Shown here: positions 1 through 48,621 of the stretch, piece after piece
Numbering within the stretch: position 1 is the first letter of the stretch
Layout of the letters: the number at the start of each line of letters is the position of its first letter
Origin: a virus
IMG/VR virus record: IMGVR_UViG_3300017708_001831
Coordinates: 1-48,621 of that record
Reading direction: 5' to 3' (one strand)
DNA: 48,621 bases
Translations under genes and position numbers: made by a program
Notes under the pieces: model-generated
Database searches by the model: none
Told to the model about the DNA's origin: nothing
Seen by the model: only the letters and a program-made list of their open reading frames with translations

Positions 1-1
1 C

Positions 2-157
2 TTAAGTGTCTACGATCTTGAGAAGTACATCGATGGTGTTAGAAACTCTCGGGGAGATAGTTACCCAAATACTCCGAGAATGTCTACGTTTGATTACATC
101 AAGACTATCGGATGGTACTGGGAGATAGTTGACAAATCAGCAGAGGTTAGTGTATAA
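2..157 (+). CDS. C-terminal end of an unrecognised protein (partial)
   Basis: An open frame runs in from the left edge and stops at TAA 155-157, leaving the last 51 residues. The end is rich in aromatic residues and contains the stretch TIGWYWEIVDKSAEV. I do not recognise the family. It is on the same strand and about as densely packed as the genes that follow, so it is probably a real phage gene cut by the window edge. Its stop codon lies inside the -10 hexamer of a strong promoter, so the end of this gene also serves as the promoter of the next unit. Confidence 0.6.
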   Translation, partial: LSVYDLEKYIDGVRNSRGDSYPNTPRMSTFDYIKTIGWYWEIVDKSAEVSV

Positions 158-158
158 T
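129..158 (+). promoter_or_regulatory. Sigma70-type promoter with perfect consensus hexamers
   Basis: TTGACA (129-134) and TATAAT (153-158) are both exact consensus, separated by 18 bases. Transcription would begin near 165 and read the hairpin-rich leader and the small genes from 344. The -35 box lies inside the preceding coding sequence and the -10 box includes its stop codon. In T4-like phages such promoters drive early, host-polymerase transcription; that this one is early is inferred. Confidence 0.75.
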
Positions 159-171
159 AGCAGAGGTATTC

Positions 172-236
172 GGGGGTCCTTTGAGTAACACTTAGCGGCA
201 GTATTAAGTTATACTTTGGCAGTATATTGGGCCCCC
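172..236 (+). other. Long-range stem in the leader RNA (candidate small RNA or leader structure)
   Basis: GGGGGTCC (172-179) can pair over its full 8 bases, with one G-U pair, with GGGCCCCC (229-236). The 49-base interior holds a smaller hairpin (AGTAT/ATACT, about 200-215) and a direct repeat of GGCAGTAT (about 196-203 and 217-224). It starts only a few bases after the predicted transcription start. The 3' side is followed by TTAAAT, a poor U-tract, so it is not a convincing terminator. The gap from 158 to 343 also has a perfect AACCT-ACAA-AGGTT hairpin at 263-276. No known RNA family is recognised. Confidence 0.4.
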
Positions 237-290
237 TTAAATATAAAATAAGCCACTACCCTAACCTACAAAGGTTCCCAGGCGCTTGAG

Positions 291-310
291 ATATTATTCG
301 ATAATATTTT
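291..310 (+). terminator. Weak AU-rich hairpin with short T-run, possible terminator
   Basis: ATATTAT-TCG-ATAATAT (291-307) is a perfect 7-base inverted repeat followed by TTT. It lies 33 bases before the ATG at 344. The stem is all A-T, so it would be weak; it could instead be a leader structure or an RNA-processing site. Confidence 0.25.
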
Positions 311-343
311 AAAGCATATCTAAAAAAATTTCTGAGGTAAAAA

Positions 344-562
344 ATGGATGCTAAGACCCGCGTAGAGAGACAAGAGACTCGTGTATGGGCAATTGAGCAA
401 TTGATAAGGTTAGAGTCGTTTCTAGACCCTCGTATGTACGAGTGTGCAGACTATTATGCTTCTGCTTATGCATCTCAAGTTGTAGAAGATCTATATACAC
501 TATGGGTTGAGTGGAAAGCAGAACATCTGTCAGATAACCCTCAGGTAATTAATCGTATGTAA
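344..562 (+). CDS. Hypothetical small protein (72 residues)
   Basis: The start is supported by GAGG at 334-337, six bases before ATG 344. The product is acidic and rich in aromatic residues and predicted helix (for example SAYASQVVEDLYTLWVEWKA near residues 40-60), with no signal peptide or membrane segment. I do not recognise the family. It is the first gene after the consensus promoter and is followed three bases later by a second small gene, so the two are probably co-transcribed. The position fits a small accessory gene expressed before the late block, but no function can be assigned. Confidence 0.65.
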   Translation: MDAKTRVERQETRVWAIEQLIRLESFLDPRMYECADYYASAYASQVVEDLYTLWVEWKAEHLSDNPQVINRM

Positions 563-565
563 GTT

Positions 566-736
566 ATGTCTCAAAGATTCACAACAATATTAGAAGAGGA
601 TGATTTTGGTGATCTAATTCTTAATATACCCCATGAAGTATGTGAGGAGCTAGGATGGGATGTTGGTACAGAATTAGAGTATGATATGACTGAAGATGGT
701 ACAGCATTTACATTAAGGAAAAAAATTAATGAATGA
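566..736 (+). CDS. AbrB/MazE-like (SpoVT-AbrB fold) small protein
   Basis: ATG 566 to TGA 734-736 gives 56 residues. The pattern is that of a swapped-hairpin AbrB domain: a strand (RFTTILEEDD), G-D-L-I-L-N-I-P, then a short helix ending E-E-L-G-W, then D-V-G-T-E-L-E-Y and a last strand with T-A-F-T-L-R-K-K. The 'IP...LGW..G..L' signature is typical of the family, which includes antitoxins and transition-state regulators that bind DNA as dimers. It lies three bases after the preceding stop and overlaps the next gene by eight bases, so translation is probably coupled. No toxin gene is adjacent; a stand-alone regulator or DNA-binding protein is more likely than an antitoxin. The ribosome-binding site is weak. 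Confidence 0.7.
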   Translation: MSQRFTTILEEDDFGDLILNIPHEVCEELGWDVGTELEYDMTEDGTAFTLRKKINE

Positions 737-998
737 AGAAGATTTTCTAACAGATGAGCAAAAGATTGCTATTGAGCGTTGGAATGATGTATACAATGCT
801 TTTGATGTAATCAATGAATGTTTAATGAAAGTAGGGGAGCGAGTAAACAATTTAGAGAAGGTGTTATCAGAGATGCCAACACCAGATAAGATATATTATA
901 AACCACCAGGTGGGGAGGAGTATTTAAATATCAATGGTAATTATGATGAATTATATAAAAGGATAGGAGTAATCGAGGAACGACTCAATGGGATGTAA
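729..998 (+). CDS. Hypothetical protein with coiled-coil segments (89 residues)
   Basis: AAGGA at 715-719 lies nine bases before ATG 729 and decides the start. The product is acidic and mostly helical. Heptad-like segments occur at about residues 28-48 (GERVNNLEKVLSEM) and 74-88 (LYKRIGVIEERLNGM), separated by a PPGGEEY turn. The gene overlaps the AbrB-like gene before it by 8 bases and the 821-residue gene after it by 11, which suggests coupled translation of the set. I do not recognise the family. The coiled coil suggests self-association or binding to a virion protein, but that is inference. Confidence 0.65.
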   Translation: MNEEDFLTDEQKIAIERWNDVYNAFDVINECLMKVGERVNNLEKVLSEMPTPDKIYYKPPGGEEYLNINGNYDELYKRIGVIEERLNGM

Positions 999-3453
999 GA
1001 CTAAGAATACAGATATATGCAATAGTTTCACTGGGCATAATAGTGAGCATTGTAGTAATCACAATCCTGGCGAAGGCACCACACAAGAAGTCAAAGAGTA
1101 TCCCACTCCCGAATTTAGGAATGGTAATTTCAGTATTCCAGGACAGGAAGCAAATGCTGTAATGTATGATTTTATTGAGGAATGTGTACCTGCTGGTGAT
1201 GACGGTGGGGCGGGGGGCAGCGGATCCACTCCTACTGCAGCAAACTGTGGAAAAGTATCAAAGAGTCTTTGTAGTAGTTTTGATGGCACATGTACTATCT
1301 ACAATGGTTATTATCCATCAGACATATCATTTGACTATGGTGTAGGTGATACCTGGATGTCATATCTTTATGATACATCTGATGATGCTGGTGTAGCAGG
1401 CACACCTTGTTTTCATATTGTTACTTGTGATACAGAGTCTGCAAGTAGTAGTGCAAATGCTGGTAGTGAGACTACTTGTCATCCCTGTACAGCATTCAAC
1501 TGTACACCACAGGAGACGACTTTAAGGTATACTGCTGCAGAAGACCTAACAGGCGATGTAGACTGTCCTCACCCAACATTATTTGGATTTGGTACAACTA
1601 GTGATAAACTTGCATTTGAGTACACTCAGTTATCATCTCAGTTACCTGATGGTGTAGTTGATTTTGAGTTATCTTATAGTGGTGCCACGTATGTAGATGC
1701 ATGGAATAATGATATTGAATTTGGTATTTCTTATGAATCTACTCAAAACCCATGGCAAATTGGTGATGAAGGGTTTGAAGATTTTCAAATTTATGATATT
1801 GATTTAAGTGCAACTAAGATTGGATTTAGAGTTAAGGTAAGAATTGCTCCTATTTTTGATGATACAAATTCACCAGTTACGTTTAGTGGTACTAGATGGA
1901 CTGTTGAAGAGATTTTAGATCCTGGAACTGGGTTCTCTGTAGGAGATACTACACAATTAACATATGATTATGTTCATCCAGACGCAAGTACCACACAACT
2001 TCAAATAGATTTACGTATTAGTACCGTAGGTGAAGTACCTACAGTCAATAGTCAGAGTGGATTTGACGTGCTTAGGATTGGTGATACCATTAATGGACAC
2101 ACAATTCTCCGTGCTTTTCATACTGATATTGATAATTTCCCGTACCATATCATATATTTGGATGGGAATGGTAGTGACTTCACTAAAGATACGCAATATA
2201 CCTCAAATAGGGCTCATACTATCAAAGCAAAGGCGGGAAAAGGTATTGTAGACCGTGCTATTTTAGTTGGAAGGTACGAATTTTTAGATAAATCTGTGCA
2301 ATATGTAACAGCATCACTCAATAGAAACGCAGTTGACACATATAGTGGTGATATTGTGCAACCAGATGTTGATATTACAGTTACAAATGGTAGAGTTACT
2401 GGAACATCAATCGTAAATGGCGGTAAAGGGTGGAATAATATCGGAAAACCACCTAAAATTGCGATTACTGGTCCGCCAAATAAGTCTGGAAAGGAGGCAA
2501 AAGTCAAAGGAACGTTCTCTGGTGGCGTATTAACAGGAGTTGAGATTGAAAGTCCTGGAAGTGGGTATGATGATACGTATCCTCCCAAGATTTATGTAAG
2601 AAATATTAAGTTAAATACGACGGAAAAGATTAAAAATGAGGGATATGACCCAAATGCAACGGGAAGGTATAGATCTAACCTTAAAGATTTCCCAAAAGAT
2701 GAAGAAAGTTCCGTATCATCTGCAGAATTTGAAGCAGTTGATGATGTTTACAGTAAAGTAAATGAAGAATCCGAGTCAAATTCTAGAATTCCTGAAGTTG
2801 ATGTAAAAAAAGACTTGAAACGCCGCAGAATTAAGGATATGCCTCAAAGATTGTTCTCAGAACAGGCATTAGCACCTGCATATGAAGCAACAGAGCATCA
2901 ACATAACCTTAATTACATCGAAGACGCTCCTATCAGTAAACAATTTAAGGCACAACTCATCACAGAGAAGGCAAGAGACGCTGAACAAAGAAGAAAAGAC
3001 ATTCAAGACATCACTCAGACACAAATTCCTGAAGTTAGTAATTATCCAGAGTCATATATTGAAACTGTTCAGGGTAGTTTGGAGCAACTTCCTGAAGGTT
3101 CTGCGTTTACCAAGTATATTATCAGGCAATATAGACCTGATAGTACACAGAGTAACTCAATAAATATTTCATTATCATGTACTCCAGTAGATTCTGGTTG
3201 TCTTCATTTCACTTGTGCTCCACCATTAGCACCTGCACCCACTAGTCAAGTTATTAACGAATCGGCACCAACTGAAGAAGACCCAGCTGCAACATCACCT
3301 GTTACATATACAACAACATGTACCGTTTCTCCTTTATTGGGAAGTGGATGTCAACAGTGGACTGTATCTGGAAATATGACTATTTTTAATGATCTAACTC
3401 GCACGGCACAGAATGTTTCTGAAGCTGCAGCAGCATATGGAAATCCGTTTTAA
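988..3453 (+). CDS. Putative virion protein, cysteine clusters at both ends
   Basis: Start ATG 988 has AGGA at 976-979, eight bases away. The 821-residue product has about 13 cysteines in its first 190 residues, five in its last 75 and none that I see between. Residues near 465-540 carry two G-x-G-Y units (GGKGWNNIGKPPKIAI and GSGYDDTYPPKIYV) of the same beta repeat found in the later tail genes. Residues 560-700 are charged and helical. Near the C-terminus C-T-P-V-D-S-G-C and C-T-V-S-P-L-L-G-S-G-C look like a duplicated cysteine loop. It sits directly before the PAAR-like gene and gp25, so a tail or baseplate role is likely. It does not look like the gp5 hub/lysozyme, and I cannot name the family. 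Confidence 0.6.
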   Translation: MGCKTKNTDICNSFTGHNSEHCSNHNPGEGTTQEVKEYPTPEFRNGNFSIPGQEANAVMYDFIEECVPAGDDGGAGGSGSTPTAANCGKVSKSLCSSFDGTCTIYNGYYPSDISFDYGVGDTWMSYLYDTSDDAGVAGTPCFHIVTCDTESASSSANAGSETTCHPCTAFNCTPQETTLRYTAAEDLTGDVDCPHPTLFGFGTTSDKLAFEYTQLSSQLPDGVVDFELSYSGATYVDAWNNDIEFGISYESTQNPWQIGDEGFEDFQIYDIDLSATKIGFRVKVRIAPIFDDTNSPVTFSGTRWTVEEILDPGTGFSVGDTTQLTYDYVHPDASTTQLQIDLRISTVGEVPTVNSQSGFDVLRIGDTINGHTILRAFHTDIDNFPYHIIYLDGNGSDFTKDTQYTSNRAHTIKAKAGKGIVDRAILVGRYEFLDKSVQYVTASLNRNAVDTYSGDIVQPDVDITVTNGRVTGTSIVNGGKGWNNIGKPPKIAITGPPNKSGKEAKVKGTFSGGVLTGVEIESPGSGYDDTYPPKIYVRNIKLNTTEKIKNEGYDPNATGRYRSNLKDFPKDEESSVSSAEFEAVDDVYSKVNEESESNSRIPEVDVKKDLKRRRIKDMPQRLFSEQALAPAYEATEHQHNLNYIEDAPISKQFKAQLITEKARDAEQRRKDIQDITQTQIPEVSNYPESYIETVQGSLEQLPEGSAFTKYIIRQYRPDSTQSNSINISLSCTPVDSGCLHFTCAPPLAPAPTSQVINESAPTEEDPAATSPVTYTTTCTVSPLLGSGCQQWTVSGNMTIFNDLTRTAQNVSEAAAAYGNPF

Positions 3454-3462
3454 ATAATCAAT

Positions 3463-4032
3463 ATGGCGTTTGTATTGGCATCAGGTGGCATGGGAGCCGC
3501 ATTGTACATGGGTAATTGTACAGGACATGGTACAGGTGTTGGAGGGTCATTCCAACCTGGACATGGTGGGGGAATGGTTCCTGGTTGTCCTCACAGTGCA
3601 TTAGATCCTCGTATTAACGTTCGACCTGTTGCTACAAATTCGGCAACAGCAATCTGGCCACCAACTCCACAACTCCCTCTAGGGGTCGCAGGTGCCGTTG
3701 CAGCAAGGGTTGTTATTAATAAGTTAGTTCCTATCGTAGACCAAGATATATTGATTCCACACCCCACTCCAACGATATACACAACGTCTTCTGTTGGCGA
3801 TAAGTGTGCGATTACCTTGCCAACTCCTGCATACTGGTGTACAATAGGTCCAGTCGGAGGCAGAGAAGCTCCAATAGGACACCCAAGAAAACTGATGGCT
3901 ACGTCGCTAACAGTTTTTGTTGGTAAGCGAAGGCTTGGTCGTTTTGCCGATCCTCTTGGTGATGGCACACCAGCATTTCCTTGCCTATCTCTCGTCTCTG
4001 GTTCAAGTCCAAATGTTTTTGTAGGAATCTAA
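3463..4032 (+). CDS. PAAR-like baseplate spike-tip protein
   Basis: This 189-residue protein is rich in Gly, Pro, His and Cys. Possible metal-binding residues lie in CTGHGTG (residues 19-25), PGCPHS (41-46) and IPHPTP (about 98-103). It ends in GDGTPAFPC...GSSPNVFVGI, the typical close of PAAR-family proteins. PAAR proteins form a small cone, often zinc-bound, that caps the membrane-piercing spike. Marine T4-like phages usually place one just before gp25, as here. At 189 residues it is about twice the length of a minimal PAAR domain; the extra length is the alanine- and proline-rich middle. The gap to the previous gene is nine bases and the ribosome-binding site is weak. PAAR is the best fit, but no search was run. 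Confidence 0.65.
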   Translation: MAFVLASGGMGAALYMGNCTGHGTGVGGSFQPGHGGGMVPGCPHSALDPRINVRPVATNSATAIWPPTPQLPLGVAGAVAARVVINKLVPIVDQDILIPHPTPTIYTTSSVGDKCAITLPTPAYWCTIGPVGGREAPIGHPRKLMATSLTVFVGKRRLGRFADPLGDGTPAFPCLSLVSGSSPNVFVGI

Positions 4033-4034
4033 TT

Positions 4035-4181
4035 ATGGCAATCAGGTCAGCGTCACTTAGTGGAAATTCGCATATCGAATCTAAACCTAAGAGGACTCGT
4101 CAAGGAAGAGGTAAGAACACGAAGTATACTGCAACATCCAGAAATAGTGCAAAGAAACGTTATCGTGGTCAAGGGCGATAA
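4035..4181 (+). CDS. Small, strongly basic protein (48 residues)
   Basis: ATG 4035, two bases after the PAAR-like stop, is preferred to an in-frame upstream ATG at 3981 that lies inside the PAAR-like gene. The product has 14 Lys/Arg and one acidic residue in 48. Its middle, GNSHIESKPKRTRQGRGKNT, is a pattern I associate with a small conserved protein at this place in marine T4-like phages. It has no predicted fold and could bind nucleic acid or plug an acidic cavity in the virion; its function is unknown. Its stop codon lies inside the late promoter box for gp25. Confidence 0.7.
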   Translation: MAIRSASLSGNSHIESKPKRTRQGRGKNTKYTATSRNSAKKRYRGQGR

Positions 4182-4184
4182 ATA
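4177..4184 (+). promoter_or_regulatory. T4-late-type promoter box (GATAAATA) before gp25
   Basis: GATAAATA matches the T4 late consensus TATAAATA except at the first base, which varies in marine relatives. It overlaps the stop of the 48-residue gene and lies 33 bases before the gp25 ATG. The long unit gp25-gp6-giant gene would start here. Confidence 0.65.
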
Positions 4185-4217
4185 ATAGAGGCGGTAAAAG
4201 GATTTAACGATTACCTG

Positions 4218-4637
4218 ATGGCATTAAAATCAATTACAGGAAAGCAATTTAAAAAGTCTAGATCATTTCTAGACTTAAATGTTGCTCTGTCTAGAAATCC
4301 TTTTACCGATGATGTATCTTCCGTACAGAATGATAATGCAATCAAACAAGCGGTTAAGAACTTAGTTTTGACTACACCTGGTGAAAAACCATTCCAACCT
4401 CTTATTGGTTCTAATGTAAACGATTTACTTTTTGAACCACTAGATGCCTTTACTGGGGATGCAATTAGAGATGAAATCATAAATACCATTAATCAGTATG
4501 AACCAAGGGTAGAACTGACTGAAGTTACTGTTGAACCAATATACGAAGGAAACAAATTTTCCATTGAAATAGAATACAGAATCGTCGGATTGCCTGTTGT
4601 TGAAAATATTACCTTTGTCTTACAGAGACCCGAATAA
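4218..4637 (+). CDS. 25: Baseplate wedge protein gp25
   Basis: At 139 residues it is close to T4 gp25 (132). It has the family layout: an N-terminal segment (SFLDLNVALSRNPFTDDVSS), a helix in DNAIKQAVKNLVLTTPGEKPF, the turn PLIGSNVNDLLFEPL, the helix ending INTINQYEPRVEL, and a C-terminal strand pair ending ITFVLQRPE. gp25 belongs to the GPW/gp25 family of contractile-tail baseplates and type VI secretion (TssE). With gp6 it forms the inner wedge that triggers sheath contraction. AAAGGA lies about 14 bases before the ATG. Its stop overlaps the gp6 start (TAATG), as expected for partners made in equal amounts. Confidence 0.9.
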   Translation: MALKSITGKQFKKSRSFLDLNVALSRNPFTDDVSSVQNDNAIKQAVKNLVLTTPGEKPFQPLIGSNVNDLLFEPLDAFTGDAIRDEIINTINQYEPRVELTEVTVEPIYEGNKFSIEIEYRIVGLPVVENITFVLQRPE

Positions 4638-6664
4638 TGCAACCTAATAACCTAACAGCATTAGATTTTGAGGATATTAAATCTTCTATCAAATCTTATT
4701 TGAGAACTCGTACAGAATTTTCAGATTATGATTTTGACGGGTCTGCGCTGTCATATCTTGTTGATATGTTGGCATATAACACATACTACACTTCCTTTAA
4801 TGCCAACATGGCATTGAATGAAGCATTTTTACCATCCTCTACGATAAGAGATAATGTTGTTAATATTGCAAAACTTTTAAATTATGTACCTCGTTCAGTT
4901 AATTCTGCCAAAGCATGTATTAAATTAACTGTTCAAACTTCTTTGTTAAATGGAACATATCCATCTACTGTTACTCTAAAAAAAGGACCTGTTGCTACAG
5001 GTGGTAATTTTATTTGGAATATTCTACAGGATCGAACTACTACTGTAAATCCTACTACAGGACAAGGTGTTTTCGATAATGTATTAATCTATGAAGGTGC
5101 TGTTGTAAATTATTCATATATTGTAAATACGTTTGCTAGACAAACTTATATTATCCCCTCTGAAGATGCTGACATTTCTACACTGAGAGTTAGTGTAAAG
5201 GCCAATGAATCTTCTACGACTTCCGATTCTTATAGTATCGCAGAAACTGTAACTGGACTAGCTGCCACTTCAAGAGCATTTTTCCTTTCTGAAGGTGAGG
5301 ATATGCGTTATGAGGTTAAGTTTGGTGATGATAGTGTAGGAAGAGCATTGAAAGATGGAGAAGTCGTTAACTTTGAATATCTTGTAACTAGTGGTGCAAC
5401 TGCTAATAATGTACAAGCATTTTCGTTTAGTGGTAGATTAGTCGATAATAATGGCACAGCATATTCTTTAAGTTCAGGTGTCTTAACAACAAAAGAAAAG
5501 TCTCAATTAGGTGACGAAGCCGAAACGGTTGAATCTATTAAGTATAATGCTCCGAGATATTACTCTGCTCAATATAGAGCAGTAACAGCACAAGACTACG
5601 CAGTTATCACTAAAAATATCTACAACAATACTGATTCTGTTGTTGCCTATGGTGGTGACATTTTAAACCCTCCTGTTTACGGAAAAGTCTTTATTGCCAT
5701 TAAGACAAAGACTGGTTCATTATTGAATGATGCCACTAAAAAAGATATCTCGAACGATCTTAGAAGATATGCAATGGCGTCTATTGACCCTCTAATTGTT
5801 GACCCAGATAATATCTACGTTTATTCAAAGATATTTGCTTTGTATGATACTGGATGCGGTTCAAACACAACTGAAATTTCTTCTGATATTCAGACCTCTG
5901 TCGGACAATGGGCAAGTCAAACACAAATTAATAACTTTAATTCAACTTTTAAATCACAAGAGTTAGAAAAAGCAATTTTGTTATCTAACAGTTGCATTTC
6001 TGATGTATCTCTCCAAACCGTTATTTTAAAGTATATCAATCCAACCGCAGGACAAACAAATACTTACTGTATTTCTACTGGTTCTAATTTATACGATAGT
6101 GCTCCTGGTTCTGATGGTTCTGATGGATGTAAAAAAGAACCCATTCTTTTATCGGGTACTTTTAGAACCGCTGATAGACCAGGTATTGATCAGCAATTTG
6201 AAGATGATGGATATGGCAATCTTAGAACTTTTTACAATACTGGCACAAAGAAAGTTTATACGAACAATGCTGCTGGAACTGTAAACTATGATACTGGTGA
6301 AATTTGTTTTGGACCAATCAATCTCATTGGTGCTGGAGTAAACATAATTGCTGATATTAACCTTAATATTTCTGATACTGTTTCTGGTCTAGGAAGTGTT
6401 GTTGATGGTACTGGTCTTCCTACTGATATTTCTATCCCAGTCATGTTTATTCCTGCTAATAATACAACTATTCCAGCAACTACTCCTGGAACTATTATTA
6501 ACGTTGTAACTCCAGAGGTTACAGTTAGTCCAATCGGTACAACACCACCTCCCACAATCCCTCTAAATAGTTTGACACCAAGCGTTTTCAACCAGACCCC
6601 AACGTTGGTTGATATTACCCCAATCACTAATGGTGGTTCACTTAATACTTCTAGTTGTTTCTAA
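4637..6664 (+). CDS. 6: Baseplate wedge protein gp6
   Basis: At 675 residues it is close to T4 gp6 (660). The N-terminus (NNLTALDFEDIKSSIKSYL, then DYDFDGSALSYLVDMLAYNT) and the following NMALNEAFLPSSTIRDNV are typical of the gp6/baseplate J-like family. The core includes the family block APRYYSAQYRAVTAQDY near residue 305. gp6 forms the ring of the baseplate that links neighbouring wedges. The last 90 residues or so are a Thr/Pro/Ile-rich low-complexity tail after a G-I-C-F-G-P segment and may be a phage-specific extension. The start overlaps the gp25 stop by one base, and the next gene follows five bases after its stop. Confidence 0.88.
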   Translation: MQPNNLTALDFEDIKSSIKSYLRTRTEFSDYDFDGSALSYLVDMLAYNTYYTSFNANMALNEAFLPSSTIRDNVVNIAKLLNYVPRSVNSAKACIKLTVQTSLLNGTYPSTVTLKKGPVATGGNFIWNILQDRTTTVNPTTGQGVFDNVLIYEGAVVNYSYIVNTFARQTYIIPSEDADISTLRVSVKANESSTTSDSYSIAETVTGLAATSRAFFLSEGEDMRYEVKFGDDSVGRALKDGEVVNFEYLVTSGATANNVQAFSFSGRLVDNNGTAYSLSSGVLTTKEKSQLGDEAETVESIKYNAPRYYSAQYRAVTAQDYAVITKNIYNNTDSVVAYGGDILNPPVYGKVFIAIKTKTGSLLNDATKKDISNDLRRYAMASIDPLIVDPDNIYVYSKIFALYDTGCGSNTTEISSDIQTSVGQWASQTQINNFNSTFKSQELEKAILLSNSCISDVSLQTVILKYINPTAGQTNTYCISTGSNLYDSAPGSDGSDGCKKEPILLSGTFRTADRPGIDQQFEDDGYGNLRTFYNTGTKKVYTNNAAGTVNYDTGEICFGPINLIGAGVNIIADINLNISDTVSGLGSVVDGTGLPTDISIPVMFIPANNTTIPATTPGTIINVVTPEVTVSPIGTTPPPTIPLNSLTPSVFNQTPTLVDITPITNGGSLNTSSCF

Positions 6665-6669
6665 ATTAG

Positions 6670-9600
6670 ATGAACATAAATAAAGTCTCTCAATCGGTCA
6701 GGGCAAATACTCCCGATTTTTTCGGAAGTGAGTACCCTCTCTTCAATAAATTTATTGAGTACTATTACAGGTCTCAAGAAAAGACTGGATTAGGTCAAAA
6801 TATTGTCAATAATTTCCTTCAGTATTTGGATATTGACAAACTTGATATTGGAATCCTCGATGGTGCAACTAAAGTTGTAGAAAATGTAACTCCAACTGAT
6901 GATGTAATCATTGTAGAGAGTGTTGATCAATTCTTAGAAGAGAATGGCAGCGTTTTAATTGGCGACGAAGTAATTTACTATGAGAGCGTTACTTCATCAC
7001 CAAACATTGCTTTAAGTCCTGGTATTTCTTATGAGCAGGTAAGAGTAAAGTGGAGAACTTTATCAAATCTTATTGATAGTTTTGATGGAACAACTAATAC
7101 TTTTCCACTTGTTTCTCAAGATATTCCCATTTCTGTTCCAACAGCACAACACCTGGTTGTTCAGAACTATGGACAAGTTTTAATCCCTAATGTTGACTAC
7201 ACCATTAATGGGACAAGTATTCAATTCACTAATCCTCCAAGAGCGAGAATTCCTGCTGATGATAATTCAGCGACATATATTTTCTACTTAAGTGGATTTA
7301 TTGAAAATCCAATCATTGCTGTAGATAATATTTCCAACTCTTTTGGTAATGATGTTAAGTCATTTAAGATGACTCTTAATGGTCAAAAATATGAACCAAT
7401 TGTTGATGAATATGTAGTCGCTATCTATGATAATAGATTGTTAACTCCTAAGGTTGACTTTTATATTGATAAAGATTCATTCATCTTTAACACCCCACCT
7501 TTGAATGGTAGAATTCTTTCTATTCATTCTATTGAAGCGCCAATTCCATCTTTTGGATCTGGTGCCATTGGATTTTCTCGTGTAAACGGATCTGGAGAAA
7601 TTACCGATGTACTTATTAATGAAACTGGCAGCGGTTATAGATTTGATTATCCCCCACAGGTTAATATCAGTTCAGAAACTGGAACCGATGCTTCGGTATC
7701 ATCTCTTGTTGATGGCGTAAAAACTGTTCAGTTATTGAGTGGCGGTAAGGGATACAGTTCTACAAATCCACCAATTGCACAAATTGAACAACCAACTAAA
7801 ATTGGTTCTAAGATTGCAGTTTTAAAAACTACAGTTACTAATGGTTCTGTAGATTCGCTCACAATTGAAAATTCAGGTAGTGGGTATACATTCACACCTA
7901 GAGTTACTTTTAAGCAACCTGGAGGCGCAAAGATTGCAGCACCAACGGTTACTAATGAGCAAATCACAGGCACAATTGTAATTACCGAACCAGGATTTGG
8001 TTACTCTACACCTCCTTTGGTTTATATTGATGAGCCAACAGGATTAAATGGTATTAAAGCTGCTTTTAGTACTACAATCTCCGAATCTGGTGAATTAACA
8101 TCTGTCAATATTCTCAATCCTGGTCAAGGATATGAAAGTGTACCTAAATTAAAAATTATTGATCCTGTAGGTGCTCAAATTTTAGATGTTCGAGTAGATG
8201 GTGACGGAAGAGTTATTGGTATTGATTTACTTGATGGTGGTAGCGGATATGAAGATATTCCATCTATCTACATTGTAGATGATAGAGTTGATACTCGTGG
8301 TGTTTATATCGGTGGTTCTAATGCTACTGCAGTAGCATCTATCTTTAATGGTAGAATTACTGATATCAACATTGATAATTTTGGTACTGGTTATAGTGCA
8401 GATAATCCTCCAACTGTTATCATTCAAAATCCTCCTTCTGCTAAAGCATCGGTAGAAATTGGTCTAAATGAAATTACAGGATTTGATGTCAATCAATCTG
8501 GTACTGGATATACCAAGGCATCTCTCGTTGGGTGTGCAAGAGCTTCTAGTGGTGTTACTTCTTACACCGAGAGTGGAAATGCTGTATTCTCTAATAATAC
8601 TGTTGCGTCTAGTTTCTCTGCAGATACCGAAGTTAAGTGTCTAGATGCTCTCTTTGTTAAGAGACTTCTTGATAAGTATACCGAACAGTTTTTACCAGAT
8701 GTTCCAAGTCTTGATTACAAATCTATTGATGTTAGAACATCAATCAAGACAATTAAAGATTTTTATTCTGCGAAGGGAACATCGTTTAGTATTGCTTACT
8801 TGTTCAAACTTCTTTATGGTGAAACAGTAAGTATTTCATACCCTAAAGACCAAATTATTAAACCATCTGCTGCAACTTGGTCTGTTGATACTATCTTACG
8901 TGCCACTTTAGTAAGTGGTGACCCTACAAATATTAAAGATGCTCTTTTAACTCAAGAAGAAGACATTGCTGATCCAAATATTAAAAATGCAAGTGCATTA
9001 GTTGAAAACTACATCTCAATTAAAACATCTGATGTAGAAATTTTTGAACTCGTTCTTTCAGAGGAGACCATTGAGGGAGAATTTGTTGTTCCATACAAAA
9101 CAAAACTTGCTGAACCTCTGGATACTACAGCTAGTATCATTACTGTAGACTCTACCATTGGTTGGCCAGAAAGGAACGGTAAATTTATTATTGGTGGAAC
9201 TGAACTTATTGAATATAAAGAAAAGTCCCTTAATCAGTTTATCGAGTGTACTCGTTCAGCAAATGGCATTGTTGAAGATTGGGATTCTGCAACCGAAGTT
9301 ACTTCTAACTTCAGAGTATATCTGAATAGAAATACTCTTCAAGAAGTCGTAATGGACATTGTTGGTATTGTTGATGCTCAACAAACAACATTAACCGATA
9401 CTGGTTCATACTATCTACCTGGAGATAAACTTAATATCTCTAAACTTGGTGGTACATCTGATATTCCAGAATTGAATACCTGGTTATATAATGTCAAAAA
9501 ACTTATCGAAGTTACTTCCATCACTTTTGGTGGTGTAAATGATCAGTCTGCAACAGTAACTTGCTCTAATCCTCATGGTTTGCTTGTTGGCGACCAAGTT

Positions 9601-12600
9601 ACTGTTTACGGTGCAAACCCCATCATTTATAACGGAACATTCTTAGTAACTTCAAGAGATAGTGAAACGGTATTCCAATATCAACTTCCCCAACCAGGTC
9701 TTGTTATTCCCCAAGGTAACATTCTTGTTTCGATTGACCTTAATAAAGGAAAATCTGATAACTCTGCAGTATTCAATGCAATTGGTCCGTACACGACAAA
9801 TGTACAGAACTCATTCTTTAATGACAATTATGTTTATGTTGCATCTACTGGTATTCCCAACTATAAGATTGGACCTTTCCCAGGTTCTGCTTTGCTCCCA
9901 GGTAACCAAAGGAAATTAAATAGATTCCCTTTACTCTCCACAACAATTTCAAATAAGAATCTGATTCAACCTGGTGCAATTGGAACTTGGATCAATGGTG
10001 TCTCTATTTGGTCTTATAAGTCTCCAGTAACCAAGACGTTTGGTGCAGTTACGGATATTTCTATTGTTAACTCGGGTGAGTCTTATGATGCAGCATTCCC
10101 TCCATCCATCACTATTGCTGGAGGCGGTGGAACTGGAGCATCTGCATCTGTAACTGTAAATGGATCCATTAATGAAATCACGGTATTAACAGGTGGTAGT
10201 GGGTACACATCTTCTCCTCTAGTTTCTATCGTTGGTGGTGGAGGTTCTGGTGCTTCTGCAACAGCAATTATTACTAAAGGTGTTGTTTCACGTATTCTAA
10301 TTGTAGATGGTGGTACAGGATATACATCTCAACCTTCAATTTCTATTGTTGGTGGCGAAGGAACAGGAGCAACAGGAGAAGCATCTGTTCGTGGACCTAT
10401 CAAATCTATTTCTGTTGATGCTGGCGGTGAGTCCTATACCTCAGAACCTGCTATTACATTAAGTTCTGGTAGTGGTGCTGTAGCACAATCTATTGTCAGC
10501 GATGGTAGAATTATTTCTATTGCTATCATCTCTGCTGGACAAGGTTATACCACTCCACCAATTGTCACCATTCAGGGTGATGGATTTGGTGCAATTGCTC
10601 GTGCATCTATCGATCGAACAGGTGAAAATGCAGGTAGAGTAACTAGTATCGAAATTATTAATAGAGGTATTGGATATACTCAGGGTCAAACTATTATTAA
10701 TATGGATTCTGTTGGTCAGGGAGCAACGTTCTCTGCTAATGTATTTGAATGGACTTATAATTTACAAGAAACCAGTACCTTTGATGGTGCTGATGGTTCT
10801 GTCTTTATTGGATATAATAACCAATATGGTGGCGAATATGCTCACCTTTCCAATCCACAAAGACTTAGATATATTCTGGGTGATAACCTAACTGAAGTCA
10901 ATAGTGTTGTCAGTGAAATTGACGACTCTTTGGAGCATTCTCCTATCATCGGTTGGGCATTTGATGGCAATCCAATTTATGGTCCTTATGGATATAATGA
11001 TCCAACAGACCAAACTTCTAACATTCTTAGATTGCAATCTTCTTATAAACTAAAGTCTAATTTAGTTTATGATGATGTTACTAATCCATATCCATCCAGA
11101 ACTGCTGGTCCTCTTTTAAATGATGAACCAGCTGGTAAGTTCATTGAAGACTATGAGTATTCCTTCAGTCTTGGTGATTTGGACCAGTATAATGGTCGTT
11201 TTTGTAAAACTCCTGAGTATCCTGAAGGTAGATATTGCTATTTTGTAACAATCGACAATACTACTGTTGGTGATCCTGTTTTCCCATATGTTTTAGGTCC
11301 CAGTTTTAATTCTGTCGTAGATGAATGGAATCTTTCTTCTACTGCAATTCAACAGAATATTCCTACTGGAGTAGTTCGTTTTAGAGATCCATATGAAAAT
11401 GTTGATATTGATGTAGATAGAGCACCAAATGCTTCTACAAACTCACTGAGTTTGGAAAATGGAGATATCTTATTATTTGAAGTAGAGGATGAAAACAGAG
11501 ATGGTATCATCAGTGCCGATGAACTTGATGACCCCGATCAAGTTTTTGAAGAGTCCCCATTACAATTGTTCGATTACTTCCCAACTGTTAGATTCGATTC
11601 CAAGGTTGATATTGAAGTTGAAACTACTACTAAGTTTGAAGATGCTTCTGTTACTGGATTTACAATTGAGAACGCTGGTCAAAACTATCAGGTAGACGAT
11701 AGATTACTATTTGATAATGATAATACTGGAGGAACTGGTGTTTCTGCACGTATCTCTAGAATTAAGGGTGAGGATATTGCTTCCTATAACTTTGAAACTC
11801 TTAGTGGATCAAACTTTGGTGTTCTAACCACTTCAGAACCTCATAATATTATTGCTGGAGATACTGTCTTTGTAGATTACACTCCAGTAATGAATAACAC
11901 AAGCAAGCAGTTTGTTGTTAGACAATACAAGGGTATTGAGCAAATTAATATCATTCAGACTGGTTCTGGGTATAATGAAGATATTCCTCCTGTAATCACC
12001 ATCGACGGTGATGGAGAAGCTGGTGAACTGAGTGCAACTGTAACGTCCGTTGGTTCTATTGAAAATGTATCTATCTTGAACTCTGGTTCTGGATACTCTA
12101 CAAATCCAAGAGTTATTTTATCACACCCTCAAATATTTAAAAAAGCAGACTATTACGTTTCTCTTATCTCAAATAATGACTATGTGAAGGTAAATGATGT
12201 AGTTGTGAATGACAGAAAAGAATCATTTATTTGTGGTAAGACTAAGGATTCTAGTGGTAATACTGTTGCTTTCGTTGCAAAACTTTCTGCAACTGGTGTT
12301 AAAGAATGGGAAAGGAATTTAGAACTTCCCTCAACACAAAATTATGCAGAATTTGAAAGAATTCTTGTTGATGGTAATGATATTTGGGTAGTTGGTAATA
12401 ATAGACCAAATTCTGTAATTCTTGATTCTTATAATCCTGATATCATTATTGCAAAGTATGCTCAGGCAGATAATGGACTAAGTGCCACTTTGACCTTCCA
12501 AAAAGCATATGCTGGAATCTCTGGTGCAACCCGTGAAGATGTAATTACAAGTATCAAGAAAATGAGTGATACTGAATTTGTTATTGGTGGATACACTAAT

Positions 12601-15600
12601 ACCAATTCCGCTAATCCTTACGATGCTTTTATTGCAAGTATTAATGTTGATGGAACATTCTCGGTTAAGAGAAAACTTGCCTCTATAAACAAATCTGAAA
12701 AACTAACTGACTTATTAGTTGTTGGTACAGATGTCTACTTCACACTGGAGACGGCTGCAACTGTTTCTAGTGATGATATTAAGGTTTCTGTTGGTAAGGT
12801 TACTATTGGAACTTCTGTAATTGAGATTGATTGGATCAATGAAATCAGTAGTAGTCTCTATTCCTTCATGGATAGCAGCATTGTTATTGATGAATTTAAT
12901 GAGTTGTACGTTCCATGTGCATTAAGATTGAAAACTGACAACGAAACTAAAAATGTTTTCTGGGTTGGTAAATTCGATACTTCTGGAACACAAATTTGGA
13001 ATTATGCTTATGCAGCACCTGGAAGAGATATTACACTTGCCTCTAATTCCTCTATTGATATTTTTGGTGATTTAAATATTGCTTACACAAGAACTGATAA
13101 TGTCACTGACCTCAAGACTGTTGCTACAGTAAAAATTGATTATACTGGAAAAATTGTTAATCATAGCATCTCTGAATTTGATGATGATAATATTGAAGGT
13201 ATCACAGTTCACGCTTTAGATACTGATACTTCTGGTGATGTTCATGTCTTTGGTCAAACATCATGGAACAGAAACGAATTTATCTTTGAATTTTCTGAGA
13301 CCGATACTGCTACTGATAAGACGGGTCATTATACCCCAACTTTGATTGGTAATGATGCTACAGATTCGTTGACCCTTGCTGGTGATGGATATGCTAAGTT
13401 ATTTGGTAAAGATATTGCCTCACCATCAAACTGGGAGAATGCTGCAATCAAGTTCCCTGCAGCAGATTTAGGCACTAAACTAAATGAGGACTGGACAATC
13501 GAGTTTATGCTCTATAAGGACGCTACAAACTCTGATACCCACTCCCAGACTCAACAGACGCTTCTTGCTATTGGAGACGCTACAGACGCTACTGGAGGTC
13601 TTTGGTTGTACTATGACATTAGTAACGGTCAATTAGAACTTGTTGTTACTAATAATGCAACTACTATTAATGCTACTGGTTCTGGACTTACCTCCACACA
13701 AACAAACATGTTTGCTGATGATTCTTGGCAGTTTATTGGACTGACGAAATCTGGTGATTCGTTCACTGCGTATGTAAACGGTGTTCAAATCTTTACAGGA
13801 ACAGTTGCAAATACTGCTCTTGGATCAAAAGATTTACACTTCGGTAATATCCCAGGCAAGAATGGAACAACTGCAGCATTTGTTTCTAACTATCAAGGTC
13901 AGTATTATATTGACAATCTAAGACTCAGAAATAGAACTATTACCCCAACTGTTCCATCTGATGTACTAACTATCCCACCAACAGCATCTTTTGCACTTGC
14001 ATTTGATTGGGCGGATGATGCCTGGTTCACAACTAATATGAATCAATATGATTATATTGATTATAATGGATTTGGTCTTAAAGTTGATAAAACTGCTGAT
14101 GCAATTAGATTGGGAGACCAAGGTTTACAGTCTAATACAGGCGTTTCTTTTGAGAGAACTGCAGTAACTCCAGTAACAGGTGCTACATTAGTATTGAGCA
14201 CTGGTGAATTTGTATTAGCAGGAGCAGGATTCCAGTCTTTAGACTTCGACTCTGCCGTTACGACAATGACTCAAGATACTGAGACATTGACTTATACCCA
14301 AGATGTTTGGAGTTCTAGAACCGCTACTGTTCCTTCTCCTGGTTCTCAGAAGTTGAAAGTGGAAGCAGTTGTAAAGGATAGGTACTACTTTAAGGTCACG
14401 CCTACCCTTAAAATTGATAATATCCAAGAACTTACTATTAATCAATTCTTCAGATTTACTACAAATACTAAACTAGTTTTAAGGGACGATGCTGGAGCAT
14501 TTATTAATAGTGGATACATTGTAAAAGTTGACAGTCCTAATAATAAAATTTATTTGGCAGTCAATAATAACTCCTGGAGTGACGACTTAAATACTGGTAA
14601 TCTTGTTACCGAGCAATTTGATGAGCAAAGTTCATTTGGAATTGTTGGTCCTATTCCAAATGACATTAATGAAATTAATGCCTTCAACTTTATTCAAGTC
14701 AATAATACAACTCCAGGAACATTTGTAGTTGACTTAGCAACTTACGATTCTCCTACAGGTGGAACTAATAATCTTGATCAATTTGCAACATTTAAACCAT
14801 ATAGTGATGATGATTATAATATTAGAATTGATGAAGTCTCTGGTTCTTCACCATTCGTTGTTGGTTCTGTAGTTACCATTAACTCAGGAGATATCACTTT
14901 TAATTCCACATATAGTGAAGCAACCATTACAAATGTAACGGGTGTTTTAAAGATTACATTAATTACAAATCTCAAAAAGAAATTGCAGGTAACTGCAGTA
15001 TCAAACAGTGACGAAGTATATGTAATCACTCAAACTGCACATTATTTAAGTGCAGGAGAAATGCTTTATATTGATGGTAATCCAACACAAACTGTCGGTG
15101 GCGTTGTTTATGATGAGTACGATGGTTCTTTTGCAGTTGAAAGTGTTGTAAGTCCTCTGGAATTTACTTATAAACTTCCAAGTGTTGCTGTATCTAGTCC
15201 CGCTACAAGTGCTGGAAGTGTTGATATATTCATCAAATCTCCTGTTCTCAAGATGTATTATGGACACCAATACGTGTTCAATTTGGGACACTCCACCATG
15301 GCGGGTGGAAATCTGTCATTCTCTAAAGACAATCTTTATAAACTGGAGTATTCTTTCAACTCTATCGAACGTATTGGAACTCCTGGTGTAACTGGAGAAG
15401 GACAACCAATTCCTACAGTAAAACTTAAAGTTGATAAAAATATTGTTACTAATATTTCGTATTACTTCGATCCTTCCAGAACTACTGATGACACAAGTCC
15501 TGTAATTAAGAATAGTTACTTAGATGTTGTTGATTCTCCATATAAAGGAACATTCTTAGTTTCTGGTGTATCTGGCGGAACAATTACTAGAGGTGCAGAT

Positions 15601-18600
15601 GTTATCAAGTTCCCATTGATTAATGAACCAGAAGGTAATGCAGAAGTTTCCACATCTTCTTATAGCACAAGTTCTAAGAAAGCAGTTGGTTCAATTTCAA
15701 ACATTCGTATTGTAAATGCTGGTGGATTCTATCAAAAACTTCCTGTTGTCTCTGGAATTCAAAGTACTAGAAATATTGAAAGGGTTCAAATTAATGAACC
15801 AGGAACTGAATATGCCGTAGGTACTTACAATACTATTCCTATTCAAGGTGATGGAGAAGGTGGTCTGGTTCAGATTACAGTTGCTGATGGTCAAGATTCT
15901 GAAGGAGTTACTATTCCTGGACAGATTCAAGAAGTTGTAGTGACATCAGCAGGCAAGGGTTATACCACTGCATCTATTGATGTTGAGTCAATTGATGGAA
16001 TTCTTGGTGCTGGATTAACTGGATCGGGTGCTGAATTGGTAGTAGTCATTCCTCCATTTGGAACTGGTGCATCTATCTTCACTATTGGTACTAATGTTGG
16101 TAAAATTAAGAAACTTAAGAATAACAACTTTGGTTATGATTATCCTCATGACTACACTCTTCGTCCAGAAATTACTTTCCCACTGAATGCACAACTCACA
16201 TCCACAAGTATTCTTGATAGCATTACGGTAACAGACCCTGGTTCTGGATATTCACAAGCACCTGCTGTTGTCGTAACTGGAGGTGGCGGTTCTGGTGCTA
16301 TTGCTGAGGCAAGCATTAAAAATGGACGCTTAGACCAAATTATTGTTAAAGATCCTGGTTCTGGATACTCTTCTACTCCAATTGTTTCATTGAGGTCTTC
16401 TTTCAACTATGTTGTAAACCTCGACCTTGGTTTACTGCAGTTTGCTTTCCCACATGGTATTCCAAATGGTTCTCAAGTAACTCTGAATGTAGTTGATACT
16501 GGAGATGGAGCTGATTTCCCACTTGCTGCTGGTGCTTTAGGTCGTCTTAATGCTAGTACAACATATTTCGCGATTACAGGAACAGCGAATTCTCTAGAAG
16601 ATGACCAGATGAAGTTAGCAATAACTGCTTCAAACGCTGAATTGGGTGATTCTATCACTTTCGCTAACGCAGGAAACGGTCGTCAACAAGTACAAACAGA
16701 ATCTTTTGGTGGATCTGCAACTGGAAATGTTATTACATCTACATTCCTTGCTGGTGAGCTTGTTTATCAAGGTGATAGTCTTGACACTGCTATTGCAACT
16801 GGATATGTTTCAACAAACTCTGGTTGGCAGGTTGGACCAAGACTTCTTAAGATCGTCGATTATGTAGGTGAGTTTGTCGAAGGGCAGTCTATTACAGGCA
16901 CAATTTCTAAATCTTCTGGTATTATCAGTGACCTTAAGGTTGCTAAAGGTGTTCTTGACATTGGTTCTATCACCAAGACTACTGGACAGTTTATTGATGA
17001 TGTTGGTAAACCCTCCGAAATTATTCAAAAAATTCAAGACTCTTATTATTATCAGGACTTCTCTTATGCTGTTAAGTCTGCAGTTTCCATTAGTGAATGG
17101 AAAGATATTCTTATTAAGAATGTCCACCCCGCTTCATTCAAGGTATTTGGTGAACTTAATATCAATGAGTACGGTTCTATTCCGAATAAAGAGACTGATT
17201 TTGAATTAGTAAAATCTGTTGAACTTGCAAGAGAAGCAATTGTACCAAATATTCAAAACTTTGCTTTGGTTGAACCAGTATATTCTGAGTTCAATAATAC
17301 AGAAGTTTTGTTCCGTCAAAAGAGATTGACTTCTTCAGAGAACATCTTAACCTCTGTCGTTCAAAGACTTGATGATATTTCTAGTTTGTTTGATGGTGTT
17401 AGGATTTCTTTCCCATTGACTGTCAATGGAGAAAATGTTGTTGCTAACTCATCTCAATTGATGATTGTTTTGAATGGTGTTGCTCAAACACCGAATACTT
17501 CGTTTGAGATTCAGAGTGATTCTATTGTTTTCAGTGAACCACCTTCTCCTCCTGCTAGTGTTAAGTATGTGAATGTTTCTATCGATCAAATCGATACTTT
17601 TGAACTTACTTTTACTAATATTAGTGGCATCTTCCCAAATATTGGTAATGATTTAGTCGGTACTGCATCTAATGCTAGATTAACTGTAACCAAGGTTGTT
17701 GGTAACAATGTATTTGGATTTGTAGTTGAGGGTACTTTCATTATTGGAGAACTCTGTACCGTTGGTGCAACTGGATTTGCATCTAATCTATCTTCTATTA
17801 CGGCAATTGATAATCTTGGATTATTCACCTTTGGAGAGACAGTTACCAACTTAACTGGCGATACAGCAAAGGTAGAACAAATCAACCTTGAGACTGGTCA
17901 AGAGAATGCTATTGCTGAACTTAGGTATACCATTGGTGCTGCGACTGCTTCCTTTGAGGTTATTGATAGAAGTTCTTATACTGATTCTCCTGTCGCATCT
18001 GGAGTCTTTGTAGTAAATGAATCCTATCAAATTGGTTCTGAAATTATTAAAGTTCTTACTATCACAAATAATTCAGATTCTACTACTCTTGGAGTGTTAA
18101 GAGGTCAGCAAGGCACTCAAGCATCTGCCAAGACAGAGAATACACCTATTTACGGTACTCAAATTGAAGTTACTGGTGACCTTACTCTTAGTAAAACTGC
18201 TGGTACTTATCAATCTACACCTGGTCTATTTGATATCCAACTCAATGATGTTGTTATTGGTGCAGCATCTGGTGTAGTTGCTCGTATTACTGCAACAAGT
18301 ATCTTCCAGGATCCAATAACTCAAGAGTTCATTTCTCAGATTAATATTTCTGAAGGGTCTTCTTTCTTTGGTCTGTTATTCAACAGAATTGCGTCCAATA
18401 CATATCCAAATGTTGTTCTTGATGATATTTCTCAATCTCAAGTTAATATTGTAGAATTTGATGATAATACTACAGCATTTGATACTTCATTCCCTGCTAA
18501 CGAACCAATTAACAATTTCGTAGTTCCTTACGATAATGCAGTTGGGACACTACAGAATGATGAATATATCAGAAACTATAAGATTGAATATGGTAATAGT

Positions 18601-21600
18601 AATGGTAACTTCACTGCTAGTGAAGGTCTTAAAATTAGAAAACTCACCTTTAAAGATCGTATAGGAACTGGATTCTTCTCTGCTGGTCAAGTAATCAGAA
18701 CGCAAGATACTAAGGGAGAGGTCATTGGTTATAGTCAAGCAAGTAAAGTAATTTACATCGGTAAAATAGGTAGAACCTTACCAACTGGTGCTGATTATCA
18801 TACAGTAACATTCGTTCAGGGTTCTCAATTAAATACCTATCATAAGAAGTTCAGCACTGCTTCTCTGGCACTTTCTAAGGGCACATCCGCTCACACATTC
18901 ATTAGTGGTGTCGATAATGCAATTGCACTCACTGGCGGCGGTGCTGGTCCATTTACTGCTGCATCAGGAACTGCTTACGATCCATTAACTGGTTTGATGA
19001 TTATTGAGATTGGTACTCATTCTCTTACTACAAGCGATAGTGTTACTATTGCGGATGATGGAGTTGTATTTACCTGTGATTCTGATAATGATACAAATAA
19101 CTATGCATATCCTAGAGCAACTGACGCTGCATCTGGAACTGCTCTTAATATCAGTGCAGTAACTTCTACAACGATTACTGTTAATGTTGGTGCTGTTCCT
19201 ATTGATGAATATGTAACAATTCCTACTTCTACTGAATTTGGTTTTGGTACTGGTGCATTAACAATTGAATGTTATATCAAACCTCTCAATGTTGCTGGAA
19301 ACAAAACTATTTTTGATATGAGAACGACAGCAACTGAAGTTTCTCCATATCTGTACCTGGATGGTGCAAATCTCAAGTATTATGTTAATGGTTCAGACGT
19401 AATTACTGGTACAGCAAATCTTGTTGCTGATACTTGGTATCACGTTGCTATTTCCAGGAATGGTAGCACCACTAAGATGTTTATTGATGGTGTACAAGAC
19501 GGTGCTGATTATAGTGATGGTAGTGATTATGGTTCTACAAAACCAGTAAGAATTGGTGCTGCATTCGATGCAGGTAATGTATATACTGGTTATGTTGATG
19601 AATTTAGAATTTCTGACACTGCTCGCTATACAGCAGCATTTACATCACTGAATGGAATCTTCCAAGGTGATGCTAATACTAAGTTACTCCTTCATTTTGA
19701 CGGCATCAATGGTCAGACTTATACCGAAGACTGGTCTGGTGGCGAATCATTTACAAATCTTGAAGAATTTAATAATGACGCAATTCTTGCAACTTCTAGA
19801 GTAACTGGCGCACCCGCTGGATTTGCTGGTAAGACTCACAGATATATTGATGCTGCGAATCTAATTACTGTCAATAAGGACTTTATTGCTAAAGAAGCAG
19901 TTTACTTGCTGACCCAGCAATATCCATCACTTACAATTCCTGGTGGTAATGTAAATTGTGAAGATGATATTCGTGACATTCTCGATGCTATTGTTGAGGA
20001 TATGCGTAATGGTTCTAATAACCATATGTGGGATGCAGCTGCACTTTACGTTAATAGAAATCTAAATCCTGTAACTCTCAATCATGTTGAGACAGAAATT
20101 ACTGAAACTATCTGGGCATATAATAAAGTCAATGATATTCTTCAGTACATCATCAATAATGTTCTTTGGACAGTTTCTGGTAACCATGGGTTAACTCAGA
20201 AAACTGATACCACAATTACTGACTCTAGTACATCTTCTCTGACACAGATTAGTCCTACAACTGCTACTTACGATCATACTAATGGCGATTTTGTCCTTAC
20301 AATTGGTTCACATTCTCTAACCACTTCTAGTCGTATTGCTCTTGCTGGTGATTCGATAGCATTTACTTGTGCTAGTGATAATAATCAAAGGGTTCTTACT
20401 TATCCAGACCCAGATTCAGCATCTTACAATTCAGTTCTTCCTATTACTGCTGTTACTGCAACTACAATCACTGTTAATGTAGGTACTCCTCCAACAGATA
20501 GTACTGGTTATTCCACACATACATTCAATGGTGATGGAAGCACTCTAGCAAATGCTATCACAGTTCTTGACTATACAACTGGTGATTGTGCAGATGTCTA
20601 CAGTACTATTGGTAATCTGATTGACATTCTTACTGATACTCTTACCGAAGCAGAAACTCCAACAAATACTGCAACTGGAGACCACCTGGCAACTATAACC
20701 AAGGTCACCCCTGCATATGAGTTTATTGGTGGTACTGTTGATGCTTACTTAGAAGTTCCTATTACTGCAGATTATCATGATGGTGCTTTAGATGTTGTCT
20801 ACACAAATCAAATTGATCTTGACTCCAGATATCGCTTCTATGATGCTGCTAATTTGCTTAGAGCAAACTCTTCTGTAATTGTTGACAAAGCAGCAGCAGA
20901 TATGATTGCTAGATATCCAGATCTCAACTTGGATATGCCTAGAAATTCTGATGGATCTGGTGCTGGTACTTTAAGATGTAAGACTGACCTCGCTCTGATT
21001 CTTGATGGAATTATCGATGATGTTAGAGATGGTGGTAATAGAAATACTGTTCAGGCGGGTAATTTCTACTTAGGTCAAAATGATGAGTTGTTACATATTC
21101 GTTTGCAGGTATTCCAATCTGTCTATGCTCACGAAAGACTTGCATATTATGCGAAGCAAGCGATTACTGGTGATTTAGATTATACAAATACTGATGATAT
21201 TATTACTGGTGATTGGGGTATTACAAATGACGCAGGTGGTTGTCAAAATGTAAAAGATGTTATTGACACTTTAACTGCAACTCTTAATGATATTATTGCT
21301 CCAACAAGTGCAGATTTTGAGATTGGTGCTGATAGACTATATTTCAACCGCCAATACATCGCTGAAGAAATTACAGGTCTCACTACAGCAGAATTTACAT
21401 ATACACTTAACAATATTAATTACCTTGCGTTTAGTTATCCTGGTAGTAATGGTGAAGTGACTTGTCAGAGAGATCTCAAACTCATTCTTCTTGGAATTAT
21501 CTCTGACTTACAAACTGGCGGAACTAATTCCACCATTGCAGCAATTAAGACATATCTTAATTCTGACAATACTCTCAATCATATTGAGAATGAATTATTA

Positions 21601-24600
21601 GCAACAGTTTATTCAATTGAACAACTTGCAGTTGTTGGTGAATATGCCCTTCGTAATTATCTTTATGAGCAAGGTGCTAATGCATCTGCACCTAATTACA
21701 ATGCACTCTATACTACTGAAACTGGTTACAGAGATAGTGAATCTACGACTGACATAGATTCGGTAGTCTTCAGACTCCGTGACTTGGTAGATATTGCTGT
21801 AGGTATTCTTGCTCCTTCTGGAGATGCTGGTCGTGCCGCTGCTAAGAACCTTCTTTATAATAGAAATTACTATAAAAACGAAATTACACAAAATGTAAAT
21901 AATCAGTTTGGTGCTAATTCTTGGACTTATGATGATTTCTTAGATGATATGGTTGATAATGTTGTTCATGACATCATTACCACAGATACATCATCAACAT
22001 CTAGTGCTTATGATGTATTCCTTGAGAATATCGGGGGCAGTGCAGAATTTGCAGTTAATGAAGTAGTTACTTCTAGCGGTGGAGGAACTGCAACAATTCT
22101 TGAATATTCAAGAGAAGATACATTCATGGTTGTAGGTACATTCACAGGAACTGCATGGGTTGCTGGAGATACCTTAACTGGTGCGAATGGTGGTACTGCT
22201 ACTATTGCATCTGGTCTTGGAGGTTCTGTTCAATTTAACGGTACTAATTATACCCGAGTTGCAAGTAGTCCTGATTTCCAGTTTGGAACTAATGCTATCA
22301 CCATTGAAGCATGGATCTACAGAACTTCAACAGGTGCGTTCCAAGTAATTGGGTCTGTACAGGACAATTTCAACCTGTTTATTAATAATAATGGTATGGG
22401 TTTCTATGGTGGTTCTGGAGCTAGTTTCTTTAGTCGCTCAGCCACTTTTGCTCAAAACACTTGGTATCATGTTGCCATTGTTAGAGATGATGTTTCCATC
22501 GGTAGCACTAGATTGTATGTAGACGGTGTTCAAATTGGTCTGTCGGGTTCATGGCTCACTGACTATAGCAGTGCTATTGAACCTCTTATTGGTCGCAATA
22601 GTCTCACTGGACTAACGTATGCTAATGGGTATATTTCAAACCTTAGAGTTGTTGAAAGTGCTCTGTATACTGCAAACTTTACTCCACCTGTAACTCCGTT
22701 GAGTGCAATATCTAACACTGCACTGTTAACATGTCAAGGATCTACAAGTGATAATGGTCCTAGTGGTCATTCTATCACTGAAGTTAATTCTCCAGTATCT
22801 AGTACTGTTACTCCATTTGCTACTGCTGGTGGAATCAGTAATGTATTTACTTGGTTCAATACTCCAACTAATGTTAAATCTCTTGGACTAGCAAGAACTA
22901 TTACCTCAAATATTACTGGGCAGGTTGCTGGTATTAACTTGCTTACTAATCCAGAAAATATAGCATTAGGTCTTAATACTGGACTGTCTACTGGAGTGAC
23001 CGCTGATGCAACTGCTTCTCCTGATGGTACATTGACTGCTGATAAAGTTTATGCTGGTACTGCCAACAGCGAGCATTCGAGATATAAGAATTATACTCTT
23101 ACTGCTTTTGAAACTTTCGATGGTAGTTCAGTTAAATTTGATAATGGAACAGAAACATTCGACACAGGTTCTACTTCGGGCGATTCTGAACAGCAGTTTA
23201 CAACTTCGATCTTCTTGAAGTCAGGTGAATTCTCCAGAGTACGTTGGGAATTAGGTCTTGATGCTGGTGCTGCTACAAGAAAACTGGCATTCTTTGATAT
23301 TAATCTTTCTGATGGTACATTCTCTGGAACTCCGTTTACTCCTCAGGGTGGTATTACGGTAAATGACCACGGTCTTATCCCATATGGTAATGGATGGTAT
23401 AGAGTATTCATTACAGCAACGTTCTCCTTCGGTGTTTCTGAACTTCGCTCGACTCTGTATGTGAGAAATGCATCTGGTATTGCTTCTTATGCTGGAGACG
23501 ACGTATCTGGTGTTTATGCTTGGGGTTTGAAACTCAATAAGGGAGTTATCGATCCATATGCAGCAGTATCTGGCGAAGTATTCTATTCTGATACTGAGTT
23601 TAATGTTAAAACATATACTTTAGATTTGCTTCAGGATTATATGTCAAGTGCTCTTGACAACACATTATTATCTCCTTCGGGCATTGCTGGATTCTTTAGT
23701 TACTATGATCCAACAGCAGCTTCAGAATATTCCTTGAATTCGTTCTCGGCATTGGTTAGAAATGGGTTGAATATTGTTAATAGACAACTTGCTGATGATA
23801 CACATTATACCCAATTACAAACAATTAACGGTATTACTGTTCCAAGTGAGACTTATGGAACTAGAAATGTTCCTGTTGGTATTAGTGGTGGGATTCAAGG
23901 TTCTGACTATATCTACGGTATACAAAGTGATGTATATGGTGAAGTTGAATCTGTTACACTGAATGAAGGATTTGTTGTTAAGGTTTACAAGAGATTCCGA
24001 ATTGATGGTGATATCACTGATGGACCATTCACAATGAATGAATCTGTTCAGAAGCAAGGTTCTTCTGGAGTAACAGGTACTGTTTATGGATTCTTTGAGG
24101 ATGAAAACTTCAAATATATTGACATTGAAATCACTGCAGGAGTTTGGGCAATCACCGATACTATTGTTGGTGCAACTAATTCCACAACTGCTCAAATCAG
24201 TGCCATTGAAGATAGAATTCACATTATTGACCTTAAGGGTGAATTTAGTAATGATATTCCATTCAAAGCATTTACTAGTGGAGCAACTGCTACGCCAACA
24301 GGATTCATTAAGACTGAAGCAGCAGTAACTAGTAATACTGGTGGTAGACTCATTGTAGATACAGAATCTTTGATTGGAACCTTTGAATCTAATGCAGTTG
24401 TTTATCCAAATACATCTAGACAGTATCTGGATGTGTCTAAATTTGCTGGTCTTGATGTTGGTGTTGGTGATAAGATTGCTTCTACTGGATACGCAAGACT
24501 TGGAATTTCTATCCTGAGTAGTCTTAATGACTTCACAGTTGGAAATAGACTCTATCGCGTTATTGCAGGTCAGCAAGATTCTTCAACATATGGAATCATC

Positions 24601-25833
24601 ACAAAGATTGACCTTGATAATAACTTTATATACGTCAGTGAGTATCAAGGTAGTTTCGCAAATGGAGACCAGGTTGGTGATTATGGAATTGCATCCAATA
24701 TACCACTTGGTTATGCTACAGTTAATACTAGAATTGTTAACACAGGATCTGCATCTGCAAGGGTTCAAGATATTCGTAATGTTGGTATCAATAAGAGATT
24801 ATATCTTACTGATATTGCAGGAACTTTCGCGGACACAGATGCAATTAAATCTTCTGATGGATATGAATCTGCAATTCTTAGTATTGTTGATCTCAAGGCA
24901 AGAGTCAAACGTTCCTTTAAAGGATTTGATGGTACACAAACTAACTTTAAACTTTCTACGGATAATGGCACGCAATATTTGCCTGATCCTGAAGGTCACA
25001 TGCTCATCTTTATCAATGGTGTCTTGCAACCTCCTGGTGCTACAAACGCATTCACGGCATTCTCTGATGAAATCCAATTCACAGAAGCTCCTGAACTTGG
25101 TTCCTCCTTCACTGGATTCTATGTTGGTAAGTTGAGACAACTTGACGATATTTCGTTCGAGTTTGATTCTTTACGCCAATCCTTCAACTTGAAGCGTAAT
25201 GATGTATTCTACTCATTGACTTTGACTGAAGGTGTACAATCTAGCGTTATTCGACCTGAAAATAATATCATTGTCTCGCTCAATGGTGTTATTCAGGAAC
25301 CTGGAATTGGATTTGAAATTGTTGGTTCTAGAATTATCTTCTCTGAAATTCCTCGCTTTGGTTCTTCATTCGTTGCGTTCTCTTACGTTGGGTCTGAAGC
25401 AGACGTTGATGCAGCAGAAGTTATTCCACCAGTCGAACCAGGTGATTTGATTCAAATTCAGGGTGAAACAGATGACCGCGAGGTTGCTGTTATTGAATCT
25501 TCTAACTCTTTGATTACTTTCGACTACTTGGGTTCCGTCTTCGGTCAAGGTGCTCAAGGAACGGCAAATCTTACAACGGGTACAATTGATACAGTTTCAG
25601 TGACATCAGGTGGTTCTGGATATACTTCACGTCCATCTGTGAGACTGGATTCTATCTCTGGTTTTGATGGTCAAGTCCGAGCTCTTGTAGGTGTTGCGGG
25701 TGTCGAAGTTACATCTGCTGGTTCTGGATATAAGAATCCAGAAGTTATTGTAGAGAGTATAGTTCCTGATGACTGGACTCCACCAAATCTTGCCGACTAT
25801 GGTGAAGAATTGGTCGATCCTGAAATTGTTTGA
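6670..25833 (+). CDS. Giant mosaic tail/baseplate-associated protein (6387 residues)
   Basis: One uninterrupted frame. Blocks by eye: 1-60, N-terminal block with FFGSEYPLFNKFIEYYYR; 138-295, two FDG..F/NG..I.F units; 305-620, eight G-x-G-Y repeats; 657-737, a block (KDFYSAKGTSFSIAYLFKLL) that I associate with marine T4-like tail proteins; 1127-1360, six more repeats; 1365-1580, YHYH-like domain; 1607-1618, EF-hand loop; 1825-2213, probable beta-propeller; 2230-2425, 4179-4346 and 5186-5358, LamG-like domains; 3456-3498, a second apparently conserved block ending HPASFKVFGELNI; 4390-5117, four helical repeats; 5423-5635, carbohydrate-binding-like; 6084-6241, two FDG-type units. There is no membrane segment. 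It follows gp6, where T4 has gp7, but no gp7 similarity is evident. A peripheral baseplate or fibre-like adhesin is the likely role. Confidence 0.75.
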   Translation: MNINKVSQSVRANTPDFFGSEYPLFNKFIEYYYRSQEKTGLGQNIVNNFLQYLDIDKLDIGILDGATKVVENVTPTDDVIIVESVDQFLEENGSVLIGDEVIYYESVTSSPNIALSPGISYEQVRVKWRTLSNLIDSFDGTTNTFPLVSQDIPISVPTAQHLVVQNYGQVLIPNVDYTINGTSIQFTNPPRARIPADDNSATYIFYLSGFIENPIIAVDNISNSFGNDVKSFKMTLNGQKYEPIVDEYVVAIYDNRLLTPKVDFYIDKDSFIFNTPPLNGRILSIHSIEAPIPSFGSGAIGFSRVNGSGEITDVLINETGSGYRFDYPPQVNISSETGTDASVSSLVDGVKTVQLLSGGKGYSSTNPPIAQIEQPTKIGSKIAVLKTTVTNGSVDSLTIENSGSGYTFTPRVTFKQPGGAKIAAPTVTNEQITGTIVITEPGFGYSTPPLVYIDEPTGLNGIKAAFSTTISESGELTSVNILNPGQGYESVPKLKIIDPVGAQILDVRVDGDGRVIGIDLLDGGSGYEDIPSIYIVDDRVDTRGVYIGGSNATAVASIFNGRITDINIDNFGTGYSADNPPTVIIQNPPSAKASVEIGLNEITGFDVNQSGTGYTKASLVGCARASSGVTSYTESGNAVFSNNTVASSFSADTEVKCLDALFVKRLLDKYTEQFLPDVPSLDYKSIDVRTSIKTIKDFYSAKGTSFSIAYLFKLLYGETVSISYPKDQIIKPSAATWSVDTILRATLVSGDPTNIKDALLTQEEDIADPNIKNASALVENYISIKTSDVEIFELVLSEETIEGEFVVPYKTKLAEPLDTTASIITVDSTIGWPERNGKFIIGGTELIEYKEKSLNQFIECTRSANGIVEDWDSATEVTSNFRVYLNRNTLQEVVMDIVGIVDAQQTTLTDTGSYYLPGDKLNISKLGGTSDIPELNTWLYNVKKLIEVTSITFGGVNDQSATVTCSNPHGLLVGDQVTVYGANPIIYNGTFLVTSRDSETVFQYQLPQPGLVIPQGNILVSIDLNKGKSDNSAVFNAIGPYTTNVQNSFFNDNYVYVASTGIPNYKIGPFPGSALLPGNQRKLNRFPLLSTTISNKNLIQPGAIGTWINGVSIWSYKSPVTKTFGAVTDISIVNSGESYDAAFPPSITIAGGGGTGASASVTVNGSINEITVLTGGSGYTSSPLVSIVGGGGSGASATAIITKGVVSRILIVDGGTGYTSQPSISIVGGEGTGATGEASVRGPIKSISVDAGGESYTSEPAITLSSGSGAVAQSIVSDGRIISIAIISAGQGYTTPPIVTIQGDGFGAIARASIDRTGENAGRVTSIEIINRGIGYTQGQTIINMDSVGQGATFSANVFEWTYNLQETSTFDGADGSVFIGYNNQYGGEYAHLSNPQRLRYILGDNLTEVNSVVSEIDDSLEHSPIIGWAFDGNPIYGPYGYNDPTDQTSNILRLQSSYKLKSNLVYDDVTNPYPSRTAGPLLNDEPAGKFIEDYEYSFSLGDLDQYNGRFCKTPEYPEGRYCYFVTIDNTTVGDPVFPYVLGPSFNSVVDEWNLSSTAIQQNIPTGVVRFRDPYENVDIDVDRAPNASTNSLSLENGDILLFEVEDENRDGIISADELDDPDQVFEESPLQLFDYFPTVRFDSKVDIEVETTTKFEDASVTGFTIENAGQNYQVDDRLLFDNDNTGGTGVSARISRIKGEDIASYNFETLSGSNFGVLTTSEPHNIIAGDTVFVDYTPVMNNTSKQFVVRQYKGIEQINIIQTGSGYNEDIPPVITIDGDGEAGELSATVTSVGSIENVSILNSGSGYSTNPRVILSHPQIFKKADYYVSLISNNDYVKVNDVVVNDRKESFICGKTKDSSGNTVAFVAKLSATGVKEWERNLELPSTQNYAEFERILVDGNDIWVVGNNRPNSVILDSYNPDIIIAKYAQADNGLSATLTFQKAYAGISGATREDVITSIKKMSDTEFVIGGYTNTNSANPYDAFIASINVDGTFSVKRKLASINKSEKLTDLLVVGTDVYFTLETAATVSSDDIKVSVGKVTIGTSVIEIDWINEISSSLYSFMDSSIVIDEFNELYVPCALRLKTDNETKNVFWVGKFDTSGTQIWNYAYAAPGRDITLASNSSIDIFGDLNIAYTRTDNVTDLKTVATVKIDYTGKIVNHSISEFDDDNIEGITVHALDTDTSGDVHVFGQTSWNRNEFIFEFSETDTATDKTGHYTPTLIGNDATDSLTLAGDGYAKLFGKDIASPSNWENAAIKFPAADLGTKLNEDWTIEFMLYKDATNSDTHSQTQQTLLAIGDATDATGGLWLYYDISNGQLELVVTNNATTINATGSGLTSTQTNMFADDSWQFIGLTKSGDSFTAYVNGVQIFTGTVANTALGSKDLHFGNIPGKNGTTAAFVSNYQGQYYIDNLRLRNRTITPTVPSDVLTIPPTASFALAFDWADDAWFTTNMNQYDYIDYNGFGLKVDKTADAIRLGDQGLQSNTGVSFERTAVTPVTGATLVLSTGEFVLAGAGFQSLDFDSAVTTMTQDTETLTYTQDVWSSRTATVPSPGSQKLKVEAVVKDRYYFKVTPTLKIDNIQELTINQFFRFTTNTKLVLRDDAGAFINSGYIVKVDSPNNKIYLAVNNNSWSDDLNTGNLVTEQFDEQSSFGIVGPIPNDINEINAFNFIQVNNTTPGTFVVDLATYDSPTGGTNNLDQFATFKPYSDDDYNIRIDEVSGSSPFVVGSVVTINSGDITFNSTYSEATITNVTGVLKITLITNLKKKLQVTAVSNSDEVYVITQTAHYLSAGEMLYIDGNPTQTVGGVVYDEYDGSFAVESVVSPLEFTYKLPSVAVSSPATSAGSVDIFIKSPVLKMYYGHQYVFNLGHSTMAGGNLSFSKDNLYKLEYSFNSIERIGTPGVTGEGQPIPTVKLKVDKNIVTNISYYFDPSRTTDDTSPVIKNSYLDVVDSPYKGTFLVSGVSGGTITRGADVIKFPLINEPEGNAEVSTSSYSTSSKKAVGSISNIRIVNAGGFYQKLPVVSGIQSTRNIERVQINEPGTEYAVGTYNTIPIQGDGEGGLVQITVADGQDSEGVTIPGQIQEVVVTSAGKGYTTASIDVESIDGILGAGLTGSGAELVVVIPPFGTGASIFTIGTNVGKIKKLKNNNFGYDYPHDYTLRPEITFPLNAQLTSTSILDSITVTDPGSGYSQAPAVVVTGGGGSGAIAEASIKNGRLDQIIVKDPGSGYSSTPIVSLRSSFNYVVNLDLGLLQFAFPHGIPNGSQVTLNVVDTGDGADFPLAAGALGRLNASTTYFAITGTANSLEDDQMKLAITASNAELGDSITFANAGNGRQQVQTESFGGSATGNVITSTFLAGELVYQGDSLDTAIATGYVSTNSGWQVGPRLLKIVDYVGEFVEGQSITGTISKSSGIISDLKVAKGVLDIGSITKTTGQFIDDVGKPSEIIQKIQDSYYYQDFSYAVKSAVSISEWKDILIKNVHPASFKVFGELNINEYGSIPNKETDFELVKSVELAREAIVPNIQNFALVEPVYSEFNNTEVLFRQKRLTSSENILTSVVQRLDDISSLFDGVRISFPLTVNGENVVANSSQLMIVLNGVAQTPNTSFEIQSDSIVFSEPPSPPASVKYVNVSIDQIDTFELTFTNISGIFPNIGNDLVGTASNARLTVTKVVGNNVFGFVVEGTFIIGELCTVGATGFASNLSSITAIDNLGLFTFGETVTNLTGDTAKVEQINLETGQENAIAELRYTIGAATASFEVIDRSSYTDSPVASGVFVVNESYQIGSEIIKVLTITNNSDSTTLGVLRGQQGTQASAKTENTPIYGTQIEVTGDLTLSKTAGTYQSTPGLFDIQLNDVVIGAASGVVARITATSIFQDPITQEFISQINISEGSSFFGLLFNRIASNTYPNVVLDDISQSQVNIVEFDDNTTAFDTSFPANEPINNFVVPYDNAVGTLQNDEYIRNYKIEYGNSNGNFTASEGLKIRKLTFKDRIGTGFFSAGQVIRTQDTKGEVIGYSQASKVIYIGKIGRTLPTGADYHTVTFVQGSQLNTYHKKFSTASLALSKGTSAHTFISGVDNAIALTGGGAGPFTAASGTAYDPLTGLMIIEIGTHSLTTSDSVTIADDGVVFTCDSDNDTNNYAYPRATDAASGTALNISAVTSTTITVNVGAVPIDEYVTIPTSTEFGFGTGALTIECYIKPLNVAGNKTIFDMRTTATEVSPYLYLDGANLKYYVNGSDVITGTANLVADTWYHVAISRNGSTTKMFIDGVQDGADYSDGSDYGSTKPVRIGAAFDAGNVYTGYVDEFRISDTARYTAAFTSLNGIFQGDANTKLLLHFDGINGQTYTEDWSGGESFTNLEEFNNDAILATSRVTGAPAGFAGKTHRYIDAANLITVNKDFIAKEAVYLLTQQYPSLTIPGGNVNCEDDIRDILDAIVEDMRNGSNNHMWDAAALYVNRNLNPVTLNHVETEITETIWAYNKVNDILQYIINNVLWTVSGNHGLTQKTDTTITDSSTSSLTQISPTTATYDHTNGDFVLTIGSHSLTTSSRIALAGDSIAFTCASDNNQRVLTYPDPDSASYNSVLPITAVTATTITVNVGTPPTDSTGYSTHTFNGDGSTLANAITVLDYTTGDCADVYSTIGNLIDILTDTLTEAETPTNTATGDHLATITKVTPAYEFIGGTVDAYLEVPITADYHDGALDVVYTNQIDLDSRYRFYDAANLLRANSSVIVDKAAADMIARYPDLNLDMPRNSDGSGAGTLRCKTDLALILDGIIDDVRDGGNRNTVQAGNFYLGQNDELLHIRLQVFQSVYAHERLAYYAKQAITGDLDYTNTDDIITGDWGITNDAGGCQNVKDVIDTLTATLNDIIAPTSADFEIGADRLYFNRQYIAEEITGLTTAEFTYTLNNINYLAFSYPGSNGEVTCQRDLKLILLGIISDLQTGGTNSTIAAIKTYLNSDNTLNHIENELLATVYSIEQLAVVGEYALRNYLYEQGANASAPNYNALYTTETGYRDSESTTDIDSVVFRLRDLVDIAVGILAPSGDAGRAAAKNLLYNRNYYKNEITQNVNNQFGANSWTYDDFLDDMVDNVVHDIITTDTSSTSSAYDVFLENIGGSAEFAVNEVVTSSGGGTATILEYSREDTFMVVGTFTGTAWVAGDTLTGANGGTATIASGLGGSVQFNGTNYTRVASSPDFQFGTNAITIEAWIYRTSTGAFQVIGSVQDNFNLFINNNGMGFYGGSGASFFSRSATFAQNTWYHVAIVRDDVSIGSTRLYVDGVQIGLSGSWLTDYSSAIEPLIGRNSLTGLTYANGYISNLRVVESALYTANFTPPVTPLSAISNTALLTCQGSTSDNGPSGHSITEVNSPVSSTVTPFATAGGISNVFTWFNTPTNVKSLGLARTITSNITGQVAGINLLTNPENIALGLNTGLSTGVTADATASPDGTLTADKVYAGTANSEHSRYKNYTLTAFETFDGSSVKFDNGTETFDTGSTSGDSEQQFTTSIFLKSGEFSRVRWELGLDAGAATRKLAFFDINLSDGTFSGTPFTPQGGITVNDHGLIPYGNGWYRVFITATFSFGVSELRSTLYVRNASGIASYAGDDVSGVYAWGLKLNKGVIDPYAAVSGEVFYSDTEFNVKTYTLDLLQDYMSSALDNTLLSPSGIAGFFSYYDPTAASEYSLNSFSALVRNGLNIVNRQLADDTHYTQLQTINGITVPSETYGTRNVPVGISGGIQGSDYIYGIQSDVYGEVESVTLNEGFVVKVYKRFRIDGDITDGPFTMNESVQKQGSSGVTGTVYGFFEDENFKYIDIEITAGVWAITDTIVGATNSTTAQISAIEDRIHIIDLKGEFSNDIPFKAFTSGATATPTGFIKTEAAVTSNTGGRLIVDTESLIGTFESNAVVYPNTSRQYLDVSKFAGLDVGVGDKIASTGYARLGISILSSLNDFTVGNRLYRVIAGQQDSSTYGIITKIDLDNNFIYVSEYQGSFANGDQVGDYGIASNIPLGYATVNTRIVNTGSASARVQDIRNVGINKRLYLTDIAGTFADTDAIKSSDGYESAILSIVDLKARVKRSFKGFDGTQTNFKLSTDNGTQYLPDPEGHMLIFINGVLQPPGATNAFTAFSDEIQFTEAPELGSSFTGFYVGKLRQLDDISFEFDSLRQSFNLKRNDVFYSLTLTEGVQSSVIRPENNIIVSLNGVIQEPGIGFEIVGSRIIFSEIPRFGSSFVAFSYVGSEADVDAAEVIPPVEPGDLIQIQGETDDREVAVIESSNSLITFDYLGSVFGQGAQGTANLTTGTIDTVSVTSGGSGYTSRPSVRLDSISGFDGQVRALVGVAGVEVTSAGSGYKNPEVIVESIVPDDWTPPNLADYGEELVDPEIV
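7600..8520 (+). repeat. G-x-G-Y beta-repeat block 1 (eight units, protein level)
   Basis: Within the giant gene, about residues 311-617, eight units end in GSGY, GKGY, GSGY, GFGY, GQGY, GSGY, GTGY and GTGY at intervals of roughly 35-50 residues. Each has the form strand, G-x-G-Y, P-P-x-V-x-I, Gly-rich turn, strand. The units are diverged at DNA level, so this is an old array and not a recent tandem duplication. Confidence 0.75.
10048..10740 (+). repeat. G-x-G-Y beta-repeat block 2 (six units, protein level)
   Basis: Within the giant gene, about residues 1127-1357, six units (GESY, GSGY, GTGY, GESY, GQGY, GIGY) are spaced about 35-40 residues apart. Most have a very Gly-rich turn such as GGGGTGASA or GGGGSGASA. 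These units are more alike than those of block 1, which suggests later expansion. Confidence 0.75.
19837..22020 (+). repeat. Four helical repeats in the giant protein
   Basis: Units lie at residues 4390-4500, 4719-4835, 4888-5002 and 5059-5117 (the last incomplete). The shared pattern is D-A-A-N-L (or a variant), about five residues, then a helix with E-A/E-I, then a YP-type turn, a single Cys followed by x-x-D-[IL], a helix of the type ILDAIVEDMRNG, and then L-N-H-[IV]-E and a last helix. The first three units are 110-117 residues long. They are the only strongly helical part of a mostly beta protein. Confidence 0.7.
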
Positions 25834-25845
25834 CCCTGGTAAACT

Positions 25846-25853
25846 AATAAATA
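25846..25853 (+). promoter_or_regulatory. T4-late-type promoter box (AATAAATA)
   Basis: AATAAATA lies in the 39-base gap after the giant gene, 19 bases before ATG 25873. It would give a very short leader. It matches the other late boxes at 4177, 31699 and 41039 except at the variable first base. Confidence 0.5.
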
Positions 25854-25872
25854 ACTAAAAACGTAGCAAGTA

Positions 25873-27093
25873 ATGGCTAAGCAATCACTTAATCTTGGTA
25901 CTGTCGCCAACGATAACACGGGGGATACCCTCCGTGCTGGCGGCGATAAAATTAATGATAATTTCACTGAGCTATATGATGCTGTTGGGGCTGGAGGAGA
26001 AATCCGAGTTAGCATAGCTAATGCTGCGGCAAATCAAGTTTTAAAATTTAATGGAACTAACTTTGTACCATCTGATTATTCATCTCTGACTTCAGCATTG
26101 AATGTCAATGGCAACTCGATTATTTCCTCTTCAAACGCTAACATTGTAATTGCTCCTAATGGGACGGGAAATGTTAGTTTAAGTTATGGGACTGGAACTG
26201 CGACCTTTAATGGTAGTACAAACATTGTAGATTTTAGTACCGCAATCTATTATAAGAATGAATATGCTGCTATAGGTAATGCTCCTGCTGCTGCTACTTA
26301 TCCTGGATATTTTTTCACCGTAGATGGTGATGACAATCCATATGTAAATATGAACATTACCGCTGGTGGTGTTGGTGATACTAGAGCAGCATTACTTACT
26401 CAATATTCTAGTATTGATGATTTACTTGATGTTGATATTACAACTAATGCACCTACCACTAATCAAATTTTGAAGTGGGATGGTAGTAACTTTGTTCCTG
26501 CCGATGATGCTGCTGGAATTGGTTCTATTAATTTATTTGCAACTGTTGCTGGTGATACTGGTTCTACAACAGCAAATAGTCAAACAGATACATTAACTAT
26601 CTCTGGTGGAACTAACATTACAACCGCAGTTAGTGGTGATACATTAACCATTAACTTTGATGGTACTTTAACAACAACACTTGCTGCTCTTACAGACACT
26701 AATGTTACTGGTATTACTCAGGGTGATTCTTTATATTGGAGTGGAACTGAATGGGTTGTAACTCGTAGTCCAATGACTTGGTGGGAAGTTAATGCAAATG
26801 GTGCATCTGATTATACTTTCAGTGGTCCTGGATTTCCAACTACTGCAAATGACCCTACAATCTACGTGACGAGAGGGGCAACATACGCATTCGATAACTC
26901 GGTGCAAGCGGGTGCTCACCCATTCAGAATTCAGAGCACCCAAGGATTGAGTGGTACTCCATATACCTCTGGACAATCTGGTAGTGGTTCTAGTGTGTTG
27001 TATTGGACTGTACCAATGGATGCACCAACTACACTGTATTACCAATGCACAATCCATGCTGCTATGAATGGAACAATTAACGTCGTAAGTTGA
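25873..27093 (+). CDS. Virion protein with C-terminal cupredoxin-like domain
   Basis: The 406-residue product starts with LNLGTVANDNTGDTLRAGGD and KINDNFTELYDAVG, an N-terminal module common in phage tail-fibre proteins. The middle has two similar segments, NQVLKFNGTNFVPSD (about 54-68) and NQILKWDGSNFVPAD (about 197-211), of a tail-fibre repeat type. Residues 301-406 look like a cupredoxin: T-Y-A-F-D-N, A-H-P-F-R-I, then Y-Y-Q-C-T-I-H-A-A-M-N-G-T-I. Candidate type 1 copper ligands are His349, Cys392, His395 and Met398; the C-x2-H-x2-M spacing equals that of amicyanin. The protein lies between the giant tail gene and a larger protein with the same site. It is almost surely a virion component; copper binding is inferred. 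Confidence 0.7.
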   Translation: MAKQSLNLGTVANDNTGDTLRAGGDKINDNFTELYDAVGAGGEIRVSIANAAANQVLKFNGTNFVPSDYSSLTSALNVNGNSIISSSNANIVIAPNGTGNVSLSYGTGTATFNGSTNIVDFSTAIYYKNEYAAIGNAPAAATYPGYFFTVDGDDNPYVNMNITAGGVGDTRAALLTQYSSIDDLLDVDITTNAPTTNQILKWDGSNFVPADDAAGIGSINLFATVAGDTGSTTANSQTDTLTISGGTNITTAVSGDTLTINFDGTLTTTLAALTDTNVTGITQGDSLYWSGTEWVVTRSPMTWWEVNANGASDYTFSGPGFPTTANDPTIYVTRGATYAFDNSVQAGAHPFRIQSTQGLSGTPYTSGQSGSGSSVLYWTVPMDAPTTLYYQCTIHAAMNGTINVVS

Positions 27094-27098
27094 GATAA

Positions 27099-30000
27099 AT
27101 GGCAAGAACTGTCCCTGGAACTGGCGCTGTCATCGAACCTATTTTCGATGATATATTTGGCGTTAAAGCGATACGAGTTGTTGACGGAGGAACTGGATAT
27201 GATATCTCAGATCCACCTAGATTAGTCGTCACTGGATGTGGTATTCCTGTTGAGGAAGCACTTCTATATCCAATCATTGACGAAGATTCTGGTAAGATTG
27301 TCCACGTTAGAGTTTTAAATAGGGGTAGAGGATATGACCCACTAAGACTCCAAATTACTCCCGAACAAGAAACTCCTGATGTTGTAACGTCATTTGCTTT
27401 CAATAAAATTTGGCAAACCCATCCAAACTCTCCTACTTCAGGAACATTTTTGTTGGATTCGGATGATAATATTACTGATAGATTGAGAATTGTATCTGAC
27501 AATCATCCTAAACCATCACCATTTGAAACTGAAAGAGTTCCTGGTGGCGGACCCCTTGTCGATAGAAATTTTGACCAGACATTTATTCTTAGAGCTGGAA
27601 AGGATGTACCTTTCGGATCTGATAGAGTAGAACAAAAAGATAAAGTAACTGGTATTTTTGCAAATGGTGGGTTACTTCATACTCCAGATTGGGATACTGA
27701 TGGAGGCACTCTTCCAGGATTTAGTATTGATACTGTAAAGTATCCATATGTAAAAAATTCAAATATTTACGATGTCATAACAGAAAATAATAATTACTAC
27801 TATCATAGTAGTAAAACATTGGATGAGTTTTCTCTAGATAATGGTGTATTTGATTGGGGCAATCTAAAGCAGTTTACTTGGAATGTAAAAGTTGAATATG
27901 GTAATATTTTAATCGATGTTACCAATCTCGATGAATCTCTTGGTGCTGTTGAAGTTGGTAGAATTTGTGAAGAAATTGGTGGTAATGCCCGAGGAGAAAT
28001 TTCTAAAATTATAAGAGATGGACAGGGTGCTATTACTCATGTTTATCTAAGAGCAGTTGACTTCGCATTTTCTGCTGATGATGTAATTTTAGGTTCAACT
28101 GGATTCCAGTTTAGAATTGGTTCGGATCCTATTTCTCTTAATGTATATTACATTGAATTTGGACCTGATGCTGAAAAATTTGGACCATTCGCACCAGGTG
28201 TGTTTTATTTTGCACCAGAAAATATTCAAGTAAAAAGAAATTACTTAATTAAGTTTAATCAATCAGATGCATCTAATGCTATAGGCATAGGTCATCCAAT
28301 TCAATTGAGCACTAGTCAAGATGGTCTTTTGAATGGTGGAAGTTTATATTATAATAGTACAGGTGTATCTAATGCTCCTGCTGCAGATTATGAAAATGAA
28401 TATCAGACGGTATTCATTATGAATCCTGATGAAAGTAGTAGAATTTACTACTACTGCAAGAATCACAGATACATGTCTGGATATGCAGGAAATGAGGGAT
28501 ATATGACTCTCAGTTCTGCAACTGAGGATGAACCAACTGAAAATGATTATTATGTTGGGGAATTCTTTAGAGGACAAACAACAATTAGTCCTGATGAAGT
28601 ACTAAATGACTATTCAGGTGTATTATCTAAAGCTACTATTGAAGATAGTGGCAGTGGTGTTGGTCCAACTGGTGGATTTAATATTGGTAGACATATAAGA
28701 TTTGGTAGTGGTGCAGGAACTAGACTTGTTCAACTTACATTAGATCTACGAAACGTATTTACATTAGATTTAGAAGTCATCCGAGGTAATGATAGTAACG
28801 GTGGAGAACTAGTTGACTCTACTGAAGATTTTAGAATTTTCTTTCCAGGAACTGTGTATGGTTCTAGCGTTGTTGCTGCATGGAATGATAGTAGTTTTGA
28901 TACTCTTAAAACGGTAACTGTAGGTATTCCACCCGATTCTAGAAACCAGAATCAGGTAGTCTATATTTACATGCAAGATGCGAACGGTCCAACTTATGAC
29001 CACTGGGGACTTAAATCAATATCCTATGGAGGAGGAACTGACGATTTTGCACGTCATCCAAATGGACACTCTAAAGTTATTGGTATGTCCTTCGATGGAT
29101 ATCCAATTTACGGACCTTTTGGTTATGATTCTACTGGTTCTGTAATAAAAGAAGTATCTTCTTATAGACTAAAAACTGACTTGGAGATGCCAGGTGCCAG
29201 ACCTTTAGTAAGTACAACTGGTACGGTTACTTATAATTTAACCGTTAGTAGCGGATCATTCGTATTCGACGGAAGCACTGTCCCATTTGTATCTCTTGAA
29301 AGAGGGAAAACTTATATTTTCAATCAGGATGACTCTAGTAATGATGGTCAGACATTATTGATTTCTGAGGGAGTAGATGGTTGGCATGGCACGGTTCCGA
29401 TTACTATTGGAGACACCAATCAGTTATATGCTGGTCAGGGTATTTCATATTACATTGATGGTTCTGAAGTTACATATTCAACGTATATAAGTTCATTTGA
29501 CGCTGCATCTCAAAGAGAACTTAGATTTGAAGTTCCTGTTAATGCACCAAGACTTCTTTATCTCTTTTCTTATAGTAATTCTGGATATAACATTAGAAGT
29601 GTTCAAGACAAGTATCTTCGTGGAGATTTGGTAGAAGATTACATTTATGAAGAAAATTACGGTACTCTAGATGAATATAATGGTAAATTTTCTGTTACTC
29701 CAGAGTATCCAAATGGTACGTATGCATATTTTATGACGGAGGACTCCTCTGGGAATCCAGTATATCCTTATGTTATTGGTCCAAAATTTTATGGCACACC
29801 TATATTTGAAGGTGACTCTGTACCTGACCAAGAAACGGTTCTTCCTTTTGGAGCAAGCGGTGATATTATTATTGATAATGGTGCGGTATCTTATATTAAG
29901 ATGTCTACCAATGGAGACAATTATTTTGGCGCTGCAAATGCAAGAATACTCGGTGGTGAAGGAACAGGAGCAACTGGTTCTGCAGTAGTTCAAACTGTTA

Positions 30001-31694
30001 CAGGTCTTGCTCTTACAGGTGCTGGTAGACAGTATGCTACTCCACCTACCGTTATTTTTGAAGGTGGTGGTGGACAAGGTGCTCAAGGAAGAGCGGGAAT
30101 TGATACACTAGGTAAAATTACTTCTATTTCGGTCTCAGATCCAGGAGAATTTTATCAACAACCTCCGTTCATTCTTATTACTGGTGGTGGCGGTCTTGGT
30201 GCAGAAGCAGTTGCTAGAATCCAACAAGGTTCTGTTGTTGGTATTGATGTTACTAATCCTGGTGAAGGATATACAAGTCAACCAAATATTATCTTTACTA
30301 AACTTGTAAATTTAAAGCGCAGGACAAGATCCAGACAGGCATTTAATTCCTCAGAAATTTATCTAACTGGACTGATAAAAAATGTTACTGCATCAGATAG
30401 TGAAATCTATGTTGATTCTACTGATGCATTTCCTGGTTCTGGTGAAATTATTCTTGGTACTGAAACCATTGCATATACATCAAAATCCACCAGTAAATTC
30501 TCTGGACTAACTAGAGGTGTAAACTTTAATTATGACCAAAGAGTTATTCTTGACTCAGGTCAAGATGTCAATGGAATATCAACATACAAATTTAATGTTG
30601 GTGATAGAGTTATCCGTAGAGTTGAAAATGCTAGCAGTAAAATTGCTAAAGTTTATGACTGGAATCCTAGTACCAAGGAACTCTTAGTTACATTTGAAGT
30701 TGATGAATTAGCATTTATTGATGGTGGTATTCCTTCTACAGAAGATGCCATTGTTCAATTTGATGCTGGTGTTGCATCTACTGCTCCATCAGGATTCCTA
30801 CCACACGTTGTACTAAATTCTATTGGTGATAATATTTTCCTTCTTACAGATCCACCATCTCTTCTTACAGATAAAACCTTTGAAGATGATGATGAATTAG
30901 ATGGTGCTGGAAATGGTATTATTGATTTGGTAAATACTGGAACTGGATATGAAAATCAAATCAATTTAGATGGTGGTATTTATTCATCACTATATGGTAT
31001 TGAAGAAACTATCGGTGGGCAGAACACAACCCTATTCCAAGTTGGTGACAGTATTAAGGATGGTAGCATCCCATTCAGATATGCTAATATTGGAGCTGCA
31101 GGAACGTTAAGTGATGGTGTTGAACATAATTCTGTAATTTATCTATATCTTGATGCTAACTTTGGAAATGGTCAAAATTATAGTGTTAATGAAATTATTA
31201 CTGGTTCAGTTTCTGGTGTACGAGGAACTGTAGTCAGTTGGGATCCATCATCACAATTACTGGTTGTTAATAGCATTGTGCCTTTCAACACTGGTGATGT
31301 CAATGTTGGTATTGCTGGATTGTTATATGAATTCTCTCATAATTCAACAGTTGTTGACTTTATAATCCAGAGTCCTGGAACAAACTATAGTGCCGTACCA
31401 ACAGTCACTATTGAGGATACTGGAGATATTGCTTGCACAGCAACTGCAACTATGACTACTGCTGGTGACCAAATTGCTTCATTGACAATTACTAATGGTG
31501 GATATGGAATTCAGCAAACTGTTGATGGTTCATATAATTTACATCCAACAGTAACATTCACTAATGATGGAAGTGATACTACAGGTTCTGGTGCTGTAGC
31601 ACAAGCAATCATTGGCGGTGAAACTATCAATGGTAATGGTGGTGCATCATATAGAATTAAGCGAATCGAGTACCAGACAGTTATCCGTTCGTAA
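27099..31694 (+). CDS. Large tail-associated protein with cupredoxin-like and YHYH-like domains
   Basis: The 1531-residue product starts with a G-T-G-Y unit (residues 24-45). Residues 345-475 resemble a cupredoxin with His399, Cys453, His456 and Met459 as possible copper ligands. Residues 650-900 hold a YHYH-type domain: [20 protein letters not shown], then [20 protein letters not shown], with the signature changed to Y875-A-Y-F878. A second cupredoxin-like fold without ligands (about 707-835) seems to be inserted in it. Three to four G-x-G-Y-type units follow (about 935-1070) and two more near the C-terminus. The start is five bases after the preceding stop. Marine T4-like phages often carry a large protein of this kind before gp8, sometimes annotated VrlC-like. 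The role is inferred to be a baseplate attachment. Confidence 0.7.
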
Positions 31695-31698
31695 CCAA

Positions 31699-31706
31699 CA
31701 TAAATA
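31699..31706 (+). promoter_or_regulatory. T4-late-type promoter box (CATAAATA) before gp8
   Basis: CATAAATA lies in the 39-base gap before gp8, followed by a possible ribosome-binding site AGAGGA at 31711-31716 and then ATG at 31734. It would drive gp8, the DUF4815-type protein and the two small genes up to the terminator at 41009. Confidence 0.65.
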
Positions 31707-31733
31707 AACAAGAGGACAATAGTCTCATACCAA

Positions 31734-33266
31734 ATGGCAGCTCTACTTACTGATCAATTTAGAATTTTTTCTGCGAAAAAATTTATCAAATCATTGGAAG
31801 GACCAAATCCTAACGATAGTGATGATATTGCAGGAATTTCTCGCGACCGTTTATATTTGTTCATTGGGAGACCTCAACCCTGGGACAATGAGAACTCACC
31901 ACCTCAAGCGGTAGACTCTTTCGGAGAGTTTTCTGCTTCATATGATGATATGGTTTCATTGAAGAGAGTTCTCGCTGCGGATACCGTTCAAGTTGTTCGT
32001 AGAATTGACTGGGTTTCTCCAGAACAAACTACTGGTGGATTAGGTTTCACCTACGACATGTATCGTCATGATTATTCCCCTAGTAAAACCGCTGCCTCTG
32101 GTGCTACTAAATTATATGATTCTGACTTTTATGTTGTAAATTCACAATATCAAGTATATAAAGTAATTTACAATGGTACTTCTCCTTCTGATCCAAACGG
32201 GAAGCCTTCTACTGTTGAACCTACTGGTACTTCAACTTCCATTATCACAACTGGTGATGGTTATCGTTGGAAGTATATGTATACGATTCCTGTTGCGTCG
32301 GTCTTGAAATTCTTTTCTAATGACTATATGCCAGTCTTTACCAATGATGCGGTGAAGACTAATGCAGTATCTGGTGAAATCGATACTGTTGTCATTAACG
32401 CTGCTGGTGCTGGTTACAACAATGGTACATATGATAACGTTGCCATCAATGGAGATGGTACTGGTGGTCGTGTTTCCATTGTTGTTGATGGTGGTAAAAT
32501 TATTTCTGCTACCGTAACTTCTGGTGGTACTGGTTATACTTTTGGTAAAATCAGTGTTGATAATATTACTGGTATTGGTACAGGAACTAGTGCTCAAGTT
32601 GATGTCATCATTCCTCCTCCTGGTGGGCATGGTGCTGATGCGGTTGTTGAAACTGGTGCTTTCCGTGTGATGGTTAATGCCAAACTTTCTTATGATGAAG
32701 GTGCGGGTGACTTCCCGATTGATAACGACTATCGTCGTATTGGTTTAATTACCAATCCTTTAAAGTTTGGTACGGCAGAACTCATCTCTGATTTGACAGT
32801 TTCTGCTACAAAAGCAGTCATTTTTCCACCATCATTTCAAGGTAACTATGTTCCCGATGAAATTGTTACTCAAACAAGAGTTGTTGGTGGCACAAACGTT
32901 ACTGCTCGTGGTCGTGTTATTTCTTGGAATGCTACTACCAAGGTTCTGAAATATTATCAGAATGCTACAGATGGTATTTTCCCAGAAGTTACTGGTACGC
33001 AAAATGAATTTGATGGTTCTAACGTTATAAACGGTGCAACATCAGGTGCTGCTGGACAACCAGATACAAACTTCCCTGCTGTTCCTAATTCGTCTTCTAG
33101 GACAATCAACAATACCGAGTATGACTTGGGTATGAAGTTTAATAATGGATACGCAAAACCAGAAATTGAATCAAACAGCGGAGACGTTGTTTATATAGAT
33201 AATAGAAGATCAATTAGTCGTGCAAACGACCAGGTAGAAGACATCAAAATCGTAATCGAATTCTAA
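31734..33266 (+). CDS. 8: Baseplate wedge protein gp8
   Basis: The N-terminus (MAALLTDQFRIFSAKKFIKS, then DRLYLFIGRPQPWDNENSPP) and the segment GDGYRWKYMYTIPVASVLKF near residue 182 are the pattern of gp8 in T4-like marine phages. T4 gp8 has 334 residues; this one has 510. The extra length includes two or three G-x-G-Y units at about residues 218-295 (AGAGYNNGTYDNVAI, GGTGYTFGKISV), the same repeat as in the neighbouring large proteins. gp8 is a dimer in the outer baseplate wedge that contacts gp7 and gp10 in T4. Its stop overlaps the next start (TAATG), so translation is probably coupled. Confidence 0.82.
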   Translation: MAALLTDQFRIFSAKKFIKSLEGPNPNDSDDIAGISRDRLYLFIGRPQPWDNENSPPQAVDSFGEFSASYDDMVSLKRVLAADTVQVVRRIDWVSPEQTTGGLGFTYDMYRHDYSPSKTAASGATKLYDSDFYVVNSQYQVYKVIYNGTSPSDPNGKPSTVEPTGTSTSIITTGDGYRWKYMYTIPVASVLKFFSNDYMPVFTNDAVKTNAVSGEIDTVVINAAGAGYNNGTYDNVAINGDGTGGRVSIVVDGGKIISATVTSGGTGYTFGKISVDNITGIGTGTSAQVDVIIPPPGGHGADAVVETGAFRVMVNAKLSYDEGAGDFPIDNDYRRIGLITNPLKFGTAELISDLTVSATKAVIFPPSFQGNYVPDEIVTQTRVVGGTNVTARGRVISWNATTKVLKYYQNATDGIFPEVTGTQNEFDGSNVINGATSGAAGQPDTNFPAVPNSSSRTINNTEYDLGMKFNNGYAKPEIESNSGDVVYIDNRRSISRANDQVEDIKIVIEF

Positions 33267-36200
33267 TGGCACAAAATACCAATCTTAACGTAACTCCTTA
33301 TTACGACGATTTCGATAAGGATAAGAACTTTTATAAGGTTCTATTCCGTCCTGGATTCCCTATTCAGGCGAGAGAACTCACTACAATGCAGTCAGTTCTC
33401 CAGAATCAGGTGGAGAATGTAGGACAACACTTATTCAAAGATGGCGCGATGGTCATCCCTGGTCAGGTAGGTTATGACCTGAGTGTTTCCGCTATCATGC
33501 TCCAAGAATCTTTCCTTGGTGCAGACGTTGAGTTGTATCGTAGTCAACTCGAAGGTAGAATTATTGAAGGTCTTTCTACAGGTGTTAAGGCAAAAGTTCT
33601 CTTTACTATCTCTGATACTGTTTCTGATAAGGGATATATTACACTATACGTTAAGTATATTGAGTCTGGTGGAGATGGTGGAACTGTAGAAACCTTCCAA
33701 GACAACGAACAGTTAGTTACTAATACAGAGATTACTTTTGGAACAACTCTGATTGAAATCGGATCTCCATTTGCACAACTTCTTCCTACTAACTCACTTC
33801 AGAAAGGTTCTGTTGCATATATTCAACCAGGTGTTTACTTTATTAGGGGATATTTTGTAGACGTAGCATATCAAACAGTTCTTCTTGACCAATACGGGAC
33901 GACGCCAAAATATAGAGTTGGTCTTGAAATTTTAGAATCTATTGTTACTCCTGAAGATGACTTATCACTCAATGATAACGCTGCAGGCACATCTAATTAT
34001 GCTGCTCCTGGTTCTCACAGATTTAGAATCACAGCAAACTTAATTAAGAAACTTCTCACAGATGAAGCGGATAAAGACTTTATCGAATTGCTTCGTATTA
34101 ATGGCAGTAAAGTTGAGAAACTTGTTGACCGTAGTGCATATGATGAGTTAGAAAAGTCTTTGGCTCTTAGAACATATGAAGAGTCTGGAGATTATACTGT
34201 TGTAGATTTCACCGTAGAAATGCGTGAAAATCTAAATGATAATTTTAATAATGGTGTTTACGAAGCAGGTGATACCACTTCTTCTGGTGCAGTTCCAAGT
34301 GATGATTTATATTCTGTTGAAATTGGACCAGGTACTGCATACGTTAGAGGATATAGAGTTAAGACTCTTTCACCAACATATATCGATCTCAGAAAACCAA
34401 GAGATACAGACTCGGCACAAAATGTTATCTCTCCATTCACATTAGGTAACAAATGCATACTTGAGAATGTTTATGGATTCTTGAACACTAGTGGTGCCAC
34501 AATTACTAATGCATATCAAACTATTGAACTTAGAGATACATTTACTGCAAGTCAAGGTACTGCACAAGGTAATGTTCTTGGATTTGCTAGGTCATGTGTA
34601 TTAGAGCACCTGGATGACCCAGATAATGTTTATGGAACAGAAGATGATAGGTATGCTTTGCATATCTTCGATGTTCAAATGTTCACTGTTTTAGAATTAG
34701 CAAGTGCTCAAACAATTAGTGCTGGTTCTTTATTAGTTGGTCTCAATACAGGAGCAAAGGGATATCTTGTTAGTGGTATTTCAAGTGCTGACCATCTTCA
34801 ATTGTATCAAGTAGAAGGTGTATTCCAAAAAGGTGAGGTTTTAACTTTAGATGGTCTGCAACTTGATACGATTGAGGAGACGTATGTCTATCAGTTCTCA
34901 GATGTAAGGCAAATTGTTGGTAGAGATGAAACCACAACTGCGGTAGAATTTACATCTGATGTTGTCCTCACAGATGTAAAAACTCTTCAGGGTCAGACAT
35001 TCACATACGATGCAACTGGTGCTGCTGAAAAGATTACTGGATTGAATTCAAACTTTGCTTCTGATTTAAGATCTGGCGATAGAATTTTCTTCAATACTAC
35101 TCAATATGTTGATGTTGATATAGTTACTCCTGCTGCATTATCTACATCAAATCCATCTACAATCTTTGATTTTGCAGATCAAGTAGTTAATGTAACTCCT
35201 GGTGCTGGTGCTGCTGCACCTACTGCTGGTGATTATACTGTTTTAACTAGAAAGAGATCGAGATTAGATGGTCTTGACAATGCCAATCTATTTACTAAAT
35301 TAACAAAACCATATGTAAATAGTATTTCTGACGAATCTATGATTGTCAGAAGAACTTTTGATTCTCAAACAGTTGCCTCCAACTCTATTTCAATCACTCT
35401 TCCTGAAAACGAACAGTTTGAATCTATTAGTGAGTCAAACTTTACCGTTACAGTATTAGCTGGTACTAGTGGCACTCATGCTGTTGGCGACCAGGTTACC
35501 GTTGATACTACTAATACTGGTGCTGTTGGATACACATCCTTTACTACTGCTGACAGAACTACTCTTCAGGTAGATAATTTAACAAATATTACAGCTGTTA
35601 AGGTTACTGCAACAATCTCGAAGAATATTACTACTAGAAAAACAAAGTCTCCTGTTGAGATGTTTGTTTTAAAAGTAAATAAGACGACTGCAAATCTTGA
35701 TAAGCAAAACTATAATCTTCTTTATAGTAACTTGTATGGAACAAGAATTGATGACACAGATATTTCTTTAGGATTGACTGATGCATATCGACTTCATGCA
35801 GTATATGAATCTTTAGATGATGATGATCCTGTTCTTCCATCTATTACTCTTGTAGAACCTGCATTCTTTGCTACAGGTACTATTGTTAGTGGAAAAACTT
35901 CTTTATCAAGAGCAAGAGTTGTTGGATTTAATTCCAGCACTTTAAAATTAAGTATTGTTTACTTAGATGGAACATTCCAAGTTGGTGAAACTGTAAGTGG
36001 TTTTGATAGTACTGGTGCTGCAATTAGTGCGATTATCAATGATTCTATTGGTTCAATTGAACTTGGATCAAAGGTAATTACTGATAGATATGAATTACAA
36101 ACAGGTCAAACTGAGTTCCAATATGGAATTTCTAGACTGGTAAGACAAAAGGGTGTTGCAGCACCTATTAGAAAAGTTAAAGTCGTTATCGACTACTACA

Positions 36201-39200
36201 ATCATTCCGCAACAGGCGATTACTTTGGGGGTCAGTCATATCTGAACACATCATATTCAGATGTTCCAATCTATAACGGTAGATTCTTATCAGATTATCT
36301 TGATTTTAGACCTGGTGTAAAGAACCTTTATAGTGGTGCTGGTTCTGTAGCATCTCCTGCATATGTTAATTGTTCAACATTAGATTTCAAATCCAGAGTT
36401 TATCCAACCTCAGGAACTCCTGGTGCAACATTATTTGACATTCCTAAAATTGAAAGTAATTTCCGTTGTGACTTTAGTTGGTATTTGGCAAGAATTGATA
36501 AACTATTCCTCTCTCCAGATGGAGAGTTCAAAGTTATCGTAGGTAAGTCTGAAGAGCAACCTTCAGAACCTGATAATTTACAAGAGGGAATGCTATTAGC
36601 AACTCTTCGTCATGCTCCATATGGATTTGACCCTGATGAAGATGTTATCATCACTAGGTCTGAAAATAGAAGATATACCATGAGGGATATTGGTGGTCTT
36701 GAAACTAGACTTGACCAAGTTGAGTATTACACGTCTCTTAATATGCTTGAGACCGATACCTTCAATGTAGATATTACTGATGCTTCTGGTAAGAGTCGTT
36801 TGAAAAATGGTTTCATTGTAGATGACTTTACCGATCACTCTAAGTCTCAGACTACTTCTGTAGACTTCTCTGCATCTTTAGACTTTGAGGAAGGACTTGC
36901 TAGAGCTTCGCATTACACAACTTCAGTTCCTCTAGAAGTTAGTGAAACTCTATCTTTAAATTATCAAAGAACTGGTTCTACTGGTTCTGATGATGAAGGT
37001 GCAATTATCACTCTTCCTTATGTTGAAGATACTTTAATTGAGCAACCATATGCATCTCGTGTTGAAAACGTTAATCCTTTCAATGTCTTTGCATATATCG
37101 GTAATATTACTCTCGATCCAGCATCAGATGACTGGGTAGATACAAAACGTCTCCCAACTAAAGTTACTAATATCGAAGGTAACTTCCAAGCAACAAGACA
37201 ACGGTTAAACGCAACTGGTAGAGGAGGTTTCGGACCTATTCAATGGGGTGCTTGGAGAACAAATTGGACTGGACGTACAAGGCGTTCCAGAACCCAAAAC
37301 AGTGGTCGTCGTTCTGATTGGGGTAGAGGACGTGCTACTGACCGAATCACAACTATCAGAACTACAAGAAGACAAACTAGAACAGGAATTAGGTCTAGAG
37401 TTGTTCCTAGAATTGATAGAAGGTCTTTAGGTGATAGTGTTGTTTCTACCTCATCTATTAACTGGATGCGTTCTAGAAACGTCCGTATTACTGCGGAAAG
37501 AATGAAACCCAGAACAAGATTCTATATCTTCTTCGATAGAAAAATTATCAATGATTATGTAACTCCAAAGGTCATTGAGGTTATTAAAGATCCTGCAGTT
37601 GACAGCAGAACAAACTCGATTCCATTTGTTCCTGGTGAGACTATTACTGGTCTTACTAGTAAGTGTAAGTTTAAGTGCCTTAAACCAGATAGTTGGTATA
37701 AGGGTTATAACCCATATGATGATTCCGACCTTCCTACCTCATATTCTTCCAATACAGACTTTATTAACCATAATGTTTGGGCGCTGGCAATGCGTAATGG
37801 TAAGAATTCTAAGTACTATGGCAATATGGAAGTCGGTGAAGTTCTTAGAGGAAAGTCTGGTGCTAAAGCAGTTGTAAAAGACCGTAGACATATTACTGAC
37901 CGTTTTGGATCATATAGGGGCAACTTCTTTATTCCAGAACCAATCAAGAATGTCAATCCTCGTTGGAAGACTGGTACAAGAACTCTTCGTATGACATCTC
38001 AAGCAGATGATACAAGAATTCCAGGTGCAGTTGCGTCTTCTGGAGAAGTTGAATTTACAGCGGCAGGAACTTTACAGAGAGTTCGTGAAAATGTAGTTGC
38101 TGTACGTAATGCTGATATTGTTCGCGATACAGTTACTCAGAGAAGAACTGTTCGGACAACTAGAACAGAGACTCGTCAAGTTGGTTGGTGGGACCCTCTC
38201 GCACAATCTTTCATTAATGATATTCCTGGTGGTATATTTGTTACCTCTGTAGAAATTTATTTCTTTGCTACAGATAGTACAATTCCAATCTCTATGCAGA
38301 TTAGAACGATGGAAAATGGATATCCTACTACTTCGATTCTTCCATTCTCTGATGTTACCATCAATCCAACTGATATTCAAACCTCTGAATCTGCTGCTAT
38401 CCCTACTAAATTTACATTTAGAGCACCTGTTTATATTCCACAGTCTCAGGAACATTGTTTTGTTCTTTTCTCAGACTCAAACGAGTATCAGGTTTGGATT
38501 TCTAGAATGGGAGAACTTGAAATTGGTGGAGATAGAACGATCTCTGAGCAACCTTATGCGGGTGTCTTGTTTAAGTCGCAAAACGCAACTACTTGGACTG
38601 CCGACCAGTATGAGGATATGAAGTTCAAACTCAATAGAGCAGTATTTGATACTACTGTGAATAGTAGAGTTACGTTTAATAATGCTGAATTGCTTCCTGG
38701 TAATGGTGGATATGCAGAACTTCCTGTAGATTCTGTTCAAACCTTCCAACCTGAATTGCAGTTGGTAATGAACTCTCAAACATTGCCATATACGATTGGT
38801 GCTCGTATCTATCAGAAGACTACACTTGCTGAAGGTACAGTTGTTAAAGTCGTAGATAGTCTTGCAGGAAAACTTGTAACTATTACTGATATTAGTGGAA
38901 ACTGGGTTGCTGGTTCTTCTACTGGTGGTGCTATTACAAATAGAGTAGTATCTTCAAAAACAACTGCTACGGTTGTTGTGACTGGTGCATCTGGTGACTT
39001 TATTGTTGGTGAAACAATTACAGGCGACTCTGCTGCAGCACCTACTGCAGAAGTAATAACTTGGGATAGCGGAACAAATACTTTGACACTCCGTTACGTA
39101 TCTACCAACTTTGATGATACAACTCCAGAAACTATCACTGGTTCTCAGTCTGCTAAGACTGCCTCAATTTCTACTACTGTTGCTCCTGTTTATTCTGGAG

Positions 39201-40543
39201 ACGCTGTTGAGAGTTCTGCTGTTAGTGATGCATTCCCCAATACAACCCCAACATACACAACATCCGAAAGAAGAATTCGCATGATTCATACGAACCATGC
39301 TATGCATAGTTTGAGTAATAATGTTTCTATTGCTGGTGTAACTAGTGAAGTAAGTTCTACGGTTCTATCTTCCTCTATCTCAGCAACAGATACTACTATT
39401 AATGTGAATGATGCTACTGCTTTCCATAGAATTATTAATGGTGCTGCAATTAGTAGCAGTAATGTTGGTTATATTAGGGTGTATGGTCCTGGTCCTTCGG
39501 GAGAAATTGGCATCGACTTCCCATTAGATTTTGAAGGAGATCCATTTGAAATCATGTCTTATGAAGCAATTAGCGGTGATGGTAAGACTATTACAATCAC
39601 TGAGAGGGGTCTTGATGGAACAACAGCAGCTTCTTTCAATGATGAGTCTATCGTAGAGTGTTATAATCTTGATGGCATTCCGCTAACAGAGATTAACAAA
39701 ACTCATACTGCTATTTTAAATCCAACTCTCGACACATATGATGTTGCAACAACTTCCATCGGTTCTAGAGGAATCAGATCTGGTGGTGAGGGTGTGCAGG
39801 CTACGCAAAACGTTCAATATGAACAATTTGCACCTCAGATTCAGAAGATGCTTCTACCTGGTACAAACATTACCGCAAGAGTTAATACTGTTACAGGCAC
39901 ATCAATCAATGATGGTGTGAATCTGACTCAGGCTTCTTTTGCGAACACTGGAGAGTTTTATGATATTCTCTTAGATGAGGATAACTATTTCAACACTCCT
40001 CAGATTATTTGTTCCAGCATTAATGAATCCTCAGAATTGTCTGGTGGAAAGTCATTTAGAATGGATCTAGCACTTACGAGTGAAACTGATAATGTCTCGC
40101 CAGTTATTGACCTTGATAGATTCTCGTTGCTAACAACAACAAATAGAATCAACAAACCATCAAACGTCAATGCAGCACTTGTTTCTGTTGGTGATGAGCA
40201 TGAGGCATGTTATATTACCAAGATTGCTACGCTAACAAATCCATCTGGTTCTATTAAGTTAATCTTTGCAGGTTTGCGTCCACCTGATACTCTGATTAAA
40301 CCACTATATAGAGTGTTACCAACTGGTTCTAGCGATCCAATTGAATCTTTCGGTTGGACATATTTCCCAGTAGATGACGCACTAATTCCTGCAACAAATG
40401 AAGAAGGATTCTTTGAGGATTATGAATATGAAGTTTCTGGATTAGATTTCCAGCAGTATCAGATTAAAATCCTCCTCATCTCCCCCAACCAGGCAGATGT
40501 TCCTCAAATTCAGGACTTTAGAGCAATTGCACTCGCTATCTAA
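33266..40543 (+). CDS. DUF4815-type large tail/baseplate protein with arginine-rich insert
   Basis: The 2425-residue product starts with PYYDDFDKDKNFYKVLFRPG and then QARELTTMQSVLQNQVENVG, the hallmark of DUF4815 proteins found in tailed phages. The N-terminal 350 residues or so include YIQPGVYFIRGYFVDVAYQT and IGPGTAYVRGYRVKTLSPTY. Residues 1318-1391 are an insert with 20 Arg and no Lys in 74 residues. At about residue 1640 comes WWDPLAQSFINDIPGGIFVT, followed by a region (QIRTMENGYPT, FVLFSDSNEYQVWISRMGE) typical of the C-terminal part of this family. Later segments repeat short 'GETITG'-type beta units. It starts inside the stop codon of gp8. A wedge or adhesin role, perhaps in the place of T4 gp10, is inference. 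Confidence 0.75.
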   Translation: MAQNTNLNVTPYYDDFDKDKNFYKVLFRPGFPIQARELTTMQSVLQNQVENVGQHLFKDGAMVIPGQVGYDLSVSAIMLQESFLGADVELYRSQLEGRIIEGLSTGVKAKVLFTISDTVSDKGYITLYVKYIESGGDGGTVETFQDNEQLVTNTEITFGTTLIEIGSPFAQLLPTNSLQKGSVAYIQPGVYFIRGYFVDVAYQTVLLDQYGTTPKYRVGLEILESIVTPEDDLSLNDNAAGTSNYAAPGSHRFRITANLIKKLLTDEADKDFIELLRINGSKVEKLVDRSAYDELEKSLALRTYEESGDYTVVDFTVEMRENLNDNFNNGVYEAGDTTSSGAVPSDDLYSVEIGPGTAYVRGYRVKTLSPTYIDLRKPRDTDSAQNVISPFTLGNKCILENVYGFLNTSGATITNAYQTIELRDTFTASQGTAQGNVLGFARSCVLEHLDDPDNVYGTEDDRYALHIFDVQMFTVLELASAQTISAGSLLVGLNTGAKGYLVSGISSADHLQLYQVEGVFQKGEVLTLDGLQLDTIEETYVYQFSDVRQIVGRDETTTAVEFTSDVVLTDVKTLQGQTFTYDATGAAEKITGLNSNFASDLRSGDRIFFNTTQYVDVDIVTPAALSTSNPSTIFDFADQVVNVTPGAGAAAPTAGDYTVLTRKRSRLDGLDNANLFTKLTKPYVNSISDESMIVRRTFDSQTVASNSISITLPENEQFESISESNFTVTVLAGTSGTHAVGDQVTVDTTNTGAVGYTSFTTADRTTLQVDNLTNITAVKVTATISKNITTRKTKSPVEMFVLKVNKTTANLDKQNYNLLYSNLYGTRIDDTDISLGLTDAYRLHAVYESLDDDDPVLPSITLVEPAFFATGTIVSGKTSLSRARVVGFNSSTLKLSIVYLDGTFQVGETVSGFDSTGAAISAIINDSIGSIELGSKVITDRYELQTGQTEFQYGISRLVRQKGVAAPIRKVKVVIDYYNHSATGDYFGGQSYLNTSYSDVPIYNGRFLSDYLDFRPGVKNLYSGAGSVASPAYVNCSTLDFKSRVYPTSGTPGATLFDIPKIESNFRCDFSWYLARIDKLFLSPDGEFKVIVGKSEEQPSEPDNLQEGMLLATLRHAPYGFDPDEDVIITRSENRRYTMRDIGGLETRLDQVEYYTSLNMLETDTFNVDITDASGKSRLKNGFIVDDFTDHSKSQTTSVDFSASLDFEEGLARASHYTTSVPLEVSETLSLNYQRTGSTGSDDEGAIITLPYVEDTLIEQPYASRVENVNPFNVFAYIGNITLDPASDDWVDTKRLPTKVTNIEGNFQATRQRLNATGRGGFGPIQWGAWRTNWTGRTRRSRTQNSGRRSDWGRGRATDRITTIRTTRRQTRTGIRSRVVPRIDRRSLGDSVVSTSSINWMRSRNVRITAERMKPRTRFYIFFDRKIINDYVTPKVIEVIKDPAVDSRTNSIPFVPGETITGLTSKCKFKCLKPDSWYKGYNPYDDSDLPTSYSSNTDFINHNVWALAMRNGKNSKYYGNMEVGEVLRGKSGAKAVVKDRRHITDRFGSYRGNFFIPEPIKNVNPRWKTGTRTLRMTSQADDTRIPGAVASSGEVEFTAAGTLQRVRENVVAVRNADIVRDTVTQRRTVRTTRTETRQVGWWDPLAQSFINDIPGGIFVTSVEIYFFATDSTIPISMQIRTMENGYPTTSILPFSDVTINPTDIQTSESAAIPTKFTFRAPVYIPQSQEHCFVLFSDSNEYQVWISRMGELEIGGDRTISEQPYAGVLFKSQNATTWTADQYEDMKFKLNRAVFDTTVNSRVTFNNAELLPGNGGYAELPVDSVQTFQPELQLVMNSQTLPYTIGARIYQKTTLAEGTVVKVVDSLAGKLVTITDISGNWVAGSSTGGAITNRVVSSKTTATVVVTGASGDFIVGETITGDSAAAPTAEVITWDSGTNTLTLRYVSTNFDDTTPETITGSQSAKTASISTTVAPVYSGDAVESSAVSDAFPNTTPTYTTSERRIRMIHTNHAMHSLSNNVSIAGVTSEVSSTVLSSSISATDTTINVNDATAFHRIINGAAISSSNVGYIRVYGPGPSGEIGIDFPLDFEGDPFEIMSYEAISGDGKTITITERGLDGTTAASFNDESIVECYNLDGIPLTEINKTHTAILNPTLDTYDVATTSIGSRGIRSGGEGVQATQNVQYEQFAPQIQKMLLPGTNITARVNTVTGTSINDGVNLTQASFANTGEFYDILLDEDNYFNTPQIICSSINESSELSGGKSFRMDLALTSETDNVSPVIDLDRFSLLTTTNRINKPSNVNAALVSVGDEHEACYITKIATLTNPSGSIKLIFAGLRPPDTLIKPLYRVLPTGSSDPIESFGWTYFPVDDALIPATNEEGFFEDYEYEVSGLDFQQYQIKILLISPNQADVPQIQDFRAIALAI

Positions 40544-40545
40544 TT

Positions 40546-40779
40546 ATGAAAGTTCCCGTTGCCGACGCAGACGGTTGGTTTAAAGATACCCGCACTGGTT
40601 CTATCGAGTGCGGGAATGTATCAGAATATGAAAAGTACATGGCATCTCGCCGTGCTGAAGAAATGGAAAAAGCAAAAATGCAAGCTTTACAAAATGAAGT
40701 TTCTGAGTTAAAATCTGATATGAGTGATATCAAATCACTCTTACTAACGTTAGTCCAAAATACTGAAAAAACATCATGA
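40546..40779 (+). CDS. Small coiled-coil protein (77 residues)
   Basis: It starts two bases after the stop of the DUF4815-type gene. The first 30 residues (VPVADADGWFKDTRTGSIEC) look like a folded head. Residues 35-75 are a likely coiled coil: EEMEKAKMQALQNEVSELK, then DMSDIKSLLLTLV. It overlaps the next gene by four bases (ATGA). I associate a similar pair of small proteins with this place in marine T4-like phages, but know of no function. A head plus coiled coil placed between a tail protein and a fibre would suit an attachment or assembly factor. Confidence 0.7.
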   Translation: MKVPVADADGWFKDTRTGSIECGNVSEYEKYMASRRAEEMEKAKMQALQNEVSELKSDMSDIKSLLLTLVQNTEKTS

Positions 40780-41006
40780 CTATTGAACAAGTCCCCCAAA
40801 CTGACATGCTCACGCAATTCAAAGAGCGTTTTCAATCGCTGGTTGCTGAGAACCAACAACTTGCTGCAAAAATCAAAGAGAATGAAACAACTGCTTTGAA
40901 GTTGCAAGGGGCTATTGAAACACTAGAATATTATAATCCTCAGGAGGCAGAGACCGCTTCCCAACCTCCTGAAGAAGAAGATACTGCAGAAGCAGCAGCA
41001 GAATAA
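40776..41006 (+). CDS. Small coiled-coil protein with acidic tail (76 residues)
   Basis: The start overlaps the stop of the preceding gene by four bases (ATGA), which points to coupled translation. Residues 10-52 form a likely coiled coil (MLTQFKERFQSLVAENQQLA and the next heptads up to ALKLQGAIETLEYYN). The last 22 residues are acidic and alanine-rich (EEEDTAEAAAE). It is the last gene before the terminator at 41009. It may pair with the 77-residue coiled-coil protein upstream; I do not recognise a named family. Confidence 0.7.
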   Translation: MTIEQVPQTDMLTQFKERFQSLVAENQQLAAKIKENETTALKLQGAIETLEYYNPQEAETASQPPEEEDTAEAAAE

Positions 41007-41008
41007 CT

Positions 41009-41032
41009 AAGAGGGGCACCGTCCCCTTTTTT
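41009..41032 (+). terminator. Intrinsic terminator after the gp8-DUF4815 unit
   Basis: AAGAGGGG (41009-41016), a six-base loop, and CCCCTTTT (41023-41030) form an 8-base stem with one G-U pair, continuing into a run of six T (41027-41032). It lies two bases after the stop of the 76-residue gene and six bases before a late promoter box, so it separates two transcription units. It is the clearest terminator in the window. Confidence 0.8.
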
Positions 41033-41038
41033 ATTACG

Positions 41039-41046
41039 CATAAATA
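41039..41046 (+). promoter_or_regulatory. T4-late-type promoter box (CATAAATA) before the fibre gene
   Basis: CATAAATA lies just after the terminator and 38 bases before the fibre ATG at 41085. A late unit of fibre, gp13 and gp14 would start here. Confidence 0.65.
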
Positions 41047-41084
41047 ACTTGGAAGCATAATCTCAATCGAGTTGTCTGTAAACA

Positions 41085-44000
41085 ATGGCAAATAGAATAC
41101 AATTAAGACGCGGTGGGGCTCAGGAATGGGCAAACGCGAATCCAACTCTTGCTCAAGGTGAGTTAGGCATTGAACTTGACACTGGTCGTTTTAAAATCGG
41201 TGACGGTGTTTCTGCTTGGAACACTCTGAGATACGAACGTCCTGTTGAGTCTACTTCCAATACGGCAAACACTCTTGTACAAAGAGATAGTGATGGTAAC
41301 TTCTCTGCAGGTACTATTACTGCAACTTTAATTGGTAATTCTTCTACTGCTGCACGTTTAGCATCTACAAGACAGATTCAGTTATCTCAAGATATTACTG
41401 CTTCTGGTGTTTTTGATGGTTCTGCAAACCTAAACCTTAATGCAGAATTGACTCTTGTTTCAACTCTTCCACATTATGATGGAACTGGAACTCCTTCAGC
41501 AACATACACTTCTGTTACTGTAGACGCTAAGGGACGTATTATTAATGCTTCAAATCCATCAACTCTTGCTGATTATAATCTTGACGGCACCGTAGAAGGT
41601 CAATCTGCACAAGCATATGATCTAGACCTTGCTGCAATTTCTGGTCTGACCACCACTGGTATTATTTCTAGAACTTCTGGTGGCAATGCGGCAACCAGAA
41701 CTATTACTGGTACTGCAACTAGAATCGCTATTAACGATGGTGCTGGTATTACAGGCAACCCAACAATTGACCTTATTGTTACTGCAGTTGTCCCTGGTGA
41801 TTACAATACCGAGTCATTAACATCAGTATCTGGTGTTGGTGGTAACAGCGAACCTTTTGGCACAGAGACTGTAAACGCTACGAAATTTACAGTTGATGCT
41901 TATGGTAGACTAACAAGTTCAACAAACGTACCTATTGCTACTGCTACCGAGGGTAGTAAGTATGCGGCATATGCAGCAGGTACAACATATACTAGATACA
42001 ATATTATTGAAGATAGTAGTAGGGTATATCAAGCAATCACAGGAATCGCTGCAGGTGGTGGCGCTCCAACTCATACTGATGCTACAGATGCTGGTGGGTG
42101 GAGATATCTTGGTGCAGCAGCAGTAGAGCAGAAAGGACTTGCTTCTTTTGCACAAGAAGATTTTGATGTTGACAGCAACGGACATGTAACTATTGCTGCT
42201 GTTGGTGTAGATAATACACAATTACAAAATAATAGAATTTCTTTTGCTGATGGAAATACAAAAGAAGATTTTGAACTGGATCAAGAACTTACTGCAACCT
42301 CTGGATACAGAGGATTCAATTATCTTAACTATCTTAAAGTTAATGACACGAGCGGTAATCTTCTGTTTGGCGCTAATAATACGGGGGACAGCGGAGCTGG
42401 CGAACTTGATGTTAATGTACGGTCGTATTTCTCTGACCCTGACATTACTCTTGACGGTACTGTTGCTCAGACACTGGATAAGACTGGGGATGGTAACCTT
42501 ACCTTCCAGTTAACTCAAAACGCTACAACTGCTAGATTCCTCAATATCACCTCAACCAATGCTGGTGCTGGTAATGCATATGTTGTTATCACTGGAGACG
42601 ACATAGTTGATATCAAGGCAACTGACGCAGCAGGTAAAGTTTGGGTCGAAGGTGCAAGATTCCAAGATAACTACATCGCATCATCGGATGCGACGATGAA
42701 TCTTGACCCTGGCGATGACCGTGCTGTAAGTGGTCTGGTCCGTGTCTGGGGTGACTTGCAAGTTGATGGTGTAACAACAACTGTAAACAGCGCAACTTTA
42801 CAGGTCGATGACCCTATCATCACTCTTGGTGGAGACACTGCTCCTGTAGCTGATGATAATAAAGATCGTGGTGTTGAGTTTAGGTATTATGATACTCAAG
42901 CACGCTTAGGTTTCTATGGTTGGGATACTAACTATACCGACTTAGCTGGTCATGGTGGTGGTTATAGTTTCCTCCATGCTGCTACAAATACTGCTGAAGT
43001 TTTTACTGGTACTGCTTCTGGTATCATTGCAGGTAACGTAAAACTTACATCTGGCACTAATTCAACTACTAATACAACTGGCGACTTGGTAGTTGCTGGT
43101 GGTGTTGGTATTACTCAGGATGTAAACATCGGTGGTCTGCTAGATGTTGATGGTACACTCCGTGCTAATAGCACTTCTCGCTTCGACGATACGATGGTGC
43201 TCCGTGGTGCTTCTAAGTCACTACAATTCCAGAATGGTGCAGGCACGGTTAAGTCTGAGATTCATACTACTACAGGTAATGCAGAGTTTGGTGGTGTTGT
43301 AACAGTTACTGGTGCTTGTGATTTTAATAGCACATTGAATGTTCTCAGTTCTGTCCACTTTGAAGCAACTGATGAACCCACATTCGCATTGAATGGTAGT
43401 AGTGGTCTTTGGGAAATTCAATCTAATGATTATGGTTCATTCCGATTTGATGGTGGTGGATATATTGCTGGCGACTTTATGTTCGACAGCGACGTTGTTA
43501 TCAACGGTACTATTCTTCAGAAAGAATCTGCTACAGAAGACTTCAACGAGCAAAACTTCCTGAGAGTTCGTCGTAAGTTTGAATCTGGATCTGTCCAGGC
43601 TCTAACACCCAACTATGCTTTACATTCTTCCTCAAACGCTAGAATCTTTGGTGGTGCTGGTATTGGCACTAGTCTTCATATCGGCGGCACAGATGCCAGC
43701 CAAGGTTTGTTTATTGGTAAGAAAAGTAATAGTGATACAGTCAAGTTCTCTGTCCTAGGTGCATCTGGTAATACTGATATTGAAGGTACTCTCAATGTTG
43801 AGGGTGAAGTTACTATTCAAGATAGCGTAATCATCAACGCTGCTAATGAAAACTTCAAGATTCAAAACGGATCTGCAGTTGATAAGTTTACAGTTGATAC
43901 TGATAATGGCAACACCTTAATTGAAGGGACATTAAATGTTAATGGCACTGTCGATGTTGATGCAGACTTTGCAGTTAGAAACGGAACAACGGATAAATTC

Positions 44001-47000
44001 TTTGTTGATAATGTAACTGGTAATACTGATATCCAAGGCACATTAGATGTCAACGGTGCAACTGAGATTACAAATACTCTGGATGTCAGCAACGCTGTCA
44101 CATTCGACCAGACACTGTTAGTCCAAGGCAACTCTGAGTTTAACGGCACTGTTGATGTTGATGCCAACTTCGCTGTAAGAAGTGGTAGCACGGATAAGAT
44201 GACCGTTGCCTCTTCTACAGGTAACATTGCAACTGATGGTACATTGGTTGTCCAGGGTCAGACAACTATCAATGACTCTCTGATTGTTGATGCTGCTAAC
44301 GAAGTCTTCTCTATCAGAAACGGATCTGCTGTTGAGAAGTTTGGTGTTGATGCTGATAACGGCAATACAAATATTGTTGGTACATTAACTGTTGGTGATC
44401 CAACTCAAATTAATGACACCTTTAGTGTCACTGATATTGTAACATTCACAAAAAATACTCAACAAACTCTAACTGGTTCCTATTCTGCAGATGGTGCAGT
44501 CCGTCTGACAGGTGGTGCTGCTATTGGTAAGAATCTTGCAGTTAGTGGTGACGCTAGAGTTTATGGTGGCACTGAATTAACAGGTGCTCTAGACCTTAAT
44601 AACAGTGCAGACATTTCTGGCAATTTGGTAACTCACGGCAACGTTACTATTAATGCTAATAATAAGTCATTCAAAATTCAGACCAACAGTGCTGTTGATA
44701 AGTTTACTGTTGATACTGATAACGGCAATACTGATATTCGTGGCACTCTGGACATCGGTGGTGATGTAACTGCTGAGTCTGACCTTACTATTACTGGAAA
44801 TCTGACTGTCAATGGAACAACAACTACTGTCAATTCTACGGTCACAACTCTCGATGACCCTATTATTACTGTGGGTGGTGACACAGCACCAACGTCTAAC
44901 GACGCTAAAGATCGTGGTGTTGAATTCCGTTATTACGACGGCTCTGCGAAAATTGGTTTCTTCGGATACGACAGATCCACCAGCGAATTCGCATTCCTAA
45001 CAAGTGCATCTAACTCCTCTGAAGTTCTTACTGGCACAGACGGTGACCTTCGTGCTGGTAGTCTGAATCTTACTGGTGCTGGAACATCTCTTGATGTTGA
45101 TGCAAATGCCAACATTGATGGCACCTTGACTGTTGATGGTCAAATCATCTCTCAAGTTTCTTCTGGTCCTGCTTTAGTTATTCCTACCACTAACAAGATT
45201 AACAATCTTAATGCAGACTTATTAGATGGGTTAACAACTGCAACTGCTGCAACTGTTTCTACAATTGTCGCTCGTGACTCTTCTGGAGACTTTGCTGCAA
45301 ATGAGATTACGATGGTAACATCGACAGTTAGTGGAGCAGCAACAGTCGGTACAACTCTTGGAGTTACTGGTGCAACAACTCTGAGTTCTACACTTGGAGT
45401 TACTAATGCAACAACACTTAGTAGTACCTTAGCAGTCACTGGTATTACGACTCTTACTGGTCTTCTGAATGCTAATGGTGGCATTGCAGTTGACACTGAT
45501 AACTTTACTGTTAGTGGAACAACTGGTGCAGTTGCAACAGAAAGCACATTAACTGTTGGCAGCACTTCTGATTTTACAGGTGCTATTACAGCGAGTGGCG
45601 GAGTTATTGGTGATATCACTGGTAATTTGGTTGCTGCTATTTCTACTGGTAAGACCTTTAACCCAGAAACCGATAGTACCTATAACTTAGGTGCTAGTAC
45701 ACTAAGGTGGGCAACTGCATATGTAGATTCACTCAACGCTGGTACATCTATTACAACTGCTGGTACTCTATCTGTAACTAGCACATCCAGTTTCACTGGT
45801 GAAATTAGTGCTAATGGTGGCATTGCTCTTGGTGATACCGATAAAGCAACATTCGGTAATGACGATGACATGCAGATCTACTGGAGTGGAACTCAAAATA
45901 GAATTGATACTACTGGTCCTCTATCGATTAGAAATAGTGATGCCTCTGGTATTTCATTCTATGATGAAGATAATACCAACTTCATGTTTAAAGCATTGCC
46001 TCTTGGTGCAATCGAACTTTATCATAATGGCACAAAGACATTTGAAACAACTGCAACAGGTGCAACCCTTACAGGTGTTCTGGTTGCAACATCTCTGACT
46101 GGTAATGTCACAGGTGATGTAACTGGTACAGTTTCTAGTATCGCAAACCATAGTACTACTAATCTTACAGAGGGAACCAACCTTTATTACACAGATGAGC
46201 GTGTTGATGACAGGGTTAATGCTCTGGTTGTTGCAGGTACAGGTATTACTAAGGCATACAATGACACAGCAGGCACCTATACGCTTACTGTAACGCAAGC
46301 AGACATCGATACTGACAATGTAACCGAAGGTTCCACAAACCTCTTTACAACCGCTGCTAGGACCCGTACACACTTCACATATGGTACAGGTATTGAACTT
46401 AGCGGTGCAGGTGCTCTGAGTGTCACTCAGTCGGACATTAATACCGACAATGTAACCGAAGGTTCTACTAATATCTTCTACACAGAAGCAAGATTTGATA
46501 CAAGTCTTGGAACTAAAGATACTTCAGATCTTTCTGAAGGAACTAATCAATATTACACCGAGGCAAGGGTTCAAGATAAACTTGATAATGCCTTTGCTCA
46601 ACTTAGTGCAATGCTCAACAACCTTGCAACCTCTACCACTCTGACATTGAATCTTTCTGGTGACCCCACACCTGGTGAAGTTGTTACCCTGTCGATTGCA
46701 AATAATGGAGGTGGTGGATTCACCAGCTTGGGAAACCCAAATGGAACTATAACTGCACTGGCAACTACTGGTGGTAGTGGTACTGGTTTAGGTGTTGATG
46801 TTGTAATTTCAGGTAATGTTATCACTAGTGCTAGTGTTAATGGTGGTGGTGGTAATTATCTCAATGGTGAGACAGTAACAATCGTTAACCCCAATGCTGG
46901 TGAAGTATTATCACTGAACCTAGCATCTCTTGCAGGAGGTTCTGGTTATGCAACTGGAACTGCTCTTGCAACAACTGGTAATGGTACTAATTTAACTGTC

Positions 47001-47339
47001 GATATCACTGCCTCTTCTGGTGCAATCACCAATGTTACTATCAACGACGGTGGTACTGGATATAGTATCGGTGACACAATCACTATTGTTCAGGCAGGTG
47101 GAGCAGGTGGTACTGTTGATGTAGCAACTGTTGCTACTGATGCTACTCTCACTCTTACCGACGTTACTACAATGGAAATTGGTTCAACTGTGACAGGTGC
47201 TACCACTGGCACTACAGGAATTATTACTGCTATTGGTTCTACTGCTATCACCGTAGATAATGTTGACGGATTCTTCAAAGTTGGAGAAGTCGTTAGTGCT
47301 AATGATGTTCAATCACTTGTTGTCGATTCATTCGCTTAA
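41085..47339 (+). CDS. Long repetitive tail fibre or whisker-type protein (2084 residues)
   Basis: The N-terminus (MANRIQLRRGGAQEWANANP, then LAQGELGIELDTGRFKIGDG) is the short attachment domain found at the start of many phage fibres, including the Mtd_N type. Residues 293-344 resemble a CBM5/12 sugar-binding module. A block with DDPIITLGGDTAP and KDRGVEFRYYD (562-615) recurs at 1244-1297. Between them lie five units of about 30 residues (924-1225). Near residue 1590 come MQIYWSGTQNRIDTTGPLSI and later IELYHNGTKTFETTATGATL, then TNLYYTDERVDDRVNALVVA. The last 250 residues carry two or three G-x-G-Y-type units. I see no S74-type chaperone at the end. It stands where T4 has wac (fibritin), but it is much longer. 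Confidence 0.72.
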   Translation: MANRIQLRRGGAQEWANANPTLAQGELGIELDTGRFKIGDGVSAWNTLRYERPVESTSNTANTLVQRDSDGNFSAGTITATLIGNSSTAARLASTRQIQLSQDITASGVFDGSANLNLNAELTLVSTLPHYDGTGTPSATYTSVTVDAKGRIINASNPSTLADYNLDGTVEGQSAQAYDLDLAAISGLTTTGIISRTSGGNAATRTITGTATRIAINDGAGITGNPTIDLIVTAVVPGDYNTESLTSVSGVGGNSEPFGTETVNATKFTVDAYGRLTSSTNVPIATATEGSKYAAYAAGTTYTRYNIIEDSSRVYQAITGIAAGGGAPTHTDATDAGGWRYLGAAAVEQKGLASFAQEDFDVDSNGHVTIAAVGVDNTQLQNNRISFADGNTKEDFELDQELTATSGYRGFNYLNYLKVNDTSGNLLFGANNTGDSGAGELDVNVRSYFSDPDITLDGTVAQTLDKTGDGNLTFQLTQNATTARFLNITSTNAGAGNAYVVITGDDIVDIKATDAAGKVWVEGARFQDNYIASSDATMNLDPGDDRAVSGLVRVWGDLQVDGVTTTVNSATLQVDDPIITLGGDTAPVADDNKDRGVEFRYYDTQARLGFYGWDTNYTDLAGHGGGYSFLHAATNTAEVFTGTASGIIAGNVKLTSGTNSTTNTTGDLVVAGGVGITQDVNIGGLLDVDGTLRANSTSRFDDTMVLRGASKSLQFQNGAGTVKSEIHTTTGNAEFGGVVTVTGACDFNSTLNVLSSVHFEATDEPTFALNGSSGLWEIQSNDYGSFRFDGGGYIAGDFMFDSDVVINGTILQKESATEDFNEQNFLRVRRKFESGSVQALTPNYALHSSSNARIFGGAGIGTSLHIGGTDASQGLFIGKKSNSDTVKFSVLGASGNTDIEGTLNVEGEVTIQDSVIINAANENFKIQNGSAVDKFTVDTDNGNTLIEGTLNVNGTVDVDADFAVRNGTTDKFFVDNVTGNTDIQGTLDVNGATEITNTLDVSNAVTFDQTLLVQGNSEFNGTVDVDANFAVRSGSTDKMTVASSTGNIATDGTLVVQGQTTINDSLIVDAANEVFSIRNGSAVEKFGVDADNGNTNIVGTLTVGDPTQINDTFSVTDIVTFTKNTQQTLTGSYSADGAVRLTGGAAIGKNLAVSGDARVYGGTELTGALDLNNSADISGNLVTHGNVTINANNKSFKIQTNSAVDKFTVDTDNGNTDIRGTLDIGGDVTAESDLTITGNLTVNGTTTTVNSTVTTLDDPIITVGGDTAPTSNDAKDRGVEFRYYDGSAKIGFFGYDRSTSEFAFLTSASNSSEVLTGTDGDLRAGSLNLTGAGTSLDVDANANIDGTLTVDGQIISQVSSGPALVIPTTNKINNLNADLLDGLTTATAATVSTIVARDSSGDFAANEITMVTSTVSGAATVGTTLGVTGATTLSSTLGVTNATTLSSTLAVTGITTLTGLLNANGGIAVDTDNFTVSGTTGAVATESTLTVGSTSDFTGAITASGGVIGDITGNLVAAISTGKTFNPETDSTYNLGASTLRWATAYVDSLNAGTSITTAGTLSVTSTSSFTGEISANGGIALGDTDKATFGNDDDMQIYWSGTQNRIDTTGPLSIRNSDASGISFYDEDNTNFMFKALPLGAIELYHNGTKTFETTATGATLTGVLVATSLTGNVTGDVTGTVSSIANHSTTNLTEGTNLYYTDERVDDRVNALVVAGTGITKAYNDTAGTYTLTVTQADIDTDNVTEGSTNLFTTAARTRTHFTYGTGIELSGAGALSVTQSDINTDNVTEGSTNIFYTEARFDTSLGTKDTSDLSEGTNQYYTEARVQDKLDNAFAQLSAMLNNLATSTTLTLNLSGDPTPGEVVTLSIANNGGGGFTSLGNPNGTITALATTGGSGTGLGVDVVISGNVITSASVNGGGGNYLNGETVTIVNPNAGEVLSLNLASLAGGSGYATGTALATTGNGTNLTVDITASSGAITNVTINDGGTGYSIGDTITIVQAGGAGGTVDVATVATDATLTLTDVTTMEIGSTVTGATTGTTGIITAIGSTAITVDNVDGFFKVGEVVSANDVQSLVVDSFA
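43854..44759 (+). repeat. Five fibre repeats of about 30 residues
   Basis: Units read F-[KAS]-[IV]-[RQ]-x-x-S/T-x-x-[DE]-K-[FM]-x-V-D, then a G-N-T-x-I-x-G-T-L-x-V turn: for example FKIQNGSAVDKFTVDTDNGN and FAVRNGTTDKFFVDNVTGNT. The first and last units are nearly identical in protein sequence (NSAVDKFTVDTDNGNT at the end) and share runs of DNA. The pattern suits a triple-stranded beta fibre shaft. Confidence 0.75.
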
Positions 47340-47345
47340 TAAAAT

Positions 47346-48152
47346 ATGTCTGCCACAAAACCCGCTTCTAAAACAGAACTAAAAAACTATGCTCTTCGTA
47401 GATTAGGTTTTCCTGCAATTGACATCAACGTGTGTGATGAGCAACTGGATGATCTGATTGAAGAAGCAATTGATTACTATCAAGAGTATGCATATAACGG
47501 CAGTTATAAGGCATTCGTCAAGATTGAAGTAACTGATGCAATTAAGACTGCTGCACAAACAGGCAGTGCTTTAGGTTCTACTGATTGGACAGAAGGGAAT
47601 GAATATGTATCACTTCCTCCTGGAGTGTTGGCAGTTAATCATGCCTATACTCAAATTGGTGCTGCTAGTGTAACTCCTGGTAATATTTTTAATATCAAGT
47701 ATCAGATTTTCTTGAATGATATCTATGCAATGACGCATGGACATATTCTACATTACTTTATGACCTCTCAGTATCTTGAGACTCTTGATTTTGTTACTAA
47801 CTCTGATAGAAATCGCAGAGTCAGATTTAATGAATATCAAGGAAGACTTTACCTGGATTTTGATTGGGCAACTCTTCAATCAGGTGACAAGATAGTAGTG
47901 GAAGTTTTGATGCGTCAAGATCCTGATGTTTACACTGCAATGTATAATGATGCCTGGTTGAAAGATTATGTGGAGGCATTATTCCAACAGCAATGGGGTC
48001 GCAACCTCAGTAAGTATGATGGTATTCAGATGCTAGGTGGTGTGACTCTGAATGGTCGCCAGATTCTTGAAGATGGTAGTCAGTTTAAGAAAGACCTAGA
48101 AGAAACTATTCGTAGCACATACGAACTCCCACCAATGGATTTAATCGGTTGA
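47346..48152 (+). CDS. 13: Neck protein gp13
   Basis: The 268-residue product (T4 gp13: 309) starts SKTELKNYALRRLGFPAIDI, then DLIEEAIDYYQEYAYNGSYK, the standard opening of gp13 in T4-like marine phages. Further family-like segments are YEYVSLPPGVLAVNHAY-like (here EYVSLPPGVLAVNHAYTQIG), NDIYAMTHGHILHYFMTSQY and KDYVEALFQQQWGRNLSKYD, followed by GVTLNGRQILEDG. gp13 with gp14 forms the neck ring that closes the filled head and receives the tail. It follows the fibre gene by six bases and is followed one base later by gp14, the same order wac-gp13-gp14 as in T4. Confidence 0.88.
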   Translation: MSATKPASKTELKNYALRRLGFPAIDINVCDEQLDDLIEEAIDYYQEYAYNGSYKAFVKIEVTDAIKTAAQTGSALGSTDWTEGNEYVSLPPGVLAVNHAYTQIGAASVTPGNIFNIKYQIFLNDIYAMTHGHILHYFMTSQYLETLDFVTNSDRNRRVRFNEYQGRLYLDFDWATLQSGDKIVVEVLMRQDPDVYTAMYNDAWLKDYVEALFQQQWGRNLSKYDGIQMLGGVTLNGRQILEDGSQFKKDLEETIRSTYELPPMDLIG

Positions 48153-48153
48153 T

Positions 48154-48621
48154 ATGACTTATAGAAACGATCCCCCAGAAAATTGCATTCAGTCGGACTA
48201 CACTAGTAGTTGCCGACTAAATCTAAATGGTTCTTCCCAGGAACAAATGTTTATGGGAAATCTGATCATCGAGAGTATCGAACTCTATGGTCAAGATATC
48301 TATTATCTACCCAGAACATACGTCAATAAAGACACGATTTTTCAAGAAGTAGAAAGTAGTAATTTCACACAAGCACTTTCCATCAGAGCATATGTTAATA
48401 ATGTAGATGGATGGGAAGGTCAAGGAGAACTTCTAAGTAAGTTTGGTGTCCGTATTGAAGACAAGACTACCTTCATCTTTTCTAGAACTAAATTTACTGA
48501 GAAGGTAGATGATAATGCAGCATTGAATGTAGAGGGTCGTCCTAATGAGGGTGACCTTATTTGGTTTCCAACAACAAAACATTTGTTTGAGATTAAGTTT
48601 GTAGAAGCAGAAAGACCTTTC
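48154..48621 (+). CDS. 14: Neck protein gp14 (5' part, cut by window end)
   Basis: ATG 48154 follows the gp13 stop by one base. The 156 residues present include MGNLIIESIELYGQDIYYLP, then RTYVNKDTIFQEVESSNFTQ, the segment IRAYVNNVDGWEGQGELLSK and FGVRIEDKTTFIFSRTKF, a strong match to the pattern of gp14 in T4-like phages (T4 gp14: 256 residues). About 100 residues are missing beyond the edge. gp14 binds gp13 to form the neck to which tails join. No stop codon occurs in the visible part. Confidence 0.87.
   Translation, partial: MTYRNDPPENCIQSDYTSSCRLNLNGSSQEQMFMGNLIIESIELYGQDIYYLPRTYVNKDTIFQEVESSNFTQALSIRAYVNNVDGWEGQGELLSKFGVRIEDKTTFIFSRTKFTEKVDDNAALNVEGRPNEGDLIWFPTTKHLFEIKFVEAERPF

What the first reader, a model, noticed from the sequence alone, without database searches (positions are those of the whole stretch)
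25873..31694. Amicyanin-type copper sites in two neighbouring virion proteins
The 406-residue protein has His349, Cys392, His395 and Met398, and the next gene's 1531-residue product has His399, Cys453, His456 and Met459. Both have C-x2-H-x2-M after an aromatic-rich strand (YYQC, YYYC) and an upstream His-Pro, the full ligand set and loop spacing of amicyanin-type cupredoxins. The rest of the two domains differs, so the shared ligands look selected. This is not a phage plastocyanin gene but a domain built into tail proteins. It could bind copper for stability, sense or use host redox metal, or be a fold whose site is a relic.
Basis: partly seen in the sequence, partly recalled or inferred. Interest (0 to 1): 0.72.

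Follow-up and report, generated by a model that had tools for sequence, protein, structure and literature searches.

The report
Copper-site domains in cyanophage baseplate proteins
Two neighbouring baseplate proteins of a marine cyanobacterial virus carry built-in domains of the blue-copper (cupredoxin) fold whose four metal-binding residues are kept almost without exception across related viruses, so these virus tails very probably hold metal, a feature I found nowhere described.

Summary
The 406-aa protein is a cyanophage gp9 (baseplate wedge/long-tail-fibre connector); the 1531-aa protein is a YHYH-containing baseplate wedge protein. Both have H-P...C-x2-H-x2-M exactly where stated; shuffles give 0.008 CxxHxxM motifs per window, against 2 seen. 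A profile of 15 phage domains matches rusticyanin, plastocyanin, nitrite reductase and amicyanin with the ligands aligned (E 7e-6 to 2e-4). AlphaFold2 gives the gp9 domain at pLDDT 96.7, and Foldseek returns blue-copper proteins.

The domains are homologous, one mobile module found in many cyanophage tail proteins. And the large protein holds a third copy (residues 704-829) that kept the fold but lost every ligand. The full set is kept in 127/127 gp9 domains and 116/124 B domains (7 of the other 8 keep His-Cys-His), but no ligand remains in 116/129 C domains. In the one clade that lacks domain B, domain C is intact. So the site is lost or kept as a set, and every orthologue checked keeps at least one.

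Metal binding is very likely. Copper identity and role are untested. Best guess: a metal-locked structural/attachment module; a redox or copper-sensing switch is less likely. It is not an amicyanin family member.

The parts
25873..27093 (+). gp9-like baseplate wedge / long-tail-fibre connector, 406 aa
   Evidence: PHROG 677 E 8.5e-194; 338 phage records with tblastn matches, annotated 'baseplate wedge tail fiber connector'
25879..26139 (+). N-terminal domain shared with T4 gp9/gp10 (residues 3-89)
   Evidence: PF07880 E 4.5e-10; PDB T4 gp10 E 1.2e-6 and gp9 E 0.0015
26770..27090 (+). cupredoxin domain A (gp9 residues 300-406), intact site
   Evidence: AF2 pLDDT 96.7, pTM 0.88; Foldseek PDB rusticyanin, CuNIR, AcoP, amicyanin, pseudoazurin, prob 1.00
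26917..26919 (+). His349, first ligand (His-Pro)
   Evidence: His in 127/127 unique gp9 domains
27046..27066 (+). Cys392-x2-His395-x2-Met398 ligand loop
   Evidence: kept in 127/127 unique gp9 domains
27099..31694 (+). baseplate wedge protein P0002, 1531 aa, YHYH-containing
   Evidence: PHROG 708 E 0; PF14240 E 6.6e-18
28110..28526 (+). cupredoxin domain B (residues 338-476), intact site
   Evidence: phage cupredoxin profile E 2.6e-9 on the window; iterated HMM E 3.7e-21; H65, C119 and H122 of the alignment invariant in 59 orthologues
28293..28295 (+). His399, first ligand (His-Pro)
28455..28475 (+). Cys453-x2-His456-x2-Met459 ligand loop
29043..29174 (+). first part of the YHYH domain, with conserved His653, His657 and Asp666
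   Evidence: (alignment positions 319 and 332 nearly or fully invariant, 323 invariant)
29208..29585 (+). third cupredoxin copy, domain C (residues 704-829), no ligand left, inserted between the two parts of YHYH
   Evidence: iterated HMM E 5.3e-21; no Cys/His/Met ligand in 116 of 129 unique orthologous copies
29583..29747 (+). second part of the YHYH domain (residues 829-883)
   Evidence: PF14240 best stretch

Best explanation
Domains A and B are genuine cupredoxin domains with a complete type-1-copper ligand set (His, Cys, His, Met; amicyanin-length loop), built into the baseplate of a T4-like cyanophage. Domain A is the C-terminal domain of gp9, the part that by analogy with T4 gp9 meets the long tail fibre. 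Domain B sits in the neighbouring wedge protein, ahead of the YHYH domain. Shown by computation: homology, predicted fold, ligand conservation, descent from one mobile module, and loss of the site as a set in copy C. Inferred: the site binds a metal, most likely copper, picked up during assembly or from seawater. The bound metal most likely locks an exposed beta-sandwich at a joint or attachment surface of the tail, keeping its loops rigid and the domain stable outside the cell. Redox chemistry is possible but not needed for this.
For: Ligands at the stated places and not by chance. Profile of phage domains hits rusticyanin 7e-6, plastocyanin 8e-6, CuNIR 1e-5, amicyanin 2e-4; in the alignments printed the His, Cys, His and Met columns line up. 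Eight of 15 members match PF00127 Copper-bind (best 4e-4) and seven match TIGR02657 amicyanin (best 2e-4). AF2 pLDDT 96.7, with the first His just before strand 52-55, Cys93 at the end of strand 88-93 and His96/Met99 in the loop before strand 100-106, the cupredoxin plan; Foldseek best hits are blue-copper proteins. In an unfiltered set reduced to 50% identity the six best-kept columns are H50, G36, M99, Y91, H96 and C93. Site kept in 127/127 gp9 domains and 116/124 B domains, with H-C-H in 7 of the other 8. Copy C of the same protein has lost all ligands while keeping the fold signature, and where B is missing C is intact.
Against: No metal has been measured. Ligand distances could not be checked. 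TM-scores to solved cupredoxins are only 0.40-0.57. The residue after the first His is Pro, not the Asn/Ser usual in small blue-copper proteins. No electron-transfer partner is apparent, and the structural role is inferred, not shown. The fold can survive without the site (copy C), which argues that metal is not needed for folding as such.
Confidence: 0.6

Rival explanations
1. The copper site is a redox or copper-sensing switch: metal state or light-driven redox at the host surface changes gp9/fibre geometry and gates adsorption or contraction.
For: Type-1 sites are electron-transfer sites in all close structural relatives (established knowledge). Gp9 sits at the fibre-baseplate junction. Some cyanomyoviruses adsorb poorly in the dark: P-HM2 does not adsorb to MED4 in the dark (PMC7112961), and its relative P-HM1 has a virion ORF with two intact copies of the domain.
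Against: No redox partner and no direct data. The link to light-dependent adsorption is only an association. Not all cyanophages need light to adsorb, while the domain is nearly universal in cyanomyovirus gp9.
Confidence: 0.15
2. The domain is a receptor-binding or adhesion module that recognises a host surface component, and metal binding shapes the binding loops. The metal is needed for shape, not chemistry.
For: Copies occur in tail-fibre, tail-spike, lectin-like and peptidase-S8 virion proteins, and in a large secreted-type protein of a Flavobacteriales MAG. The module moves: extra copies are inserted within YHYH (L124, L128) and even inside domain B (L140, L144).
Against: Gp9 is a conserved structural connector rather than a variable host-range protein. 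The domain in gp9 is among the less variable parts.
Confidence: 0.2
3. The fold is cupredoxin but the site is a relic, or holds another metal such as zinc, with no copper in the virion.
For: Copy C shows that ligand-less versions exist. Assembly takes place in the cytoplasm, where free copper is scarce (general knowledge).
Against: A relic would lose ligands piecemeal. Here all four are the best-kept columns in gp9 and other virion ORFs, and loss is all-or-none in copy C. Met as fourth ligand favours copper over zinc (general knowledge).
Confidence: 0.15
4. Chance motif or convergent loop in an unrelated beta-sandwich.
For: Pfam does not reach its cut-off with the single sequence.
Against: Shuffle control, profile match to solved cupredoxins, Foldseek and conservation.
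Confidence: 0.02

Closest known systems
Small blue-copper proteins (rusticyanin, plastocyanin, amicyanin, pseudoazurin) and the blue-copper domain of three-domain copper nitrite reductase
   Same: Predicted fold, order of ligands, Cys at the end of a strand and His/Met in the following loop; significant profile matches and Foldseek hits
   Different: Not a free electron carrier but a domain built into baseplate proteins; His-Pro after the first ligand; no electron-transfer partner known; only 10-24% identity in the Foldseek matches listed
Amicyanin (TIGR02657)
   Same: Exact C-x2-H-x2-M loop spacing; 7 of 15 family members match the model weakly, best E 2e-4
   Different: Window sequence itself does not match the model at E<=1; residue after first His differs; no methylamine dehydrogenase context
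T4 gp9 (baseplate-long tail fibre connector)
   Same: N-terminal domain PF07880, tail-fibre-connector annotation, position among baseplate genes
   Different: The N-terminal match is the only one found to T4 proteins; the C-terminal cupredoxin domain was found only in marine phages, chiefly of cyanobacteria, and T4 gp9 is not among the 50 Foldseek hits listed
YHYH domain (PF14240), predicted metal-dependent hydrolase of phage tails (PMC7824862)
   Same: Present in P0002 with conserved His653, His657 and Asp666
   Different: Interrupted by a ligand-less cupredoxin copy and preceded by an intact one. The paper predicts a Zn site for YHYH and holds no mention of cupredoxin or copper
Cyanophage PetE plastocyanin (auxiliary gene)
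   Same: A blue-copper protein carried by cyanophages (PMC3037559)
   Different: PetE is a free soluble electron carrier used during infection; these are virion structural domains

Membership tests
Cupredoxin superfamily | Eight-stranded Greek-key beta-sandwich | tested here: met
   AF2 pLDDT 96.7 all-beta model; Foldseek prob 1.00 to rusticyanin, CuNIR, amicyanin, pseudoazurin, TM 0.45-0.57
Cupredoxin superfamily | Significant sequence-profile match to known members | tested here: met
   E 7e-6 to 1e-3 for many distinct blue-copper chains. The seed set of 15 was picked partly by the C-x2-H motif, but the match covers the whole domain
Type-1 copper protein | His, Cys, His and Met ligands in the right order and spacing | tested here: met
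   conserved
Type-1 copper protein | Ligand atoms within bonding distance of one metal | not testable with these tools
   model coordinates are not released
Type-1 copper protein | Bound copper, blue absorption band, type-1 EPR | not testable with these tools
   needs purified protein
Amicyanin | C-x2-H-x2-M loop | tested here: met
Amicyanin | Match to TIGR02657 by the window protein | tested here: not met
   domain A has no NCBIfam match at E<=1; 7 of the 15 family members match weakly
Amicyanin | Genetic link to methylamine dehydrogenase | tested here: not met
   Window is a phage structural gene block
T4 gp9 family | T4_gp9_10_N domain | tested here: met
   PF07880 E 4.5e-10
T4 gp9 family | Trimer bound to baseplate and long tail fibre | not testable with these tools
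   inferred from family annotation only
YHYH | PF14240 match above cut-off | tested here: met
   65.8 bits against cut-off 25, in two stretches
YHYH | His triad plus Asp of the proposed metal site | tested here: inconclusive
   His653, His657 and Asp666 are conserved; the third His was not identified

The most novel reading that the evidence does not exclude
Cyanophage virions carry blue-copper centres in the baseplate that act as a redox or copper-sensing trigger at the gp9-tail-fibre joint, linking host photosynthetic redox state or light to adsorption or contraction.
Probability: 0.12. Interest if true: 0.92.

Novelty: new variant of a known kind. Interest (0 to 1): 0.66.

Why it matters
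T4-like cyanophages are among the commonest viruses of the ocean, and nearly every gp9 found for them keeps a full blue-copper ligand set in the tail. If the metal is there, these virions are metalloproteins with a bound copper budget, a possible redox handle on infection, and a target for copper or chelator effects on cyanophage infectivity. It also gives a simple, cheap test (metal content and colour of purified virions) for a function nobody seems to have asked about. The ligand-less third copy gives a built-in natural control for what the site is for.

Tried and rejected
Single-sequence Pfam search gives no cupredoxin hit above cut-off (At5g54830-like domain 0.17, or 0.0088 for the domain alone), so the annotation was missed because of divergence, not absence. 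A1 and A2 could not be used for genome-wide pattern scans (no conserved stretch); single queries were used instead. Chance motif rejected. Convergence of A and B rejected. Relic reading rejected for A and B, accepted for C. The AF2 model of P0002 335-905 is of mixed confidence (pLDDT 79, pTM 0.38). Its best Foldseek hits are reelin/CBM jelly rolls and multicopper oxidases with poor superposition, so I do not use it as proof of fold for B and C; for them the evidence is the HMM. A3 was filtered for intact ligands when built, so its invariant columns are circular and are not cited as conservation evidence; searches are unfiltered. Literature: no paper holds cyanophage+baseplate+cupredoxin or cupredoxin+bacteriophage+tail fiber. 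One paper holds cupredoxin and cyanophage, on Borgs; by its title and abstract it is not about virions, and I did not read it. Only open-licence PMC papers are held, so prior notice elsewhere is possible.

Full report
What the region is. The window is a 48.6-kb virus fragment with a T4-like baseplate block: gp25, gp6-like (4637-6664), a 6387-aa virion protein, gp9, P0002 and a further wedge subunit at 31734-33266. The nearest named relatives are Synechococcus phages such as S-IOM18 (gp9 90% identical; P0002 81-82% identical in S-M1, QB2, WH25-B and S-IOM18). The 406-aa protein is the cyanophage gp9 (PHROG 677), with the T4 gp9/gp10 N-terminal domain. The 1531-aa protein is a wedge subunit (PHROG 708) with a YHYH domain.

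Noticed in passing
29208-29585 (P0002 residues 704-829): Third cupredoxin copy without ligands, inserted between the two stretches of a YHYH domain; intact in the ACG-2014d clade that lacks domain B.
   Followed up: yes
L140 and L144 (domain B region); L124 and L128 (YHYH region): Further cupredoxin copies nested inside domain B or inside YHYH, with C-x2-H-x2-Q (nested in B) or C-x2-H-x2-M (in YHYH) loops: the module inserts into loops of other domains.
   Followed up: partly
about 19828-19962 (6387-aa protein, residues 4387-4431): PF00502 Phycobilisome match, E 3.4e-6, above the Pfam cut-off, inside a baseplate protein; by eye the same helical unit (...PGGN..C..DI..IL..I..D...G.N...) seems to recur about three times there. 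Possibly a phycobiliprotein-like module in a cyanophage tail, or a helical look-alike.
   Followed up: no
6670-25833: Single 6387-aa ORF with a full YHYH domain (residues 1361-1533, E 1.5e-31) and three laminin-G/concanavalin-like stretches by Pfam.
   Followed up: no
41085-47339: 2084-aa protein starting with a major-tropism-determinant N-terminal domain (PF18454, E 1.9e-13), a likely tail fibre or host-range protein.
   Followed up: no
L285 (Flavobacteriales MAG), ORF residues 652-746: The phage-type cupredoxin domain with an intact site inside a large secreted-type multidomain protein of a bacterium.
   Followed up: partly
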